This document shows positions 1 to 64,000 of a stretch of DNA of 64,000 bases, in pieces; positions within the stretch are counted from its first letter, which is position 1, and the number at the start of each line of letters is the position of its first letter. The stretch is taken from assembly GCF_000305775.1 (NCBI RefSeq), contig NC_018866.1, positions 1,116,001-1,180,000 of the forward strand, in the 5' to 3' direction. The stretch comes from Dehalobacter sp. DCA (GTDB lineage: Bacteria > Bacillota > Desulfitobacteriia > Desulfitobacteriales > Syntrophobotulaceae). The translations under genes were made by a program, and so were the position numbers. Below the pieces are notes generated by a model. That model saw only the letters and a list, made by a program, of their open reading frames with translations, had not been told where the DNA came from and searched no databases.

Positions 1-813
1 CTTCTGAAGATCTGTAACGTTCTTGGTCAACCTGAAAATGTACCGGCACTTTTGCCCCTTCAATCAGAAATTCTAAGATTTCTCTTGCTGAGCGAGGTGA
101 TCCCGAACAGATATTATAAATCCCTGGTTCAACCTCTTTTTCCATCAGCAAGGCATAGGCATTCACAACATCCCGAACATCAGTAAAGTCCCTCTTTGCA
201 CCCAGATCTCCCACTCGAATGACATTATCCATAAGTCCCTGCTCAACTTGGGCAATTTGCGAGGCAAAGTCACTTACGATAAAACCCCTGGGCTGACCTG
301 GTCCAAAGTGGTTAAACGGACGAGCGTATATTACATTGAGGTTTTCTTTTTGGCAATTTGAAGTGCTAAGAGTCCTGCTGCAAACTTGCTGACCGCATAG
401 GGATTTTGTGGATAGCAGACATCTAGTTCTGTCAGAGGTTCTCCTGTCAAGGCACTTGAGCCATATTCTTCGCTGGATCCAACACAGACGACTTTTATTT
501 CCTCGGATATTTTCGCAATCGTCTCCAGCAAAATAATCGTCCCCTCTGTATTAACCTTGACCGTGATGGCCGGATTGTCCCAGGACAGCTTAACGTTGCT
601 CTGAGCAGCCAGGTGAATGACTCCATCGGGCTGATATTTACGTAAAACCTCTTCCAGCAAAACCGAATCTGTTATGTCAATTTTTGTATTCTGACATGCA
701 ACACGCGGTTCCAACTCAAAATATCCGGCGATGACGTCGTGTCCCCGAAAGATTAATTCTCGTAAAAGGTAATTTCCTACAAATCCATCTGCCCCTGTAA
801 CCAATAGCCGCAT
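1..813 (-). pseudogene. rmd: GDP-4-keto-6-deoxy-D-mannose reductase (Rmd-like), frameshifted and cut by the window edge
   Basis: SDR-family NAD(P)-dependent reductase that would reduce the Gmd product to GDP-D-rhamnose. The N-terminal 160 residues carry the Rossmann motif GADGFVGNYL, a substrate-binding SSEEYG and the catalytic YAVSK. That frame stops at 331. Reading on in the next frame, positions 1-340 continue the same family (NVIYARPFNHFGPGQPRGF, then GDLGAKRDFTDVRDVV), so a single base is missing in the A-rich run at about 341-352. The 3' end lies outside the window. It follows gmd by 17 bp in the same operon, which supports the pathway. A GDP-L-fucose synthase-like enzyme is the alternative; the NHFGPGQ pattern favours Rmd. 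The frameshift may be a sequencing error rather than decay. Confidence 0.8.
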
Positions 814-830
814 GAAGTCGCTCCTTAATG

Positions 831-3004
<2,174 letters not shown>

Positions 3005-3041
3005 ATTATTCCACTCCAATAATTTTAAAATCGGCCGTTGC

Positions 3042-4265
3042 CTAAACCAGATAGTCCCGATAGCGTTTTTTAGCATTCGCCAAAGGAAAAAATATGATTA
3101 AAATATATAAGAAAAACACAATCTGCGGCTGCAGAAGGCTGCCCGACAGGATAAAATACATCACTGCTCCGCACAACGCTAAAGAAAATCTGCGTTGTGC
3201 GTGCAAAAAGCTGTATAACAGAAAAAATGTGAAAGCAGCAGTAGTTAATACCCCGTATTCAATAACTAACTTTGGAATAACCGGGAAATTAGCCTGAGCA
3301 ACATTTTCCAAGCCTGTAACTGCACCAGCTCCTAAACCAAGCCAAATCGATCTGCTACCAAAAAAACTGTTCATGGAAGTATATGGAGCGATAAACCTCA
3401 TATTTGCGCTTGAACCCGAAGTCCCGATCTCTGTAATCCTAGAAAGATACGAACTTGTAATATCAGCCGGACCAAATACAGCCACAAGAATCAGGAGCAG
3501 CATCACTCCGAAAAATGGGAGCGCTAGTTTTCGCTGAAATAAATACTTTACCCAAAAAGGAAAGGTTATCGCCAATAATAAAATTCCAGTTCCCGAAAAT
3601 GTACAGAATATGGCTACAATAAGAAGTATCATTCGATAAATTCTATGAAAATATATAAACTCAATGACGAGAGAAATTGCTAACAGTTGTGAAAAAAAAG
3701 ATGGTTCTAAAAAAATGATCCCATTTGATTTACAAATATTAGAACCATAAACCAAAGGATAGGAAGTATTATAGCCCTCCTGAACGAATTCTGAAGGCAG
3801 GAAAGAAAAAAGATCAAAATACTGTACCCCAAAGAATTGGATCAGCAATTGAATTATGCCGAGCAAAGATGCAAAGACCATGAATTTCTGAAATACTCCA
3901 ATTATTTTTAAGTATTCAGCATATGATAAATCAGCATAAAACACAAACGGAGCATAAATCGCTAAAAGATACAGAATAGAGAAGTCAGAAAACTCTTTAC
4001 TAAGGAGTGTGACAGAAATAGCTAACGTACTGGATAGGATATAGAACACCAGTCGAACAATATTTATCTTTATCTTGTTATGAAACAAACTGTAAAACAG
4101 AAAAATATAAATTAAAATCAAAGCTGATGGAATTTGATTATCTTTAAACGGAATTGATATTCTTTGGAACACTAATAATAAAATTAACACAAAGATAACG
4201 ATCTTCGGATAGCTATCATCCTCTTTAGTAATTTCCCAACTATTTAGCATATTCCTAATCTCCAA
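3042..4265 (-). CDS. Polytopic membrane protein, probable Wzy-type polysaccharide polymerase
   Basis: A 407-residue, very hydrophobic protein with roughly ten or more membrane segments and a larger polar loop around residues 270-310, the layout of O-antigen/exopolysaccharide polymerases. Sequence conservation in this group is weak and no diagnostic motif can be seen, so the call rests on topology and on its position between two GT4 genes in a surface-polysaccharide operon. The stop is 38 bp from the likely start of the next gene. A polymer ligase (WaaL-like) is the main alternative. Confidence 0.6.
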   Translation of the reverse strand: MEIRNMLNSWEITKEDDSYPKIVIFVLILLLVFQRISIPFKDNQIPSALILIYIFLFYSLFHNKIKINIVRLVFYILSSTLAISVTLLSKEFSDFSILYLLAIYAPFVFYADLSYAEYLKIIGVFQKFMVFASLLGIIQLLIQFFGVQYFDLFSFLPSEFVQEGYNTSYPLVYGSNICKSNGIIFLEPSFFSQLLAISLVIEFIYFHRIYRMILLIVAIFCTFSGTGILLLAITFPFWVKYLFQRKLALPFFGVMLLLILVAVFGPADITSSYLSRITEIGTSGSSANMRFIAPYTSMNSFFGSRSIWLGLGAGAVTGLENVAQANFPVIPKLVIEYGVLTTAAFTFFLLYSFLHAQRRFSLALCGAVMYFILSGSLLQPQIVFFLYILIIFFPLANAKKRYRDYLV

Positions 4266-4267
4266 GT

Positions 4268-5533
4268 TTATCGTAAAAATAGTTTTTCATATTCCTGATC
4301 AATCGTCTCTTTTTGATAATTATTCCGATAAAAATCCATTGCGTTTTTGGATAAAAGAGCGTTTACTTTAATATCACATAATTGTTTCATTACTTTCGCA
4401 TACTCGTTAAAGTCATTTTCTATAATACAGTGAGTATGATTAATATCGTTAATACCTTCTACTCCAAAGTCCGTAGAGATAATTGGCATCCCAGAGGCCA
4501 AAGCTTCTATTGTCTTCAATTTAACGCCGCTTCCAAATAAAAGAGGTATAACCATCCCGCATGCCCCTGCCAGAATACTCCCCAGATCATCAACATATCC
4601 TTCAATACTTAAATGCTCCGGATATTTCTTGGCAAGATCAATTAGTTCCTGATCTGCATGTCTGCCAATGATTCTGATCATTACCTCCGGTATTTCAAAA
4701 ATAATATTTTCCATTTGTGAAACAATGAAAGTTTTAATTGATACCTGATTATGAGGAACTTTTAGGTCCCCGACAAAGACAAAAACCGGATCACCGCAAA
4801 AATTTCGTACAGCAAGCTGTTCTCTTTGTTTTAGTAATGGTTTAACCGTAAAGATTGAATCCTGTTGAGAAACACGCGCTAAGTAGGCTGTTTCTTGATG
4901 GTTAATTAATAGGCTTTTATCAAACCATTTGACAGCATTAATTTCTCTGCTGGCGATGAGATTCCTTTCATATTTCAGCGCAAACTTCTGAATGAAAGAA
5001 AGTTTCAGCAAGGATTTGAATACCGATGGAACACGGTTTGCAAAATTACCCAACGAGTTCAAGTCAAAATGCGGGTACTTTTGTAGAATTTGGAGCATTT
5101 TATCATATCTGACAGAGAACAAGTCCTCTAAATATAAAACATGTTTTTTTTCAAAACTTTTGTCTTCTTCATAGTATTGGGAAACACGCAGGGTATCATA
5201 AATGATGATATCCGGATTCATTTCTGTCACGATCCGATCCAACTCTTTTTTGTTTGCTTTGGAGTAAAGTATTGACTCCTGAATGCTTTTTTTACGTGTA
5301 AGTAAGGTATAATAAAACAAATTCAACAGCTGATTTTTAGTCCCTGGTTTTGGGAGCCCCATTACACTCAGTTCATTGATACATTCAATTTCCTGCTGTC
5401 CAAGAACAACTAGTTGGATGTTTTCAATTCCCAATGCCTTTATGAAAAAATTGAGTATCCCGGAAATGACTACTTTTTTCCCATTGTCCTCTGGATAAGG
5501 ATAAACAGTACTGATGAAAAGCAGCTTTGTCAT
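4268..5533 (-). CDS. GT4 family glycosyltransferase
   Basis: 421-residue glycosyltransferase of the GT-B type. The N-terminal MTKLLFISTVYPYPEDNGKK matches the opening of the GT4 protein at 1817-3004. The C-terminal donor domain has FGSGVKLKTIEALASGMPI followed by DFGVEGI, including the usual acidic residue for nucleotide-sugar binding. The start overlaps the manC stop by 4 nt, indicating translational coupling. It probably adds one of the residues of the repeat unit; sugar specificity cannot be read from sequence. Confidence 0.85.
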   Translation of the reverse strand: MTKLLFISTVYPYPEDNGKKVVISGILNFFIKALGIENIQLVVLGQQEIECINELSVMGLPKPGTKNQLLNLFYYTLLTRKKSIQESILYSKANKKELDRIVTEMNPDIIIYDTLRVSQYYEEDKSFEKKHVLYLEDLFSVRYDKMLQILQKYPHFDLNSLGNFANRVPSVFKSLLKLSFIQKFALKYERNLIASREINAVKWFDKSLLINHQETAYLARVSQQDSIFTVKPLLKQREQLAVRNFCGDPVFVFVGDLKVPHNQVSIKTFIVSQMENIIFEIPEVMIRIIGRHADQELIDLAKKYPEHLSIEGYVDDLGSILAGACGMVIPLLFGSGVKLKTIEALASGMPIISTDFGVEGINDINHTHCIIENDFNEYAKVMKQLCDIKVNALLSKNAMDFYRNNYQKETIDQEYEKLFLR

Positions 5534-6891
5534 ATTCTAATCTCAACTTCCTCCCATGTCATACAGATCCGAACAATGTCTTCTTCCACCAGTTCACACC
5601 CCATCTGCACTTCAATAAACTCCAGGTCTGTTGTTGCCTTTATTCCGTGCTTAGCTCCTATCGGAATAATTAAAACATCTCCGGCTTTAATCTTTCTCAG
5701 TTTGTCATCAAGTACGAATTCACCTTCGCCTTTAATAATTGTCCATATTTCACTCCGTAACTTGTGGGTTTGGTAACTCAAATTTTCCCCGCGCGCAAGA
5801 CCAATTCTTTTCGTCAAAATTTCCTTTCCATCGTCGTATTTGATATGATCCAGTACCCGATACCATCCCCAGCGACGCTCCTCATACATCGGCCGCTGTG
5901 TAAACTCTTTGACCAAATCCTTTAAACGGGGACTAGCATTTTTATCGGAAAGTAATATACCGTCCGGACTAGCTGCAATTACCGCGTCAGCAATTCCCAG
6001 AACAATCACCGGAATCTCCAATTCGTTGATGAGATGTGTATTCATTGAATCTTCACTTAACAGTCCCTTACCAATAATCTGAGACTGCATTTCTTCTGTG
6101 AGGGTATTCCACGTCCCCAAATCCTTCCAGGACCCTTCGTAACTTAATGCTACGATGTTATTTGCTTTTTCCACGACTTCATAATCGAAACTGATTTTTG
6201 TAAGTTCCGAATATCTTTCCTTTAATTCCGAATAGTCTGTTGGCATCCTATTGGATCGTAAATGAGATATCATATATTCCAGTTTAAATGCAAATACACC
6301 GCAATTCCATAAACCTCCTTGAGTAATGAGCTCCACAGCCTTAGATTCTGTAGGCTTTTCGCAGAAACGCGTAACAGCCATAATATTCCCTTGAATCTGA
6401 GCTAAATTCGGCATGATATATCCGTATTTTTCTGATGGATATGTCGGTTTGACGCCAAGCAGAGCCAAATCTGCACCACTAGTTTCTATGACACCTTCCA
6501 ATTCTTTCACCCGGTGAAAAAATGCATTTTCAGCAAAAGAGTCTACCGGAAGAACTGCAACAACTTCATCTAATTCCATGTTTTCCATCGAATATAAATA
6601 AGCAGCAGCTAAAGCGATTGCTGGGAAAGTATCTCTACGCTCCGGTTCTACAACAATTTTGACTATACTTCCCAGCTGATTTTGAATCATATCGACCTGT
6701 GTACTGCTAGTAGCAATTACTGCCCGATCAGCTAAATTAACTGATTCAAGCTGCTTCCAGACTCTCTGAACCATTGATTCATGTTCACCATTAGCATTAT
6801 TCAGTACTTTAAGAAATTGTTTGGACCGTGCATCATTCGATAACGGCCACAGTCTTTTCCCCGATCCTCCAGATAATAAAATGAGACGCAT
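5530..6891 (-). CDS. manC: Mannose-1-phosphate guanylyltransferase with C-terminal cupin (type II mannose-6-phosphate isomerase)
   Basis: Makes GDP-mannose from mannose-1-phosphate and GTP, and probably also interconverts fructose-6-P and mannose-6-P through the cupin domain. Residues 1-270 are the nucleotidyltransferase, starting with LILLSGGSGKRLWPLS (the GGxGxRLWPLS pyrophosphorylase signature) and containing FCEKP. Residues from about 340 form the cupin, with LSYQTHKLRSEIW and IPIGAKHGI carrying the metal-binding His residues. Length (453) is normal for bifunctional ManC/AlgA proteins. It supplies the substrate for Gmd in this operon. Confidence 0.93.
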   Translation of the reverse strand: MRLILLSGGSGKRLWPLSNDARSKQFLKVLNNANGEHESMVQRVWKQLESVNLADRAVIATSSTQVDMIQNQLGSIVKIVVEPERRDTFPAIALAAAYLYSMENMELDEVVAVLPVDSFAENAFFHRVKELEGVIETSGADLALLGVKPTYPSEKYGYIMPNLAQIQGNIMAVTRFCEKPTESKAVELITQGGLWNCGVFAFKLEYMISHLRSNRMPTDYSELKERYSELTKISFDYEVVEKANNIVALSYEGSWKDLGTWNTLTEEMQSQIIGKGLLSEDSMNTHLINELEIPVIVLGIADAVIAASPDGILLSDKNASPRLKDLVKEFTQRPMYEERRWGWYRVLDHIKYDDGKEILTKRIGLARGENLSYQTHKLRSEIWTIIKGEGEFVLDDKLRKIKAGDVLIIPIGAKHGIKATTDLEFIEVQMGCELVEEDIVRICMTWEEVEIRI

Positions 6892-6946
6892 AATAAGACC
6901 TCTTTCCCACGAAATTACCTAATATTATAATTATTTCTGCATTAGC

Positions 6947-8188
6947 TTACCATTGTATTCCCTGTATTCCGTTATGTTCAGTCTGAACCCATACATTTAA
7001 TGTCTCTTTTACTCTTTCTATAATTTGAATACATTCATCTTCATTTTTTCCATGAACGAGGATTGGTCCTATCCTCATTGATTTATCCCGTATTTTTTCT
7101 ACGGTTTTCCCTACATAAATCGTATCCAAAAACACTTTGTGTACGCCGGGAATTTCCTTCAATTTATCAGCATTTTCGATTTTCGTAATTTTTCCTGCCG
7201 GGAGAGTAAAGCAAAGATAAGCCGCCGCCCCGGTGCGAAACTGTGATAAATCAACGTTCTTTCTCCGATTTGTCGCAAAATCAACAAGCAATTCATTGAT
7301 ATCAATTCCGCATGTCAACGGGACAAGATCTGAAGAAATATAAATCCCACCGCCCCTTGCCGCAATCTCAACTAAATAAACCTTATCCCTTTCCTTATCG
7401 TAGAGAAATTCAGCCTGCGAAATTCCAAATTTAAGCCCGAATCCTTCGACAAGCTTTTTATTTATATCCAGAATTTTTTTTTCAGCATCACCGGTTACAG
7501 ACTTCACATCAATATAAATTCTTTCTTTTGGGATAAATAAGTTTGGAATATCAAAGTCATAACTTCGTCCAATTATTAAATTATCAAAATGATAGTTATG
7601 AACAAAACCGAGCGTTTCATATTCGGCCCCCGATATAAATTGCTCAATGATTACTTCACCTGTCATAGAGTAACCTAAACTAGTAGCAAAATTGATTTCC
7701 AGTTCAGTTCGGTTATTAATCTTAAAGACTCCCCGGCTCCCGTCATGGTCTACAGGCTTCATAACTACCGGGAAGCCTATTTTCTCCGCTTTTTGGTAGG
7801 CATCCTGAACGTCATTAGCTGATATAAATTCAGCTACATTGATTCCAAGCCTCCGTGCTTCTTGTTTCATGATATATTTATTCGTAAATTTCAGGGAACA
7901 CCCATAACCGATACCAGGGATGCCCAGCTTTTCTGCTATAAAGGCTGCAGTTTGAACACCGACATCGATCTGGTCGGTTATTATGGCTGAAATTTTTTCT
8001 TTCTTTGCGGCTTCCAGCACCTTATTTTTATCTGTAATGTCTATCTTATAATAGCGATCTGCTACATCAAATCCTGGGAAATCTCCGTCTGAACTAATCA
8101 CAATGGTTTCAAATTTTTTTCTTTTACATATTTCAATAAGATTAAGCTGTCCCCTTCCTGCTCCAAGGATAAAAACTTTGTCTTTCAA
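6947..8188 (-). CDS. ATP-grasp domain protein (carbon-nitrogen or carbon-oxygen ligase)
   Basis: An ATP-grasp ligase of about 413 residues built like PurK/carbamoyl-phosphate synthase: N-terminal Rossmann-like preATP-grasp domain (VFILGAGRGQLNLI), then the ATP-binding fold (GFPVVMKPVDHDGSRGV) and the metal-binding segment VYLVEIAARGGGIYIS. Such enzymes join a carboxylate, through an acyl-phosphate, to an amine. I chose a TTG start at 8188 because GGGGG lies 7 nt upstream; an in-frame ATG at 8206 is also possible. It is grouped with a WbqC protein and a second ATP-grasp protein inside the polysaccharide operon, so it may attach an amino acid or other acid to a sugar. The substrate is unknown. 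Confidence 0.8.
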   Translation of the reverse strand: MKDKVFILGAGRGQLNLIEICKRKKFETIVISSDGDFPGFDVADRYYKIDITDKNKVLEAAKKEKISAIITDQIDVGVQTAAFIAEKLGIPGIGYGCSLKFTNKYIMKQEARRLGINVAEFISANDVQDAYQKAEKIGFPVVMKPVDHDGSRGVFKINNRTELEINFATSLGYSMTGEVIIEQFISGAEYETLGFVHNYHFDNLIIGRSYDFDIPNLFIPKERIYIDVKSVTGDAEKKILDINKKLVEGFGLKFGISQAEFLYDKERDKVYLVEIAARGGGIYISSDLVPLTCGIDINELLVDFATNRRKNVDLSQFRTGAAAYLCFTLPAGKITKIENADKLKEIPGVHKVFLDTIYVGKTVEKIRDKSMRIGPILVHGKNEDECIQIIERVKETLNVWVQTEHNGIQGIQW

Positions 8189-8230
8189 TAGAAAGCCCCC
8201 GTTCATTTTGATTCTTAAGTTACCATATGG

Positions 8231-8932
8231 TCACAACAGCTCATATTCGTTTAATAATTGTTGAATTTCCCCCGGTTCATTGAACATTAAGACATCGATA
8301 ATTGATAAATCTTTAACAAATGGATGATTGAACTGTTTATACTGTATCTCGCTCATTTTGATAAACTTTAAGTCAAGCTGATGCTGCTGAAACTCTTCTT
8401 TATCATACAGTTCCATCCCCCCGAAAGAATTAATATAAATATCTCCTCCCAGAGCCTTGCATATTTCTATCACCCGATATTTATTTCTCAGGCTGTGATC
8501 GATATCAATATTTGAGGAAGTGATGATCTCTGTCTTTATATCCAATATCTCTAATATTTGGACTATTGAATAATAAGTATATTCAAACAAATTATTGTTA
8601 GCAAAATTTATACATTTTTCTATAACTGGCATAACATTTTGAAATCTTGGTGCATTTTTATAGGCATATTTAATCAGTGTCAGCAGTCTTTCCTTTTCTG
8701 AAGAGTATGTATCTGATAAATATCTTTTTCTAATGTCTAGGAAATCGGAATCTTTTATTAGCGGGAGTGTAAAGAGCAGATCTTGTTGATTCATCAAAAT
8801 TCGGTTCCTACGAATCCAGCTTTTTTTAGTAAATTGGACATTATCATAAATAACAAACTTGTCCACCGCATTAATCAATTGCCAATACCCCAGATATGGA
8901 AAGAAGTAGGGCTGCATAATTCCTATCTTCAT
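8231..8932 (-). CDS. WbqC family protein
   Basis: 233-residue protein whose start, KIGIMQPYFFPYLGYWQLI, followed by YDNVQFTKKSWIRRNRI, is characteristic of the WbqC family, found in O-antigen and amino-sugar loci. Family members are thought to modify sugar amino groups, but biochemical evidence is thin. A good ribosome site (GGAGAAATG) precedes the ATG. It lies between two ATP-grasp genes on the same strand, and the three probably act on one substituent of the polysaccharide repeat. Confidence 0.88.
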   Translation of the reverse strand: MKIGIMQPYFFPYLGYWQLINAVDKFVIYDNVQFTKKSWIRRNRILMNQQDLLFTLPLIKDSDFLDIRKRYLSDTYSSEKERLLTLIKYAYKNAPRFQNVMPVIEKCINFANNNLFEYTYYSIVQILEILDIKTEIITSSNIDIDHSLRNKYRVIEICKALGGDIYINSFGGMELYDKEEFQQHQLDLKFIKMSEIQYKQFNHPFVKDLSIIDVLMFNEPGEIQQLLNEYELL

Positions 8933-9006
8933 TATTTCATTTCTCCATTTTGCAGTTTTCTGATCATCGAACTAAATCTATATGGTGGATTTTCTCCCTC
9001 CTTCTA

Positions 9007-10131
9007 TTATTTGTTTTGTTGCCATTTTTGGTTTTCTTTTAATCCAATTATAGAATCTATATCTATACGATTACAAAACAGCGTTTTGCAGACCAAATCG
9101 TCCGTCATATCCTCCTTGGGAGAATAAACCGGAAAATCATACTCTGGTAGAAAGTACTTCATAATCAAACCTAGATCATCTTGTCCAAACATTAAGCGTG
9201 GGAAGGTATTACCATTTGTTCGCAAATTGATTTCCTGTGCTTTCCACAGGCCTTCCCGGTTTTGCCTAAACTGTACAGTTAATGGGCCGGCCCCTCCCTC
9301 GGCAAAGATTGCTCTCGCATAGTTGAGTGTAAGGTTTTCCAATTCACTGTTCTGAATTTTTCTAAACCCTGTCGTCACTCCCGAATCATGTTCATTTTTA
9401 GAAATAAATACCGGAGAAATTTCACCAGTCGGACTTATAATTGTATGACAAGAGAAATGGGAAATATTAGGGGTATGAGCAAATAGTGGTGTGAGACTGT
9501 CCATTTTGTTAAAATAATTTTTCAGATTAGCAGGATCTCCTAAATATTCCTGAAAAATATAATTATCAAAATCAGCGGCGGTCTCAACATCTTTCCAGCT
9601 TCGAATGTAAAAAACTCCTTTTGAGGCAAATCCCCGGACTGGCTTTGCAATTAAAGGGAATTTGACATTTTTTACAAAATCTTTCATTTTTCCCGGGTTA
9701 TTTGCTTGATCAGCCCTAATCGTCTCGGCAAAAGGCAATTTATGTTTTTTGGTAAATTTCCAAGTCTGCCATTTATCCAGGGCATAGAGTATTGTATTCA
9801 GATTCCCGTATGGAAGTTTCCCCTTGAGGTCCGGTCTGGCCTCCATCAGTGTCCACATGGCCTCGGTATCCTCATCTCTCCCGCTTAAAATTAAATCCGG
9901 CTCTTCTTTTTTTATGATTTCTGTCATGATTGAGCTAAAACTATCACTGCTTGTATTCGGCACAAGATAACAGACGTCACATCGAAAATTATTAGCGTTT
10001 TCGTAAAGACTATTTGTCCCAATCACGGTAACTTTATCACGTCTAAGAAAAGCATAATATTCTAAAGCATCAAGAATGTTCTGCCCGACAAGACTGCCAA
10101 CACTTGTAATAAGAATCCTAACTTTATTCAT
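9007..10131 (-). CDS. ATP-grasp domain protein, second copy in the polysaccharide operon
   Basis: 374-residue ATP-grasp ligase, different from the one at 6947-8188. The N-terminal preATP-grasp domain starts VRILITSVGSLVGQNILDAL, the ATP-binding loop is KFPLIAKPVRGFASKGV and the metal-binding end is WKAQEINLRTNGNTFPR. The ribosome site GAGGAG lies 7 nt before the ATG. Presence of two dissimilar ATP-grasp genes flanking a WbqC gene suggests sequential amide or ester formation on a sugar or amino-acid side group. Substrates are not predictable. Confidence 0.8.
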   Translation of the reverse strand: MNKVRILITSVGSLVGQNILDALEYYAFLRRDKVTVIGTNSLYENANNFRCDVCYLVPNTSSDSFSSIMTEIIKKEEPDLILSGRDEDTEAMWTLMEARPDLKGKLPYGNLNTILYALDKWQTWKFTKKHKLPFAETIRADQANNPGKMKDFVKNVKFPLIAKPVRGFASKGVFYIRSWKDVETAADFDNYIFQEYLGDPANLKNYFNKMDSLTPLFAHTPNISHFSCHTIISPTGEISPVFISKNEHDSGVTTGFRKIQNSELENLTLNYARAIFAEGGAGPLTVQFRQNREGLWKAQEINLRTNGNTFPRLMFGQDDLGLIMKYFLPEYDFPVYSPKEDMTDDLVCKTLFCNRIDIDSIIGLKENQKWQQNK

Positions 10132-10214
10132 CCAAACACTCCTCTGTTCCGTAATTATTGGATCATATTAGATACTGCTTCACATTATATCCACTAATAT
10201 GCAGCCACTTTAGC

Positions 10215-11156
10215 TTATTTTAAATACTCAGCCAATAATTCCTCTGTCCAATCCTCATAAGGCATATAATAAGAGATCCCATCCATCGTCTGCCCCCGGC
10301 CGGGAATATAAGAATACGTAACATTCTCGGCTGGAACTTCCGTGACAAATTTCGTAAGCCCGATCATTTGTTTCATTGTAAAATTCGTCTGAAGGTCTTC
10401 CTTATGTTTAAGGACAATATTCAAGGTTTCAAGGATTTTCCCTGATTCACGCTGTTGATTATACAAGGCGTTTAAAAACTTCTGTTGCCTTTTCAGTCGA
10501 TCGATATCCCCGCCTGCAGAATACCGCCAATGAATATAGTCAAAAGCCTGCTGCCCGTTTAAAACTTGAAGTCCTTTCGATAGATTCGCTCCATGATCTT
10601 TCATATCGATTTCAACGTCGATTTTAACGCCCCCGATTTCATCGACAATACTGGGAATAGGCTCCATATTCATTAAGAAATAATAATCAACGACTTCTTT
10701 TCCCATGAAACTGTTCACTGCTTCAATACTTGCCTGTACACCGTCTCCTTTGACACTTCCATAGGCATAGGCATGATTAATTTTATCGAACTTGTTTTCA
10801 ACAGGAACATATGTATACGTATCTCGGGGAATGCTTAAAAGATTAATATTCTTGGTATTAATATCGATTTTTCCAAGAATAATGGTATCGGTTCGATAAA
10901 CCCCAAGCCAGCTCTCTCTCTCTTCGGTTTTGTCAATACCAAGAAACAGCATATAAATCGTATTCTCTGATCCAATATCTGTAACATTCCCTTCCTGCAT
11001 TACAGGATCTTTTACTTCCTTCCACTGCTTTGTATGCTTTACCAGGCTCTCTTTATAGTTTAAAGAACTCATAATGTAATAAGCAATCATTGCTGCAAGT
11101 ATGATCAAAAGCGAACCTATACCAACAAGGATGTATTTCTTAATTTTTTTATTCAT
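10215..11156 (-). CDS. LytR-CpsA-Psr (LCP) family glycopolymer ligase
   Basis: Membrane-anchored enzyme that transfers undecaprenyl-phosphate-linked polymers onto peptidoglycan on the outer face. 313 residues: a short cytoplasmic tail, one membrane helix at about residues 8-28, then the LCP domain with RTDTIILGKID, the arginine-rich SIPRDTYTYVP, NKFDKINHAYAYG, and WRYSAGGDIDRLKRQQKF. These Asp and Arg residues bind the pyrophosphate lipid. Ribosome site GGGAGAAG precedes the ATG. Its place in the operon argues that the polysaccharide is attached to the cell wall. Confidence 0.93.
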   Translation of the reverse strand: MNKKIKKYILVGIGSLLIILAAMIAYYIMSSLNYKESLVKHTKQWKEVKDPVMQEGNVTDIGSENTIYMLFLGIDKTEERESWLGVYRTDTIILGKIDINTKNINLLSIPRDTYTYVPVENKFDKINHAYAYGSVKGDGVQASIEAVNSFMGKEVVDYYFLMNMEPIPSIVDEIGGVKIDVEIDMKDHGANLSKGLQVLNGQQAFDYIHWRYSAGGDIDRLKRQQKFLNALYNQQRESGKILETLNIVLKHKEDLQTNFTMKQMIGLTKFVTEVPAENVTYSYIPGRGQTMDGISYYMPYEDWTEELLAEYLK

Positions 11157-11191
11157 TCACTTCTCCCAAATGAATATTTGTAGCTATCTTC

Positions 11192-11860
11192 CTAATAAGC
11201 ACCAGATCTTTTTATCACCTTAAAAATTGTTTTAAAAATCACCAAAATATCAAATGTCAGGCTCTGTTTATTGAGATAACTTAATTCCACATCTACGCGT
11301 TCAGGGTATCCAATGTTGCTTCTTCCCGAGACTTGCCATACGCCGGTGACCCCAGGTTTCATTGACAGGAATAAACTTTTTTTATCACCATATTCTTCAA
11401 GTTCGGCTAGCACGATGGGGCGGGGGCCAACTACCGACATATCACCTTTTAAAACATTCCAGAACTGAAGCAATTCATCCAGGCTGGTCTTCCGCAAAAA
11501 TCGTCCAAATTTTGTAACTCTTGGATCTTCACCGTCCGGAAGCTTATAATCATTCTCCAAATAATATTGATATATTTCAGGGTTTCTTCTTAAAACGTCC
11601 TCAGCATTTTTACACATCGAACGGAATTTAATAATTTTAAAAGGCTTCCCGTTATATCCGATTCTTTGCTGCTTAAATGTTACAGGTCGTCCATAAATAA
11701 GCAGAATTTGCAGACTGATTATTATTGTAAATGGCGATGTAATCAACAACGCAAATATTGAAAACAAGACATCAAAGGTTCTTTTCCAGAAAGGATACGA
11801 TTTTTCTAATATAATACTATCATTTAAAGTTGTAATGACTGCTGCGGCTTTGCTCTCCAT
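11192..11860 (-). CDS. Initiating phosphoglycosyl transferase (bacterial sugar transferase family)
   Basis: Transfers a sugar-1-phosphate onto undecaprenyl phosphate to start the repeat unit. At 222 residues it is the short form, without the four-helix N-terminal region of WbaP/WcaJ, and has one membrane helix or re-entrant segment at about 30-52. Family motifs are visible: KQQRIGYNGKPFKIIKFRSM, then DPRVTKFGRFLRKTSLDELL and GDMSVVGPRP, which include the catalytic Asp-Glu pair. Strong ribosome site GGAGGG. The sugar might be galactose or glucose given the galE neighbour, but this is inference. Confidence 0.9.
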   Translation of the reverse strand: MESKAAAVITTLNDSIILEKSYPFWKRTFDVLFSIFALLITSPFTIIISLQILLIYGRPVTFKQQRIGYNGKPFKIIKFRSMCKNAEDVLRRNPEIYQYYLENDYKLPDGEDPRVTKFGRFLRKTSLDELLQFWNVLKGDMSVVGPRPIVLAELEEYGDKKSLFLSMKPGVTGVWQVSGRSNIGYPERVDVELSYLNKQSLTFDILVIFKTIFKVIKRSGAY

Positions 11861-11955
11861 TTTTATCCCTCCAGAAACAATTCAAAAAGAATTTACACTC
11901 ACTTCTATAATTATTATCGTAACAAAAGAGTCAGAAATAAAGGCTTTAAGCTATC

Positions 11956-12951
11956 TTAGCTCCGATAGCCTTTTGGATTTTTGCTAAGCCATTCCCAGGC
12001 ACTGCCAATAATTGTATCCATTCCGCTATAATGTGGAAGCCACGCCAATTCATTTTTAATTTTGTCAACCTTGGCAATTAACATGTCCGGATCTCCCTGT
12101 CGGCGTGCGGCCAATTGAACGTGAATATTTTTACCAGTTATTCTTTTTGCGATATCGATCACTTCTTTGACTGAATAACCCGACCCTGTACCGACATTAT
12201 AGACTACTCCTTTATTGGCCTTCTCCAGCGTATATAAAGCCGCGATATGCGCTTCAGCAAGATCCAGAACGTGAATATAATCACGGATACACGTACCATC
12301 CGGCGTTTGATAATCGTCTCCAAAAACATTGATACTTTTCTGTTGTCCAAGTGCTGTCTTTAAGACAAGGGGAATCAGATGCGTCTCCTGCTCGTGGTCT
12401 TCGCCAATTGAGCCATCCAGCATTGCCCCAGCTGCATTGAAATATCTCAAGGCTACCCATTTAAGACCATAAGACAATTCCATCCAATAAAACATTTGTT
12501 CAATCATCAATTTTGAAACTCCATAGGGATTAACCGGCTGTGTTACCGCATCCTCCGGGATAGGAACACTATGCGGTACGCCATAGATTGCTGCAGTCGA
12601 AGAAAAAACAACCTTATCAACACCACCCATAAGCAACGATGCAACAAATCGATTTGTTTTAGCTACGTTTTCTGTAAAATAGTAATCCGGTCTTTTTATT
12701 GAATCGCTTACGATGCTGCAGGCTGCAAAATGGATAACCGCTTCAATGCTTTCGTTCTTGACAATATTTAAAACTAGACTCCTATCTGCGATATCCCCAT
12801 GGTAGTATTTGACTTCCTTACCCAATGCTTTAAGATGTCCAGTTAATAGATTGTCTAAGACAACGACCGAAAAACCTTTCTCCAGTAAAACCTTAACTGT
12901 ATGGCTGCCGATATAGCCAGCACCGCCAGTCACTAACACATTCTTTATCAA
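11956..12951 (-). CDS. galE: UDP-glucose 4-epimerase
   Basis: Interconverts UDP-glucose and UDP-galactose using tightly bound NAD. The 331-residue SDR protein has GGAGYIGSHTVKVLLEKG at the N-terminus, SSTAAIYG as the Ser/Thr substrate loop, and the catalytic NPYGVSKLMIEQ. Length is typical for GalE. The start is a TTG with a GGAG about 10 nt upstream. Specificity for UDP-GlcNAc/GalNAc cannot be excluded from sequence alone. It supplies precursors to the glycosyltransferases downstream. Confidence 0.93.
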   Translation of the reverse strand: MIKNVLVTGGAGYIGSHTVKVLLEKGFSVVVLDNLLTGHLKALGKEVKYYHGDIADRSLVLNIVKNESIEAVIHFAACSIVSDSIKRPDYYFTENVAKTNRFVASLLMGGVDKVVFSSTAAIYGVPHSVPIPEDAVTQPVNPYGVSKLMIEQMFYWMELSYGLKWVALRYFNAAGAMLDGSIGEDHEQETHLIPLVLKTALGQQKSINVFGDDYQTPDGTCIRDYIHVLDLAEAHIAALYTLEKANKGVVYNVGTGSGYSVKEVIDIAKRITGKNIHVQLAARRQGDPDMLIAKVDKIKNELAWLPHYSGMDTIIGSAWEWLSKNPKGYRS

Positions 12952-13078
12952 TCAGTTCACACTCCAGTTATTCAAAAAAAATCTAGTAATAAATACTAAA
13001 TAATATTACTGATTCCTCACTATTCGACGATTCCAAAATTTTTCCTTCATAATAGTTGAAGTTTACTGTAAGAAATCA

Positions 13079-14497
13079 TCAAATAATCAAATCATTTTCC
13101 CAATTAGGAGCAACTTCTTTAAAAGCTGTTATTTTTTCTTTGAAGATACTGCGAATTTCCAATAGTTTTTCTTGAGTATCCGCTTCAAAAATCAGTACAA
13201 GTTCGGGTAAATTTGAAGATGCCCTGACTAATCCCCAGCCTGAGTTAAATACCACTCGCGCCCCATTGATATCAATAACCTTATCCCCGTATTCCTGCTT
13301 AAAGCTCTCGACAAGCCGATCTACAACAAGATATTTTTCCGAGTCCTTACAATGTGCTTTAATTTCAGGAGAAGTGATATAAGAAGGAACATCCTCCAGG
13401 ACTTCAGTCAGTGACTTATTGACATGGGACAAATATTCGATAAGCTTAGCGCCGGCAAATATGGCGTCATCAAAGCCAAAATAATTATCTGCAATAAAAA
13501 TATGACCGCTTCGTTCACCCGCAAGGTCAGCCTTTTCGCTTTGCATTTTTGATTTTATATGGGAATGTCCGGTCTTCCACATAATCGGAATACCACCGTG
13601 AGCCAGAATATCATCTGTTAGCCCCTGTGTGCACTTTACATCAAAAACAATTTTGGCACCTCTTTTCTTTTCTAAAAGCTGTCTTGCCAAAATGATTAAG
13701 ATTCTGTCGCTCCAAATATTATTTCCATACTGATCAATAACCCCCAGTCTGTCCCCGTCACCATCAAAAGCTAGCCCAAGATCCGCCTGAATATGAGAGT
13801 GGGCAACCATTTGTGCTAAACGTTCTCTTGCCTTGAGGTCAGATGGATTTGGGAAATAATGGGGATACGCAGTATCGGGATCACAATTTAGTTGGAAAGT
13901 AAGACAACCAAGCCTCTGAAAAATTTCATACGCAAATAAACCAGCCCCGCCATTTCCGGCATCCAGAACAACTTTTGGCTTATAATCGGACATATGAATA
14001 CGGCTTACGACTGCATCAATATAGGCTTTCCGAATCTCCACAATGATACGGACCCCTGACTGAGGTAACGTGCTGAAGTCCTGAGTCTGAAGAATGTTAA
14101 AAATCTCTTTGATCTCCTCGGGGCCAATTGTTTTTGAATATCCATCCCCAAGCTTGAACCCTGACCACCCATTCGGATTATGACTGGCTGTGATCATCAT
14201 AACGCCAAGACTCTGTAAGTAATACTGAGCAAAGTAGGCAACCGGGCTTAATGTCAGGCCTATGTCAAATACCTCAAAACCGTCTGCAACAAACTGTTGA
14301 ATAGCTGCCTCTGCAAATTCTTTGGAATAACTACGGTTATCATAGCCTACGACAACCCGATTAATGTTTCGCCGCAATAAAAAAGTACTAAATGCCCTAG
14401 TGATCAATGCGACATTCTCTTTATTTAATTCTTCACTATTCACTCTTCCCCTGATATCATATTCGCGGAACATATTCTTAAAATTTTCTTTAAACAT
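13079..14497 (-). CDS. manB: Phosphomannomutase/phosphoglucomutase
   Basis: Interconverts hexose-6-phosphate and hexose-1-phosphate through a phosphoserine. 472 residues, standard for the alpha-D-phosphohexomutase family. The phosphoserine loop is MITASHNPNG (Ser105), the metal loop is AFDGDGDRLGVID, and the sugar-binding GERSGH is present. It is the first gene of the minus-strand polysaccharide operon and provides mannose-1-phosphate to ManC. About 190 bp of non-coding, AT-rich DNA lies upstream and probably holds the operon promoter, though no clear -35/-10 pair was identified. Confidence 0.93.
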   Translation of the reverse strand: MFKENFKNMFREYDIRGRVNSEELNKENVALITRAFSTFLLRRNINRVVVGYDNRSYSKEFAEAAIQQFVADGFEVFDIGLTLSPVAYFAQYYLQSLGVMMITASHNPNGWSGFKLGDGYSKTIGPEEIKEIFNILQTQDFSTLPQSGVRIIVEIRKAYIDAVVSRIHMSDYKPKVVLDAGNGGAGLFAYEIFQRLGCLTFQLNCDPDTAYPHYFPNPSDLKARERLAQMVAHSHIQADLGLAFDGDGDRLGVIDQYGNNIWSDRILIILARQLLEKKRGAKIVFDVKCTQGLTDDILAHGGIPIMWKTGHSHIKSKMQSEKADLAGERSGHIFIADNYFGFDDAIFAGAKLIEYLSHVNKSLTEVLEDVPSYITSPEIKAHCKDSEKYLVVDRLVESFKQEYGDKVIDINGARVVFNSGWGLVRASSNLPELVLIFEADTQEKLLEIRSIFKEKITAFKEVAPNWENDLII

Positions 14498-14667
14498 TTT
14501 TTCTCCAATGATAAATATTCAATATTCTGGAAATGTTATTTCTTCATTTTACCTTATTTATCACCTAATCACAATATATTCTGTAAAAAAGATGTTAACT
14601 TATTTCAGTAAAAAGTTTAACTTATTACCACATATTATGACATTGATAACAAGTATATTCTAAAATA

Positions 14668-15775
14668 TTATTCTGCTAATCCCATCCTCTCTACAAACAA
14701 TTTGACAATATCAGGATCAAACTGGCTGCAGCGTTTCTCTCCAGCTCCTGCAGCGCATCCCGGACAGGGAACGCCTTGCGGTATACCCGGTCCTGGGTCA
14801 TGGCGTCAAAGGTGTCGACTACGGCCAAAATCCTCGAAAGCAGCGGTATTTCTTCCCCTGCAAGCCCCTGCGGATAGCCTTTGCCGTCCCAGCGTTCATG
14901 ATGGCAAAGAATATATTCGGCGATGGTTACGAGGCTTGGAGATGACATGGCAATCTGGTAGCCGATTTCCGAGTGCTTCTTCATTTCTTCCCATTCTCTG
15001 TTCGTCAGTTTTCCGGGTTTTTTCAGGATCTTGTCATTAACACCGACTTTGCCGATATCATGAAGATTGGCCAGCAGTTCCAGCTCGTCCAGCCTGGTCT
15101 GAGGAAGGTTCAGGGCTTCACCGATCATTCTGGAGAAAACACCAAGCCTTTCTGCATGTTCCTCTGTTTCCTGGCTTCTTTCAAACATTGTGGCCTTGAC
15201 CGATGTAAGTATCGTGCTGTGCGAGCTTCTCTGCTCCAGAAGCTTACGTCTGAGCACACTGTCTTCGGCCGTTTTGAGCACCTCATTAATGTCCTCGTTT
15301 AGATTTTCCTTGGTGCAATACCCCAGGGTGATGTTGATGAAGGTATGATCAACAGTAGACTCCTTTTTCTGTAGACAGGCTGTCTGTATACATTCAAGAA
15401 TGGCCTCCGCTGTCTGATTATCCGTTTTCGGCAGGATAATGCCGAATTCATCCCCCCCGATTCTGGCGATGATATCTTTCGGCCGGCAGCAATGTTTCAG
15501 TATCTGAGCGGTATCTACGATTATCCTGTCTCCGACTTTGTTTCCATAGGCATCGTTAATTAATTTTACACCGTTAATATCTCCGATGATAATCGACAAA
15601 GGCAAATTGCTCTTTCGATTCAGCCTCTTCAGCTCTTTTTCAAAAAATACCCGGTTATACAAACCGCTAAAGCATCATGTACATGGATAAAGGCTATCTC
15701 GTCTTCTCGATGCTTCCGGTCTGTAATATCAATGATTTTAGATTTGAAAAAATATCAATCTATTCACCAAACCGG
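14668..15775 (-). pseudogene. Remnant of a PAS-GGDEF-HD-GYP signalling gene
   Basis: The longest open stretch (14691-15662) encodes a GGDEF domain (IARIGGDEFGIILP, with RPKD as a possible inhibitory site) and an HD-GYP domain (LHDIGKVG, HHERWDGKGYPQGL). Both ends run into neighbouring frames. Upstream, DITDRK and HVHDAL belong to a PAS end and the GGDEF start but are one base out of frame near 15664, and another shift sits near 15745. At the C-terminus the family ending QFDPDIVKLFVERMGLAE is found one base out of frame from about 14727, ending at 14668. There is no plausible start, and the PAS domain is missing. It lies directly behind the peroxiredoxin terminator. It resembles the protein at 16968-18392. 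Confidence 0.75.
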
Positions 15776-15815
15776 GATCTGTAATATGTCATTCTGCTGA
15801 TTGATGATATTGAAA

Positions 15816-15855
15816 ACCACCGGTCAAGAATCATGTCTCCCGTCTTTTCCGGTGG
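15816..15855 (-). terminator. Hairpin at the end of the peroxiredoxin gene
   Basis: Inverted repeat CCACCGG / CCGGTGG with a GGTTTTCAA run following on the minus strand, as expected for a terminator of the peroxiredoxin transcript. The annotated reading frame of the peroxiredoxin runs into this hairpin, which is one reason to suspect a frameshift at its end. Confidence 0.55.
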
Positions 15856-16745
15856 CTGCAAAGCCTTAACAATTTACTTTTTTCGCGTCTGAAACAAAGA
15901 AACCAATCCAGACAATATTGGTCTTCCGTCTGATTCTCCATTCTCTCTTTGGCGGCACCGCAAGATCCGGCCGTAGGCACGATGACGTCCTGTCCGGGCC
16001 GCCAGTTCGCAGGCGTCGCAACCTGATCCGCATCTGCCTTTTGCAGCGCGATAATGATTCGTTTTATTTCATCAAAGTTTCTTCCCGTGGAAAGCGGATA
16101 ATACAGAATTGTCCTTATCGTTCCCTTCGGATCAATCACAAAGACAGCTCTTACCGCCTGAGTCGTGGACTGGCCGGGCTGGATCATCCCGTATTTCTTG
16201 GCCACTTCCATCTTGATGTCCTCAATCAACGGAAACTTCACTTCAACATTTTTCATCCCGTTCCATTCAAGTTCCTGGATTTTTCTGAGCCAGGCAATAT
16301 GCGCATACAAGGAGTCGACCGACAAACCGACGAGCGAAGTGTTTAACGCTTTGAATTCTTCTTCCATCGTGGCAAAGGTCATAAATTCTGTTGTACAGAC
16401 CGGGGTAAAATCTGCCGGATGGGAGAAAAGAATCACCCACTTGCTGTAATAGTCCTCAGGAAAATTGATATTGCCCTGTGTTGTCACTGCCTTAAAAGAC
16501 GGCGCCTTGTCACCAATTAAAGGCATTCTGTAAGCTTGTTCGGCATCCATGTCCAAACCCTCCTTCGTCTTCAGGACCTCAGCCCTCTCTTTGACTTCTT
16601 TATAGGCTTCACCGGCCTTGTCTTTGAGGGCTTCCGCTTTCCCCTTTACTTCTTCGAAGGTATCTTCTGCCTTGTCCTTAAAATCCGTGGTTTTCTCCTT
16701 GACTTCATCGATCAGCTTGCCGATTTTGTCCTTGATCCCATCCAT
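15831..16745 (-). CDS. Peroxiredoxin (Prx6/1-Cys-like) with an N-terminal amphipathic helical extension
   Basis: Thiol peroxidase reducing hydroperoxides. The catalytic domain starts at about residue 66 (MDAEQAYRMPLIGDKAPSF) and has the peroxidatic motif HPADFTPVCTTEF and the AVRAVFVIDP segment. The first 65 residues are Lys/Glu/Asp-rich amphipathic repeats (DKAEDTFEEVKGKAEALKDK), like LEA or YtxH-type helices, not normally part of this family. Both the long start (AAGGAGG before 16745) and the internal Met (AAGGAGG, 8 nt before 16550) have strong ribosome sites, so two products are possible. The last 15 residues run into a terminator. A one-base change in the A6 run near 15878-15883 would end the protein as FRREKVNC. 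Confidence 0.85.
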   Translation of the reverse strand: MDGIKDKIGKLIDEVKEKTTDFKDKAEDTFEEVKGKAEALKDKAGEAYKEVKERAEVLKTKEGLDMDAEQAYRMPLIGDKAPSFKAVTTQGNINFPEDYYSKWVILFSHPADFTPVCTTEFMTFATMEEEFKALNTSLVGLSVDSLYAHIAWLRKIQELEWNGMKNVEVKFPLIEDIKMEVAKKYGMIQPGQSTTQAVRAVFVIDPKGTIRTILYYPLSTGRNFDEIKRIIIALQKADADQVATPANWRPGQDVIVPTAGSCGAAKERMENQTEDQYCLDWFLCFRREKSKLLRLCSHRKRRET

Positions 16746-16967
16746 AGAAAAAACCTCCTTAACGTCGTTTTTAATCCAAGAATACGCCGAATCATCCGTT
16801 GCTTAGAATATTGAATTATTTTCCTTAAAGTATATTCAGCACTAAAATGCTACTTCCTCTATGATCTTCAAAAATTTTCCTAAATATTTAAAAAAATATG
16901 ACGATATATTAATTACCCGTTTGATTATTGCATCTTGTAGTTTGTTTTATATAAGGAGAATAGGGAT

Positions 16968-18392
16968 ATGAAACAAGACCAGGGATGGTTAGAAACGACT
17001 TTCGAATCGATCAGTGACGCTGTTATCTTGACGGATATACAAGGCAATATACAATTATTAAGTCAGAAGGCCGAATTGCTTACCGGCTGGACGAGTGAAG
17101 AAGCACTTCACAAACCGCTGACTGAGGTATTTCAGCTTTTGAACGCAGATACCTATGAAGTGCTTGGCGGCAGCATGCTGAGTGTGCTTAAAACAGGCAA
17201 AAATATTGTATTTGCCAAAAATGCTGTCTTGCTCTCTAAAACGGGTGAAAAACGTCCGGTCAAGAGTAAGTCCAAACCGGTGAAGGACAAAGACAACCAT
17301 ATCCAGGGTATCGTACTTGTATTTAAAGAACTGGCCAGGAAAAACAAAAAACTTGCCAAAGCTGAATTCTTAAGCTTTCACGATCCGCTTACGGGCTTAT
17401 ACAACCGTAAGTTTTTTGAGGAAGAATTCAAAAGACTGAATACGGAAAGAAATTTGCCGATCTCTCTGGCCATCATTGACATTGATTACCTGGACGAGGT
17501 AAAGAAATCCTTCGGCAATGCCGAAGGAGATAACCTAATCAAAAGAGTCGCTGAAATAATTAAACAGGAATGCCGTGTTGACGATATCGTTGCCAGAGTC
17601 AGTGAAAATGAATTTATGATTTTGCTGCCAAAGACTAACTCCAAACAGGCCGATATTCTTGTGAACCGGATCAATGACTTGGTTGATAAGGAAAAATTAG
17701 GCGCCCTGAACCTTCCTTTATCTTTTGGCTGTGAATCAACAAAGAAGAAAGAAAATGAAATTGCCCTCATCTATAAAGAAGCTGCAGAAAAAACTCCTCC
17801 GCTTAAGAGCACAGCCAAAAACCGACCGACCAATGTTTTGATCGAAATTATCATGGAAACTCTGTACCATAAGAACGATATGGAAGAAAAAGAATCCGCC
17901 CAAGTAAGTGAGTTTTGTGCCGAAATCGGTCAAACCCTGGAATTGAGCGAGAAAAACATTGAAAATCTTGAGATGTTCGGACTCATCAGAAACATTGGCA
18001 AGGTCAGCCTTGACAGCAGGATTCTTCACAAACCGGACAAGCTGACTGATTCCGAGATGGCGGAAATTAAGCGTCATCCGGAGCTCGGCCATGAAATCCT
18101 CAGCACAATGAATGAGTATGCGCATCTCTCGGATTACGTCCTGGCCCATCATGAACGATGGGACGGGAAGGGATATCCCAAGGGACTGAAAGGTGAGGAA
18201 ATCCCATTGGAAGCCCGGATTGTTGCGATTGCTGATGCTTACAATGCGATGACCAGCAGCCGTCCATACCGAAAAGCCTTAGACGAGGAAACCGCTGCTG
18301 AAGAAATCCTAAAAAATGCTGGAACCCAGTTTGATCCTCATCTGGCCAAAGTATTTGTCGAGAAGGTGCTTGGGAAAGAACATATAAAATAG
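16968..18392 (+). CDS. PAS-GGDEF-HD-GYP protein with degenerate catalytic motifs
   Basis: 474-residue signalling protein: PAS domain at about residues 8-120 (SISDAVILTDIQGNIQLLS), GGDEF domain at 130-270, HD-GYP at 290-474. The GGDEF signature is replaced by SENEF (VARVSENEFMILLP), and the HD dyad of HDIGK is RN (GLIRNIGKVSLDSRIL). The later HHERWDGKGYPKGL loop is intact. I infer that both cyclase and phosphodiesterase activities are probably lost and that it acts as a c-di-GMP sensor or scaffold. A ribosome site (AAGGAG) precedes the ATG. It is transcribed away from the peroxiredoxin. Confidence 0.88.
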   Translation: MKQDQGWLETTFESISDAVILTDIQGNIQLLSQKAELLTGWTSEEALHKPLTEVFQLLNADTYEVLGGSMLSVLKTGKNIVFAKNAVLLSKTGEKRPVKSKSKPVKDKDNHIQGIVLVFKELARKNKKLAKAEFLSFHDPLTGLYNRKFFEEEFKRLNTERNLPISLAIIDIDYLDEVKKSFGNAEGDNLIKRVAEIIKQECRVDDIVARVSENEFMILLPKTNSKQADILVNRINDLVDKEKLGALNLPLSFGCESTKKKENEIALIYKEAAEKTPPLKSTAKNRPTNVLIEIIMETLYHKNDMEEKESAQVSEFCAEIGQTLELSEKNIENLEMFGLIRNIGKVSLDSRILHKPDKLTDSEMAEIKRHPELGHEILSTMNEYAHLSDYVLAHHERWDGKGYPKGLKGEEIPLEARIVAIADAYNAMTSSRPYRKALDEETAAEEILKNAGTQFDPHLAKVFVEKVLGKEHIK

Positions 18393-18459
18393 GTATCTGA
18401 ATATCTATCTGATACAGGATGGGTTTGGGATCGATGAAAAAAAACATTGGATACCGTTA

Positions 18460-19401
18460 TTGATCATCTTTGTATTTATCACTCTTGCCGGGGTGAAGTG
18501 GACCCTGATAAACAGTGTAGCTAGCCAGAATAATCCGGTGCCTTCGGCAACGGATTATTCTGATGTTTCTTCTGATAATTCAGCGGACAATTCTTCCGAT
18601 ACCCCCTCTGATATTTCAGACACGACTGACAATACCGACAGAGATGCCACTGATACAGCTGGTCAATCTAGCTCATCAGGTTCTCCTTCCGACAATCCAT
18701 CGACCACGTCCGAGCCTTTAACAGATTCGTCATTTTCTGATCAGGCGGCTATCTTTTATGTCCCGCATCCGGATGATGAGGTTCTAAACATGGGAGCTGC
18801 TGTTCTGGAAGCGCAAAACCACTATCAGCCTGTCGTCCTGGTACTTTTGACTAAAGGTGCAGCAAGCGGCGCATTTAAAGAAGTTAACAACCGGCTCGCG
18901 GCATATGCCCTTCCACCTATCACACTTGCTGAATTCACAGAAGCGCGCGTGCGGGATTTCTATGAATCAGCCAGATACCTCGGCATCCAGACGGATAATA
19001 TTTATGTTTATGACCTTCCAGACGGTCAGGTGACTCCAGCCTCGGTCCGCGAAATTATCCTGACTTTTGAGGCTAAGTATCCACAAGCGCTTCATCAAGC
19101 GATGTCCCCCGGCGATACCCACCCGGATCATGCAGCTGGAGGTACCGCACTTCATGAGCTTCAGAATGAAAACCTCATATCCTCGTGCCGCTATATTATT
19201 TCCCGGCCGCTCTGGGATCTCTATCCGGCGGCAAATATAACGAGATCCGTCTCCCAGGAAAACATGATCCAATATCAGAACGCCCTGAATGCTTATTACG
19301 TCTGGAACCCGGATGCTGGACGCTACAGTACCGGTATCCTATCAACGAGCTACAATTTCGGCCTAGCCCAAAAAATTTTAGAAGCCCACTGGACTTGGTA
19401 G
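18460..19401 (+). CDS. PIG-L/LmbE family deacetylase, membrane-anchored or exported
   Basis: Zinc-dependent N-acetyl-sugar deacetylase fold. After a hydrophobic N-terminal segment comes a 65-residue Ser/Asp/Thr-rich linker, then the catalytic domain with FYVPHPDDEVLNMG (His-Pro-Asp-Asp metal site) and DTHPDHAAGG. The deacetylated substrate is unknown; a wall or surface glycan is plausible given the exported layout. The start is uncertain. TTG at 18460 opens the frame but lacks a ribosome site, whereas ATG at 18434 followed by an A8 run is out of frame. Adding one A would give MKKKHWIPLLIIFVF, a better signal-anchor. Confidence 0.82.
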   Translation: MIIFVFITLAGVKWTLINSVASQNNPVPSATDYSDVSSDNSADNSSDTPSDISDTTDNTDRDATDTAGQSSSSGSPSDNPSTTSEPLTDSSFSDQAAIFYVPHPDDEVLNMGAAVLEAQNHYQPVVLVLLTKGAASGAFKEVNNRLAAYALPPITLAEFTEARVRDFYESARYLGIQTDNIYVYDLPDGQVTPASVREIILTFEAKYPQALHQAMSPGDTHPDHAAGGTALHELQNENLISSCRYIISRPLWDLYPAANITRSVSQENMIQYQNALNAYYVWNPDAGRYSTGILSTSYNFGLAQKILEAHWTW

Positions 19402-19480
19402 CCAGTAATATCATTGACATGTAAATATATAATAGAAATGTATTGAAAATTATTACAGACTTCAATTAAAGGATAATGCT

Positions 19481-20593
19481 ATGAAAAGAATAACGAACCG
19501 GATCAAAGCCCTTGATTTTGCGCGGGCTCTGTCCGTACTGCTTTTGTTCCTGACCTTTGTTCCGGAAGGGCCTCTCTACGGGGCCTATATTACCCATGCT
19601 CCGTGGTTTGGTTATACCGCCATCGACTTTGCTTTTCCAGCCTTTGTGACACTTTCCGGAACCAGCATGGCGATTGCCTACCGCAAGCATGTGCCCTGGG
19701 TACGATTAATCAGAAGGTTTTTTGTGCTGATTATCATTGGCCTGATTTTTAATTCCCTGGTATCCTGGGAATTTCATCTTTCCCAGCTTCGCTTTACCGG
19801 AGTGCTTCAGGTTCTTGCTTTTACCGGAATTATGACAACCCTGATAACCAGAGTATCCGGGAAATGGTTCTGGCCGTTCACTGCCGGACTACTTATTCTG
19901 GCTGCCTATCTCGGCATTCTCTTATATACAAGCCAGTCTTTTCCGGGCAGTTTGCCCTCACCGGACCATAATTTATCCGGAATGATTGATCCGTTTATTT
20001 TCACAAAGAGCCATCTTTATGTTCACGGCGATGCCGGATATGATCCGGAAGGAATATGTACACTTTTTTCCGCAATTGCCAGCACGCTTTTCGGTTATAC
20101 GGCAGGTTTGTTTTTGAACAATAAAAACATTGGCCGAAATTTCTTGAAAATCCTGGCTCTGGCTGCTGTTCTTCTGCTACTTACCCCGCTGCTGTCCAAC
20201 TTTATCCCAATAGGCAAACGACTCTGGACGCCGTCCTTTGTAACGCTGTCATCCGGTGCCACCATTCTTGTCTTGGCCTTTGCCCACTTGATCTGGGACC
20301 CGCAGATCCCAGTTATCAGAAAGCTCTTGGCACCTGTCTACTGGCTGTTTGAGGCGATCGGTCGCAATGCGATCCTGCTGTATTTTGGTTCTTCGATGGT
20401 GTTTTCGGTTATGCATCATATGATCCTGAAGATGAATGGGAATGGGAATACCCTCTCGGTTTTTGAATTGTCTTATAACTGGGTGAAATCCTGGAGTAGC
20501 AACCCTCAGCTTAGCTTTATTGCGATTTATACCGGGCTCTGGGTCCTGCTAGCTGTCTTGCTGCACTGGCGTAAGCTATATCTTACGGTGTGA
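19481..20593 (+). CDS. DUF1624/heparan-alpha-glucosaminide acetyltransferase-like membrane protein
   Basis: 370-residue polytopic protein with about ten membrane helices. The opening KALDFARALSVLLLFLTFVPEGP and the APWFGYTAIDFAFPAFVTLSG segment match the DUF1624/YeiB-like acyltransferase group. The family's proposed role is moving acyl groups across the membrane onto glycans. The ribosome site AAAGGA precedes the ATG. It lies 79 bp after the PIG-L deacetylase gene on the same strand, and a deacetylase/acyltransferase pair acting on the same surface sugar is a reasonable guess. Confidence 0.75.
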   Translation: MKRITNRIKALDFARALSVLLLFLTFVPEGPLYGAYITHAPWFGYTAIDFAFPAFVTLSGTSMAIAYRKHVPWVRLIRRFFVLIIIGLIFNSLVSWEFHLSQLRFTGVLQVLAFTGIMTTLITRVSGKWFWPFTAGLLILAAYLGILLYTSQSFPGSLPSPDHNLSGMIDPFIFTKSHLYVHGDAGYDPEGICTLFSAIASTLFGYTAGLFLNNKNIGRNFLKILALAAVLLLLTPLLSNFIPIGKRLWTPSFVTLSSGATILVLAFAHLIWDPQIPVIRKLLAPVYWLFEAIGRNAILLYFGSSMVFSVMHHMILKMNGNGNTLSVFELSYNWVKSWSSNPQLSFIAIYTGLWVLLAVLLHWRKLYLTV

Positions 20594-20669
20594 CTAATCT
20601 CTGCTTAACCGGTTTTGTATTTTAATGTTCTATTTACTCCCTACCGACTCTTAAGAAAACTTAATCAGA

Positions 20670-21515
20670 TCACCATTTAACAGGAATAATGACCTTATTC
20701 AGATCGCTTCCGTCCTGCATGCTGGACTCGAATACTTCGAGCTGGCCGCTTCCTGCTGCCAATGGCTTAAATGTCAGCGAGGCTTCGAAATTGCCTCGGC
20801 CCGGCGCCCCTGCTGCAGCCATTGTGTTGCCTTCTGCCAGAATATTACCTTGTGCATCCCTTAAGCGGTAGCTTACGACAGCTTCGAAGACCCGGGCATT
20901 GCCGGTGATCTTTAACGGGCTCGCTATGGTTTGGCCGTCTACGGGAGTGGTAACCCAGATCGCCGGTTCATAAACCGAGCTGAGATTCCTGGCAAAGGGT
21001 TGCTCATAAAGACCGACGTGGCCCCACCAGTCCATGCCATTTTCAGCCTTGCCGTTTACGGTGAACTGAACTTTTTTAATAGTCGGGAACTCCGTCAGTG
21101 TATTGACAATGCTGGCAATTCCAAGTGTTTCGCCGCTGGCACCAACGTTCGCATGCAGCACCTCTTCGGAAAAATCAATGGTTGCCAAACCGTTCTCGAT
21201 ATTAACTTCCAAAATTTTCGTGTTGGCGGGAAGTACCTTAAATGCGCCTGTCGTTGCAGGGGTACCGTTAACTAGCTCCTCGAGAGCTGCCCGGGCAACA
21301 CCTGTACTTTTGGGGATCTCATGCACCTCTCTGACCAGGTACATTTCATTATTACTATCCTTCAGATAATAGACCGCTACTTTCATGGTTTCAACAGCAG
21401 GGGGCTCAGGCTCAGGCGAAGGCTCCGGAGTTGGTTCTGTCTGGGACTGACACCCTGACAGGCTCACTAAAGCCAAAAACATGAATGAAACGAAAAGATT
21501 CCTGATCATTTTCAT
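20670..21515 (-). CDS. GerMN and Gmad2 domain lipoprotein
   Basis: 281-residue lipoprotein with signal peptide and lipobox LSGC (Cys22), then a Pro/Glu-rich linker (residues 27-41). The GerMN domain at about 45-160 includes LEVNIENGLATIDFSEEV and the TLTEFPTIKKVQFTVNG end. A Gmad2 immunoglobulin-like domain follows at about 185-281. GerM proteins are known from sporulation and germination peptidoglycan work in Bacillus; Gmad2 often accompanies them. It supports a spore-forming or Gram-positive host. No ligand can be inferred. Confidence 0.88.
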   Translation of the reverse strand: MKMIRNLFVSFMFLALVSLSGCQSQTEPTPEPSPEPEPPAVETMKVAVYYLKDSNNEMYLVREVHEIPKSTGVARAALEELVNGTPATTGAFKVLPANTKILEVNIENGLATIDFSEEVLHANVGASGETLGIASIVNTLTEFPTIKKVQFTVNGKAENGMDWWGHVGLYEQPFARNLSSVYEPAIWVTTPVDGQTIASPLKITGNARVFEAVVSYRLRDAQGNILAEGNTMAAAGAPGRGNFEASLTFKPLAAGSGQLEVFESSMQDGSDLNKVIIPVKW

Positions 21516-21729
21516 CGCGTATTTTCCTCCTTGTCGTTATTCTCGAGTAGCTTGCGGTTACTGAGGGTTAAAATATAGCTTTAGTCATATCTTAACACAA
21601 AATCCCAGAGCAATGAATATCTGAAAAATCAATCAATCCAAAGATGAGGCATAAGTAAACATTTTACATTTTCTATATATTTTAGACCTATTTTTAGATA
21701 TACTAAAAGCATAAAGGGGGTTGTTAAAG

Positions 21730-22029
21730 TTGAATGCAAGTGATGAAATGAAAAAAGTCTTTCTGGCGGGAATTGGAGCGATAGCGACAACGGCCGAAAA
21801 AGCTAAGGAAGTCATTGACTCGTTAATTGAAAAAGGTGAGCTTACCGTCGAACAAGGCAAAGTCATCAATGAGGAATTAAAACGCAACCTTTCTGAAAAT
21901 CTGCATCATCATTCTTCCGCCCGTCACATGGAGGATCTTCTGCAAAAGGTTAACACGCTGAATGAAGAAGAGCTCTCTGTGCTCAAACAAAAGCTCGCAG
22001 AGATGGAGAAAAAGAATGACCCAAACTGA
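21730..22029 (+). CDS. Phasin-like small helical protein
   Basis: About 99 residues, all predicted helical. MKKVFLAGIGAIATTAEKAK followed by VIDSLIEKGELTVEQGKV is typical of the phasin/PhaF-like small proteins that precede UbiB-family kinases in Clostridia. I chose the TTG at 21730 because GGGGG lies 9 nt upstream; there is no ATG start in range. Its stop overlaps the start of the kinase gene by 14 nt, so the two are translationally coupled. No polyhydroxyalkanoate genes are in view, so a storage-granule role is not supported here. Confidence 0.75.
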   Translation: MNASDEMKKVFLAGIGAIATTAEKAKEVIDSLIEKGELTVEQGKVINEELKRNLSENLHHHSSARHMEDLLQKVNTLNEEELSVLKQKLAEMEKKNDPN

Positions 22030-23614
22030 GGTCAAGCTATCATCCGCAGCCCGCTTAAAGGAAATGGTCACTGCGCTGAAACGCCATGGAATCATCCACG
22101 GCGTTTCTCCGACCAAGCTAAAATTCATCCTGGAAGACCTTGGCCCGACGTATGTCAAGCTCGGTCAGATTATGTCTATGCGCACAGATATGCTCCCGAA
22201 GAGTTACTGCGATGAACTGGCCGAGCTGCGAACCGATGTGAAACCGATGATTTATGAAGAAGTGCTTCAGGTCATCGCCTCGGAATACGGTTTCTCCGCA
22301 GAGGAAGCTTTTCAGGAAATTGACGCTGTGTGCATCGGCTCGGCATCGATAGCGCAGGTGCATAAAGCCGTGCTGAAAGACGGCAAAATCGTCGTGTTGA
22401 AGGTACAACGCCCCGGAATTTATCAAACGATGGAACGGGATATCCAACTGCTGAAAAAAGCAATCTCCTTGATCAAAGTCTTAAACATCAATGTCGGAGA
22501 TATCGACTTTAGAATGTTTATCGATGAAATGTGGGCGACTGCCCAGCAGGAAATGAACTTTATTGCCGAAGCAAACTATATCAAAGAATTTACCGACCTG
22601 AATGCAGGTTTAAAGTATATTGCCTTTCCGCTGATCGAACGTCAGCTGTGCACCCCGAAAGTACTTGTTATGGAATACATCGACGGTGTTCAAATCGATG
22701 ATCTTGATAAACTTCATGCACTTGGCTACGATCTAAATGAGATTGGGATAAAACTCGCCGAAAACTATGTCAAACAAATTGTCGATGACGGCTTATTTCA
22801 TGCGGATCCGCATCCGGGAAATATCTTTATCCAAGACGGAAAAATTGTCTGGCTCGATTTAGGGATGGTTGGAAAAATCAATAACCGTGATCGGCTGATG
22901 TTGAAAAAAATCATCCTGGCGATCGTCCAGCATGATATTGAAGGATTAAAAGAAGTATTTCTATTACTCAATACGATCAAAGGCAGGGTAAACCACACCA
23001 GGCTCTATGAAGACATTGAAAGCCTGCTGGCACGCTATGGTGATTTGGATTTGGCTGAGCTGCATTTTGGCCAGATCATGGAAGAAGTCAAGGAAGTTCT
23101 TAATTTCCATCAGATATCCCTGCCGACAGGCTTCACGATACTGGGGCGCGGGGTCATTACGATCGAGGGAGTACTCGCCGTATGTTGTCCGAAAGTCAAT
23201 TTCATTCAAATCATGGCCAATCACATTTCGGGAAAATTCCTAAGTGAGTTGGATGCAAGACAGGAATTGGTTTCTGCGGGGCTTTCTCTGTACGGTTTTA
23301 CCAAAAACAGTCTGGACTTGCCGGCTCAGCTCGCCAACATCCTCAAAATGGCGATGAGAGGACAGGCCAAGATCAATATTGATCTGTCCAGCGCCGATGA
23401 ACCCGTGCGTCAGGCCGACATGATCATGGACAAGCTCGTCTTGAGCATTCTCAGTGCGGCCTTTCTGATCGGGGCCAGTCTGGTCTGTATGACGAGCATC
23501 ACGCCCCGGCTGTTCGGGATTCCGGTCATTAGCCTGATCGGCTATCTGATCGCACTTCTGATGGCAGGATGGCTAATGGCGAAAATTTTTTCCAAAAGAC
23601 TGAAGAAAAAATAA
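22016..23614 (+). CDS. ABC1/UbiB family atypical kinase with C-terminal membrane helices
   Basis: About 532 residues. ABC1 motifs are present: LGPTYVKLGQIMSMR (KxGQ), IGSASIAQVHKA (Ala-rich loop), FHADPHPGNIF and the metal-binding WLDLGMVGK. Two membrane helices end the protein (about 487-525). The family supports isoprenoid quinone synthesis or membrane lipid homeostasis through ATPase activity; the precise role in anaerobic Firmicutes is unclear. The ATG at 22016 has GGAG 8 nt upstream and overlaps the phasin-like gene. An ATG at 21962 in the same frame would overlap the neighbour by 68 nt and is less likely. Confidence 0.88.
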   Translation: MTQTEVKLSSAARLKEMVTALKRHGIIHGVSPTKLKFILEDLGPTYVKLGQIMSMRTDMLPKSYCDELAELRTDVKPMIYEEVLQVIASEYGFSAEEAFQEIDAVCIGSASIAQVHKAVLKDGKIVVLKVQRPGIYQTMERDIQLLKKAISLIKVLNINVGDIDFRMFIDEMWATAQQEMNFIAEANYIKEFTDLNAGLKYIAFPLIERQLCTPKVLVMEYIDGVQIDDLDKLHALGYDLNEIGIKLAENYVKQIVDDGLFHADPHPGNIFIQDGKIVWLDLGMVGKINNRDRLMLKKIILAIVQHDIEGLKEVFLLLNTIKGRVNHTRLYEDIESLLARYGDLDLAELHFGQIMEEVKEVLNFHQISLPTGFTILGRGVITIEGVLAVCCPKVNFIQIMANHISGKFLSELDARQELVSAGLSLYGFTKNSLDLPAQLANILKMAMRGQAKINIDLSSADEPVRQADMIMDKLVLSILSAAFLIGASLVCMTSITPRLFGIPVISLIGYLIALLMAGWLMAKIFSKRLKKK

Positions 23615-23628
23615 TTGTTCATCCATGG

Positions 23629-23928
23629 TCAGCAGCATCCCCCGCTGTTGCCTCCCGAGCAGTCACAGCTTGGTTCTGTCCCTGTAAGCCACCCCGTGAT
23701 AACGGCTGAAGCGCAGCCCACGCCGGACTTGACATCGATCGCATTAAACGGACAATTGCGGGCACAGGCGCCACATTCCATGCAGAGATCTATATCCAGT
23801 ATCTCTGCTTTTTTGCATTTTAAACCCAGGACCTGATGCGGACAGACCTCGAGACATCTTCCGCAGCCGGTACATTTCTCGTATTTAAGCGTAAGCGTCG
23901 AAACATTTTTCAAATAGCGGTGCTTCAC
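23629..23928 (-). CDS. hgcB: HgcB, 4Fe-4S ferredoxin of mercury methylation
   Basis: Electron donor thought to reduce the HgcA corrinoid and perhaps hand over Hg. About 99 residues with two clusters, CTGCGRCLEVCP and CMECGACARNCP, and a C-terminal Cys pair (CDCSGGNSGGCC). Paired terminal cysteines and the CMECGACxxNCP form are hallmarks of HgcB. I chose GTG at 23928 because GGGGG lies 8 nt upstream, just after the hgcA stop; the ORF extends back to an ATG at 23952 that overlaps hgcA. Gene order hgcA-hgcB is the standard one. Confidence 0.93.
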   Translation of the reverse strand: MKHRYLKNVSTLTLKYEKCTGCGRCLEVCPHQVLGLKCKKAEILDIDLCMECGACARNCPFNAIDVKSGVGCASAVITGWLTGTEPSCDCSGGNSGGCC

Positions 23929-23941
23929 ACCAGTTTCCCCC

Positions 23942-25099
23942 TTACAACCCAAATAAACTGCTCAACAAAATGAGAATACAACCGATACATATCGTAACCG
24001 CGATGACCGGAACAGCGGTTTTCATCTCCTTCATAACGCCGGAAAACGAAGTATATGTTGAAGATCCGGTGAAGTTCATCGCATAAAACGCAGAAATCGA
24101 TGGCAGAACCAGCAAATACCCCAGAGCCCTGAACCAGCTGTAGGAAAGCTCTCCCGGCCAGCCGTTCAGCACATTCACTGCTGCTGCCCAAAGTAAACCC
24201 AGAAGCCATCCCTTCCAGGCAAATGCTTTTCCAGGGATCCACGGCAACAAAACCGGGGTCAGAATACAGCCCACAATCAGCGCCCCGGTATAGGCATAAA
24301 AGTCGGTAATCCCAAAAGCTCCTGGACGGATCAGATTCAAGATAAATAAAATGCCTAAAATCATCAGGCTCATCTTAAATGTACCGGTAAGTTCCATCGG
24401 AGTAAGCACCAAACGGTCACATGCCGTAAACTTCACGGTCCGCATTTCGGCTGTCGCTTTCCTTCCGGAAGCGACAAATTCACGGATATCCCAAGCTCTA
24501 ACCGGACCATACACGACGTTGAAACCGGTTTGTTTGTGGACTTGATGCGCACTTACCCCGGGAGCGCCGAGCTGTGGCAGAAGCAATGTCCTGTGTGACA
24601 CAATCTGGGCAAGCCTGGTCTTCCCGATCCGACTGCTGAGCTCCGCCGTGCCAAATGTCCCCTTGCCTGCTGCGCACCAGACATTAATACCTTTGGTATC
24701 AAGCACCAGGATCCAGGCCTGAAGTCCGGCCAGCTCCTTGCGAAGGGCATCGAAGGTCATTTTGTAATTGGCCGTTACGAGAACCTCGGAATGTTCATCC
24801 GGATTGCCGACAGCGTAAAGGCCGGGATTGATTTTATAATTCATCCGGCCGATACCCCAGCGGGCTTTCCATCCCCCCAGGATATCCTGAGTCGTTAAGT
24901 TCGTTGAAATCTGAGGCACAAGCCCTACTGGTGTTTTCAATTCACCTGTAATCCAGCCGCATTCCGTGTCATAAATGGTTACAGACCCTGCCAAACTGTC
25001 ATCCCCGCAGCAGCATGGCTGCGGGTCAAATATCTTAAGCTCTGCCTTGTTATTAGCATTTCGATTATTCTGATTCGGATCAAAACTTATTTCTCCCAA
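23942..25099 (-). CDS. hgcA: HgcA, corrinoid protein of mercury methylation
   Basis: Transfers a methyl group from a cobalamin cofactor to Hg(II), giving methylmercury. The corrinoid-binding domain has the diagnostic cap-helix motif NVWCAAGKGTF, with the putative cobalt-ligand Cys at residue 142 of a 385-residue product, and a C-terminal domain with four to five membrane helices. Both are defining for HgcA. The TTG at 25099 is the likely start, with GGAGG 8 nt upstream (VLYLGEISF region); an ATG further up has no ribosome site. An extra Cys cluster (QPCCCGDD) near residue 27 is worth noting. It is followed by hgcB 13 nt downstream. Confidence 0.95.
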   Translation of the reverse strand: MGEISFDPNQNNRNANNKAELKIFDPQPCCCGDDSLAGSVTIYDTECGWITGELKTPVGLVPQISTNLTTQDILGGWKARWGIGRMNYKINPGLYAVGNPDEHSEVLVTANYKMTFDALRKELAGLQAWILVLDTKGINVWCAAGKGTFGTAELSSRIGKTRLAQIVSHRTLLLPQLGAPGVSAHQVHKQTGFNVVYGPVRAWDIREFVASGRKATAEMRTVKFTACDRLVLTPMELTGTFKMSLMILGILFILNLIRPGAFGITDFYAYTGALIVGCILTPVLLPWIPGKAFAWKGWLLGLLWAAAVNVLNGWPGELSYSWFRALGYLLVLPSISAFYAMNFTGSSTYTSFSGVMKEMKTAVPVIAVTICIGCILILLSSLFGL

Positions 25100-25150
25100 A
25101 TATAACACCTCCAAAAGGTTTGGCAGGATAAAAGAAGCCAATTCCTAACA

Positions 25151-25180
25151 AGCATATGATTCGTATAATAGCGTTCTCAA
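25151..25180 (-). promoter_or_regulatory. Possible promoter of hgcAB
   Basis: On the minus strand TTGAGA is followed, 18 bases on, by TATGCT, about 50 bp before the chosen hgcA start. The match to a sigma-A promoter is moderate and the spacing slightly long, so this is a tentative call. Confidence 0.35.
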
Positions 25181-25226
25181 ATTCTCTGCTCAAATAATTC
25201 ATGCAAGGTTGATTACCCCAAATTAG

Positions 25227-25455
25227 GTCTGGGGGTCACAATTCCAGCGTTAAGCGAAGCATGGAGGCGGAGCGCGGCTGTTTGCACCACGGATGGCGCA
25301 ACAGCCGAAAGCGGAATTGTGGCACACAGACCAACCAGGGAGTCTAAGGCACGCATATATTTGGGTATTTATTTCAAGAATGTTTTATTCGTCTGCGGGT
25401 CACAGTTCCACGACAAGCGAAGCCTGGATGGCGAAGCGCGGTCTTTTGACGGCCA
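25227..25455. repeat. Intergenic palindromic element with a second, diverged partial copy
   Basis: The 333-bp gap between hgcA and the CNNM gene holds no coding sequence. 25227-25331 is a ~105-bp imperfect palindrome: the left arm GTCTGGGGGTCACAATTCC pairs with the right arm GGAATTGTGGCACACAGAC. Part of it recurs at 25398-25441, where GGTCACARTTCCA, AAGCGAAGC and GGCGRAGCGCGG appear in the same order. The two units are direct repeats. It may be a mobile palindromic element, a transcribed RNA hairpin or a terminator region; I do not recognise the family. Confidence 0.6.
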
Positions 25456-25474
25456 CGGACTAGAAACCTAAGTT

Positions 25475-26773
25475 TTATAGCCTGCACACCTTCACTTTGG
25501 CAATCCTTTTTTCATCGACTTCCTCAACCTTAAACATCAAACTGTTGAATTCTAAGGAAGGCTTATCATCTTTTCCGGGAATCCTTCCGAGCTGTCCAAC
25601 CAGAAAACCGCTTAGGGTCTCATATTCTTCAATCGGCAGCTCTACGCCGAGATAATCTTGGACCGCATCGAGGCTCGTCGCCCCGTTGATCATATAGGTA
25701 TTTTCATCGATCTTTTCAAATTCCAGTTCGACTTCATCATCCTCGTCAAAAATGTTGCCGACAATTTCTTCAATAAGATCCTCCAGTGTTACAATACCGG
25801 CCGTCCCGCCGTATTCATCAATGATCACGGCCAGATGTGTTTTGTTCAGCTGAAGTTCTTTAAATAATTCATCGGTGCGTTTCGAATCCGGTACATAATA
25901 GGGTTCCCGGACAACGTCCCGCAGATGAAATGTCTCCGAATTGCTGTTGTTCGTTAAATACTGGAAAAGGTATTTGGATTGCAGCACCCCGACAATATTG
26001 TCGATATTCTCCTCATAGACGGGTATCCTGGAATACTTCTCATGATTGATAAAGGCAATGACTTCACTTAAGCTTGCTTCAATCGGCAGCGCCGCAATAT
26101 CCGTGCGATGTGTCATGACTTCGGAAACCGTTTTATTGTTAAATTCAAAAATATTGTTAATCATCAGTTTTTCTGTTTCATGGATGGCGCCTTTTTCCTC
26201 ACCGACATCAACCATCATGCGGATTTCTTCTTCCGTGACCTGCTCGTTCTCCGCATTCGGATCTACCCCGAAAAGCCTTACAAACACGTTCATTGATGCC
26301 GTAAGCATTTTAACGAACGGTGAGGCAATTTTAGACAGGATATACAGCGGGTTTGCGGCAAACCAGGCAATCTTTTCAGCTTTATTCATCGCAATTCTTT
26401 TCGGCACGAGCTCTCCGAGCACCAGCGTGAAGTAAGATAAAATGATGGTAATTAGAATAACGGCTATAGTCTTCAGCAAGGATGCTGAAACGGGGGCCCC
26501 AAGCTTAATCAGCAGTGAAACCAGCGGATCGGAGAAATTTTCTGAAGCAAACGCACTGGCCAGAAAGCCTGCCAACGTTATCCCAATCTGGATCGTCGCA
26601 AGAAATTTGCTCGGCTCACCGAGCAAATTGGTTAAAATTTTGGCCTTCTTGTCGCCATCTTCAGCCATCATTCTGATTTTATTGTCATTCAGGGAGATCA
26701 AAGCAATCTCCGAGGCAGCGAAAAAGGCATTGAGCGCAATCAGCACGACTAAAAACAAAATCCCGGTAATCAA
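25475..26773 (-). CDS. CNNM/CorC (HlyC) family transporter with CBS domains
   Basis: Integral membrane protein proposed to move Mg2+ or Co2+. N-terminal DUF21 (CNNM) domain with four helices (residues 5-190), including NAFFAASEIALISLND; a CBS pair at about 205-330 (VMTHRTDIAALP and SRIPVYEENIDNIVG, then LAVIIDEYGGTAGIVTLEDLIEEIVG); and the C-terminal CorC_HlyC domain. I prefer the TTG at 26773 because AGGAGG lies 8 nt upstream; an ATG 39 nt earlier has only AAGGA right next to it. Function in ion efflux is inferred from the family. Confidence 0.9.
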   Translation of the reverse strand: MITGILFLVVLIALNAFFAASEIALISLNDNKIRMMAEDGDKKAKILTNLLGEPSKFLATIQIGITLAGFLASAFASENFSDPLVSLLIKLGAPVSASLLKTIAVILITIILSYFTLVLGELVPKRIAMNKAEKIAWFAANPLYILSKIASPFVKMLTASMNVFVRLFGVDPNAENEQVTEEEIRMMVDVGEEKGAIHETEKLMINNIFEFNNKTVSEVMTHRTDIAALPIEASLSEVIAFINHEKYSRIPVYEENIDNIVGVLQSKYLFQYLTNNSNSETFHLRDVVREPYYVPDSKRTDELFKELQLNKTHLAVIIDEYGGTAGIVTLEDLIEEIVGNIFDEDDEVELEFEKIDENTYMINGATSLDAVQDYLGVELPIEEYETLSGFLVGQLGRIPGKDDKPSLEFNSLMFKVEEVDEKRIAKVKVCRL

Positions 26774-27083
26774 TGATTGTTCCTCCTGATAATAATAAAA
26801 AGGCAGAATCATTCCTTATACAGGATTGTCAAAGCCTTTTACCAAATCTTATTAATAAGTCATTTGAAATAATACTACTTCGTATATCGCCGGCATTTTC
26901 CTCCATATCTTACTCTCTCCCTTTCTTGATTCTACATCTATTTTAATTTACCCGATGATAAATTGCAATGTCCTGTGTTGTTCTGCAGAAAATCAGCGAA
27001 TAAACCAGAAACGAATTGAGCAAGTAAAAAATGGATATGCTAGAAGTGGCTGTGCCAGTCAATAGAACAGGAAGGGCAAATCT

Positions 27084-28577
27084 ATGAAAATTTTACTTGT
27101 TTACCCGCAAATACCGCTGACCTATTGGAGTTTCCAGTACGCGTTAAAGTTCATATCCAAGAAAGCTGGATCTCCGCCCCTGGGGTTACTTTCCGTAGCT
27201 GCTATGCTGCCGGAGCATTATGATAAGCGTCTTGTGGATATGAATGTAACGAAACTCAAGGATCGGGATATTTTATGGGCCGATTATGTCTGGATCAGCG
27301 CGATGGTCGTCCAGAAAGAATCTGTCAGGGAAGTTATTAACCGCTGTCATGCCCTCGGAGTCAAAACGACTGCAGGCGGTCCCCTCTTTACTTCCGAACC
27401 TGAGGCGTATGATGATGTAGATTATCTCGTCCTGAATGAAGGGGAGAACACTGTACCTGCCTTTGTGCGTGACCTTGAGAACGGATCGGCAGCGCACATT
27501 TACACAACGGAAGAATGGGCGGATATCAGAAATACCCCTGTGCCTTTGTGGGACCTTATCGATATGAAACACTACGCAACAATGAATATTCAATATTCAC
27601 GTGGATGCCCATTCCATTGCGATTTCTGCAACATTACATCTTTATACGGTCACGAGCCCCGTACCAAGACCTCTCCGCAGCTCCTGTCAGAATTGGATTC
27701 CCTTTATCGGGCCGGATGGCGCGGAGGCATCTTCCTGGTTGATGATAATTTTATCGGCAACAAAAAGAAATTAAAGGATGATATCCTGCCTGCGTTGATC
27801 AGCTGGATGAAACAAAGAAACTATCCGTTTACGTTTATCACAGAGGCCTCAATCAATCTGGCTGACGATGACAGCCTTATGAATCTGATGGTCAAGGCGG
27901 GGTTTATGACTGTATTTATCGGAATTGAAACCATGGATGAAGACAGCCTGATTGAGTGCAATAAAATTCAGAATAAAAACCGCAATCTAATTGCGTGTAT
28001 CAAAAAAATTCAGAAATTTGGCCTTCAGGTTCAGGGCGGCTTTATTGTCGGGTTCGACAACGACAATGCCTCTATTTTTGACAAACTGGTAACCTTTATT
28101 CAGGAAAGCGGGATCGTTACCGCGATGGTCGGGCTGCTGAATGCGCCGAAAGGAACTAAACTATATCAGCGTCTGGCAGCGGAAGGCCGACTGTTAAAAA
28201 GCATCAGCGGCGACAACACCGACTTTTCGATGAACTTCATACCCAAAATGGAAAGCCCCCTGTTGATCAAAGGCTATCAAAGAATTGTCGATACGATCTA
28301 CTCGCCAAGAAAATATTATGAGCGGGTCCTGACATTCTTAGAGCAGTACGAACCTGCTGGATTTACGGCTCAGCGGATCGACCGTTGTCAGGTGCTCGCG
28401 TTTATCAGATCGGTATTCCGTTTGGGAATTATCGGCCAGGAAAGACGCTACTACTGGAAACTGATCATTTGGTCTCTGCGGAAACGCCGTAATGTATTTC
28501 CGCTGGCAGTAACCCTGTCCATATACGGTTTTCATTTCCGAAAAGTATTCCGCCGGACTGAGGAAATATTAAAATAA
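27084..28577 (+). CDS. B12-binding-domain radical SAM protein (DUF4070 type)
   Basis: 497-residue radical SAM enzyme. Residues 1-150 are a cobalamin-binding-like Rossmann domain (LLVYPQIPLTYWS), residues 165-380 the radical SAM domain with CPFHCDFCNITSLYG, the [4Fe-4S] CX3CX2C motif, and the rest a DUF4070-like C-terminus. No canonical DxHxxG motif was seen in the N-terminal domain, so cobalamin binding may be lost or partial. GGAAGGG precedes the ATG. Family members often methylate or otherwise modify lipids or small molecules; the substrate is not identifiable. Confidence 0.88.
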   Translation: MKILLVYPQIPLTYWSFQYALKFISKKAGSPPLGLLSVAAMLPEHYDKRLVDMNVTKLKDRDILWADYVWISAMVVQKESVREVINRCHALGVKTTAGGPLFTSEPEAYDDVDYLVLNEGENTVPAFVRDLENGSAAHIYTTEEWADIRNTPVPLWDLIDMKHYATMNIQYSRGCPFHCDFCNITSLYGHEPRTKTSPQLLSELDSLYRAGWRGGIFLVDDNFIGNKKKLKDDILPALISWMKQRNYPFTFITEASINLADDDSLMNLMVKAGFMTVFIGIETMDEDSLIECNKIQNKNRNLIACIKKIQKFGLQVQGGFIVGFDNDNASIFDKLVTFIQESGIVTAMVGLLNAPKGTKLYQRLAAEGRLLKSISGDNTDFSMNFIPKMESPLLIKGYQRIVDTIYSPRKYYERVLTFLEQYEPAGFTAQRIDRCQVLAFIRSVFRLGIIGQERRYYWKLIIWSLRKRRNVFPLAVTLSIYGFHFRKVFRRTEEILK

Positions 28578-28604
28578 TTCTGCTTGGGTGGAGGATTTCG
28601 ATCT

Positions 28605-29683
28605 TTAAGCTTCTTTATGGAAAAGATCAACGCCGAAACGGCTGCCTGAGATGACCCTGTTCTTCCCTGCTGTTTTGGCAGCGTAAAGTGCTTTATCCGC
28701 AATCTCAATATTTTCGGTCAGCGAGCATCCTTTTTGGATAGAGACAGACACCGGCGCTCACGGTCAGTGGCTTATCAAAATAACTGTTAAGTGCAAATTC
28801 TTCCCTGATTTTATCCGCTTTTAGGCAGGCATCTTTCAGTGCGCATCCATAAAGAATAATTAGAAACTCCTCACCGCCGTAACGGCAGATGAAATCAGTG
28901 GCCCTGGCATTTGTTTTTAAAACACGGGCTAAAACCAGCAAAACCTTGTCGCCAAAGACATGTCCCTTCTGATCATTTATCTTTTTAAAATTATCAATAT
29001 CAAAAATGGCAATGCAAAAAGGCTGCCCTGTCCTCTGATAATTGGATACAGCCTTCTGAAAACTCTTTTCCAACAGCAGGCGGTTCGGAAGCCCCGTCAG
29101 CGGATCTCTGGCCGCCTGATTTTTGGCCTTTCTGAACTGATATTGGCTGATATTCAGCAAACTGTTGACTTCAAATACAATAATAAAACCGAAGGCTAGG
29201 AGCAGAAGGCTGAACAGATAGATATTCACGGATACAAACAGATCCGAAATTTTGAATGACGTAATGAATAAAGAGGCTACGCTTTCGGCCGTAGCAATGA
29301 TCAAACCCGGAATCCCATAACGCATGCCGTGAAAAGAAACAAAGAAGAAATAGGAAAAAAAGAGCATATTCAGTAATTCAACATTTCCTGCCATCAACAG
29401 GGTACAAATAGGAATATCAAGCACTAAGCTGAGTCGCATCAGTTTCTCGGCCCGGGTGTCCTTGCTGAAGACACAAACGGAAATAAATGCATTATATAGA
29501 AGGGCAATAAAGAAACCAACAAAAAACAACGCCCGTGAAAGAGCCCTGAAAACGGATCAGCTCAGCCAGGGCGACAATAAGCAGTCCCCACCTAAAGAGC
29601 AGGAATTTTCGTTCCAGCGGTTTATATTTGATCAAATCAAACTTCCTGACCAACTGTTTCACCACATTTTGCGAATTACGCAA
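28605..29683 (-). pseudogene. Membrane-bound diguanylate cyclase (GGDEF), two frameshifts
   Basis: Reassembled from three frames. The N-terminus (from 29683) continues into several membrane helices (RALSRALFFVGFFIALLYN), then a GGDEF domain with RYGGEEFLIIL and the RATD inhibitory-site pattern. The first shift is in the A4/T4 run near 29549-29552 and the second at the T5 run 28731-28735, past which the family ending ENIEIADKALYAAKTAGKN continues in frame to a stop at 28605. With both one-base corrections the gene is intact and complete, so sequencing error is as likely as decay. It would make c-di-GMP. Confidence 0.8.
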
Positions 29684-29762
29684 ATATTATACCATAATTT
29701 TCTATTCATCCAAAGAAAATTTTTGCCATTTGATAAACACAATAAGGTTTCCTAGAAGTACC

Positions 29763-32297
29763 TTAGGCAGTTTCAATACTGTTGTCGGCCTGAAGGTTCA
29801 ACTTTTCGACCGCGTTTTCGCGCATTTTATATTTCATAATTTTGCCTGCGGCATTCATCGGAAATTCTGCGACAAAGTCAATGTAACGCGGTGTTTTGTG
29901 CTTGGCCATGTGAGTGCGGACAAAATCCTTCAGCTCATCAGCGGTCAGTTCGACACCGTCCTTCAGTATGACACAGGCCATAATCTCTTCCCCATATTGT
30001 TTGTCAGGGACACCAATAACCTGAACGTCCTTGACCTTTGGATGGGTATAAATAAAATCTTCGATTTCTTTCGGATAGATGTTTTCCCCGCCGCGAATGA
30101 TCATGTCCTTGATACGTCCGGTAATTTTATAGTATCCGTTCTCATCGCGTCTGGCCAGGTCGCCGGTGTGCAGCCAGCCGTTCTCATCAATCGCCGCAGC
30201 GGTGGCTTCGGGCATTTTATAATAGCCTTTCATGATATTGTAGCCCCTGGCAACAAATTCGCCGTCCTCATTATCCGGAAGATCTTCCCCGGTCTTCGGA
30301 TCCACGATCTTGCACTCAACACCTGGCAAAGCACGGCCTACAGTGGCAACCCGCAGTTCGACGGAATCGTCGACACGGCTCTGGGTGCAGCCAGGTGAAG
30401 ATTCGGTCTGTCCGAAGACAATGGTGATTTCATTCATATTCATCTTCTCGACGACATCCTGCATAACCTTCACAGGACACGGGCTTCCTGCCATGATTCC
30501 GGTCTGCATGTAGGAGAAGTCTGTTTTCGGAAAAATCTTCATGCTCGAGCATCGCAATAAACATGGTCGGGACACCGTGGAAGGCGGTGATTTTTTCCCT
30601 GTTGATGCAATCCAGCGATATCTTCGGCGAAAACGCCGGTATTGGGGACATGGTCACCCCATGGGTCATGGACGCAGTCATCGCCAGCACCATCCCGAAG
30701 CAATGGAACATCGGGACATGAATCATCATGCGGTCGGCTGTGGAAAGATCCATGCAGTCGCCGATATTTTTCCCGTTATTCACGACATTATAGTGTGTCA
30801 GCATAACGCCTTTCGGGAACCCTGTGGTTCCTGAGGTATACTGCATGTTGCAGACATCATGACGGTTAAGGGAAAGCGCACGGCGGTATACTTCCTCAAC
30901 GGGGACTTTGTCAGCCAGGGTAATCGCATCTTCCCAGGTCAGACAGCCGTTCTGCCTGGAATCAACCGTGACAATATTGCGTAAGAAAGGCAGCCGTTTG
31001 ATATGCAGCGGCTTTCCGGCCTCGGCAGTCTCCAACTCGGGGCAAAGCTCCTTGATAATGCCGACATAATCGGAGTCCTTATATCCGTCGATCATGACCA
31101 GCGTATGTGTATCCGACTGGCGCAGCAGATATTCTGCCTCATAAATCTTATACGCGGTGTTTACGGTTACCAGCACAGCGCCAATCTTGGTCGCCGCCCA
31201 AAAGGTAATGTACCACTGCGGAACGTTGGTGGCCCAGGTCGCAACATGGTCCCCGGGTCTGACACCCATCGCGATCAGGGCGCGTGCAAATGTGTCAACA
31301 TCGTCCCGGAATTCTTCATACGTACGGGTATAATCCATGGTCGTATAACGGAAAGCATACTGATCCGGGAACTCATCCACCATCCGGTCAAGCACCTGGG
31401 GGAAGGTCAGGTCAATCAGCGTGTCTTTTTGCCAGATATATTTTCCGGTCTTGGCATTGTTATCGTACAAATGACCTTTCACCGATGTTTTTTCCGTGTA
31501 ACGGCTCATATATTCTGCAAAATTCGGGAAAACAACGCCGGCATCATCCAGGTCCGCAGCCCAGCGTTTGACCCATTCCAGGGAAACATAACCTTCATAG
31601 TTAATCGAATGCAGGGCTCGCATCATCTCATCGATGGGTAAATCTCCTTCTCCCATCATGCGGTACCGGGTGGTGCCGTTCTCTAAAACGGAATCCTTGA
31701 TATGTACATATTAATATAGGCACCAAGGTTCTGAACAGTCTTTCCAGGTGTCTCATCTGCAAAACGGTAAGGGTGATGCATATCCCACAAGGCACCAACA
31801 TTGTCACTGGCTACATGGTCCAGCAGATGACATAAGCGGGTAGTATCGCTATAGACTCCGTTGGTTTCGACCAGGAGGGTGACGCCTTTTTCTTCGGCCA
31901 GAGGTACCAGACGGTTCAACGCAGCAAGCACCACCTTGTCATCGACTTCACCAGCCGGCTGTGGTGCAATATCGGCAAGGATACGGATATACGGGGTTCC
32001 TAGCTTGGAGGCTAATTCAATATACTGAACGATCTCCTGATGATTCTGTTCCGCTTTCTCAGCATACTTTAGACAACAGCCGGAAGACAGACAAGGAATT
32101 TGAATACGGAGTTCGGATAACTTTTTTATGGTTTGCGGCAACTGAGACTCAGTAAAAGGCTGGGCCTGCACTGCAAATATCTCACTGCCCAGACCACGGA
32201 TTTCAATGCCGTCAAAGCCAAAGTCCTTGGCCATGGAATAGATATCGGTCCAGCTGAAATCCGGGCAACCCAGGGTTGAAAACGCAAGTTTCAACAT
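29763..32297 (-). pseudogene. TIM-barrel (xylose-isomerase-like) / AMP-forming acyl-CoA ligase fusion, two frameshifts
   Basis: About 844 residues if two single-base frameshifts are ignored. N-terminal xylose-isomerase/AP-endonuclease-2-like barrel (32297 down to about 31500): MLKLAFSTLGCPDFSWTDIY, VTLLVETNGVYSD, and VHIKDSVLENGTTRY one frame over near 31705. Next comes an AMP-binding ligase: MQYTSGTTGFPKGVMLTHYN (ATP loop), GRIKDMIIRGGENIYP (hinge) and NAAGKIMKYKMRE (catalytic Lys), the second part being one base out of frame from about 30540. The frame 30430-31659 runs uninterrupted across the barrel/ligase border, which shows a true fusion. The acid activated is unknown. Confidence 0.8.
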
Positions 32298-32357
32298 AAT
32301 CTCCTCCTAGCATTTTATATCTTATAAACTATAGAAAACTTTACCGGCGCCATACCT

Positions 32358-32573
32358 CTAGTACCTTGTCAACCTTAAAACTGTAATATAATGGGGAGCA
32401 GATTTCTTTTAAGACAAGGCGGAGGATTGAGGCATACCGAGCGTATGGTGATTGAAGTCCACGGATGGACAAATGTCGCGGATGCCATGGATGTCATAGG
32501 AGCGACAAGACAACGCAGTATTAACAGAAATCTGCCGCCAGGATATATAGATTTAGGGTTGACATGGTACTAG
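32358..32573. repeat. 216-bp MITE-like element with terminal inverted repeats
   Basis: The two ends are inverted copies: left CTAGTACCTTGTCAACC and right, read in reverse complement, CTAGTACCATGTCAACC. Inside, GCAGATTTCT (32398-32407) pairs with AGAAATCTGC (32527-32536), so the whole element can fold. The right end matches the left end of the 56778-56858 element over 25 bp with one difference. No transposase is encoded. A 60-codon frame inside has no family resemblance. It lies in the 585-bp gap between the TIM-barrel gene and glsB. Confidence 0.7.
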
Positions 32574-32584
32574 CTGCACCTAGA

Positions 32585-32618
32585 GATATCAGAAAGTGCT
32601 TAGACTTTTTCTGATATA
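32585..32618. other. Intergenic hairpin
   Basis: GATATCAGAAAG pairs with CTTTTTCTGATAT around a short loop just beyond the MITE-like element. It resembles a bidirectional terminator but neither side has a clear gene ending here. The rest of 32619-32820 shows no gene and nothing else recognisable. Confidence 0.4.
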
Positions 32619-32820
32619 CCAAAAAAGCCTTCACCCCTTAGCATTTCTGTTAAAGACGAATGCTTTATACTGTCATGGTACAGCCTTTAAATATAAAACT
32701 GTATGATATAATTTTAGGTAATGCTATCAAATTTTCGAATATTTGTCAAGTGTTGTGGATCAGTATGCACTGAGACAGAACTGTGCTAAGTCAGTTGTGT
32801 TGGGTTGATTTGGCTGCTAA

Positions 32821-32853
32821 ATAAAAAACGGCTGGAGATTTACTCCGCCGTTT
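32821..32853 (-). terminator. Intrinsic terminator of glsB
   Basis: On the minus strand AAACGGCGGAG pairs with CTCCAGCCGTTT around a 5-nt loop and is followed by TTTTTTATTT, beginning 30 bp after the glsB stop. One bulged base only, a textbook rho-independent terminator. Confidence 0.8.
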
Positions 32854-32882
32854 CTGGCATCCATCAAAATCCGGGATAACGT

Positions 32883-33158
32883 TTACGACTGATACTGATT
32901 GTGATGTTTCCTGCCCGTTAAGGCATTGACGATGGACAACAGGATCACCGCACCGAGGAGAGCAACCAAGAAACTCCAGATATTAAATCCATTGATCCCT
33001 ATTCCTCCGAAAATGTTGACGATCCATCCACCGATGAACGCCCCGATGATCCCGACAACAATATTCATTCCAACGCCCATTTTGGCATCACGGCCTGTAA
33101 TCATGCTGGCAATCCACCCCGCAAGGCCGCCTAAAATAATCCAGCCGATAACACTCAA
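32883..33158 (-). CDS. GlsB/YeaQ/YmgE family small membrane protein
   Basis: 91 residues, almost wholly hydrophobic with three membrane segments and glycine-rich motifs (MSVIGWIILGGLAGWIASMI, and VGMNIVVGIIGAFIGGWIV), as in the transglycosylase-associated/GlsB family. These proteins are associated with general and envelope stress responses; a molecular function is not established. It stands alone, with a ribosome site (GGAGG) upstream and its own terminator. Confidence 0.9.
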   Translation of the reverse strand: MSVIGWIILGGLAGWIASMITGRDAKMGVGMNIVVGIIGAFIGGWIVNIFGGIGINGFNIWSFLVALLGAVILLSIVNALTGRKHHNQYQS

Positions 33159-33292
33159 GACAATTCCTCCTTTTCATCAAATATTTTAAAGCAATTTGTT
33201 TTCATCATTAATCTGCCCAAAATAAAAATATTTACCCGGACCTGTCTTCAATACGAATGTTTTCATTAACGTTTGCATTGAAATTTTTACAT

Positions 33293-34221
33293 CTAAATTA
33301 AGAAGCCAAAACCGGTTTTATCCAGATAGCCTTCCTCTTGATTCTCTCTGGTAATGACTTTAAGTTTGGCGGGCTCAACAGTGACTCTTAACGGAAAATC
33401 AAACCCTTTTTCTCCGTCTAAATCCGTACCAATCGATTCCCGACAGTTGATTGTCAGCTCTGCCGTCTGGAAGTAGTCTACATATGGGCTCTCCGCATGT
33501 TCACCGTTCGCCACTTTGATAACCAACGGGATCAGTTCGAGAACTGGACATGGTTTAAAAATATACACATCAAGCAGACCATCGCTATAGAAGCCAACGG
33601 CGCTATCCTCTTAAAACCGCCTGCCGATTTGCCATTCATAATCAAGATGAAATACACTTCATCGTCGCGATTGGCTTCCCGGCTCCGAATACTAACTTTC
33701 ACCGGCTTCATATTGGCGAATTCTTCAACACCCTTTAAATAATAGGCGAGAGCCCCAAAACTTTGTTTGATTCTTTTGGGAGTTTTTTGGCTGACATCGA
33801 TCAGAAAACCCAGGCTGGCCACATTTAAAAAATAGCGGCCATTGGCGACCCCGATATCGCAAACTGTAAAATGATCCTGAAGCAGAATCTCCGTCATTTC
33901 ATTGACCCGCTCCGGAAAATGAAAATAACGGGCAAAGTCATTAGCAGTTCCTACCGGATATATTCCAACCGGGATCTGGCAATCATAACAAAAAAGAACA
34001 TTGATGACCTGGTGGATCGTCCCGTCGCCCCCGGCAATCCAGATCCTGTTGAAACTGTTGATATCCGCTGAGGAGACCATTTTTTCCAGGGCTTCCGTAG
34101 TGCTGATCCTGTAAGGGACCAAATAATAGCCTTTATCTTGGACAGCTTCAATAATGCTGTCCAAGTGATTATTAAAGCTGCCGTTTCCGGCAAGCGGATT
34201 ATAGATTAATAATATTTGCAT
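33293..34221 (-). pseudogene. Diacylglycerol kinase-like lipid kinase (DagK/YegS family), one frameshift
   Basis: Phosphorylates diacylglycerol or related lipids at the inner membrane face. The N-terminal catalytic domain starts MQILLIYNPLAGNGSFNNHL and has IWIAGGDGTIHQVIN (the GGDGT ATP motif) and VGIYPVGTANDFARYF. A frameshift near 33588 separates SIRSREANRD...GGFKRIAPLAS from its continuation SDGLLDVYIFKPCPVLELI, which runs to 33293. Inserting one base (probably a T) restores the family sequence through ASYSDGLLD. The ATG at 34221 has GGGGG upstream. Probably functional if the shift is a sequencing error. Confidence 0.8.
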
Positions 34222-34422
34222 TGCTACCCCCTGAAAACAATTCATAGCAAAGAGTAATAGAATAACCTTAAACTTACCTGATAACACCACAATACTACGG
34301 TATCGGTCTTTTCGCAAATATCCAGTAATGCTTCTACACGATTCCTGGAAGAGTTCAATCGGGCATTTTTGCTGGACAATTCCGGAAAGATAGTGTATTC
34401 ATTAATACGGGAGTTGATTTTC

Positions 34423-35193
34423 TTGAACCCTATTGCATTTGAAATTGGTCCTTTTTCTGTTCATTGGTACGGTATACTGATTGCTCTGGCGTTTTGTGCC
34501 GGACTCATTCTCGCGAACTATCATACGAACTATCGCAGGCTGGACCCGGACAAATTTTTTGATCTGCTGGTTGTTATGATTCCCGCTGCTCTGATCGGAG
34601 CAAGACTGTATTATGTCCTGTTCAATTTGCATTATTACATCTCTCATCCGGCGGAAATCGCGGCTGTCTGGCATGGCGGATTAGCCATTCACGGCGGAAT
34701 TATCGGCGGTTTTCTGGCGGTCTTAGTGGTTACCCGCAGAGATCCGGATTTAAAATTCTGGTCTGTGGCCGATGTTATCGCGCCAAGTCTGGTTATCGGC
34801 CAGGCGATTGGCAGATGGGGCAACTTTCTTAATCAGGAAGCACATGGCGGCCCGGTTAGTGAATCCTTTATCAGTAAATTTCCGCATTTTATTCAGCAAG
34901 GCATGTATATTGACGGCCAATATTACCATCCGACTTTTTTATATGAGTCTTTATGGGATACTTTGATCTTTTTGTTCTTGTTCTGGCTGATCAAGAAGAA
35001 ATCAACACCTCACGGCATCATGTTCTTGCTTTACTTATTGCTGTACTCGGCAGGCCGTTTTATTATTGAGAGTCTCAGAACCGACAGTCTGATGCTTGGT
35101 CCATTTAAAATAGCCCAAGTCATCAGTATTGCAGCAATTTTGCTTTCGGCCGTTCTTCTCTTTGTAAAACTTAGGAAAAAGAGACCAGTTTAG
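34423..35193 (+). CDS. lgt: Prolipoprotein diacylglyceryl transferase
   Basis: Transfers diacylglycerol from phosphatidylglycerol to the lipobox Cys of prolipoproteins. About 256 residues with seven membrane helices. Signature regions are visible: NPIAFEIGPFSVHWYGILI at the start, WHGGLAIHGGIIGG and GRWGNFLNQEAHGGP (the conserved Arg/Asn loop), and a late GRFIIESLRTD. I chose TTG at 34423 because GGGAG lies 9 nt upstream and Lgt proteins begin close to this motif. It could modify the GerMN lipoprotein and others. Confidence 0.93.
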   Translation: MNPIAFEIGPFSVHWYGILIALAFCAGLILANYHTNYRRLDPDKFFDLLVVMIPAALIGARLYYVLFNLHYYISHPAEIAAVWHGGLAIHGGIIGGFLAVLVVTRRDPDLKFWSVADVIAPSLVIGQAIGRWGNFLNQEAHGGPVSESFISKFPHFIQQGMYIDGQYYHPTFLYESLWDTLIFLFLFWLIKKKSTPHGIMFLLYLLLYSAGRFIIESLRTDSLMLGPFKIAQVISIAAILLSAVLLFVKLRKKRPV

Positions 35194-35284
35194 TCATTCC
35201 CAGCGTTCCGATGCTAATTGGCCTGATATGGTATAATGATCTGAGGACTGAACCGATATCATTACTGCTGTGGGGGTGACTGAT

Positions 35285-36214
35285 TTGGTATTTCTTACGA
35301 TTTCCAGACAAACAGGAAGCCTGGGGAAAGAAATATCTGGGCTCCTCGCCAATAAATTGGATCTGCCTCTGATTACACACGATTTTGTTGTGAACCAATG
35401 GCTGCCGGAGATTGCCGACAAGCATGAGCTACATATGCTGAAAGAAAGCCCCGGCTTTTATTTGAATCTGTCCTCTCAAGGCCTTACCTTTGCCGAGCAT
35501 ATTGAAAACAGATTAAAAAGTTATATTTCTGAACAGCCTGCTATCATCTTCGGTCTCGGCGCTCAGATTATTTTCTCCCGCCATCCTGAAGCGATCCATG
35601 TCAGAATCATAGCTTCAGATGAAGTTCGAACCGGCCGGGTCATGCATAATCTCCGTCTGGACCGCTCCAATGCCGAAAGATTCCTGGAGCTGACCGACCG
35701 CAAGCACAAACGGTATATTTCCACCATTTATCATAGAGATTGGTCTGATCCTTCTCTTTACGGTATTACGCTGAACACAGATTTTTTCGGCATCGAAGAA
35801 GGTGCTGCGCTTCTGGAGTACTATACCAGAAACAAGCAGCTTTACTCCCCTGCAGCTGAATGTCCTTCTCAGGACGGTAAAAAACCGATTATTTTCAAGC
35901 ATCCATCCGAAGAGGAATTTGCCGGAATCCTGGATATGTACCACCTTGACTGGGAGTACGAGCCTCGTACGTTCCCGATTCAATGGGATGAAGAGGGCAA
36001 TGTTACGATGGCGTTTTCACCTGATTTTTACCTGCCCAGATTTAATACGTTCATTGAACTGACCACGATGAACCAAAAATATGCTTCAGAAAAAAAGAAA
36101 AAGGTTAAGCTGCTCAAACGGCTCTATCCCGGCACCAACATTAACATTGTCTTTAAAAATGATTTTTATTCCCTTTTGGAGAGATTCGGCATTAAGAAAG
36201 GATCTGCACAATGA
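35285..36214 (+). CDS. Cytidylate kinase-like domain fused to a PD-(D/E)XK-like nuclease-fold domain
   Basis: About 309 residues. The N-terminal 170 residues (VFLTISRQTGSLGKEIS, later IIFGLGAQIIF, VRTGRVM and TDRKHKRYI) match the cytidylate kinase-like family, with a divergent P-loop (SRQTGSLGKEI, not the usual GxxGxGKST). The C-terminal ~100 residues, with FSPDFYLPRFNTFIELTTMNQKY and KKKVKLLKRLYPG, resemble a Vsr/PD-(D/E)XK nuclease fold, but ELT replaces the catalytic ExK. Biochemical activity is uncertain. A TTG at 35285 has GGGGGTGA upstream. It overlaps the HPRT-like gene by 4 nt (ATGA). Confidence 0.65.
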   Translation: MVFLTISRQTGSLGKEISGLLANKLDLPLITHDFVVNQWLPEIADKHELHMLKESPGFYLNLSSQGLTFAEHIENRLKSYISEQPAIIFGLGAQIIFSRHPEAIHVRIIASDEVRTGRVMHNLRLDRSNAERFLELTDRKHKRYISTIYHRDWSDPSLYGITLNTDFFGIEEGAALLEYYTRNKQLYSPAAECPSQDGKKPIIFKHPSEEEFAGILDMYHLDWEYEPRTFPIQWDEEGNVTMAFSPDFYLPRFNTFIELTTMNQKYASEKKKKVKLLKRLYPGTNINIVFKNDFYSLLERFGIKKGSAQ

Positions 36215-36744
36215 ACGCTAATGCTGTCGGGAAGATCATTTTCACCGCAGAGGAGATTCAACGGAAAGTCGCCGAAACCGGGCGAATCATTGATACCGAC
36301 TATCAGGGCAAGGAGCTGGTTGTGATCAGCGTCCTAAAAGGATCGTTTTACTTTTTGGCTGACCTGACCCGGCACCTGACGATACCCTTAAGCATTGATT
36401 TTCTGTCGATCAGGGCCTTCCCTGATGAAACGAATAAAACTGGCATTGTAAAATTTGCGAAAGATCTTGACCTTTCGATCACCGGCAAACATGTTCTTTT
36501 GGTAGAAGATGTGGTCGGAACCGGACTTACGCTTGCTTATATCTGCCAGCACCTTGAAGCTGCGAAGCCGGCTAGTCTAAAAATATGCACCCTGCTGGAC
36601 AATCCCTCGGAAAGGCTCCTCACCATTAACATCGATTATTGCTGTTTTCTTATGCCGGACCAATTTGTAGTCGGGTATGGCCTCGATTACCAGGAAAAGT
36701 ACCGAAACCTTCCGTATATCGCAGCCTACAAACGCGAAAAATAA
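36211..36744 (+). CDS. Hypoxanthine phosphoribosyltransferase-like protein
   Basis: 177 residues with the HPRT build: GSFYFLADLTRHL near the N-terminus, the PRPP loop VLLVEDVVGTGLTLAY at about residues 93-108, and the C-terminal VVGYGLDYQEKYRNLPYIAAY. The usual loop is EDIIDTG; here the second acid, the catalytic base Asp in HPRT, is Gly (EDVVGTG). The FPDETNKTG segment also departs from the family's YGxGTxSSG. It may therefore be a salvage enzyme with altered properties, or a non-catalytic PRT paralogue. Translationally coupled to the kinase/nuclease-like gene, an unusual partner. Confidence 0.8.
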   Translation: MNANAVGKIIFTAEEIQRKVAETGRIIDTDYQGKELVVISVLKGSFYFLADLTRHLTIPLSIDFLSIRAFPDETNKTGIVKFAKDLDLSITGKHVLLVEDVVGTGLTLAYICQHLEAAKPASLKICTLLDNPSERLLTINIDYCCFLMPDQFVVGYGLDYQEKYRNLPYIAAYKREK

Positions 36745-37241
36745 AAAAGAAGCTCCAACGAACCTTTATCAATGTATCCCCAGTATTACCCTCAATTTCG
36801 TTTCCCGCTATCCATCTTCCTTAAAAGACCTTCGTCTACAGATATTCCGTTTACTCATTACCCACTTCAGTCTGATTTCATTTCAGAATTTGCCTCTTAA
36901 AAACTCTTTTTACAGATTTTCTTGAACCAAACCTTCATTTCTATCAATCCCGTTGCAGACTCTTTTCTTCGAAACTCTCCAGATATAGTGAACCTTTTCG
37001 TTCACCGACCTAATCGTCCAATGATAACGTTTTGTTTCCATTTTCAGGCTTCACTGGTATTCCATCTTAGGAATTCCTTGGAGCTTATTATTATCATACA
37101 TAAAATACAGGCTTTTGGTCAACCTGCAAATATCGTGATTTAGGCTAAAATTAATAAAATGTTACGAATTTTCAGTCTATTATAACGGTTTTTCTTTAAC
37201 TCATAAAGAATTACTTGCTAAAAGGAATCAAATCCCACGGA
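36745..37241. other. 497-bp pyrimidine-rich gap with no recognised gene
   Basis: Between the HPRT-like gene (+) and a GGDEF gene (-). The plus strand is strongly C/T-biased for about 350 bp and contains short open frames in several phases, none with a ribosome site or a recognisable product. I see no hairpin with a T-run. It could be a promoter region, a transcribed non-coding RNA or a degraded gene. Confidence 0.4.
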
Positions 37242-38375
37242 TCATCCCAAATCCGCTTTTTTTATTCTTTTTTGGCTGTACATCAGATTGTCAACATGGT
37301 TCAGAAATTGCTCAATACTGGCATATTTCATATCAAAGATGTCAGTCCCAAAGCTTCCTTCCAGCCTGTAACGCTTTTCGGAGGTTTTATTATACGCTTC
37401 AAAAGACACATTGATTCTCTCAATTGTTTTCTCTAGAGCTTCTTTGCTGTCACATTCCATGATTACCGCAAATTCATCGCCACCCATCCTGGCAATAATG
37501 TCTGTTTTTCTTAGGACACTTCTTATTAGCCCAACAGCAGTCTGGATCGCTTTGTCCCCTTCGGAATGCCCATATTGGTCATTAATTTGTTTCAGTCCGT
37601 CAAGGTCGGCATAAATAAGCCCAAATTTGTTATCGGCCTTATGGTGGATCCTTCTGGAAATGTAATAGTCAAAAGATCCTCTCGTCCATACGCCGGTCAA
37701 GTTATCCAGATGAGCCATTCTTTGCTGCAGAAAATAATAAATAATCACGAGGGAAAATGCCGTACAGCTCCACATCAGAAGCACACCATAAAACATGGAC
37801 TGGAGTATCCCTCCGATAATCGGCAGTATTCCAAATGCTATTAAAGGAATCCATTCCTGTTTAATGATTTTCCCTTTTCTTTTAAGGATCTGTATCAGAC
37901 TGATTATCAGATAGAAATAGGTAATTACGGCTGAAACGAGAAAAAGTGATCCCCGGTGGTAGACATTCGCACTGTCTATAGTGAAGATAAAACCGTAAAT
38001 AGGCGATAAAACGGTCAGTACCGTATTGATGACAATCGGAATGAAATACAGGATTTTCCTGGTTTTAAAAATTGTGCTGTCTGGTTCAGTCCAGCTATAA
38101 TTAAATTTGTACCACGAATAGGTTAACAGCGGCGCCGTAATAAACAAACATATATGCATCAGCTCCGACACCGGGATCAACCATAACTCAGGGCGTCTGT
38201 TGATCATGCAGGTCAGCGTTTCAAAAACAAGCTCCAGCATAATGACTAAAGACGTGGTCAGAAATTTTTTATTGATACTATCCTGCCGGTCAAGACTCTG
38301 GTAAGCAATCAAAAATACTACCCCTAACAACACCAGGGCAGCAAGATTAATATCAATCCGTAAAAATACCTGCAT
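37242..38375 (-). CDS. Membrane diguanylate cyclase (7-8 TM sensor region plus GGDEF)
   Basis: 377-residue protein. Residues 1-205 form a polytopic membrane domain with about seven helices and histidine-kinase-like 7TM features; residues 210-377 are a GGDEF domain starting MAHLDNLTGVWTRGSFD, with the active-site ARMGGDEFAVIMECD and an RKTD inhibitory site. The motif is intact, so it should make c-di-GMP. No partner is encoded nearby. It is read on the minus strand away from hcp, starting about 220 bp below the hcp stop. Confidence 0.9.
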   Translation of the reverse strand: MQVFLRIDINLAALVLLGVVFLIAYQSLDRQDSINKKFLTTSLVIMLELVFETLTCMINRRPELWLIPVSELMHICLFITAPLLTYSWYKFNYSWTEPDSTIFKTRKILYFIPIVINTVLTVLSPIYGFIFTIDSANVYHRGSLFLVSAVITYFYLIISLIQILKRKGKIIKQEWIPLIAFGILPIIGGILQSMFYGVLLMWSCTAFSLVIIYYFLQQRMAHLDNLTGVWTRGSFDYYISRRIHHKADNKFGLIYADLDGLKQINDQYGHSEGDKAIQTAVGLIRSVLRKTDIIARMGGDEFAVIMECDSKEALEKTIERINVSFEAYNKTSEKRYRLEGSFGTDIFDMKYASIEQFLNHVDNLMYSQKRIKKADLG

Positions 38376-38547
38376 ACTTTTTACCAGCCTTTATGTCTAA
38401 GATCAACGCATGAAAACATTATAGCATAATTTTGTGGAATAATTCACGTAACGTAACGTGATTTAGTAGTCCAAGCGAACATGGATGTGAAACGCAGCAG
38501 GTCATGCAAAATGTGCAAAAAAAAGGGGCTATTAACACCCAAAATGA

Positions 38548-38576
38548 AATGCTGCCAACATAGTGTCAGCAGCATT
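38548..38576 (-). terminator. Hairpin after hcp
   Basis: AATGCTGCTGACA on the minus strand pairs with TGTTGGCAGCATT around a 3-nt loop, 20 bp after the hcp stop, then TCATTTTGGGTGTT. Stem is strong, the following T-run weak, so it may be an mRNA 3'-end or stabilising hairpin rather than a strict terminator. Confidence 0.6.
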
Positions 38577-38596
38577 CGGATTGACGGTGAGCCCTT

Positions 38597-40159
38597 TTAT
38601 TTAGCCAGAATGGCTGTTAAATCATTCTCTGGTGTAGAGATCGGTGTGATATTGAATTTTTCAACCAAAACGTTGAGTACATTGGAAGAGAAAAAAGCTG
38701 GAATGGATGGTCCGATATAGATATTCTTTATGCCCAAGGCCAAAAGGGTCAATAGAATGCAGACCGCTTTTTGTTCATACCAGGAGAGCACCAGTGTTAA
38801 TGGCAGATCGTTTACGCCGCATTCAAAGGCCTGGGCCAGCGCAACAGCAACCTGGATAGCGGAATAGGCATCGTTGCATTGTCCCATATCCATCAGCCGC
38901 GGCAGTCCCCCGATTTCTCCAATGTTCAGGTCATTAAAGCGGTATTTTCCGCAGGCAAGTGTCAGTACGACCGTATCCATAGGCGTCTGCTTCACAAACT
39001 CGGTATAGTAGTTTCTGCCGGGCTTTGCACCATCACAGCCACCAACCAGGAAGAAATGCTTGATTGCTCCGCCCTTGACGGCATCGATCACTTTATCCGC
39101 AACTCCGAGAACAGTATTCCGGGCAAAACCTGTCATCAGCTCATTTCCGCCGTTGATCCCTGTCCTGTATTGATCTTCGCTGTAGCCGCCAAGTTCAAGC
39201 GCCTGCTTAATCAGGGGTGAGAAGTCCTTGACTTTGACATCCGGGATATGCTTCATTTCCGGATAACCGACGACGGATGTCGTATAAACCCTGTCAGCGT
39301 AACTGGCTTTGGGTGGCATCAGACAGTTCGTCGTAAAAAAGATCGGAGCCGGAATATTGTCAAATTCCTTTTGCTGGTTCTGCCAAGCCGTTCCGAAATT
39401 GCCCTTCAGATGCACATATTTTTTAAATTCAGGATAGGCGTGAGCCGGGAGCATTTCACCATGGGTATAAATATTGATTCCTTTTCCTTCTGTCTGTTCC
39501 AGCAATTGTTTCAGATCGAGCAGGTCATGGCCGGTGATCACAATGAATGGGCCTTTTTCTATGGTTGTTGTAACCCTGGTTGGCTCAGGATGCCCATAAG
39601 CCGAAGTATTCGCTTCATCGAGCAGCGCCATGCAGGCAAGATTGGTTTTGCCGAATTCCATCAGCAGCTCCAGCCATTCATCGACGGAATGATCTTCCCC
39701 GACAGCTTTCAATCCTTTATAAAAGCAGGCGGTGACTTGAGGATCCTGCTTACCTAAAACATACGCATGCCAGGCATATGCCGCCATCCCGCGCATGCCT
39801 AACAAGAGAGTCGAACGCAGCGAGACGATATCCGGATCACCATGGAACAAAGCGTCAGGTGCAAAATCTTCCGCCCCGCCAAGTTTGTTTTTCTCTTCAG
39901 TTACCTTTTGTATGAAGGCATCAAAATCTTGAGGATCAAAATTAACATTAGTCACTGTGGCAAACAGGCTCTGCATCACCAAAGCATCTGTTTCCGGTGC
40001 AGTTTTCTGACCGGATGCCGCTCTGGCCAATCCAATCAGGGCACAAGTGAGTTCATCATGCTTATTAGCTACTTCCGGTTTCTTTCCGCAGACCCCTGCG
40101 TTCGTGCATCCTTTTCCGCCGGCAGTTTGTTCACATTGAAAACAGAACATTTGAGACAT
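38597..40159 (-). CDS. hcp: Hybrid cluster protein / hydroxylamine reductase
   Basis: Iron-sulfur-oxo enzyme that reduces hydroxylamine and nitric oxide and acts in nitrosative-stress defence. 520 residues, as in class III Hcps. The N-terminal cluster motif is CFQCEQTAGGKGCTNAGVC. The hybrid-cluster cysteines are visible in the second half, including FFTTNCLMPP, GGCDGAKPGRNYY and LACGKYRFND. A ribosome site (GAGG) precedes the ATG. It stands alone, followed by the hairpin at 38548-38576. Its upstream region (40160-40339) has no recognised regulator site. Confidence 0.93.
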   Translation of the reverse strand: MSQMFCFQCEQTAGGKGCTNAGVCGKKPEVANKHDELTCALIGLARAASGQKTAPETDALVMQSLFATVTNVNFDPQDFDAFIQKVTEEKNKLGGAEDFAPDALFHGDPDIVSLRSTLLLGMRGMAAYAWHAYVLGKQDPQVTACFYKGLKAVGEDHSVDEWLELLMEFGKTNLACMALLDEANTSAYGHPEPTRVTTTIEKGPFIVITGHDLLDLKQLLEQTEGKGINIYTHGEMLPAHAYPEFKKYVHLKGNFGTAWQNQQKEFDNIPAPIFFTTNCLMPPKASYADRVYTTSVVGYPEMKHIPDVKVKDFSPLIKQALELGGYSEDQYRTGINGGNELMTGFARNTVLGVADKVIDAVKGGAIKHFFLVGGCDGAKPGRNYYTEFVKQTPMDTVVLTLACGKYRFNDLNIGEIGGLPRLMDMGQCNDAYSAIQVAVALAQAFECGVNDLPLTLVLSWYEQKAVCILLTLLALGIKNIYIGPSIPAFFSSNVLNVLVEKFNITPISTPENDLTAILAK

Positions 40160-40339
40160 ACAATTACCTCCTCTATATTTTGTTTTTAATCGTATTTTTT
40201 AATCATACGTAAAAAACTGCCAGAAATCGGTATCCAAGGTTACAAAAATCAGATGCCATTTTCTTAATATTCTGATAATTTTTAATCCGCATATCCGCAG
40301 TTATATTCTCTCTTTGAATCATGGAATCATCGTTGATGT

Positions 40340-41824
40340 TTATGATGATTTCTCAATAATCTCTTTGAACAAGAAAACCAAATTTGGATCAAACTGCGTC
40401 CGGGAACATGATACGATTTCCTTGATTGCTTCAGCTTCAGGCAGTGCTTTACGATACGGCCGATCATTTGTCATCGCATCAAAGGTATCAACAATACTTA
40501 AAATCCTGCATTCGATCGGTATCTCCCCTGCTTTCAATCCTAAAGGATAACCTTTTCCGTCCCATCTTTCATGGTGCTTCAGAATCAGGTGTGCAATACT
40601 CTTTAATTCTGAGGATTCGGCCGCAATTCTTTCCCCGATCCCGCAATGCGTTTTCATGACCTTCCACTCCTCCTCGTCCAGCTTGGAAGGTTTACACAGG
40701 ATCCTATCTGGAATTCCGACTTTACCGATATCGTGAAATTTGGCAAGCAACCTGATCCGGTCGAGATTACTTTGAGGCAGCCGCAGCGCTACACCCATTT
40801 GGGTTGCAAGCTCACCCATCCGTTCCGCATGGCCCTCGGTAATATAGTCCTTCGCTTCAAGCGCTCTCATCAGGGTCTTGACCAAATCGTTCCGGTTGCT
40901 GGATTCCTTCAATAATTTATTTTGATACATGTTGTTATTTGCTTCCTGAAACATCCAATCCGTATTGACAATACCTGCCTTATGGAAAGAATAGCCCGAA
41001 GACAGCGAGATCTTCAATATATCTGTTTGCTCATTGTATTTATGCAGCATTTTATTCATCTGTTCAACCTGCTGCTCAATCTCCTGGCTGGAGAGGCCCT
41101 CGACAATCACGCAAAATTCGTCTCCGCCAATACGGGCGATGTACCCGATCAATCTGAAATGGTCAGTAATCATCCGTGCTGCAGATACAATCACTTCATC
41201 CCCTTTTTGGTGACCGAACGTATCATTAATAATTTTTAACCCATCAATATCAAAGAACAAAACAGTAAGCTTTTCGAAGTTCTTCCCATGGAACTCTGCC
41301 AGTTTGTTGATTAAACAGTGCCGTTTATATAGCTTTGTCAGACTTTCTCTTTCCACCATCTCTCTTAACTGCATTTCCATTAGGGTTCTTTCAGTCATAT
41401 CCCGAACCAGTATTAAGATTTCATTAATCTCTGAGATGTGAATTCGTGATTCAAAATAGTAGTCCCGTCCCTGATACTTTAACCTAAAATCACAGGTGAC
41501 CATCTCCCGTTTCTGAACAACCTGATAAATTGCCTCCTGCACTCTCTGAACAATTTCGTTATTCCTTAAGATCTCTCGTGTTAGAGGATCGTCCTTTTTA
41601 TTGGAGACGGTAAATGGCGAAATATGGCCATCTGAATCGCTGACCAGCATAATGTCCTGAATCGCGGCCATCAAAGCTTTGTTCCGAATATTAATATGCT
41701 CAAGATCCAATAACTTTTCCTGCAGCTCGGGATAGTAATTTTTGCGGATCCAATTTTCCCCGAGACCAATGACGGCCTGCCTTGTTATTTTTTTCTCATT
41801 GAAAGCATTGTAATATTCTTTCAT
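40340..41824 (-). CDS. PAS-GGDEF-HD-GYP signalling protein, motifs intact
   Basis: About 494 residues. A PAS-like sensor region at about 30-150 (AIQDIMLVSDSDGHIS), GGDEF at about 165-320 with RIGGDEFCVIVE, and HD-GYP at about 325-494 with FHDIGKVGIPDRIL and HHERWDGKGYPLGL. Both domains look active, so it may both make and hydrolyse c-di-GMP; no RxxD inhibitory site is seen before GGDEF (RLIG instead). I chose ATG at 41824; the frame extends to 41884, but the extra residues lie over the alcohol-dehydrogenase remnant. Confidence 0.9.
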   Translation of the reverse strand: MKEYYNAFNEKKITRQAVIGLGENWIRKNYYPELQEKLLDLEHINIRNKALMAAIQDIMLVSDSDGHISPFTVSNKKDDPLTREILRNNEIVQRVQEAIYQVVQKREMVTCDFRLKYQGRDYYFESRIHISEINEILILVRDMTERTLMEMQLREMVERESLTKLYKRHCLINKLAEFHGKNFEKLTVLFFDIDGLKIINDTFGHQKGDEVIVSAARMITDHFRLIGYIARIGGDEFCVIVEGLSSQEIEQQVEQMNKMLHKYNEQTDILKISLSSGYSFHKAGIVNTDWMFQEANNNMYQNKLLKESSNRNDLVKTLMRALEAKDYITEGHAERMGELATQMGVALRLPQSNLDRIRLLAKFHDIGKVGIPDRILCKPSKLDEEEWKVMKTHCGIGERIAAESSELKSIAHLILKHHERWDGKGYPLGLKAGEIPIECRILSIVDTFDAMTNDRPYRKALPEAEAIKEIVSCSRTQFDPNLVFLFKEIIEKSS

Positions 41825-42490
41825 AAATTGCTTTAACCTCTTGCTTCGTGAGTTTTTTGGGGTTTGTAACCATACAGGGATCAATCATTGCATTTTCAAC
41901 CAGTTTGTTCATCTGGTTTTCGTCAATTTGTTCGATTTCTACCGTCGCATTAATCATTAAGTTCTCACGCAGGCATCTGACCCGTTTAAGAATTTTTTCT
42001 TTGACATTTAGATCAGAACTAAGATCAGCTAAAATATTCAACTGCTCCGCAATCCTTCGGAAACGGTTAGGTACAGCATCAAAATTAATGTCGATAACAT
42101 GCTCGAGCAGGATACTGTTGCACTTACCATGCGGCAAATTGAAAAATCTTGACTTCATCGACACCTTCATAATCCAGAATATTTCCGCCGTTGGCTACCA
42201 GTATGCTGATGCACTTCGCGCAATCCATGACACTGCCGCCGCCGATAGCAATAATCAGATCACAATCCCGGTCCAGAAAGGCTTTGCTCCCCAACATCGC
42301 TTCATAGTCTTTGGGGTTTTCAGTAACGTCATCAAAAACAACATAGGGGACTTTAATGGTTTCAAGGGTTTCCGTATACCAATTCTGATTACGAATCCTA
42401 TTGTCCATAACAATCATCGGTTTTTTTGTTCCAAAATGAGAGATATACCGGCCAACTAATCGTCTTGCATCAAGGCCGGTAATGCATATT
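41796..42490 (-). pseudogene. Iron-containing alcohol dehydrogenase remnant with internal deletion
   Basis: Two pieces of one Fe-ADH: an N-terminal part (42417-42124: NRIRNQNWYTETL, IIAIGGGSVMDCAKCI, NILDYEGVDEVK) and a C-terminal part (42170-41796: FFNLPHGKCNSILLEHVI). The middle of the family, about 170-180 residues between DYEGVDEVK and FNLPHGK including the metal-binding His region, is missing, and the join is also out of frame. Upstream, GLDARRLVGRYISHFGTKKP continues the N-terminus in the same frame with no start. The loss of this much internal sequence cannot be a sequencing slip, so real gene decay is certain. Confidence 0.85.
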
Positions 42491-42622
42491 TATTTCCAAA
42501 AAGAGTTTCTCAAATTAGAACAATTCAACTATTTTTACCTTATCAGAATATTTCAATAATTTAAACATTCTGTCATTTCAAAGGATTTGTATACTATTTC
42601 TACATAAGTTAAGAAATTCCTA

Positions 42623-43486
42623 CTATTCGACAAATTTTTTCAAAATATGCGCGGCCTTAGATTCGGCTGTCGGAGTGTCAGCCAGCCTTTCCGGGCAGGC
42701 ATAAACAGTGCCTTTGCCTCCTCTGACATAGCCAAGAAGTGTAATGTTATATTCCCGGGCAAGCCTGATGGTCGCTGTTGTGGGCGTCGATTTGGAAACT
42801 ACCACGGGTGCTCCAAGCCTGATCATTTTCATAAGCATTTCCGAAGTAAGTCTGCCGCTGATAAAAACCATGCCTTTTGCGGCTAGCTCCATCTTGTTTG
42901 CCTTCATCAGTATTCCTGTCATTTTATCGAAGCAGTTGTGCCGGCCAATGTCTTCATTTAGCACTTCAAATCCGTCAACGTAAAATAAGACACTGTGGAC
43001 GCCTCCAATCGTATGAAAGATCTCAGACTGCTCAATGAACTTATCCATGATTGTCAAGATATTTCCTGCGGAAAAAGTGGATTTGTTCGTGCTGACGGCG
43101 TACTGCGTCTTTTTCAGCGGATTAATGTAGGTATAACACTTGCCACAGCCGGAAGTGATGCTTCTCAGACTTTCGCGTCTGTCAATAACGATTCCTTCTC
43201 TAAGTTCAATCAGCACTGCCAACATTTTCTCATTGTATTCGATGCTTTCGATATCTTCATAAGAACCAATAACACCCTCATTATATAGAAAACCCAGGGC
43301 CAACTCCTCGTGATGCCGGTTCAGACAGAGAACGGAAACTAGCTCCTGTCCATTGACTATCATTTTAAGGGACACTTCGGCGATAACCTTTCTCACCGCT
43401 TCTTTCATCACAATGGCATCATTTTCTCTTTGGATTTCTACTACCTCAAATTCTTCGTAGACGATTCCTTCGTCAGCAGCATTCAT
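42623..43486 (-). CDS. fdhD: Formate dehydrogenase accessory sulfurtransferase
   Basis: Delivers sulfur from the cysteine desulfurase to the molybdenum/tungsten cofactor of formate dehydrogenase. 287 residues; ALGFLYNEGVIGS and the loop TSGCGKC contain the sulfur-carrier cysteines, and DIGRHNCFDKMTG, FISGRLTSEMLMKM and GAPVVVSKSTPT are family motifs. No formate dehydrogenase structural gene is present in this window. It is 200 bp below the TrpD-like cassette, and may or may not share that transcript. Confidence 0.93.
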   Translation of the reverse strand: MNAADEGIVYEEFEVVEIQRENDAIVMKEAVRKVIAEVSLKMIVNGQELVSVLCLNRHHEELALGFLYNEGVIGSYEDIESIEYNEKMLAVLIELREGIVIDRRESLRSITSGCGKCYTYINPLKKTQYAVSTNKSTFSAGNILTIMDKFIEQSEIFHTIGGVHSVLFYVDGFEVLNEDIGRHNCFDKMTGILMKANKMELAAKGMVFISGRLTSEMLMKMIRLGAPVVVSKSTPTTATIRLAREYNITLLGYVRGGKGTVYACPERLADTPTAESKAAHILKKFVE

Positions 43487-43688
43487 TATTTACCCTCCAA
43501 GCAGCAATATTGCATTTGTATCCTCCAACAGTATCGGAGTTGGTCTTTCTTACCTGCAGCGATCTCCTGGCTGAAAGCCCCACCCTATTTTACCACAAAA
43601 TAAGATTTACTGAAATTAATGGGGCATGATTCAAACGAACCATACCCCCACCACGAAAGATCTAATTATTTATCTGCGGCCGGAAGTT

Positions 43689-43904
43689 TCAAAAACCCTT
43701 TACACAATTGCCTTCTGTTACCTGAAGCTCAATAACAAATATCTTACAGCAGCCTGCCTGGGCTGCTTTTTCCGCCAGCTTATCCAGTGCATCCAGCCCT
43801 ATTTCGGTTACGACCGTTGCTTTTTCCAGATCCACACATTGACAGCCGGTTTCTGTCCTTTTGAGATAGCCCTGGTCACATTTTAACGCGTAGAGTTTCA
43901 TCAT
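43689..43904 (-). CDS. Small cysteine-containing protein of unknown function
   Basis: 71 residues, MMKLYALKCDQGYLKRTETG, with five Cys including a CC pair (AGCCKIF). I do not recognise a family. The ATG overlaps the stop of the TrpD-like gene (TAATG), so it is translationally coupled to it and belongs to the riboswitch-controlled operon. Cysteines might bind metal or a cofactor, but this is a guess. Confidence 0.6.
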   Translation of the reverse strand: MMKLYALKCDQGYLKRTETGCQCVDLEKATVVTEIGLDALDKLAEKAAQAGCCKIFVIELQVTEGNCVKGF

Positions 43905-45028
43905 TAGATCTGCCCCAGAAGCTGATTGAGTTTCCCTGATCCGGCAGTCGGATCAGTATTTTGGGCCCCGACCCATTCCTTGAGCTTCCGGATTGCCTGG
44001 CCGTTTTGAATGATTTCTCCGGCCAGTCGGACACCCTCTGCAATCGTTGGGGCTTTGTCCATTAAATAGAGGATTAAGGCTGCATTCAGACATACAATAT
44101 CCGTACACGCCTCCGTTCCTCTACCGGACAGGATGGACAGCAGACGCAGCGCTTCCTGCCTGCGATTCCCGGAAGGGCTTAACTCCTTTTTATCAGGTCT
44201 TCTGATTCCGAATTCTTCCGGGGTAAGTGTGTATTGAACAATTTCGCCGCTCTCTTTTAACTCAGCCACATACGTTTCCCCCAAGGTAGAAGCCTCATCC
44301 ATCCCTTTGGGGCCATTTTGATCCGACCCAAAGACAACCAGCGCACGTTTGAATCCTATCTCCTTCATAACCTTGGTAACCGGCACTACCAATTCCCGGT
44401 CATACACTCCTCGGACAGCATATTGAGGGGCGGCGGGATTAGCCAGGGAAGCAGCTATGTTTAAAGTGGTCCCGAATGCAATCTGCGACAAAATCCGTCC
44501 CAGTGCTTTGGGATGAACCTGCGGACTCATGCCATTAAAAATTCCGATGCCGGTCTTTTCGATACTGCCCTTGACAATATCCGGCGTACATTCCATATCG
44601 ATGCCTACTTCCTCCAAAACGTCAATTGTTCCGCAGGACGAGGTAATCGCACGGGATCCGTGTTTGGCCATCATGATCCCAGCGGCGGCAGCAATGATCG
44701 CTGCAGCAGTACTGATATTAAATGTTTTAACGGTATCCATACCCGTACCGCTGTTTTCAACAAGGCATCCGCGGACATCAGGCACCACTTTCACCGTATC
44801 AAGTTCATAAATAGCTTCCCAACTTCCGGCGATCTCTTCAGCGGTTTCTCCTTTCGCTGTCAGCGCGGACAAAAATGCACCCTGCTGCAGATCCGGCTGC
44901 TGATTCGTCAGTACCTGAACAAACATTGCTTTGGCCTTATCTCTGGATAAATTCTGTTTGCCAATCAATTGGGTAATTCCTGCTCCAAATTCTTTTAAAT
45001 CCATGGTCATCACGCTCATTTTTCTCAT
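43904..45028 (-). CDS. Anthranilate phosphoribosyltransferase-like protein (TrpD family)
   Basis: 374-residue member of the TrpD/glycosyltransferase family 3 fold. The PRPP loop of true TrpD, GTGGDG, is GTGMDT here (NSGTGMDTVKTFNISTA); AKHGSR and GVYDRELV are kept, and the LFNVLGPL loop is TLNIAASLAN. This departs from the TrpD consensus, and no other trp gene is near, so tryptophan synthesis is unlikely. It lies behind a cobalamin riboswitch with a zinc dehydrogenase. A role in making or altering a cobamide base nucleotide is possible but unproven. The start may be nine bases inside, at 45019. Confidence 0.75.
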   Translation of the reverse strand: MRKMSVMTMDLKEFGAGITQLIGKQNLSRDKAKAMFVQVLTNQQPDLQQGAFLSALTAKGETAEEIAGSWEAIYELDTVKVVPDVRGCLVENSGTGMDTVKTFNISTAAAIIAAAAGIMMAKHGSRAITSSCGTIDVLEEVGIDMECTPDIVKGSIEKTGIGIFNGMSPQVHPKALGRILSQIAFGTTLNIAASLANPAAPQYAVRGVYDRELVVPVTKVMKEIGFKRALVVFGSDQNGPKGMDEASTLGETYVAELKESGEIVQYTLTPEEFGIRRPDKKELSPSGNRRQEALRLLSILSGRGTEACTDIVCLNAALILYLMDKAPTIAEGVRLAGEIIQNGQAIRKLKEWVGAQNTDPTAGSGKLNQLLGQI

Positions 45029-45113
45029 TTCTCCTTTATTCTTTATTCGTTTAGAATCTTAACGCTATTCATTTGCTTGCAGTTTACGTTTTTATATTTT
45101 TAGAATTTTTTTC

Positions 45114-46157
45114 TCATAATGTTAAGTCGATAATTGTATTAGTATCTTCCCTCTTTGCTACCTTTTCGATCCCCTGGACAAGGTCGGAAAGAGGCAATGC
45201 ACATGTTGTCATATCGTTTACTTTGATCATGCCGGCAGCCAGCAAATCCAGTGCTTCCCGGTTGTGCAGCGACGAGCAGCCGTAGGCGCCATACACGAAA
45301 AGTTCTTTGTAATGGATCAGATTCAAATCAATAGCCGGAACACTTTCGCTCAAGACCATTCCGCTGAAGAAACAAAAGCGTCCTCTCTTCCCCAGTACGT
45401 TCAGGCTATCAGCCATCGTCTGAGGATCAGGGCAGCAGGGGATAGCTAAATCGGCACCCTTTCCTTCCGTCAACGTCAGGATTCTGCTGACGGCATTTTC
45501 ACCGGTAGGGTTAATCCATTCATCAAAATCATTTTTGGCTGCCTCGATTCTTTCTTCTCTCTTTTCGACAAGGATGATCCTGCCCGCGCCTCTTTTTCTC
45601 GCCAATTTGGCATTTAAGATCCCCAGCGGCCCTGCCCCGAAGATCACAACCTGATCTCCGAGCCCGATCCCAGCACTTTCCTGCATATTCACACAGCAGG
45701 CCAGAGGCTCCGTCAAGGCAGCTTCGTAGAAGGTCAGGGTCTCCGGTATCTTATTCAAGACACCGTTCTTTACCCCATTTTCTGGCACCAATACATATTC
45801 TGCGAATCCCCCGTCATAATGGAAACCCATGATTTTAATATCATCACAAAGATGATGCATTCCCATCTGACAAAACCGGCATGTCCCGCAGGGCAGTCCG
45901 GGCGCAACTTGAACGCGATCTCCGGGCTTGACACAAGTCACTTCCCTTCCAGTTTCGGCCACTACTCCGGTGATTTCATGACCAAGGACCCGCGGCAGGT
46001 GCAAATCACGTTGCCCAATCTGATACGCTTTTAGATCAGTCCGACAGATCCCACAGGCCATCACTTTTACCAGCACATCCCCCTTCCTGCATTCTGGCTG
46101 GGCCACATTCGTTATTCTGATCTTTTGGATTTCCTCCAGGCGAGCAGCCTTCATCAT
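45114..46157 (-). CDS. Zinc-dependent medium-chain dehydrogenase
   Basis: About 347 residues of the MDR alcohol/sorbitol dehydrogenase type. The catalytic zinc residues are in CGICRTDLKAY and GHEITGVV, the structural zinc site in CGTCRFCQMGMHHLC, and the nucleotide-binding loop is IFGAGPLGILNAKLA. Substrate is unknown. GGAGG lies 5-8 nt before the paired ATGATG near 46157. It is the first gene after a cobalamin riboswitch (46266-46438) with its own terminator, so it should be expressed when cobalamin is low. Confidence 0.87.
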   Translation of the reverse strand: MMKAARLEEIQKIRITNVAQPECRKGDVLVKVMACGICRTDLKAYQIGQRDLHLPRVLGHEITGVVAETGREVTCVKPGDRVQVAPGLPCGTCRFCQMGMHHLCDDIKIMGFHYDGGFAEYVLVPENGVKNGVLNKIPETLTFYEAALTEPLACCVNMQESAGIGLGDQVVIFGAGPLGILNAKLARKRGAGRIILVEKREERIEAAKNDFDEWINPTGENAVSRILTLTEGKGADLAIPCCPDPQTMADSLNVLGKRGRFCFFSGMVLSESVPAIDLNLIHYKELFVYGAYGCSSLHNREALDLLAAGMIKVNDMTTCALPLSDLVQGIEKVAKREDTNTIIDLTL

Positions 46158-46192
46158 CCCGACCTCCGTTATGCGAATTTGGCACACGACAT

Positions 46193-46222
46193 AAAAAAAC
46201 CCACACCCTATCATAGGCGTGG
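46193..46222 (-). terminator. Riboswitch expression-platform terminator
   Basis: On the minus strand CCACGCCTAT pairs with ATAGGGTGTGG, followed by a T7 run (TTTTTTT), about 35 bp before the dehydrogenase start. This is the intrinsic terminator expected to form when cobalamin binds the aptamer. A short GGCCAAAAGATTTGGCC hairpin also lies between aptamer and terminator. Confidence 0.8.
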
Positions 46223-46265
46223 ATTTACCGTCTCCTCACCGGCCAAATCTTTTGGCCACATTAAT

Positions 46266-46438
46266 TAAAGGCAGGTCTCCTGACTCCGTCTCATTGCCTG
46301 CCTATCCCTTCCCCGTTTTATCTGGGTGGTTTGATAGGAGCTCAACGTTACAGTGGTGGGTCCGTCCGGGAATCTCACCCGGTTCCCTATTCTCCCCAAG
46401 TTTGTACCATGTCTTCACAAACACTTGGGACACCTAGA
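46266..46438 (-). promoter_or_regulatory. Cobalamin riboswitch upstream of the dehydrogenase/TrpD-like operon
   Basis: The B12 box reads AGTCAGGAGACCTGCC on the minus strand (46285 to 46270). Upstream, GAATAGGGAACCGGGTGAG, TTCCCGGACGGACCCACCAC and TGTAA are the conserved core of the aptamer in the usual order. The first conserved stem begins CTAGGTGTCCC at 46438. A terminator follows at 46193-46222, so it probably works by transcription termination. This is a classical AdoCbl-class layout. Confidence 0.92.
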
Positions 46439-46454
46439 ATTAATTCTTTTTAAA

Positions 46455-46484
46455 ATTATAAACAGTACTGGAGGATATTGTCAA
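46455..46484 (-). promoter_or_regulatory. Promoter of the riboswitch-controlled dehydrogenase operon
   Basis: On the minus strand TTGACA (46484-46479), an 18-bp spacer and TATAAT (46460-46455), both perfect sigma-A hexamers, lie about 20 bp before the first conserved bases of the aptamer. The spacer is one base longer than optimal. Confidence 0.75.
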
Positions 46485-46718
46485 GCAATAATCTTCGTAA
46501 TGCTATTCTTACGACAGGCATATCCCCGTTATCCTGAGAGCTAAAAACAATTGTTCTGCTCATATCGATCGTGGAATCAGCGTCTGTACATGCGTAGACA
46601 ATTCAAACAGATTTCAGTATATTTGCAAGGCATTTTATCAATAATAGAATAGACTTATGAAAGACTTCTTTCAGTACAAACATCAAGACATTGAGTCAGT
46701 CAGGTGGTGGAATAAAAT

Positions 46719-47168
46719 CTGGATACGGACGGAATCATCGCCAAGCTCAACTGGTTTTACAGCCTGGAACTGAACCAGGTTGATCTTTATATGGCTCAAA
46801 GTAAATTGGTCGAAGATATCTATATCAGCAAAGTATTGGAACGATCATCTTATATTGAACAGCAGCATGTCGATAATATTGCTGCCCAAATACGAAAATA
46901 TGGTAGCGAACCGACCATTTTTGGGGATATTGTTTCCCCGCTTCTGGGAAAAACAGCCGGGAATATTACGGCTGCGTTTGGAATTGTCCCCCTGTTAAAA
47001 GCCGATATTCTTCTGGAGAGGAAAGCAATGAGTGATTATAAAGACTTGATTTTGAAAATCGGAAAAGATCATGAGTTATTTTCTGTCCTGTGGGCCAATC
47101 TCATTGATGAAGATCTGCACACGGCCTGGTTCTCAAATAAGGTTCAGGAACTGGAGGCTTGCCGTTAA
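46719..47168 (+). CDS. Ferritin-like diiron-fold protein (Coq7-like)
   Basis: About 150 residues in a four-helix bundle. Diiron ligands are visible: Glu in YSLELNQVDLYM, ExxH in YIEQQHVD, Glu in LLERKAM, and ExxH in IDEDLHTAWF. The function is unknown; members of this group include demethoxyubiquinone hydroxylase-like and rubrerythrin-related proteins. The first ligand lies upstream of the first ATG (46791), so translation probably begins earlier, perhaps at the CTG at 46719 with AGGTGG before it. An in-frame TAA lies two codons further up, so no ATG is available. A base error there is also possible. Confidence 0.7.
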   Translation: MDTDGIIAKLNWFYSLELNQVDLYMAQSKLVEDIYISKVLERSSYIEQQHVDNIAAQIRKYGSEPTIFGDIVSPLLGKTAGNITAAFGIVPLLKADILLERKAMSDYKDLILKIGKDHELFSVLWANLIDEDLHTAWFSNKVQELEACR

Positions 47169-47174
47169 GCTAAT

Positions 47175-48452
47175 CTATTCCAGAAGCAATAATCCAAAGT
47201 ATTTGACAAATTCATTTTTGTCTTTTAAGGTCCGCATTGTAAAGCCTTGTTTGGCAACCGTGGCAAAAACATCCATACCGGCGCTCTCCATAGAAGGGCG
47301 CGTAGCCGTACATTTTTTTGGCGGTGCAGGCTGTTTGCACTCGCTGCAAAGATGGCATGGTCCCGCCCAAAAAGCAAAAGCTTTATAAAATCCCTGCTTA
47401 AAAGCGGCCTTCTCAGCATCCAGCATGACACGTTGAAACATGCGGGTCGGCGGCTGGCCTTCAATCAGAAAAGCTTTAGTATAGCCGTCTAATTTTACGC
47501 TTGTTTCCTCATAGGAAGGGCTGTTTGGGGGACAGCATTTTTCCCCATAACTGGAGCATCCGTAGCGGCAATGATCTTTTGCCCAATGGGCCGTAACAAC
47601 ATCCTGAGGATGAATCAGCGTGACAGACTGGACCGGCAGCCTTTTTAACTTTGCACGAAGCTGTGCTTCAGCTGATATCGCAAGTTCCTGTAATTTGTTC
47701 TTATTCTTGGATGCAAAAATCACCGAAATATCCCTGGTAAGTTGTAATAAAGGTGTTTGCATCATCTGCTTTCTCTCAAAGAATGCAGTAACATCCTTTG
47801 CCGCTAGGGCGTTAACCGAAAACATGGAACTATCTTTTTTGAGGTAAGCTTGATACGAGCGAATTGCCGTTGGTAGAGAAGATTCTTCGGCATAAGTACC
47901 AATGACGGCAATCACTGCATCATCGGTGATGGTTTGCGCGCATTTTTCATAATTTCCGCCTGTTATGACCAGATCATAGGGCAAATGGACATCAAAAGAA
48001 ATCTCGGTACATTGTTTCATTAGAAAATTCCGGATTGATGAAGATATTTCATCCGATAAAAACCTTTCAATGCAGACATTTCCTTTGAAATATTCCAATA
48101 TCGGCATAAGTTTTTCGGCGATAAACATTCCGCTGAATTCGCCGTTTATTAATGCATCCAGGCTATAAAAAGAACTTGTCTTTGATAGGTATTTCGTACT
48201 TACGGGGGTATTAGACAAATATCCTTCTTTCCTGATGATTAAACCCATCTTCTCTAGGACGCCGAGAAAAAGGTGTGTCCCTTGGTCATCAAGATGAAGA
48301 CCGTTCGCCAGATCACTAAAAGATCTCCCTTCTTCAATTGCGGTAAAAAGTTCACAATCCATCGCCTTGTGAAGGATTTCCGCTGCATCCTGTTCCGCTT
48401 TGATTTGCAATAAAAAGTCATAGTTGTCGTTCTGGTAATCAAATTTATTCAT
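47175..48452 (-). CDS. Winged-helix/O-methyltransferase-like domain fused to DUF2284
   Basis: 425 residues. The first ~100 (MNKFDYQNDNYDFLLQ...ALINGEF) match the winged-helix dimerisation domain of plant-type O-methyltransferases. A typical SAM-binding GxGxG region is not visible in the next ~120 residues. The last ~180 residues are DUF2284, a cysteine-rich putative metal-binding domain: CRYGCSSYGEKCCPPNSPS and GPCHLCSECK. No catalytic role is established. It is the last gene of the riboswitch-controlled operon, 7 nt after the permease gene. Confidence 0.72.
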   Translation of the reverse strand: MNKFDYQNDNYDFLLQIKAEQDAAEILHKAMDCELFTAIEEGRSFSDLANGLHLDDQGTHLFLGVLEKMGLIIRKEGYLSNTPVSTKYLSKTSSFYSLDALINGEFSGMFIAEKLMPILEYFKGNVCIERFLSDEISSSIRNFLMKQCTEISFDVHLPYDLVITGGNYEKCAQTITDDAVIAVIGTYAEESSLPTAIRSYQAYLKKDSSMFSVNALAAKDVTAFFERKQMMQTPLLQLTRDISVIFASKNKNKLQELAISAEAQLRAKLKRLPVQSVTLIHPQDVVTAHWAKDHCRYGCSSYGEKCCPPNSPSYEETSVKLDGYTKAFLIEGQPPTRMFQRVMLDAEKAAFKQGFYKAFAFWAGPCHLCSECKQPAPPKKCTATRPSMESAGMDVFATVAKQGFTMRTLKDKNEFVKYFGLLLLE

Positions 48453-48459
48453 CCTATTG

Positions 48460-49929
48460 TTATCCTTTATCTGGTTTTTCTTTTTTCTGGCAATTATTTT
48501 TATCGATCAACGCTTCGGAAAATTCTGCAGTCAGTTTCGTCTTATAAAGATCTCCGGTCAAACGTTTATTTTGTGACCGATCAGTTTGTAAAATATGAAC
48601 CCTGGTCAAGAACATATAAATAACAGAGAATAACGCGATCATAATGATCCCGGCAATGAGGCCAGTTCCCTGCCCGGAGATAAATGGCATACTGATGATG
48701 ATCAAGATGAGGCTTAAAAATACGATCCAGGTAGAATACGGATAGCCAGGCATCTGACACTTGCCTGAGGGCGGGCACCCATATTTCTTCCGAAAGCGTA
48801 AGTGCGTTGCCATAATGACCGCATAGGTAAATAACAAAGCAAATCCGCCCGAACTTATTAAAAACAAGTACACGCTCGGGAGCAAAAGACCAATACCCAA
48901 TCCCGCAAGCATGGCTAAACCCGAAATCAGGATCCCCCGATGCGGAACATTTCCCCGGTCCTTAAGCCATCTGGGCGCCTGGCCTTCTTCGGCAAGAGAG
49001 CGCATCATTCTGCCCAATCCGAACATCGCTGCCAGCATTGTAGAAAGGATCGCTGTAATGAGTACAAAATTGATAACGCTGCCTGCCCAGCCGATTCCCC
49101 AGCGATCAAGCGCCGCTACCATGGGACTGAATTTTTCACTCAGGCTGGAAGTGGGGATCAACGGAAGCAGCACAGCAATAGAGATGATATAAAATGCCAG
49201 CAGAATTAATACTGTATGAGAAATTGCCTTCGGAATCGTTTTGATTGGATTGTTGGCTTCCGAAGCAGCCAGTCCGATGATTTCAAAACCGGCATAGGAA
49301 AAGATGACGATAAGCATACTCCCTGCGATCCCTTTAATTCCCGTTGGCATCAAAGGTTCCCTGACTAATTCTCCGATACCAATGCTTGAGACAGCCGGAA
49401 ATAATCCCAGAATTAAAAGTAAGGCAATAAGGATGAATGAGGCCAGCGCCAGCAGCTTTACGGCAGCAAGGCCGCTCTCAAGCTTGCTTAATTTATCGGC
49501 TCCCAGTAAATTCAGAAGTGTGATGCCTATAATAATAAAGCTTCCCAGCCAGGCAATCGATATATTGGGAACCCATTCGCGCATTAGGATTGATACAGCA
49601 GTAGCCTCACTGGACATTGCCAAAACCATCCCAGCCCAGTATACCCAGCCAACTACAAAACCGGTTCCTCTGCCAAAAGCTTGGGCTGCGAAGGTACGAA
49701 AGGAACCTATATCCGGATTTGCAACCGTCATCTCCGACAAAGCAAAAAGAATAAAATAAACGATGACGCCTCCCAGAATAAAGGATAGGATAATGGAAGG
49801 TCCCGCGGCATTAATCGCTACCGATGAACCTAGAAAAAAAGAACCCCCGATGACTGTTCCTAAAGCCATCATCGTAAGCTGCCAGGCAGATAATCCCTGA
49901 TGTTTATTTTCCATGATTCTGTTCTCCAT
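48460..49929 (-). CDS. APC family amino-acid permease
   Basis: 489 residues with 12 membrane helices. The start LSAWQLTMMALGTVIGGSFF, and the segments GWVYWAGMVLAMSSEATA and IIGLAASEANNPIKTIPKAI are typical of amino acid-polyamine-organocation transporters. The C-terminal tail is charged and cytoplasmic. Substrate cannot be told; a hydantoin, amino acid or amine fits with the neighbouring hydantoinase-like genes. It is the ninth gene of the operon downstream of the ECF genes. Confidence 0.88.
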   Translation of the reverse strand: MENRIMENKHQGLSAWQLTMMALGTVIGGSFFLGSSVAINAAGPSIILSFILGGVIVYFILFALSEMTVANPDIGSFRTFAAQAFGRGTGFVVGWVYWAGMVLAMSSEATAVSILMREWVPNISIAWLGSFIIIGITLLNLLGADKLSKLESGLAAVKLLALASFILIALLLILGLFPAVSSIGIGELVREPLMPTGIKGIAGSMLIVIFSYAGFEIIGLAASEANNPIKTIPKAISHTVLILLAFYIISIAVLLPLIPTSSLSEKFSPMVAALDRWGIGWAGSVINFVLITAILSTMLAAMFGLGRMMRSLAEEGQAPRWLKDRGNVPHRGILISGLAMLAGLGIGLLLPSVYLFLISSGGFALLFTYAVIMATHLRFRKKYGCPPSGKCQMPGYPYSTWIVFLSLILIIISMPFISGQGTGLIAGIIMIALFSVIYMFLTRVHILQTDRSQNKRLTGDLYKTKLTAEFSEALIDKNNCQKKEKPDKG

Positions 49930-49953
49930 AACGAAGGTTTTTACCTTCCATTA

Positions 49954-50313
49954 TTATTTCTCAGAATCAAAAAAACATTCCGTTTCTTTCAAATACTTCA
50001 TCACCGCTTGCATCCCTTGCTGATGATTTTTCAGCACCATTGCAATTTCTTCCTTAGTAAGATTGTCTTGGTGAAATCCGGCGGACACCAAACAAACGCA
50101 TTGCAAAACCCTGGACACTTCCTGCGCCAGCGGTTCCGCCAGGGCATCATCACGATGACCTTCTGCCGTATACGTTGTCACCGTCCCGCAGTTCCCGACC
50201 GCAACGCTGCCGATATGCTGTCTCCCTCCGGTAACGCTAATCAGAATGTCGTGTCCAATGACGGATATCTCGTAGGACAGGGCGAGCTTATCTTGGCCGA
50301 TCGCTATTTTCAT
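49954..50313 (-). CDS. LpdD-like small protein partner of UbiD/UbiX
   Basis: 119 residues with VTGGRQHIGSVAVGNCG and the LALSYEISVIGHDILISV opening. This resembles the LpdD/prenylated-flavin chaperone-like family that accompanies UbiD decarboxylases, such as gallate decarboxylase (LpdC, LpdB, LpdD). I am fairly sure of the family but not of its role. It overlaps ubiX by 4 nt. Presence beside ubiX and an ubiD-like gene strengthens the call. Confidence 0.65.
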   Translation of the reverse strand: MKIAIGQDKLALSYEISVIGHDILISVTGGRQHIGSVAVGNCGTVTTYTAEGHRDDALAEPLAQEVSRVLQCVCLVSAGFHQDNLTKEEIAMVLKNHQQGMQAVMKYLKETECFFDSEK

Positions 50314-50870
50314 TGGTCACTTCGCCATCTTTCGTAGAGATTGTGCGGAATCTTCAACAAATCCAATACCTTGCCGACACTTTGATTTACAATATCGTCA
50401 ATGGTTTTGGGCCGGTGGTAAAAAGCCGGTATAGGCGGGATGAGTATGCCGCCAGCTTCTGTTACGGTCGTCATATTTTTCAGATGAATGGACGAAAGCG
50501 GTGTCTCTCTGACCATCAATAAGAGAGGACGCCGCTCTTTCAAGGCCACGTCGGAAGCGCGGACAATCAGATTATCGCTGTAGCCATTCGCAATCCCGGA
50601 CAGAGTCTTCATACTGCAAGGTGCGACAATGGTCGCCTCGATCCCGTAAGAACCGCTGGCAACGGCGGCAGCTAAGTCGTTATGGTCGTATACTTTGTCT
50701 GCTAAAGATTGGACGTAACCCACAGCATAATCCGTTTCCAGCGAGAGCGTTTCTTTTGCCCACCCGCTCATGATCAGCGAAACATGATGCTCTGTCTCTT
50801 TGAGGACTTCCAACAGACGCACGCCATAGATCACCCCGGTGGCACCTGTCAGAGCAACAAGAATCTTCAT
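50310..50870 (-). CDS. ubiX: UbiX-like flavin prenyltransferase
   Basis: Makes prenylated FMN, the cofactor of UbiD decarboxylases, from FMN and dimethylallyl phosphate. 186 residues; ALTGATGVIYGVRLLEVL is the FMN-binding start, and APCSMKTLSGIANGYSDNLI, MVRETPLSSIHLKNM and ILIPPIPAFYHRPKTIDDIV are conserved UbiX/Pad1 segments. Its local role is to supply cofactor to the UbiD-like enzyme at 54795-56162. It is read 60 bp after hyuB across a hexanucleotide-repeat gap. Confidence 0.93.
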   Translation of the reverse strand: MKILVALTGATGVIYGVRLLEVLKETEHHVSLIMSGWAKETLSLETDYAVGYVQSLADKVYDHNDLAAAVASGSYGIEATIVAPCSMKTLSGIANGYSDNLIVRASDVALKERRPLLLMVRETPLSSIHLKNMTTVTEAGGILIPPIPAFYHRPKTIDDIVNQSVGKVLDLLKIPHNLYERWRSDQ

Positions 50871-50881
50871 TACTTATCAAT

Positions 50882-50920
50882 CCTTACCTTATCCTTATCC
50901 TTGTCTTTGTCTTTGTCGCC
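50882..50920. repeat. Hexanucleotide repeat in the hyuB-ubiX gap
   Basis: On the minus strand the gap reads as near-perfect hexamers, GACAAA/AGACAA units followed by GGATAA units, ending near the ubiX start. It overlaps the expected ribosome-binding region of ubiX (AAGGAT repeated). Such simple repeats can slip, but there is no evidence that this one varies. Confidence 0.65.
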
Positions 50921-50930
50921 TTATTTTTTC

Positions 50931-52682
50931 TTACACTCTTCTATTCCCATTTTTACTGTTTCTGAATTGATTCGTTTTATCATAATCAATTCCCGTTTCA
51001 GTTATGACAACACCATAAATTTCTTTAGCCGTTTTTACGGAGATGATCTCATCCAAAACATCCGCATATACCTTTTCTACCGGGCGGTCCAGCGGTTTGC
51101 CCCATCCGCCGCCGCCGCAGGAACTCAGAATGACCTGGTCACCTTTGGCAACACATCTTGGCGCTTCTTTACTTGCCATAACGACCGGTTCCCCCTGATG
51201 AAGAAAAACCCCTTTATTTAAACTCCCTTGGTTTCCGCCGTTTAAACCGTAAGGCGCAAATTTCATCCCATCCCCAAAATTCACGATATGGCTGCCTTCA
51301 TCGTATAGCTCAAACGCATATTTCATCCCTGCTCCGCCGCGATATTCTCCGGCGCCGGCCGTATCCGTTTCCATTTCATGATAAAGGGTGATGTGCGGAT
51401 ATTGGATTTCGTTGGATTCAATATCCGGCGTTTTGACGCCGCCGAAATTAGACATGGGCGACATATAGGATTTTCCGTCTCTTCCTTGCATTGCACCGCC
51501 GCTTCCGGTCGAGCAGAAAGAAAATCCTACATAATAACGGTTATTTCTGGGGTCTCTGCCATAATAAGAAGGGCCTGCATAGCGCGTATATCCCGCAGGA
51601 ACCCTTCCGGGGACTGCTTGATTCAGTGCCTGAAAAATGGCGCCGATCATTTCACTGGCCGGAGTTAAAGTGCAAAGCGTCATGGGTGCCGGTTCATAAG
51701 GATTTACTAAAGACCCTTTGGGCAAATGGACATCGATGCAGCGGAAGGCACCATCATTTCTGGGAATATCGTCGCCTAAAAACCAAAGGACCGCAATACC
51801 CGAAGCAGTCGTCGCTGTGACCACTGAAGTATTGATAAAGCCTTTAACCTGCGGGTCTGTCCCTGCGAAGTCAACTAAAAGACGTTCGCCTTCTACTTTC
51901 ACTGCAATCTCAATTTTAACAGGTTCTTCTTGAAAACCGTCATCATCAATGTATTCGGTCGCCCGGTAAATACCGTCAGGAATCTCCCGTATCCGCTTCT
52001 TCGTGAGCATCTCGGTTTGTTCCAGGGTTTCGGCAATGGCTTTGTTTACGACAGCGGGCGTATAGGCTTCCACCATCTCCAGAATGCGCTTCGCAGCAAC
52101 TTTGTTGGCACCGATCTGGGCTAAGAGGTCGCTTTTGAGCATGTCGGGATTACGGGTATTGATTAAAATCAGATCTAAAATTTCACCAATGAATTCGTTG
52201 TTGCGCATTAGTTTTGTCGGGGGAATCCGAATTCCTTCCTGAAATATTTCGGTTGCCTTGGGATTATAGCTGCCCGCGGTGGAACCTCCGATATCCCCGT
52301 GATGGGCGCGGCTGACACAGAAAAACATTAAATTGTCCTCAAAAAAGACAGGGGTAATGATTCCGATATCAGGCAGGTGATTTCCACCGTCATAAGGATC
52401 ATTGATTATAAAAACATCACCGTTTGTGATGCTATTCGGATATTTCCGCAAAACAGATTTGACGCTGAAGGAGCCTGCTGTCGCCAAAATCGGAATACCG
52501 CTTAACTGAGAGACCAATTGACCGTCTCGATCACAAATACAACAAGCAAAGTCACAGGCTTCGGCGAAGATCGGGGAATGGGCAGAATGCTCCAAGGCGA
52601 GTCCCATTTCTTTGGTGATACTATCGAGACGATTGGCGATAACGGTGCGGTTAATCATATCTTCCGTCGTTGTCCTTGTCAT
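50931..52682 (-). CDS. hyuB: Hydantoinase/oxoprolinase family B subunit
   Basis: 583-residue HyuB-type protein: RTTTEDMINRTVIANRLDSI at the start, FIINDPYDGGNHLPDIG, and HHGDIGGSTAGSYNPKATEIF. It pairs with HyuA to open cyclic amides using ATP, or to carboxylate ketones such as acetone or acetophenone. Its start overlaps hyuA by 4 nt. The substrate is not predictable from sequence. Known relatives include N-methylhydantoinase, 5-oxoprolinase and acetophenone carboxylase subunits. Confidence 0.92.
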   Translation of the reverse strand: MTRTTTEDMINRTVIANRLDSITKEMGLALEHSAHSPIFAEACDFACCICDRDGQLVSQLSGIPILATAGSFSVKSVLRKYPNSITNGDVFIINDPYDGGNHLPDIGIITPVFFEDNLMFFCVSRAHHGDIGGSTAGSYNPKATEIFQEGIRIPPTKLMRNNEFIGEILDLILINTRNPDMLKSDLLAQIGANKVAAKRILEMVEAYTPAVVNKAIAETLEQTEMLTKKRIREIPDGIYRATEYIDDDGFQEEPVKIEIAVKVEGERLLVDFAGTDPQVKGFINTSVVTATTASGIAVLWFLGDDIPRNDGAFRCIDVHLPKGSLVNPYEPAPMTLCTLTPASEMIGAIFQALNQAVPGRVPAGYTRYAGPSYYGRDPRNNRYYVGFSFCSTGSGGAMQGRDGKSYMSPMSNFGGVKTPDIESNEIQYPHITLYHEMETDTAGAGEYRGGAGMKYAFELYDEGSHIVNFGDGMKFAPYGLNGGNQGSLNKGVFLHQGEPVVMASKEAPRCVAKGDQVILSSCGGGGWGKPLDRPVEKVYADVLDEIISVKTAKEIYGVVITETGIDYDKTNQFRNSKNGNRRV

Positions 52683-54754
52683 GCTTCTGCACCTTCTTTT
52701 GTTATAGATAAAACACCGTTCTTAACCGATTTGCCTGCAAAGCCAGCGGGGATCAAAACCGTGGTGTAGTCAAAATTGATCAGAGCCGGGCCGTTGATAC
52801 CTTTTGTACCATTGCCGGTTAAATCACCGGCGTGGTAGACAGGGACGGAAATTTCGCCCGTTTGTCCGAAGGGATTCCCTGCCACTGTCCTATTCGCTAA
52901 GAGAATGTCATTCTCAGGGAACGGAAAGCGTGTGTTTTCCTTTTCCCGTTCTAGACAAGCCAGATGGATATTAATGATTTCCCATTCTTTGTCTGTTTCT
53001 GCATATTCATAGATGCTTTCGTGGGTACGATTGAAGGCGATTTCTAAAGCATCCCGGCTCTCTGAGGTAAACGCTCCCTGCCAGGGTATTGCTATTTCAT
53101 GGTGCTGTCCGATGTAACGCATTTCCAGGGTAAGTCGGAAATTCTGCTCATTTTCCGGTACTCCCAAACGCCCGAGCTCCGCTTTTCCTTCTTTTTTCAT
53201 GTCGGTAATAACCACGTTAATTTTCGATGGGTCCCATTGTCCCTTTTCCATAAAGAAACTTCGCGTGAAATCACAGCGACGGGTTGCCCCTAACATACCC
53301 CATGCACAAAAGACAGGACCGATGACCGGAAATAAGACTTCTTTCATATGCAGCGCATCCATCATGTTGGCTGCAAACAACGGAAAAGCTCCTCCCGCGC
53401 CGATCAAGGAGAATTTTCTGGGGTCATTGCCTTTTTGGATTGTGACAAGACGCACCGCATCAGCCATCATCTCAGTAGCAATCCGGTAAATGATATTGGC
53501 CCCTTCTGCTACAGAGATATCCAGCGGGGCAGCAACTTTGTCGTGAATCACTTTTTCAGCCAGCTTCTTATTAAGGCCCATTTGACCACCGAGGAAACTA
53601 TCTTCATCGATCAGTCCCAAAACAACCAGAGCATCCGTAACCGTAGGCTCGGTCCCGCCTAAACCGTAACAGGCAGGGCCTGGAACTGATCCGGCGGAGT
53701 CCGGTCCCACCAATAATCTTCCACTTTCATCCAGACGGGCAATACTACCCCCGCCGGCTCCAATGGAAGTGATGTCAATGGTCGGAATCGATAACGGATA
53801 GCCAGCGATCTTCGATTGGGGAATCAGCTGATTTTTACTGTCTGACACATGCACATCAAAACTGGTCCCCCCCATATCTGCCAACACCGTATAGGGCTTT
53901 TCTGTCATTTTCCCGATGGCTTCATTGCCGCAGGCACCACCGGCAGGTCCCGAAAAAAGGGTTTTGACAGCGAAACTGGACATCGCATCCGTATCGCTTA
54001 AGCCACCGCTGTTCATCATCATATGAATCGGTTTGCCCCAACCATATTGGGCCAGTTCCTTTTTGACGGTGTGGAGATAATCTTGAAGAACCGGCGTCAG
54101 ATAAGCATTGAGAACCGTCGTGGAAGTTCTTTCATACTCTCTGATTTTTGGTGCTACGTCCGAAGAGAGCGCCACGAAAACGCCGGGTAGTTCTTCTCGA
54201 ATAATTTCTGCCGTTCTTTTTTCATGTTCCGGATTTAGAAAAGAAAAAAGGTAGCAAACCGCAATGCTCTGTACGCCGTATGCCTTGCATTTCAGACAAG
54301 CATTTCGGACAGCTTGTTCATCCAGCACTTTAAGGATGTCCCCTTTGTAGTCCATGCGCTGCGCAATACCCAAGCGCAGTCTGCGCGGAACCAGTACATC
54401 CGGCGTTTCCGCTCGCAGATCCCATTGATTTTCAAGCTGAGAACGGCGTATCTCCAGCGCATCACGGAAACCCTCCGTGGTAAAAAGTGCAGTGACCGCG
54501 CCTTTTTTTTCTAAAAGGGCGTTTAACGCTAAGGTGGTGCCGTGAATAATTTGTTCCGTTTCTGAGAGGAGTGTCTCTAAATCCGTATGCCAGGCATCTG
54601 CTAATTTTTTTAAGCCAGCGATCATCCCCTGGGCAAGATGGTTATGATCCGTGAGATTTTTGACAAAGACCGTTTTGTGTTCACTGTTCTGAAACGTCCC
54701 TACCGCGGTGTAGTCGGTGAAAGTACCTCCTGTATCAATGGCAATTTTAATCAT
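52679..54754 (-). CDS. hyuA: Hydantoinase/oxoprolinase family A subunit
   Basis: 691-residue ATP-binding subunit of the HyuAB complex. It begins IKIAIDTGGTFTDYTAV (actin-like phosphate loop), and later GTTLALNALLEKKGAVTALF, SGPAGGACGNEAIG and VLADMGGTSFDVHV are conserved family sites. It phosphorylates the substrate (lactam or ketone), which the B subunit then processes. It is 40 bp below ubiD on the same transcript. Confidence 0.93.
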   Translation of the reverse strand: MIKIAIDTGGTFTDYTAVGTFQNSEHKTVFVKNLTDHNHLAQGMIAGLKKLADAWHTDLETLLSETEQIIHGTTLALNALLEKKGAVTALFTTEGFRDALEIRRSQLENQWDLRAETPDVLVPRRLRLGIAQRMDYKGDILKVLDEQAVRNACLKCKAYGVQSIAVCYLFSFLNPEHEKRTAEIIREELPGVFVALSSDVAPKIREYERTSTTVLNAYLTPVLQDYLHTVKKELAQYGWGKPIHMMMNSGGLSDTDAMSSFAVKTLFSGPAGGACGNEAIGKMTEKPYTVLADMGGTSFDVHVSDSKNQLIPQSKIAGYPLSIPTIDITSIGAGGGSIARLDESGRLLVGPDSAGSVPGPACYGLGGTEPTVTDALVVLGLIDEDSFLGGQMGLNKKLAEKVIHDKVAAPLDISVAEGANIIYRIATEMMADAVRLVTIQKGNDPRKFSLIGAGGAFPLFAANMMDALHMKEVLFPVIGPVFCAWGMLGATRRCDFTRSFFMEKGQWDPSKINVVITDMKKEGKAELGRLGVPENEQNFRLTLEMRYIGQHHEIAIPWQGAFTSESRDALEIAFNRTHESIYEYAETDKEWEIINIHLACLEREKENTRFPFPENDILLANRTVAGNPFGQTGEISVPVYHAGDLTGNGTKGINGPALINFDYTTVLIPAGFAGKSVKNGVLSITKEGAEA

Positions 54755-54794
54755 ACGCTCATCCCTTAATCGGTATATTTAGAACACACAACCC

Positions 54795-56162
54795 TTATTT
54801 GGCATATTTAAGAAGCCGTTGCACTGCCGCTCTTACTTCATCGTCCAATTGGATTTTAGGGGCGAAACCGCTTAAGGGCTTTGTGGCATCAATCCCCATT
54901 TTGGACGTACGGCTTAATTCATCCGTTGAGGGGTCAAGGGTCACACCCATTCCCAGGTGCTGCGGTAAAATGGAAACCCCTTTATCCGCTTGTAACCGAG
55001 TGGCAAGTGCCCATAGGACTTCCTCTTCGTTAAAGACGTCGACATCTTCATCCACCACAATGACCATCTTGATATTGTGGTCGACAGCAAAAGCGGCGTA
55101 AATGGCTTGCATAGGCTGCCCTTCGGCAATTTTTTTCATAGAAATATAGCAATGAAACAATCCGCAGGCCGAAAAGGGTGCATGAACTGCTTTGATATTC
55201 GGCAAAGTCTGATGTAAAGCGTTTAAAACATCGCCTTCTCGCTGAATGGCCACAACCGTGATATGTTCACTGCTCATCCCAGGTGTCAAGTCATGATAAA
55301 AAGCGTTTTGCCGGTAGCGGATTGCTTTGACTTTGAAGACATTCTCCGTACTGCGATAGCAGGCGTAATTCGTAAATTCAGCGAAAGGACCTTCCTTTTC
55401 CCGCACATCAGCCAGTATTTCACCTTCCAGGACAATTTCCGCATAGGCCGGAACCTGTAAATTGACCGTTGCGCAAGGTGCAACCTCTAATGGTTCACCG
55501 AAAAGTCCGGCAATCGCACCATATTTCCCCTGGTCATATGGAACGAGGGCCATCGATCCCAAGGCAATATTGGGATGAACACCAATCACGATGGCGGCTT
55601 CCAGGCTCTGTCCTTTTTCTTCGCTTCTTCGAAAATATTCCCAGAGTCTTTGACGGGAATGGAGTGATATCCCTAAGGTATTCTTGTTTTTTAACTGCAT
55701 GCGGTGGAAACCTAAGGTTTCCACACCGCTTACAGGGTCTTTGGCAACACACAGTCCAGAGGTTACATAGGGCCCGGCGTCAATCGGAAAGTGGGTCGGA
55801 ATCGGAAGCTTATAGAGATCGATGTCATCGCCGGTGATACAATGCTCGGCAAAAGGAGGGTTCTTAATAACTTTGACCTCTTCGATCCGTTTTTTGATAC
55901 GCTCGGCATAGGTTTCAGAAACTTTAGACGCTTCGACACCCAGTCCTTTGCCAAACCGTTCTCTGGTGCTTAAGATACTGGTCACCACAGGAAACGCACT
56001 GTTCTCTACTTTATCAAAAACCATGACGGGATAACGATGCTCTTTTTCCAGTTCCATAATGAGGGTGCTGATTTCATATGCTCTTTTAACTTCTTCCGTG
56101 ACATGCTTTACTTCACCATCTCGTTCGAGCTGCTTCAAAAAATCTCTTAAGTCTTGGCTCAT
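54795..56162 (-). CDS. UbiD family decarboxylase
   Basis: 455-residue prenylated-FMN decarboxylase. It has GFHRMQLKNKNTLGI (with the catalytic Arg), GEPLEVAPCATVNLQVPA, and the glutamate motif REKEGPFAEFTNYACYRS. These are the residues that form the Glu-Arg-Glu active site in the family. Members act on hydroxybenzoates, cinnamates and other unsaturated or aromatic acids, in either direction. With UbiX and an LpdD-like protein encoded in the same operon it should be functional; the substrate is unknown. Confidence 0.92.
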   Translation of the reverse strand: MSQDLRDFLKQLERDGEVKHVTEEVKRAYEISTLIMELEKEHRYPVMVFDKVENSAFPVVTSILSTRERFGKGLGVEASKVSETYAERIKKRIEEVKVIKNPPFAEHCITGDDIDLYKLPIPTHFPIDAGPYVTSGLCVAKDPVSGVETLGFHRMQLKNKNTLGISLHSRQRLWEYFRRSEEKGQSLEAAIVIGVHPNIALGSMALVPYDQGKYGAIAGLFGEPLEVAPCATVNLQVPAYAEIVLEGEILADVREKEGPFAEFTNYACYRSTENVFKVKAIRYRQNAFYHDLTPGMSSEHITVVAIQREGDVLNALHQTLPNIKAVHAPFSACGLFHCYISMKKIAEGQPMQAIYAAFAVDHNIKMVIVVDEDVDVFNEEEVLWALATRLQADKGVSILPQHLGMGVTLDPSTDELSRTSKMGIDATKPLSGFAPKIQLDDEVRAAVQRLLKYAK

Positions 56163-56207
56163 GTCCTAACCTCTTTTCTTACTGCATTGTCTCCCGCGAA
56201 TGATTCT

Positions 56208-56744
56208 TTATTGGGCTAAACCTGATTTTTTAATGCTGTCATACACCAATTTTGTGATGATTGTGGAAAGAGGCCAGCAGACTGCAATAGTAATCAATGC
56301 TTCAATTACGGCAACCTTGATGGGTAACTGGTAAATATTGATTAATCCAATACAAACAACAGCATTCCCTAAAACATTGCAGAGAAATTGGGCGAGAATG
56401 TGGTGCCACCATTTTTCCATGGAGCACTTGGCTGCCACCAATGATACGGCAAGTGACCCGATGGCATTCGCGAAGACAAAAGCAATCCACAGCGGGCTGT
56501 ACCAGATGGAAATGATAGCTTCAACTTCCCCGGCAATGATTCCGGCAGGCTGTTTATAGAGCAGGACAATGAGTGCCGTAAAGGATGCCCAGACCGTACC
56601 GTTAATTAAGTACATGCCTGCTTTGCCTGTGGGAAGCAGGTTGTCAATAAAACCTGTAGCCTGACAGGCTATGACAAAGACAATACCTAAGAGAATGGAC
56701 CCCACGAGTGCTTTTGTGTCGGTTCTGAAAAATTTGTTATTCAT
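56208..56744 (-). CDS. ECF transporter substrate-binding (S) component, YkoE-like
   Basis: 178-residue protein with five to six membrane helices. Its size, and segments such as AGMYLINGTVWASFTALIV and IIAGEVEAIISIWYSPLW, suggest a YkoE-type S component, which captures the substrate and docks on the ATPase/T unit encoded just upstream. AGGAGG precedes the ATG. The cobalamin riboswitch at the operon head suggests a corrinoid, benzimidazole-type base or other cobalamin-linked substrate, but this is inference; substrate specificity cannot be read from the sequence. Confidence 0.7.
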   Translation of the reverse strand: MNNKFFRTDTKALVGSILLGIVFVIACQATGFIDNLLPTGKAGMYLINGTVWASFTALIVLLYKQPAGIIAGEVEAIISIWYSPLWIAFVFANAIGSLAVSLVAAKCSMEKWWHHILAQFLCNVLGNAVVCIGLINIYQLPIKVAVIEALITIAVCWPLSTIITKLVYDSIKKSGLAQ

Positions 56745-56777
56745 AATGTCCTCCTAAAATAAAATATTTTTTATATT

Positions 56778-56858
56778 TTAGTACCAGGTCAACCCTAAAT
56801 CTACTTGTTCCCTCTCGTTAAATTGTTTACATGCATTTTGGAGTTATCAAGGTACTAA
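56778..56858. repeat. 81-bp MITE-like element overlapping the ecfT stop
   Basis: Bounded by TTAGTACC (56778) and GGTACTAA (56858), the left end continuing as AGGTCAACCC. The outer 25 bp match the right end of the 32358-32573 element with one difference. On the minus strand it runs from the last codons of ecfT (TTA GTA CCT TGA) to about 35 bp before the S-component start, so the element supplies the C-terminal Leu-Val-Pro and the stop of EcfT. Confidence 0.65.
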
Positions 56859-57578
56859 GTTAACTGTAATGAAAAATAGGATAAAAACCACCATACTGAT
56901 CATTTCCCAGCTTTTTAAATGCAATTGTTTGCCAAAAGTTCGTTGCTTGCTTCTGCCATAGCCTTTTAATTCCATCGAAAGAGCAATATCTGAAGTATGC
57001 CGGACTGTACGATATAGCAACGGCATAAACGTTAACGGAAGATTTTTTATTCTATTTTTAATCCCTTCAGAGGGATAACCCCGAACAGATTGACTCTCTG
57101 AAATTGCCAGATATTCCTTTTGCATCAGAGGAAAAAACCGTTTTGTCATAACAACTAACATGGCATAGCGATAAGGAACACGCCATGATATGAGCATTAA
57201 AGCGGCATCTGTGGCAGAAGTCCAGGTCATAAACTGAACGGCAGCAAAGGTTATAGCTACCGTGCGGGTAATACCTAAAGCAGCGGCCGGAATAGCGCCA
57301 GTATAAACAGATACGATTCCCCACTGCCAAACAAGTTCTCCATCCCGGCAGAACAAAAGCTGTATCACAAGAATTTGCGAGGCTACTAAAAGCATTACAG
57401 GCAAAAGTATTTTATATTTTTTTAAATGGTTAGAAAAAATACAATCCGTAATCATTACCAATGCAATCATCCCAATTTCCTGGATCAGATTCTGCGAAAG
57501 CAAAGCTGTAAGGATCAGTGTTAAACACCATACCAACTTCGTGCGCGGATCAATTTCTTCAATGAAGGCCATAAGCAA
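56847..57578 (-). CDS. ECF transporter transmembrane (T) component
   Basis: 243-residue CbiQ/EcfT-type protein with about six helices. It begins MAFIEEIDPRTKLVWCLTLI, a typical EcfT start, and has the coupling helix regions SMELKGYGRSKQRTF and SQSVRGYPSEGIKNRIKN (Ala/Ser-Arg-Gly pattern) that touch the ATPase. It overlaps the ATPase gene by 20 nt; a start two codons later (57572) is also possible. The last codons and the stop belong to a MITE-like element, so the native C-terminus may have been replaced. Confidence 0.85.
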   Translation of the reverse strand: MLMAFIEEIDPRTKLVWCLTLILTALLSQNLIQEIGMIALVMITDCIFSNHLKKYKILLPVMLLVASQILVIQLLFCRDGELVWQWGIVSVYTGAIPAAALGITRTVAITFAAVQFMTWTSATDAALMLISWRVPYRYAMLVVMTKRFFPLMQKEYLAISESQSVRGYPSEGIKNRIKNLPLTFMPLLYRTVRHTSDIALSMELKGYGRSKQRTFGKQLHLKSWEMISMVVFILFFITVNLVP

Positions 57579-59052
57579 TGCCCTCCTTCTGAAAATCTAA
57601 TCCGATGTCCTTCAATGTTTTTTCAAAAGAACCAATTTTTGGGGTCGCAATATCCAATGCCAGATGGTGCTTATGCATCGCCATGATTCGATTGGTATAT
57701 TGTTTGGCCAAACTCAGGTCATGGGTAACGAGAATAACCGTTTTACCTTGTTGCTGAAATGCAGAAAGCAGCTCCATGATCAGAGTACTTTGTTCTTCAT
57801 CTAAGCCTGAGGTTGGTTCATCAGCCATGATAATCTCGGGACCTCCTACTAAAACAGAGGCAATTGCCAGTTTCTGACGCTGGCAGCGGCTGAGCCTATG
57901 AGGATGAATATCGGCGTATGCCAACAGCCCGACTTCAGCTAAAATTCCATTCACCTTCTCTTCAATTTCCTCTTCCGGCAGTTTTCTTGTTCTTAAAATA
58001 AAAGCTACCTCGTCTTTTACTGTGTTCGTAAAGATTTGAAGATCAGGGTTTTGAAACAGAAAACCTATTTGACTGCGTATGGTTGCTAAATTTCTTTTGG
58101 TCAGGGGTTTGCCAAATATCTGAATCGCACCAGCATCCGGGACAAGCAAACCTTCCATTAACTTTAAGAGCGTCGTTTTCCCTGAACCATTGAGTCCAAT
58201 CAACCCAATAAAATCCCCTTGATTAATGGCTAAATTGATTTTTTCACATCCCTTAAAATCTCCTTTATAGGTAAAGGATAGATCCTTCACTTCAATTATT
58301 TTTTCATTTGCTGCCGTAATGTTTCTTGCTGGCCTTGTTTTATTTAAACGTTTCTGATAGTCATCAGGGCTGCATTCTTCTTTGATTGTTCCTTCAGCCA
58401 TGATAAGAATACGATTGGTATAAGGGAGAATATCACAGGCCCGGTCCATCACCATAATCACGGTAGCTCCCTTTTCTTTATTTAAAAAACCGATATGAGA
58501 ATAGAGGTCTTGTTTTCCCTTTAAGTCTAATTCTGCGGTGGGCTGGTCTAAAACAAGAATGGGAGTTTCCATAGCGAGAACACTTGCCAATACCACTCTT
58601 TGGGCTTGTCCGCCGGACAGTCCATCCGTATTTCTTTGTTCAAAACCCTCCAGTCCAACGAATTGCAACGTTTTTTTGACTCTGTTCTTCATTTCCTCCC
58701 AAGGAAGTTCCATATTGGCAATACCAAAAGCCACTTCTTCCTCTACCGTGATACTGACAATTTGATTTTGCGGCTCCTGCATCATATAGCCGATGTGATC
58801 GCACATTTTGGCCAGGGGAATATCATGGATATCTTGCCCCATGACCCTAATGGTGCCGTTTAACTGCCCATTGAAAAATTGAGGCGCTGCTCCGGTGATG
58901 CTATGGAGCAACATCGATTTTCTCGATGCCGCTTCCCCTGTAATGGCGATAAAATCTCCTTTATTGATGGTTAAGTCGATATCTTTTAACACTTTCTTTG
59001 TCTCAGGCGGAAAAGTAAGAGATTCTATTTTAAGCTGTACCGCAGGTTCCAT
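57559..59052 (-). CDS. Fused two-domain ECF transporter ATPase (EcfA-EcfA')
   Basis: 497 residues with two ABC domains in one chain, as in YkoD and CbrU. Domain 1 (1-240) has a degenerate Walker A (GEAASRKS) and Walker B ending Asp-Gln (ILVLDQPTAELD), but an intact signature LSGGQAQR. Domain 2 (252-485) has an intact Walker A (GLNGSGKTT) and Walker B (IIMADEPTSGLD), but its signature is LSRCQRQ. So one composite ATP site looks complete and the other looks degenerate. It is the first gene after the cobalamin riboswitch at 59187-59337. Confidence 0.9.
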   Translation of the reverse strand: MEPAVQLKIESLTFPPETKKVLKDIDLTINKGDFIAITGEAASRKSMLLHSITGAAPQFFNGQLNGTIRVMGQDIHDIPLAKMCDHIGYMMQEPQNQIVSITVEEEVAFGIANMELPWEEMKNRVKKTLQFVGLEGFEQRNTDGLSGGQAQRVVLASVLAMETPILVLDQPTAELDLKGKQDLYSHIGFLNKEKGATVIMVMDRACDILPYTNRILIMAEGTIKEECSPDDYQKRLNKTRPARNITAANEKIIEVKDLSFTYKGDFKGCEKINLAINQGDFIGLIGLNGSGKTTLLKLMEGLLVPDAGAIQIFGKPLTKRNLATIRSQIGFLFQNPDLQIFTNTVKDEVAFILRTRKLPEEEIEEKVNGILAEVGLLAYADIHPHRLSRCQRQKLAIASVLVGGPEIIMADEPTSGLDEEQSTLIMELLSAFQQQGKTVILVTHDLSLAKQYTNRIMAMHKHHLALDIATPKIGSFEKTLKDIGLDFQKEGIAYGLH

Positions 59053-59075
59053 CGGATGAAAGCCTCCATATAAAA

Positions 59076-59100
59076 ATGTAAACTATATACATGTAAACTA
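59076..59100. repeat. Short direct repeat before the ATPase gene
   Basis: ATGTAAACTA occurs at 59076-59085 and again at 59091-59100, 15 bp apart, between the riboswitch terminator and the ATPase start. It could be a protein-binding site, but the repeat is short and AT-rich. Confidence 0.35.
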
Positions 59101-59113
59101 CATGCATGCAAAA

Positions 59114-59162
59114 TAAAAAAAGTTCCAGTTTTGAGAGATACTAACTCTCAAACTGAAACTTT
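59114..59162 (-). terminator. Riboswitch terminator of the ECF/UbiD operon
   Basis: On the minus strand AAAGTTTCAGTTTGAGAG pairs with CTCTCAAAACTGGAACTTT around a short loop, followed by a T-rich run (TTTTTTTATTTT). The stem is about 18 bp. It sits between aptamer and the ATPase start, so it should be the cobalamin-dependent terminator. Confidence 0.85.
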
Positions 59163-59186
59163 ACCGTCGCTTCATTACGATATCTT

Positions 59187-59337
59187 TATTGGCAGGTCTT
59201 CTGACTCATAGTTTTAACCGACTTCTGTGCCTTCCCAATTTCTCAGTGGCATTGTACAGTCATCACAACTATTTACAGCGGTGGGTCCGTCCAGGATTTG
59301 CACCTGATTCCCTATTCTTCTCCATAAGAGACACCAA
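59187..59337 (-). promoter_or_regulatory. Cobalamin riboswitch upstream of the ECF/UbiD/Hyu operon
   Basis: The B12 box is AGTCAGAAGACCTGCC on the minus strand (59206 to 59191). Upstream, GAATAGGGAATCAGGTGCAA, ATCCTGGACGGACCCACCGC and TGTAA are present in the canonical order. It begins TTGGTGTCTC at 59337. Fit to the AdoCbl riboswitch consensus is very good. It follows a TTGACT/TAGAAT promoter, and a strong terminator lies downstream. Confidence 0.93.
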
Positions 59338-59362
59338 AAAGAATATATGATTATTACGTATT

Positions 59363-59390
59363 ATTCTAAATGAAATTGGAGAAAAGTCAA
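59363..59390 (-). promoter_or_regulatory. Promoter of the ECF/UbiD/Hyu operon
   Basis: On the minus strand TTGACT (59390-59385), a 16-bp spacer and TAGAAT (59368-59363), about 25 bp upstream of the first conserved aptamer bases. Good sigma-A match. It lies between the FmdB-like gene stop and the riboswitch. Confidence 0.65.
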
Positions 59391-59410
59391 GAGAAAAGAT
59401 GGTGCAGATC

Positions 59411-59611
59411 CTAACATTTGCAGCCAGAACCGCATTTCCCAGATGAACAGGTTTTACCACCTTTAACTCCATAGGTATTAACCGTTGTAAACCGCTGACT
59501 TATTTTATCATCAGCGCACTGCGGACATACTTGTTTGTCTCTTGAACTAACACTACAAAAAACAGAAAACTTGTGACCACACTTTTCGCAAATAAAGTCA
59601 TAAGTTGGCAT
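59411..59611 (-). CDS. FmdB-like zinc-ribbon small protein
   Basis: 66 residues, MPTYDFICEKCGHKFSVF and then CPQCADDKISQRF give a classic CxxC-CxxC zinc ribbon of the FmdB regulator family; the C-terminal ~15 residues are Cys-rich (SGKCGSGCKC). The function of the family is uncertain. It lies between the CRP-type regulator gene and the cobalamin riboswitch, and its own transcript probably ends before the riboswitch promoter. Confidence 0.85.
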   Translation of the reverse strand: MPTYDFICEKCGHKFSVFCSVSSRDKQVCPQCADDKISQRFTTVNTYGVKGGKTCSSGKCGSGCKC

Positions 59612-59728
59612 TTAATAACCTCCTAAAATATCTTTTCTTCATCAAATCAATAATAAATTCATTGCGTCCCTAACATTATATCCGTATGACATCAGGAGAA
59701 AATACTAGCTGGTCTTAATTACAGATCT

Positions 59729-60394
59729 TTAAATATGTTTCTGCCAGTTTTTTAGACGGCTATAATCCTGTATAATGATCCCTCCATATATTGGCCGTAT
59801 AATGTTCTCAGATTTCAAATCGCGAAATAATTTTGATACCGTTACTCTTGTTGTATCTGCAAGTTCAGCCAAACCTTGTTGATTGATAAATAATCGCATC
59901 CCTTGTTGATCAGCAAGTGCACACAAAGTTTCGATAATTCTATGGTCTACCTTGTAAGCGTAATGTTTTTGCAGCCGTTTTATGTGGTTATTACTTTTCA
60001 TTGAAAGGTCGTAGAGCAACTCTTCAGTAAGCGTAAAATCAGACTTCATCAAGCTTTTCATTTCCTGAATTGAAATTGCAGCTGCTACTGTGTCTTCAAC
60101 AGCCGTAAATGAACCGAGAGGGGGAATACCGGTAAACAATGGAGCAATCATAAATAAATTATTTGCACCCAAGACATCAATGAGAACCTCATTGCCTTCT
60201 TCGTCAACTTTCGAATATTCAACCGTCCCTGTAAAAATATATAATAGCTTCTCAATCGTAATGCCTTGTTTAATAATAATGCTTCCTTTGGGATATAACA
60301 ATCTTTCTCTATCCGCAAAAACTTTCTTCCATCCATCTATTGGCGACCGGAATAATTTTGTGTGTTTCAGCCACGGTATATCATTATCACTCAT
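59729..60394 (-). CDS. rdhK: CRP/FNR-family regulator, CprK/RdhK type
   Basis: 221-residue transcription activator likely sensing a halogenated ligand. Cyclic-nucleotide-binding-like beta-barrel at about residues 15-130 (GSIIIKQGITIEKLLYIF), then a helix and an HTH_Crp domain at 150-221 with recognition helix TTRVTVSKLFRDLK. The position beside rdhC, rdhB and rdhA is that of RdhK/CprK. A CprK-like sequence binds TTAAT-N4-ATTAA boxes; no convincing copy was found within the window. The rdhA promoter itself is outside. Confidence 0.88.
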   Translation of the reverse strand: MSDNDIPWLKHTKLFRSPIDGWKKVFADRERLLYPKGSIIIKQGITIEKLLYIFTGTVEYSKVDEEGNEVLIDVLGANNLFMIAPLFTGIPPLGSFTAVEDTVAAAISIQEMKSLMKSDFTLTEELLYDLSMKSNNHIKRLQKHYAYKVDHRIIETLCALADQQGMRLFINQQGLAELADTTRVTVSKLFRDLKSENIIRPIYGGIIIQDYSRLKNWQKHI

Positions 60395-60713
60395 GATTAC
60401 ACTCCCTTGTACTTAGCCTTGTATTTAGACTAATTAATGTGTGAAAATGTAATTATGTTTCCTTGTCCTACCTAAGTCTCTTGGTAATTAGAGACACGGA
60501 CAGACAGAACTACCCTACCTTGATTATATATTATTGTTCTTCTTCGTGGATACAGTATGCAGATAATGGACATCTAACGACGAGCGTCAATTTAATTAAC
60601 GCTGGTGAATGGTTATAAGAGTTGTTCTATGTTGCTAAATACTAAGATCATAACTAAAAATAAGATGATTGCTGTCAAAGTACAGAAAAATATTTCCTTA
60701 AAGCCAAGGTGCC
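60395..60713. other. 319-bp gap between rdhC and rdhK
   Basis: No gene is supported here. It holds a short inverted repeat GTCTCT/AGAGAC (60476-60495), a TAATTAATG stretch near 60432, and a TTAATTAA near 60593. Only half-sites of a dehalobox-like motif are present, so I do not call an operator. The rdhK promoter is probably in this region. Confidence 0.4.
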
Positions 60714-61919
60714 TCATAGTGACCTTCCTTTATTCGTTAGAATACCTTGTTCCTGTTTCTTTTGGAAAAGGGAATTTACGAACCGTCTTACTTTCATGAT
60801 GATTTCATTGATCACCCCGACCGGACAAAAATATAAACACCAAAATCTTCTAATAAACAGCGATACAACCAGGATAATACTGAGCAGTATCCATTGCACA
60901 CTCACCCCCTGAAATCCGAACAGGACTCCAAAAGGCTCATAACTACCTCCTACACTTGGTGATTTCAAGCAAAAGCATACAATCAGTACGATCCAAACTA
61001 ACATGTATTTAATCTTTTGCAGCCATGTCGCTACATGATGATTACATTTTAGTTTTCCGCCTCCGATTTTTGCCAGTATCTCTTGAATTCCTCCAAAAGG
61101 ACATAACCAATAACAGTATAGATTCTTCCCGCTTAAGAAAATAATTAATGGAATCCCGACGATCAAAATATACCAAAAAAGATTTTGTTTAAAAGCTGGG
61201 AAAAATCCCATTAATCCACTGGCAATGTTCGCAAGCGAAATTGAACAATTAAACCAGAAACCTGTAAAAAATATACTGCATATAAGAACTAGCCACCGCA
61301 GCTTAGTGATTTTTAAACGCACCCCAATAATCGTTGCAAGTATTAATAAAGCCAAACCTATTTCTTTGGTCCCCAAATGAATATTTTCCGAGGGTTCGGA
61401 GATATTCAAGGCAAATTGGTTTCTGCCCAACCCATGACTAGCCTGGCGGACTGCATTGGTAATCCCTCTCGATGAAAGCGTAGCGCCGGTCACCCTGTCG
61501 ATATCCCGGCCAATTTCCAGCGGTTCATCTACAGATTTACCTATAAATTGTTTTAGAAAATCCCCACTTAAAACTGAATGAATATAGGATGGTGTTTCCG
61601 TAGCATACCCTACAACCCGAACTTTTAAAACGTTACCGTTGGGGTCTGTAGCCGTTAAAACAGATACAGGACCGCCATACCCGTTTCCTTGTCCAAAAAC
61701 TACGTATCCCTGCAGCGTATCCTGACCGTTGATATTCTTATAGCCAGCATAGGTCAGAGGGTGAGTTTCAATCGCTTTAAACTCCTGAGTATTGCTCAGC
61801 ATTGAGGGTAAGAATTGCTGGACATCCATCTGTCTGCCCTTAAAACTAAACAATAATGCAATCATTAAAGATCCATAAAACATAAATAAGAACAGTTTTT
61901 TCAAATGAGCTTTAGACAA
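60714..61919 (-). CDS. rdhC: RdhC, FMN-binding membrane protein of reductive dehalogenase loci
   Basis: 401 residues. N-terminal membrane helix, a periplasmic FMN-binding domain (about 60-165) with the flavinylation motif DRVTGATLSSRGI (covalent flavin on the Thr), and five to six helices in the C-terminal half holding two CxxxCP motifs, CYWLCPFGG and CLYFCPVGV, as in NosR/NapH-type proteins. It is the presumed electron-transfer or maturation partner of the dehalogenase. The gene is 257 bp below rdhB on the same strand. Confidence 0.92.
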   Translation of the reverse strand: MSKAHLKKLFLFMFYGSLMIALLFSFKGRQMDVQQFLPSMLSNTQEFKAIETHPLTYAGYKNINGQDTLQGYVVFGQGNGYGGPVSVLTATDPNGNVLKVRVVGYATETPSYIHSVLSGDFLKQFIGKSVDEPLEIGRDIDRVTGATLSSRGITNAVRQASHGLGRNQFALNISEPSENIHLGTKEIGLALLILATIIGVRLKITKLRWLVLICSIFFTGFWFNCSISLANIASGLMGFFPAFKQNLFWYILIVGIPLIIFLSGKNLYCYWLCPFGGIQEILAKIGGGKLKCNHHVATWLQKIKYMLVWIVLIVCFCLKSPSVGGSYEPFGVLFGFQGVSVQWILLSIILVVSLFIRRFWCLYFCPVGVINEIIMKVRRFVNSLFQKKQEQGILTNKGRSL

Positions 61920-62091
61920 AATTACACATCTCCCGGTATACCATCGTTTATTATATCCGCACTACGTGCCTTTCTCAGCACTTCCCGCCTCAATTGAAAC
62001 ATAGTGCATGTAGTTCCAAGTCTTGTTGGATCCGGCTACAAGAGTGTCCCTCAAATTTTCTCAAACTGCCAACCACGCTTTTACGACAAAC

Positions 62092-62142
62092 GGTTTGACT
62101 GCCCAGCGATTATATTTTTGTTTTCTCTCTGGGCAGCAAACC
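62092..62142 (-). other. Long hairpin between rdhB and rdhC
   Basis: GGTTTGACTGCCCAG (62092-62106) pairs with CTGGGCAGCAAACC (62129-62142) apart from one bulged base, with a 22-nt loop. No T-run follows on either strand, so it looks more like an RNA processing or attenuation element than a terminator. The rest of the 257-bp gap shows no gene. Confidence 0.55.
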
Positions 62143-62177
62143 ATTCAGTCTTACCTTAAAACTGAGAACAAAAATAA

Positions 62178-62483
62178 TTACATTTTAGATGCATTATCAG
62201 TTATTTTTGCTTTCGGTACAGTAAAAAACCAACGCCAGATCCCGACTCCTGAAATTACAGTGATTGCAGTCAAAAAGACTCCGCCCATTAAAGCAGCACG
62301 AGACTCATTTTCACCGAGACTAGTGAAAATAAATATATCCGTTAAAAAGAGTAATAAAACCCACGCACAAACGACTAACCATTTCCACCAATTTAAGCTT
62401 TGACCACGTTGCTTCGACCATGAATACAACCAATACACAGCTACCGCTGTTCCCATTCCTGCAATGAACGAATAAAGGCTCAT
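62178..62483 (-). CDS. rdhB: RdhB, small membrane anchor of the dehalogenase
   Basis: 101 residues with three membrane helices (MSLYSFIAGMGTAVAVYWLY, WWKWLVVCAWVLLLFLTDIF, AALMGGVFLTAITVISGVG). It follows rdhA by 12 bp, the normal arrangement, and should hold the exported dehalogenase at the outer face of the membrane. RdhB proteins are very divergent; the call rests on size, topology and position. Confidence 0.88.
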   Translation of the reverse strand: MSLYSFIAGMGTAVAVYWLYSWSKQRGQSLNWWKWLVVCAWVLLLFLTDIFIFTSLGENESRAALMGGVFLTAITVISGVGIWRWFFTVPKAKITDNASKM

Positions 62484-62495
62484 CCGCTATCCCTC

Positions 62496-64000
62496 CTATT
62501 TCTTAAAGATGCCTTCCGGTATTCCGTCAAAGAACATATCCGTTCTCATCCACCAAGGCACGTCTTTATAAGTCGCCCACGTCGGAGCATTATAATCATC
62601 CTTTGACGGACTCGGATAAAAGCTCTTTTGCCCCCATAGCATGATTTGATGTGCTATTCCGGTTCGATCTCTTACAGCCAATTCACGGCTATACTTATGC
62701 AACGCATTGTCATATCTGCGCCACGGACACACAGAATAACAAACACCACACATATGTCTGATGGGAACAGAAGCATAATAGTTCTGACATTTTTCTCTGT
62801 CTGACATCCAACGTACTACGCCATCGTCCTGCAGTTCGGGTTGTCCGCTTGGAATAGAGCCACCAGGACATTTTTCCGCACAAATACCACACTTGTCGCA
62901 GAAATCCTTTAAGCCCATGTTGATTGGCCGATCCGGCTCCATGGGAAGATTGGTCAGTACAACAGCCAATTTTACCGAGGGTCCAAATTCAGGTGTAACC
63001 AATATGCCAGGCCTTCCCATCTCACCTAATCCGGCATCAATTGCTAACGGCGTGGGTAAAAGTTCATCCCACCCTACAATTGGGTTTCCGTTATATCTGG
63101 CAGGATACCCCAAAGCTTTGATAAAACCCGTAAGTCTTGCAGCAGCAAGGCCTGACCGCGTATATGCCTCAAATGGACTGTAAAAAAGCGGTGTTGCTTC
63201 TATCAAATTAGGTTCATGGGGTACAGCAATGACAATTGCATATTGCCACCAATCCGGGATGTCTATGGGACCACCTCTTACCCCTCTTGGCGTTATTGGA
63301 TCGATTCCTACCGCAGCTAAAATTGGAAGCATCCTGGGGTCCACACCACCACCCCAGCCTAAGATCCACCTCGGATTGACTTTCGTAATACCCACTAAAG
63401 TCCCACCAAAGAGGCCTGCCATTTTTTTAATGAGTTTGCTTGTTTCTTTTGGATCCTTAACTTTTAATGGTTCTTTAATTACACCCTTAAAGTCCCACTC
63501 TTTTGGGTCCCCTACTAAGGGAGCAAGCATGCTGGTCCAAGCCTTGTTCCATGCAGTTGCAATCCCCCACATATCCTTATTCATTTTTTTCTCTTCTTCA
63601 GCGAGGTTCGGAAGAAGTTTGGTGAACCATGCTCTATCGCTTTCCAGTTTATCAGGATGCTTTGCGTAATATTCCTTCAATCTGGGCATTAAATTTTCTT
63701 CGCCTTTTTTGCTTAATAAGGCATCTTCCTGATAGTACAGACGACGAAAGGTTGGTGAATCAACGTCTTGATCCACACGATTGACTGGTCCTTTAATCTC
63801 ATAACCAGGCTTATCTACTCTAAATGGCTCACGATTAAAATATACTTCCCCTTGTTCTGATTCCCATCCCATCATCGTATCAATGGACTTTGCATCACCA
63901 AAGCTGCTGGCAGCAATTCCCCCGAGTGCCGCTACCCCTCCAGCAAGCCCGGCAAATTTAAATAAAGAACGTCTGCTGATTTGAACAGATTTAATCTTGT
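62496..64000 (-). CDS. rdhA: Reductive dehalogenase catalytic subunit RdhA, 5' end outside the window
   Basis: Corrinoid and iron-sulfur enzyme that removes halogens from organic compounds. About 500 residues are visible. A Tat signal lies near the window edge (SRRSLFKFAGLAGG), so translation begins before position 64000. Two [4Fe-4S] motifs: CDKCGICAEKCPGGSIPSG, and later CGVCYSVCPWRRYDN, with another Cys at SDREKCQNYY. The corrinoid-binding fold lies in the middle, with GLGEMGRPGILVTPEFGP. It is not PceA of the tetrachloroethene type as I know that sequence; the substrate cannot be named. Confidence 0.95.
   Translation of the reverse strand, partial: KIKSVQISRRSLFKFAGLAGGVAALGGIAASSFGDAKSIDTMMGWESEQGEVYFNREPFRVDKPGYEIKGPVNRVDQDVDSPTFRRLYYQEDALLSKKGEENLMPRLKEYYAKHPDKLESDRAWFTKLLPNLAEEEKKMNKDMWGIATAWNKAWTSMLAPLVGDPKEWDFKGVIKEPLKVKDPKETSKLIKKMAGLFGGTLVGITKVNPRWILGWGGGVDPRMLPILAAVGIDPITPRGVRGGPIDIPDWWQYAIVIAVPHEPNLIEATPLFYSPFEAYTRSGLAAARLTGFIKALGYPARYNGNPIVGWDELLPTPLAIDAGLGEMGRPGILVTPEFGPSVKLAVVLTNLPMEPDRPINMGLKDFCDKCGICAEKCPGGSIPSGQPELQDDGVVRWMSDREKCQNYYASVPIRHMCGVCYSVCPWRRYDNALHKYSRELAVRDRTGIAHQIMLWGQKSFYPSPSKDDYNAPTWATYKDVPWWMRTDMFFDGIPEGIFKK

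Follow-up and report, generated by a model that had tools for sequence, protein, structure and literature searches.

The lower ligand of a cobamide determines which microbes can use that cobamide. According to PMC6461909, this ligand is predictable for only 58% of the predicted producers. For Dehalobacter sp. CF, a sister strain of the organism considered here, Dehalobacter sp. DCA, PMC11348799 describes a native cobamide that corresponds to none of those known. The window, i.e., the whole stretch of DNA that was analysed, comprises 64,000 nucleotides of the DCA contig NC_018866.1 (positions 1,116,001 to 1,180,000). One of its cobalamin riboswitches precedes genes for a zinc dehydrogenase of the MDR type, a homologue of the phosphoribosyltransferase TrpD and a 71-residue protein. 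What is a TrpD homologue doing behind a cobalamin riboswitch? We propose that this gene set, present in many anaerobic bacteria and archaea, probably contributes, through an apparently undescribed step, to the synthesis of the lower, variable portion of B12-type cofactors. A conserved gene pair that is controlled by a riboswitch and fused in places to CobT is a named candidate for the missing step in organisms of this kind.

Layout and control of the operon

The features of the operon are collected in Table 1.

Table 1. Features of the riboswitch-controlled operon, in window coordinates
Feature	Position	Strand	Basis or remark
Sigma-70 type promoter, TTGACA-18-TATAAT	46455..46484	-	12/12 matches
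Cobalamin riboswitch aptamer, RF00174	46253..46452	-	Covariance-model match
Intrinsic terminator (riboswitch expression platform), 12 pairs and T tail	46197..46226	-	
Zinc MDR dehydrogenase	45114..46157	-	Listed ORF begins at 46214; probable start 46157
TrpD-like phosphoribosyltransferase, separate clade	43904..45028	-	PRPP/metal residues present, anthranilate contacts changed
71-aa protein, third member in many bacterial cassettes	43689..43904	-	ORF; beta-rich predicted fold
Terminator 3′ of the operon	43621..43648	-	Closes the three-gene unit
Interval absent from two other Dehalobacter genomes	43634..46598		Flank comparison

A preliminary description of this DNA had reported a perfect promoter, a full aptamer and an intrinsic terminator ahead of the dehydrogenase gene. 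All three are borne out. The promoter hexamers match at every position, and the aptamer matches the RF00174 covariance model over its full length (model positions 1–189 of 189), scoring 96 bits (E 1.2e-22) where the gathering score is 31.5. The terminator hairpin is followed by a T tail. Because the longer dehydrogenase ORF runs into this terminator, translation probably starts at 46157, where GGAGG lies upstream. Further downstream, the stop codon of the TrpD-like gene and the start of the 71-residue ORF overlap in TAATG, the coupling reported earlier. At low cobamide the terminator would stay unformed and the operon would be transcribed. In D. restrictus PER-K23, cobalamin addition represses the genes behind five riboswitches, which are different riboswitches from the cassette's own (PMC4285132). 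The arrangement is beyond chance, because the same layout recurs across phyla. The DCA genome has six cobalamin riboswitches, two of them inside the window.

The absence of tryptophan genes nearby also held: none was recognised in the window, where ORFs were read by eye and 10 proteins around the operon were searched with profiles. The ordinary DCA trp operon has a T-box leader and ORFs read as trpEG, trpB, trpD, trpC and trpF (names by eye except trpD).

The transferase and the dehydrogenase

To place the TrpD-like protein, relatives were collected from one genome per species, giving 80 loci, as follows. The best-segment identity is 49–68% at 61 loci, which we call the clade, and 32–38% at the 19 others. 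In a tree of 78 rows, a 100/100 branch splits 60 clade members from 18 ordinary TrpDs. L058, L059 and L076 have no called TrpD-like ORF and lie outside the tree and the residue and distance tables, whereas the tblastn linkage count given below covers all 61 loci. Likewise, L095 and L099 are outside the 18 ordinary residue rows and inside the linkage count.

The TrpD-like protein shares with TrpD (TIGR01245) its fold, its PRPP and Mg residues and an N-terminal helical domain. Its TIGR01245 score is 278 bits, the cut-off being 199, and the top structural matches of its AlphaFold model (pLDDT 92.6) are TrpDs. Where the residue is present, N104, S106, D244 and E245 of the PRPP/metal site are invariant in the 60 clade rows; T107 is found in 59 of 60, and position 122 is K or R. 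The protein differs from TrpD in its separate clade, its operon and its regulator, and in the active site. The loop at residues 94–99 reads GTGMDT, as first noticed in the preliminary description. Its M97 occupies the place of a glycine of GTGGD that is kept in 18 of 18 ordinary TrpDs, and Met is found there in 60 of 60 clade members. For Mtu TrpD, PMC9835598 attributes contact with the carboxylate of anthranilate to N138 and R193, and states that catalysis is impaired when R193 or the neighbouring Asn, written N139, is substituted. The equivalent of N138 is Ala or Ser in all 60 clade rows, set against the 18 ordinary TrpDs, and that of R193 is Leu in all 59 clade rows with a residue there; the Mtu numbers were assigned indirectly, from motif positions and the alignment, not by aligning the Mtu chain itself. 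The PDB variants N138A and R193L carry the same residues that occur naturally in the clade. The clade proteins also have a two-residue insertion at 165–166 and a new invariant Arg, R178, a possible partner for a carboxylate on the acceptor.

These changes bear on the reading that the gene encodes a second ordinary anthranilate phosphoribosyltransferase. The score above the TIGR01245 cut-off agrees with it, but both anthranilate contacts are changed clade-wide and the T-box trp operon already has a trpD of its own, 36% identical to the TrpD-like protein. We give this reading next to no credence. Neither is the protein a CobT: the CobT models PF02277 and TIGR00303 gave no match to it. It shares a pathway with CobT (nicotinate-nucleotide:DMB phosphoribosyltransferase, which activates the lower base; TIGR03160, PF02277; archaeal TIGR00303), which is fused or adjoining in 13 of the 61 loci, but by profile searches it is another family.

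The first gene was correctly described as a zinc MDR dehydrogenase. In the 52 rows compared, the zinc ligands C57, E80 and E169 and the four Cys are invariant and H79 is found in 51. The NAD site has GxGxxG in all 52 and the acidic E217 in 51, as in zinc-dependent MDR alcohol dehydrogenases. The fold, zinc ligands and NAD site are shared with IolM and L-threonine 3-dehydrogenase. In contrast, the scores lie far under the curated cut-offs of these two families (204.6 against 450 bits; 193 against 458), and the signature K-x4-G-[QH]-R-D-L-x2-P-R is the MDR's own. K62, R69 and R75 are near the active site. The MDR distances parallel those of the TrpD-like proteins (r 0.82, 52 rows), a correlation to which shared descent contributes.

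Association with cobamide genes

A tblastn search places the MDR gene next to the TrpD-like gene, on its strand and no more than 3.5 kb away, at 59 of the 61 clade loci; at the two others, L071 and L078, the contig ends beside the gene. No MDR was found near ordinary trpD at 20 loci. The preliminary description had proposed a survey of TrpD paralogues preceded by cobalamin riboswitches. Such a survey finds RF00174 upstream of the cassette at 35 of the 39 bacterial loci scanned, the archaeal loci being outside the scan, as against 0 of 7 ordinary trpD control loci, four of which have a T-box. The tally consists of 10/10 for the window with L010 and L020–L027, and 10/12, 10/11 and 5/6 for further batches; L027 was scanned as L012, its overlapping entry from G013. 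RF00174 was not found at the bacterial cassette loci L035, L036, L061 and L075.

MDR and CobT form a single protein in six loci (L048, L061, L065, L067, L070 and L074). The CobT part has a Pfam E of 2e-120 or lower in the four fusions scanned, and the zinc and NAD residues of the MDR part are kept in every fusion. In the L074 genome the fused CobT is the sole PF02277 match. Seven more loci (L028, L033, L037, L040, L069, L072 and L077) have a separate CobT gene on the same strand, no more than 3 kb away. No CobT lies within 3 kb at 48 of the 61 clade loci or at any of 20 ordinary trpD loci. The expected number of unfused CobT neighbours is 0.25 per 61 loci, and P(≥6) is 2e-7, a rough value for which genome size and copy number were assumed. 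Other cobamide genes are also found beside the cassette: L033 has the order CobD/HisC-like gene, MDR, TrpD-like gene, CobT and CobS, a CbiET gene follows the cassette in L075 and a CobU gene is present in L035. The cassette is thus tied to known nucleotide-loop genes by fusion, operon and co-occurrence. Beside the cassette, L061 has an aroQ gene, and L028 and L072 each have a DHPS gene; neither gene was accepted as a functional partner, since such neighbours occur in no more than one or two related loci.

Cobalamin riboswitches also regulate B12-independent isozymes, and the preliminary description had offered as its alternative that the operon replaces a cobamide-dependent enzyme as a B12-independent stand-in. 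The linked genes CobT, CobS, CobU and CbiET, however, build the cobamide rather than depend on it, and the fusion partner is CobT. The stand-in therefore finds no support and is barely credible. A role of the MDR in making the aminopropanol linker, by aminoacetone reduction, with the TrpD-like enzyme merely co-regulated, would suit the Tdh-like sequence of the MDR. It would also suit locus L033, where the gene ahead of the MDR matches CobD, under the cut-off. Yet a CobD-like gene, read by eye, is already present in the DCA cobalamin operon, and the universal TrpD-like partner is left unexplained, making this role most improbable.

Genome-wide company was scored in 56 cassette genomes, a set without those of L049, L059, L063, L067, L071, L078 and L080 and with G036 and the window genome added. 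CobS is present in 53 of them. In an even phylum sample, CobS occurs in all 12 genomes with the cassette and in 239 of the 386 without it (Fisher p 0.0036). PF02277 matches in 43 of the 56 at E ≤0.001, in 40 above the cut-off, and TIGR00303 is above its cut-off in 18 of the 24 genomes scanned, mostly archaea. Neither model matched in G044, G045, G080, G099 and G102. Two near-complete genomes from a single genus (completeness 92% and 100%) lack CobT, with CobS and the cassette present.

These two genomes keep CobS together with the riboswitch-MDR-TrpD-like unit and so favour a second, CobT-independent route to the alpha-ribotide. In this route the TrpD-like enzyme would make a beta-ribotide by inversion, and the MDR would invert C1′ through transient oxidation of the C2′-OH, delivering the product to CobS; the stereochemistry is reasoned. 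L-threonine 3-dehydrogenase, to which the MDR is related, oxidises an OH adjoining an amine, and K62, R69 and R75 could hold a phosphate. On the other side, CobT is present in most cassette genomes, a fusion joining two parallel routes would be odd, and CobT-less genomes may salvage alpha-ribazole through CblS. We regard this route as doubtful.

The ThiC family includes anaerobic lower-ligand enzymes. ThiC-family genes are present in 46 of the 56 cassette genomes, although most may be plain ThiC. Tandem pairs of the bzaAB kind were found in at least six (G013, G036, G073, G078, G093 and G112), and a ThiC-family gene adjoins cobT in G097. Because the tandem pairs coexist with the cassette, replacement of the bza route was rejected as its only role. 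The DCA genome has no ThiC-family (bza) gene and no BluB above the cut-off; none of the 56 genomes has BluB above the cut-off, and 53 have weaker matches. The corrinoid pathway is called complete in CF, DCA and UNSWDHB (PMC4751268). The cassette would share with BzaA/B/F and BluB the supply or activation of a lower base, but its proteins have no sequence relation to them.

The presence of the cassette both with and without bza-type pairs would suit a system that works for any lower base. That is, the TrpD-like enzyme might supply CobT with its phosphoribosyl donor, by re-phosphoribosylating the nicotinate that CobT releases or by making another beta-ribotide donor. The stereochemistry fits, with two inversions, and R178 is newly invariant. 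Such a system, though, has no role for the dehydrogenase, and the cassette persists in the two CobT-less genomes; we consider it decidedly unlikely.

Proposed function and spread of the cassette

The cassette very likely belongs to lower-ligand or loop metabolism. The assignment to this pathway is strong; the reaction itself we infer. We lean towards a cobamide-repressed lower-ligand/nucleotide-loop module that works as follows. From PRPP, the TrpD-like enzyme would transfer phosphoribose to an aromatic acceptor that is not anthranilate. The NAD-dependent MDR would oxidise this acceptor, or the ribotide formed from it, to yield an unusual lower base or its activated form for use by CobT (or CobS). 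Any single acceptor is proposed with less assurance than the module. Several observations count against the module: a CobT gene is missing from the 3-kb surroundings at 48 of the 61 loci, the majority of relatives do without the cassette, tandem pairs of the bzaAB kind accompany it in some genomes, CobT is missing from the two near-complete genomes, and R178 might hold a carboxylate. The earlier idea, an aromatic base of cobamide metabolism as substrate of the TrpD-like enzyme, is therefore supported at the level of the pathway, by the CobT fusions and neighbours, CobS in 53 of 56 genomes, the riboswitch at 35 of 39 loci and the changed anthranilate contacts.

A bolder version can be put forward tentatively. 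The cassette could be an undescribed PRPP route that makes or activates the lower base, acting as the source of the native cobamide in corrinoid-making Dehalobacter, with the same route operating in methanogens and sulfate reducers. The tie to the native cobamide of CF (PMC11348799) is a lead, not a result. No description of a link between TrpD and cobamides was found in the open-access PMC literature; the passages of PMC8620254 and PMC12452182 that mention trpD do so without such a link.

The third gene product would be an accessory subunit. The preliminary description called it a Cys-rich peptide with five Cys. The count is six, and the label is misleading, since Cys is not a conserved feature: the first Cys is common to 10 of 19 homologues, and the invariant residues are K8, A29 and V31. 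A profile search found 23 small-protein ORFs, spread over 23 locus entries; two of these entries, L010 and L015, represent one gene. In L065 and L067 the small-protein gene is in step with its neighbours, the TrpD-like gene on one side and the MDR-CobT gene on the other. The predicted fold (pLDDT 95.8) is beta-rich with one helix. A Pfam search gave no family, with two DUF7526 matches under the cut-off (best E 0.0055); Foldseek gave no match at E <0.001, and VIA-align no clear structural match (best Z 4.1).

The cassette was inserted or deleted as a discrete piece. In two other Dehalobacter genomes only 4–5 bases separate window positions 43633 and 46599, and in a third the flanks at 43627 and 46617 are separated by 33 bases. 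Thus, a unit of about 2,965 bp, riboswitch and genes together, was gained or lost whole. A closed 2.9-Mb contig is one of the cassette-free Dehalobacter genomes.

No TrpD-like protein was found in the four other genomes of the genus. In the order, 6 of 73 genomes have one at E ≤1e-70, the window genome included, and RF00174 precedes the cassette in all six carriers. Since 67 of the 73 order genomes lack it, as do 4 of the 5 in the genus, the cassette is not generally needed. The even phylum sample contains 12 genomes of 398 with a TrpD-like match at E ≤1e-90, the weakest being a 243-residue piece. Record titles in the scan of one genome per species include, among others, Firmicutes, Desulfosporosinus, Desulfobulbus, Dehalococcoidales, Actinomycetes, Aquificota, Methanomassiliicoccus, Methanothrix and Syntrophoarchaeum. 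The majority of the source records are metagenome bins.

Cobalamin riboswitches and cobamide genes outside the cassette

The window's other cobalamin riboswitch, not that of the cassette, is followed by genes for a double-ATPase ABC protein and for membrane components, which together read like an ECF-type transporter. Elsewhere in G000, evidently the window's own genome, a riboswitch immediately precedes cobT and is dedicated to it. This layout differs from that of D. restrictus PER-K23, as described in PMC4285132, where cobT is placed outside that strain's five riboswitch operons. In the cassette-bearing genome G044, a 103-aa ORF adjoining cobS is similar to both ends of a ThiC-family protein, with the middle missing, and is perhaps a bza gene remnant.

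Features beyond the cassette
Feature	Location	Assignment
Other window riboswitch	window 59353-59174	
Riboswitch with genes behind it	window 56208-59353	
cobT behind its own riboswitch	G000:C1:636651-638031 (L132)	
ORF adjoining cobS	L131 1098-1409 (G044)	
Dihydropteroate synthase gene, cassette, symporter, archaeal CobT	L028 5864-11798; L072 63-6966	
Type II 3-dehydroquinate dehydratase gene	L061 7512-7955	
ORF with radical-SAM-like Cys motif	L035 4043-4762; L036 2671-3390	motif by eye
Fragmented iron alcohol dehydrogenase gene	window 41796-42417	
425-aa protein, C-terminal DUF2284 metal-binding domain	window 47175-48452	family searches
UbiX-type, hydantoinase-B type and hydantoinase-A type genes, UbiD-like ORF, consecutive	window 50310-56162	UbiX, hydantoinase B: family searches; others by eye
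CRP-like regulator, NosR/RdhC-like membrane protein, reductive-dehalogenase-like ORF	window 59729-63875	by eye

Neighbours of the cassette in other genomes

In two archaeal bins (L028 and L072), the dihydropteroate synthase gene lies upstream of the cassette, and a sodium:solute symporter and the archaeal CobT lie downstream. At L061, 42 bp separate the dehydratase gene from the downstream TrpD-like gene. The unassigned ORF of L035 and L036 that carries the radical-SAM-like Cys motif, which had zero matches in NCBIfam, is flanked by the MDR gene and by genes read as a corrinoid transporter.

Other genes of the window

In the family searches, the N-terminal half of the DUF2284 protein scored over the cut-off of no family. 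Relative to the locus of another Dehalobacter (L139), the alcohol dehydrogenase gene lacks about 431 bp between window positions 42148 and 42149.

Follow-up and report, generated by a model that had tools for sequence, protein, structure and literature searches.

A conserved module of an ECF transporter with UbiD and HyuAB enzymes behind a cobalamin riboswitch in Dehalobacter, and its possible role in cobamide lower-ligand supply

Why should a cobalamin riboswitch stand ahead of genes for a decarboxylase and a lactamase? The question is raised by an operon of Dehalobacter sp. DCA, found in a window of 64,000 nucleotides (NC_018866.1, positions 1,116,001 to 1,180,000), to which all coordinates below refer. 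At 47175-59390, ten minus-strand genes follow a cobalamin riboswitch and its terminator:

59363..59390, minus: promoter-like site TTGACT-16-TAGAAT, a sequence match notable for position only, not above chance in number
59174..59353, minus: cobalamin riboswitch aptamer, RF00174 (111 bits, E 5.7e-27)
59118..59162, minus: intrinsic terminator, the riboswitch expression platform (hairpin with U tract, z -5.6)
57559..59052, minus: ECF ATPase, two fused ABC domains, A-A (TIGR04520 above cut-off)
56847..57578, minus: ECF T component, CbiQ family (PF02361, 3.3e-23; under the equivalog cut-off for cobalt CbiQ)
56208..56744, minus: ECF S component, undescribed family (predicted ECF S fold, without a sequence-family match)
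54795..56162, minus: UbiD-family prFMN decarboxylase, HmfF-like (family profiles and motifs)
52679..54754, minus: HyuA, ATP-dependent lactamase/hydantoinase subunit (nearest solved relative caprolactamase 6yra)
50931..52682, minus: HyuB (family profiles)
50310..50870, minus: UbiX flavin prenyltransferase (TIGR00421 and PRK06029 above cut-off)
49954..50313, minus: LpdD-like small protein, PF21758, PAC_bac/LpdD-like (5.3e-26)
48460..49929, minus: APC amino-acid permease (AA_permease), Dehalobacter accessory (family profile)
47175..48452, minus: DUF2284 protein with N-terminal extension, Dehalobacter accessory (family profiles)

The riboswitch and the operon

The order, strand and families of the ten genes are as an earlier sequence-only reading had them, with the S component assigned by fold only. 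Their spacing also agrees with the gaps of about 100 bp and several overlaps described there: intergenic gaps are at most 102 bp and three overlaps occur. No additional riboswitch was found inside it. The near-consensus aptamer and intrinsic terminator of that reading are confirmed, the former by a score far above the RF00174 gathering score of 31.5 bits and the latter by a hairpin of -20.9 kcal/mol that provides the expression platform. A terminator-like hairpin lies 3´ of the aptamer in 18/18 leaders examined, separate UbiD leaders included. The proposed sigma-A promoter fared less well. A match is present at 59390-59363, and a promoter there is plausible, but such matches are no commoner in the window than chance predicts (27 found, 28 expected).

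The last two genes look accessory. Among the loci compared, an APC permease adjoining the module and a DUF2284 gene in order with it occur in Dehalobacter only, and relatives have the two in reversed order. The sequence-only reading had also pointed to the neighbouring corrinoid-dependent dehalogenase. A special role for it is rejected because no PceA homologue adjoins the module at the fifth Dehalobacter locus (L036) or at the Desulfosporosinus and other loci blasted; judged by these neighbourhoods, its presence beside the operon is incidental.

The window holds a second cobalamin riboswitch (46452-46253, 96 bits), which the sequence-only reading did not tie to this theme and which controls genes for an ADH and for a TrpD-like enzyme of divergent sequence. 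As an obligate partner of the module this operon was discarded: it occurs in only a few of the module genomes, and also in some genomes without the S component.

Recurrence of the module and its riboswitch

This set of genes is a recurrent one among anaerobic bacteria, and its S component was found in Dehalobacter, Desulfosporosinus, Thermincola, Alkalibaculum, Geosporobacter and further genera. The comparative search placed RF00174 ahead of 36 of the 38 S loci examined, and the A and T genes are not intact at the remaining two; an intact block was thus never seen without a cobalamin riboswitch. Gene order varies between loci. UbiD is present in 21/26 S-positive genomes of the class. At 12 loci UbiD-HyuA do not lie behind ECF genes, and there the enzyme genes have an RF00174 of their own in every case; at one further locus (L105) UbiX-LpdD carry another. 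The sequence-only reading had named outcomes that would speak against it, among them a block with no cobalamin link and a second promoter dividing enzyme from ECF genes; to the extent that genome comparison can probe these two, it withstood both. A random locus would fall just behind one of six riboswitches with a probability of about 0.08%, a rough figure that ignores common descent, and a chance association was dismissed on this comparison. Because comparative genomics reveals such a recurring linkage, we regard the connection of the module to B12, as first proposed, as real. The sequences themselves establish which genes make up the module, that a riboswitch with terminator precedes them, and that this linkage is conserved across many genomes and gene orders.

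These arrangements also bear on whether the riboswitch serves the ECF genes alone, the enzyme genes being unrelated passengers with promoters of their own. Promoter-like matches do occur inside the operon, and several Desulfosporosinus loci consist of A-T-S only. However, the 12/12 separate riboswitches, together with HyuAB as the first genes behind the riboswitch in Alkalibaculum, Anaerosolibacter and Geosporobacter, already contradict this explanation at the level of gene order, and we consider it very improbable.

The module has apparently escaped earlier description, as no such pathway was named in the papers searched and a literature search for the gene set found no match. In Dehalobacter restrictus, five cobalamin riboswitch operons comprise genes for corrin synthesis, loop assembly, CbiZ, BtuFCD and CbiMNQ (Rupakula et al. 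2015, PMC4285132). They resemble the present operon in genus, riboswitch and transcription terminator, and a corrinoid-starvation response has been measured for them, whereas they are without UbiD-HyuAB and the present module is absent from the published list. A genome that is probably D. restrictus (G052) nevertheless carries the module with its riboswitch (110 bits, locus L034), outside that list.

Transporter and enzymes

The A components, T and S are encoded together, which makes this an ECF transporter. The S component has no sequence match in Pfam, NCBIfam or PDB, and its 19 homologues have no consistent Pfam or NCBIfam family match. Its AlphaFold model (pLDDT 88) adopts the ECF S fold (Z up to 16.6) and, on this model, it is an ECF S protein of a new, undescribed family. 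Entries for YkoE, ThiT, FolT, BioY and RibU score alike in the fold search, so that a ligand is not singled out; CbrT and CblT are absent among the fold matches listed, which excludes nothing. Firmicutes transport systems for cobamide salvage include CblT/CblS for alpha-ribazole and ECF-CbrT for B12, and we know of no UbiD- or Hyu-type enzymes in them. ECF-CbrT has been described as a vitamin B12 uptake system (PMC5997447); the window S component is without a CbrT match by sequence.

UbiD contains the three UbiD domains, the Arg/Glu catalytic motif and an HmfF-type SEH...R motif. Its closest solved relative, matched over the full length, is the furan-2,5-dicarboxylate decarboxylase HmfF (6h6v), of which it keeps the Arg/Glu motif and, in the SREH...R stretch, His and Arg. 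Together with indole-3-carboxylate decarboxylase, HmfF places the protein closest to enzymes acting on heteroaromatic acids. To our knowledge, HmfF has no ECF transporter or riboswitch. UbiX, UbiD and the LpdD-like gene form a trio as in the hydroxyarylic acid decarboxylase VdcBCD/LpdBCD, but the trio is split by HyuAB and the window proteins lie below the VdcC and VdcB exception-model cut-offs (for UbiD as VdcC/LpdC, 286.6 bits against an NCBIfam cut-off of 650). HyuA and HyuB carry the Hydantoinase A and B domains of the ATP-dependent hydantoinase/oxoprolinase superfamily. Caprolactamase CapAB (6yra) and other members of this group are their closest solved relatives, although scores of 531 and 366 bits are far under the 1000-bit caprolactamase equivalog cut-offs. 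ECF import, decarboxylation and ATP-dependent amide hydrolysis are accordingly the activities that these families would predict.

ECF transporters for cobalt exist and the T component is CbiQ-like, as would suit an S component importing a corrinoid, cobinamide or a cobalt chelate, with the enzymes trimming or destroying the organic part. B12 ECF transporters exist as well (PMC5997447), and at several loci the ECF genes stand alone behind the riboswitch. In such genomes, however, UbiD-HyuA are mostly found elsewhere under their own cobalamin riboswitch; the substrates of UbiD relatives are small aromatic acids, and by inspection a BtuFCD-like importer and cobalt CbiMNQO genes are encoded separately in the genome. 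We consider this explanation quite unlikely.

A possible route to cobamide lower ligands

Most likely, we infer, the module takes up and processes a carboxylated (hetero)aromatic compound bearing a lactam or ureide, yielding the lower ligand of a cobamide or a precursor of it; a lower-ligand precursor had been suggested from the sequence and is plausible. At low corrinoid, transcription would pass the riboswitch terminator and the ECF transporter would import a small molecule through its new-family S component. UbiD, with prenyl-FMN from UbiX and the help of the LpdD-like protein, would take off a ring carboxylate, and HyuAB would spend ATP opening a bond of the lactam, imide or ureide type. 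The product, a lower-ligand base or direct precursor, would be activated by CobT. Such a cobamide-starvation module is our best explanation, at a probability of roughly 40%; the riboswitches at S loci and at separate enzyme genes, and the co-occurrence of S and UbiD, count towards it, while the identity of the product as lower ligand is suggested only by context.

Several observations favour a lower-ligand product besides the heteroaromatic relatives of UbiD. CobT is encoded in 33/33 module genomes against 61/88 others, although it is common anyway and the genomes are not independent, so that a p value overstates the contrast. In one case (L042), the only full cobT of the genome lies directly upstream of the module with its own riboswitch, and in another (L081) a yjdF azaaromatic riboswitch and yjdF gene adjoin the module. 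The lower ligands of the related Desulfitobacterium hafniense include purine, and probably azabenzimidazole, acquired from its medium (PMC6389850). On the other side, the cobT and yjdF adjacencies are each a single case, some genomes lack HyuAB next to the module, and an aldehyde ferredoxin oxidoreductase follows S instead at L079 and L080. Many module-bearing Desulfosporosinus have tandem ThiC paralogues resembling BzaAB and may therefore not need salvaged benzimidazole. No anticorrelation was found between the module and de novo benzimidazole genes, with the ThiC family as proxy: the family is absent from 5/5 Dehalobacter, and three members occur in many module-bearing Desulfosporosinus.

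The module might instead bypass B12, converting an imported compound into a metabolite otherwise made by a B12-dependent enzyme, as with riboswitch-controlled MetE; isozymes of B12-dependent enzymes are known under cobalamin riboswitches (PMC3766115). In favour, the enzymes of the module are of a degradative kind, but the retention of CobT in 33/33 module genomes points to synthesis or remodelling of cobamides in them. We know of no B12-dependent reaction replaceable by UbiD and HyuAB, and hold a bypass to be the least unlikely of the alternatives.

Distant relatives of S sit, by inspection, among allantoin/hydantoin-type catabolic genes. We counted this for a lower-ligand product, yet it also fits catabolism of an N-heterocycle (e.g. 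of the purine/allantoin or hydantoin kind), placed under B12 control because of a cobamide-requiring later step. Ring opening of lactams and hydantoins is known from homologues of HyuAB, and corrinoid-methyltransferase-like genes follow the module at L104. Against this, a riboswitch turned off by B12 has the wrong sign for a B12-requiring pathway, and the distant loci tested (L108, L109) have no cobalamin riboswitch; such catabolism seems to us a poor candidate.

A more specific form of the lower-ligand proposal, slightly less probable still, is an undescribed anaerobic cobamide branch in which a carboxylated, lactam- or ureide-bearing aza-aromatic, imported through the new ECF S family, is converted by UbiD and HyuAB to the lower-ligand base. 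As a wholly speculative but chemically coherent example, a flavin-derived quinoxalinone carboxylate could yield, in an oxygen-independent way, a precursor of dimethylbenzimidazole.

Which form of B12 a given microbe can use is determined by the cobamide lower ligand, and organohalide respirers depend on such ligands; D. hafniense DCB-2 draws a purine lower ligand from yeast extract (PMC6389850). The module bears on the source of lower ligands in anaerobes without known benzimidazole genes, and the riboswitch-marked importer, decarboxylase and lactamase of cultivable Desulfosporosinus are direct candidates. If the proposal is true, UbiD and HyuAB would gain a role in cofactor metabolism.

The operon and its spacing

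The cobalamin riboswitch, the terminator and the ten minus-strand genes that the sequence-only reading had described between 47175 and 59390 are all present at those places. The genes encode the ATPase (A, two fused ABC domains), T component and S component of an ECF transporter, followed by UbiD, HyuA, HyuB, UbiX, an LpdD-like protein, an APC permease and a DUF2284 protein, and they are tightly packed.

Spacing of adjacent genes in the operon, from gene coordinates
A/T: overlap of 20 bp
T-S: gap of 102 bp
S-UbiD: gap of 45 bp
UbiD-HyuA: gap of 40 bp
HyuA/HyuB: overlap of 4 bp
HyuB-UbiX: gap of 60 bp
UbiX/LpdD: overlap of 4 bp
LpdD-APC: gap of 24 bp
APC-DUF2284: gap of 7 bp

A scan with RF00174 found six cobalamin riboswitches in the complete 3,069,953-base genome, two of them inside the window. 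A small FmdB-like zinc-ribbon ORF (59412-59611, minus strand) sits between a CRP-like regulator and the module riboswitch.

Conserved regulation and variable gene order

The S component is present in 26 of 83 Desulfitobacteriia genomes. It also occurs among other Clostridia, namely in Thermincola, Alkalibaculum bacchi, Anaerosolibacter carboniphilus, Geosporobacter ferrireducens and Cryptoclostridium, as well as in several MAGs. Within the class, S and UbiD are associated: 21 genomes have both, 5 have S without UbiD, 2 have UbiD without S, and 55 have neither (Fisher 6e-13, with genomes treated as independent and uncorrected for descent). Rfam scans placed RF00174 upstream of 36 of 38 distinct S loci, L039 and L072 being the only ones without it. 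At L039, a transposase gene near the contig end occupies the expected place of A and T, at L072 S is preceded by a fragment of A only, and neither genome has a UbiD orthologue. Both look like decayed loci, an assembly break being an alternative for L039. A terminator-like hairpin occurs in 18/18 leaders examined, and control of the module is therefore probably transcriptional.

Gene order varies among relatives while regulation by a cobalamin riboswitch is constant. The Dehalobacter order is A-T-S-UbiD-HyuA-HyuB-UbiX-LpdD, that of Thermincola A-T-S-UbiD-HyuA-HyuB, and that of Alkalibaculum, Anaerosolibacter and Geosporobacter HyuA-HyuB-S-UbiD-A-T. Locus L105 reads S-A-T-UbiD, with UbiX-LpdD upstream under a second cobalamin riboswitch. 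In Desulfosporosinus the ECF genes are often on their own and UbiD-HyuA lies at a separate locus; at L064 UbiD-HyuA is just upstream of the ECF genes. Where UbiD-HyuA does not follow the ECF genes it has its own cobalamin riboswitch (12/12 loci, the genomes including G033, which is incomplete and in which S was not detected). A remnant of the S gene upstream of a separate UbiD-HyuA (L126 2922-3143, contig C3 of genome G030; 56 residues aligned) is a trace of such a split. In two relatives (L079 3102-13042, L080 7333-13081) the genes downstream of S are not UbiD-HyuAB but encode an aldehyde ferredoxin oxidoreductase and a MoaD-like small protein. At L104 (14312-18836) genes resembling those for corrinoid proteins, a methyltransferase and a CobW-like GTPase lie directly downstream of the module.

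The five published cobalamin riboswitch operons of D. restrictus do not include the module (PMC4285132), and genome G052 (2,943,336 bases, taken as D. restrictus) carries it under a 110-bit cobalamin riboswitch. A survey of cobalamin regulons lists synthesis, transport, cobalt and isozymes as classes (PMC3766115). Our literature search for this gene set found no paper, which is weak evidence since most subscription journals lay outside the search.

A second riboswitch operon with a TrpD-like enzyme

Features of the second operon
43904-46452, minus strand: ADH-TrpD-like operon including its riboswitch
46452-46253, minus strand: cobalamin riboswitch with terminator, upstream of a Zn-ADH and a TrpD-like phosphoribosyltransferase

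A separate, ordinary TrpD is encoded elsewhere in the same genome. In all seven members of the TrpD-like clade, HG(S/A) replaces the HGN of KHGN, GTGMD replaces GTGGD, and FGT..LNIAASL replaces the IRT..FN.LGPL stretch. These motifs presumably form the anthranilate site, and their replacement suggests a different acceptor. A cobalamin riboswitch precedes the TrpD-like gene in 7/7 members. Two MAGs of one genus (G045 and G046; L155, L156, L160, L161) encode CobS and a riboswitch-controlled TrpD-like gene; CobT was not detected in either, and the TrpD-like enzyme possibly replaces it there. As a lead only, the enzyme could act as a phosphoribosyltransferase on a different lower ligand. At L079 an ADH-TrpD-like operon, likewise under a cobalamin riboswitch, lies about 4 kb from the S locus.

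Enzymes, transporter and a possible role in lower-ligand supply

The window UbiD aligns over its full length with HmfF, indole-3-carboxylate decarboxylase being second best, and retains the Arg of the FHR stretch and the Glu pair of REKEGPFAE. It shares with HmfF a His and an Arg (SEH...QRE versus SREH...ARE) that indole-3-carboxylate decarboxylase lacks; in HmfF we take these to be ligands of the second carboxylate. Within the wider family, one prFMN enzyme is able to decarboxylate imidazole-4-carboxylate, though weakly (PMC7976604). The nearest solved relative of HyuA and HyuB is caprolactamase, outside whose equivalog both fall.

The predicted model of S (pLDDT 88) has an ECF S fold and matches 5edl (presumably YkoE), ThiT, FolT and others with Z of 14 to 16.6; these matches assign no ligand. 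Distant relatives occur in genomes G379 and G193, the one at L108 being 28% identical over its full length. By inspection, their neighbours appear to encode allantoinase or dihydropyrimidinase, hydantoin racemase, PucR and ureidoglycolate enzymes, and a search for a cobalamin riboswitch at L108 and L109 found none.

From the terminator arrangement and the B12 response measured for homologous riboswitch operons (PMC4285132), we infer that the module is switched off by B12, in which case it should supply something scarce when B12 is scarce. Many module-bearing Desulfosporosinus carry BzaAB-type tandem ThiC paralogues as well, which counts against this being a lower ligand. Among the class genomes searched, all five of Dehalobacter lack a ThiC-family gene and should therefore be thiamine (HMP) auxotrophs without BzaA/B/F. 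CobT is found in 33/33 module genomes tested versus 61/88 others, and in genome G009 the only full-length cobT, behind a riboswitch of its own, lies upstream of the module riboswitch. In Anaerosolibacter carboniphilus the module is immediately followed by yjdF and its azaaromatic (yjdF) riboswitch (L081 15068-15598). Cobamide production is reported for Dehalobacter sp. DCA and CF, and the related D. hafniense draws lower-ligand bases from the medium (PMC6389850). Each weak alone and all indirect, these observations on CobT, yjdF and cobamides point to a module that may supply the cobamide lower ligand or its precursor.
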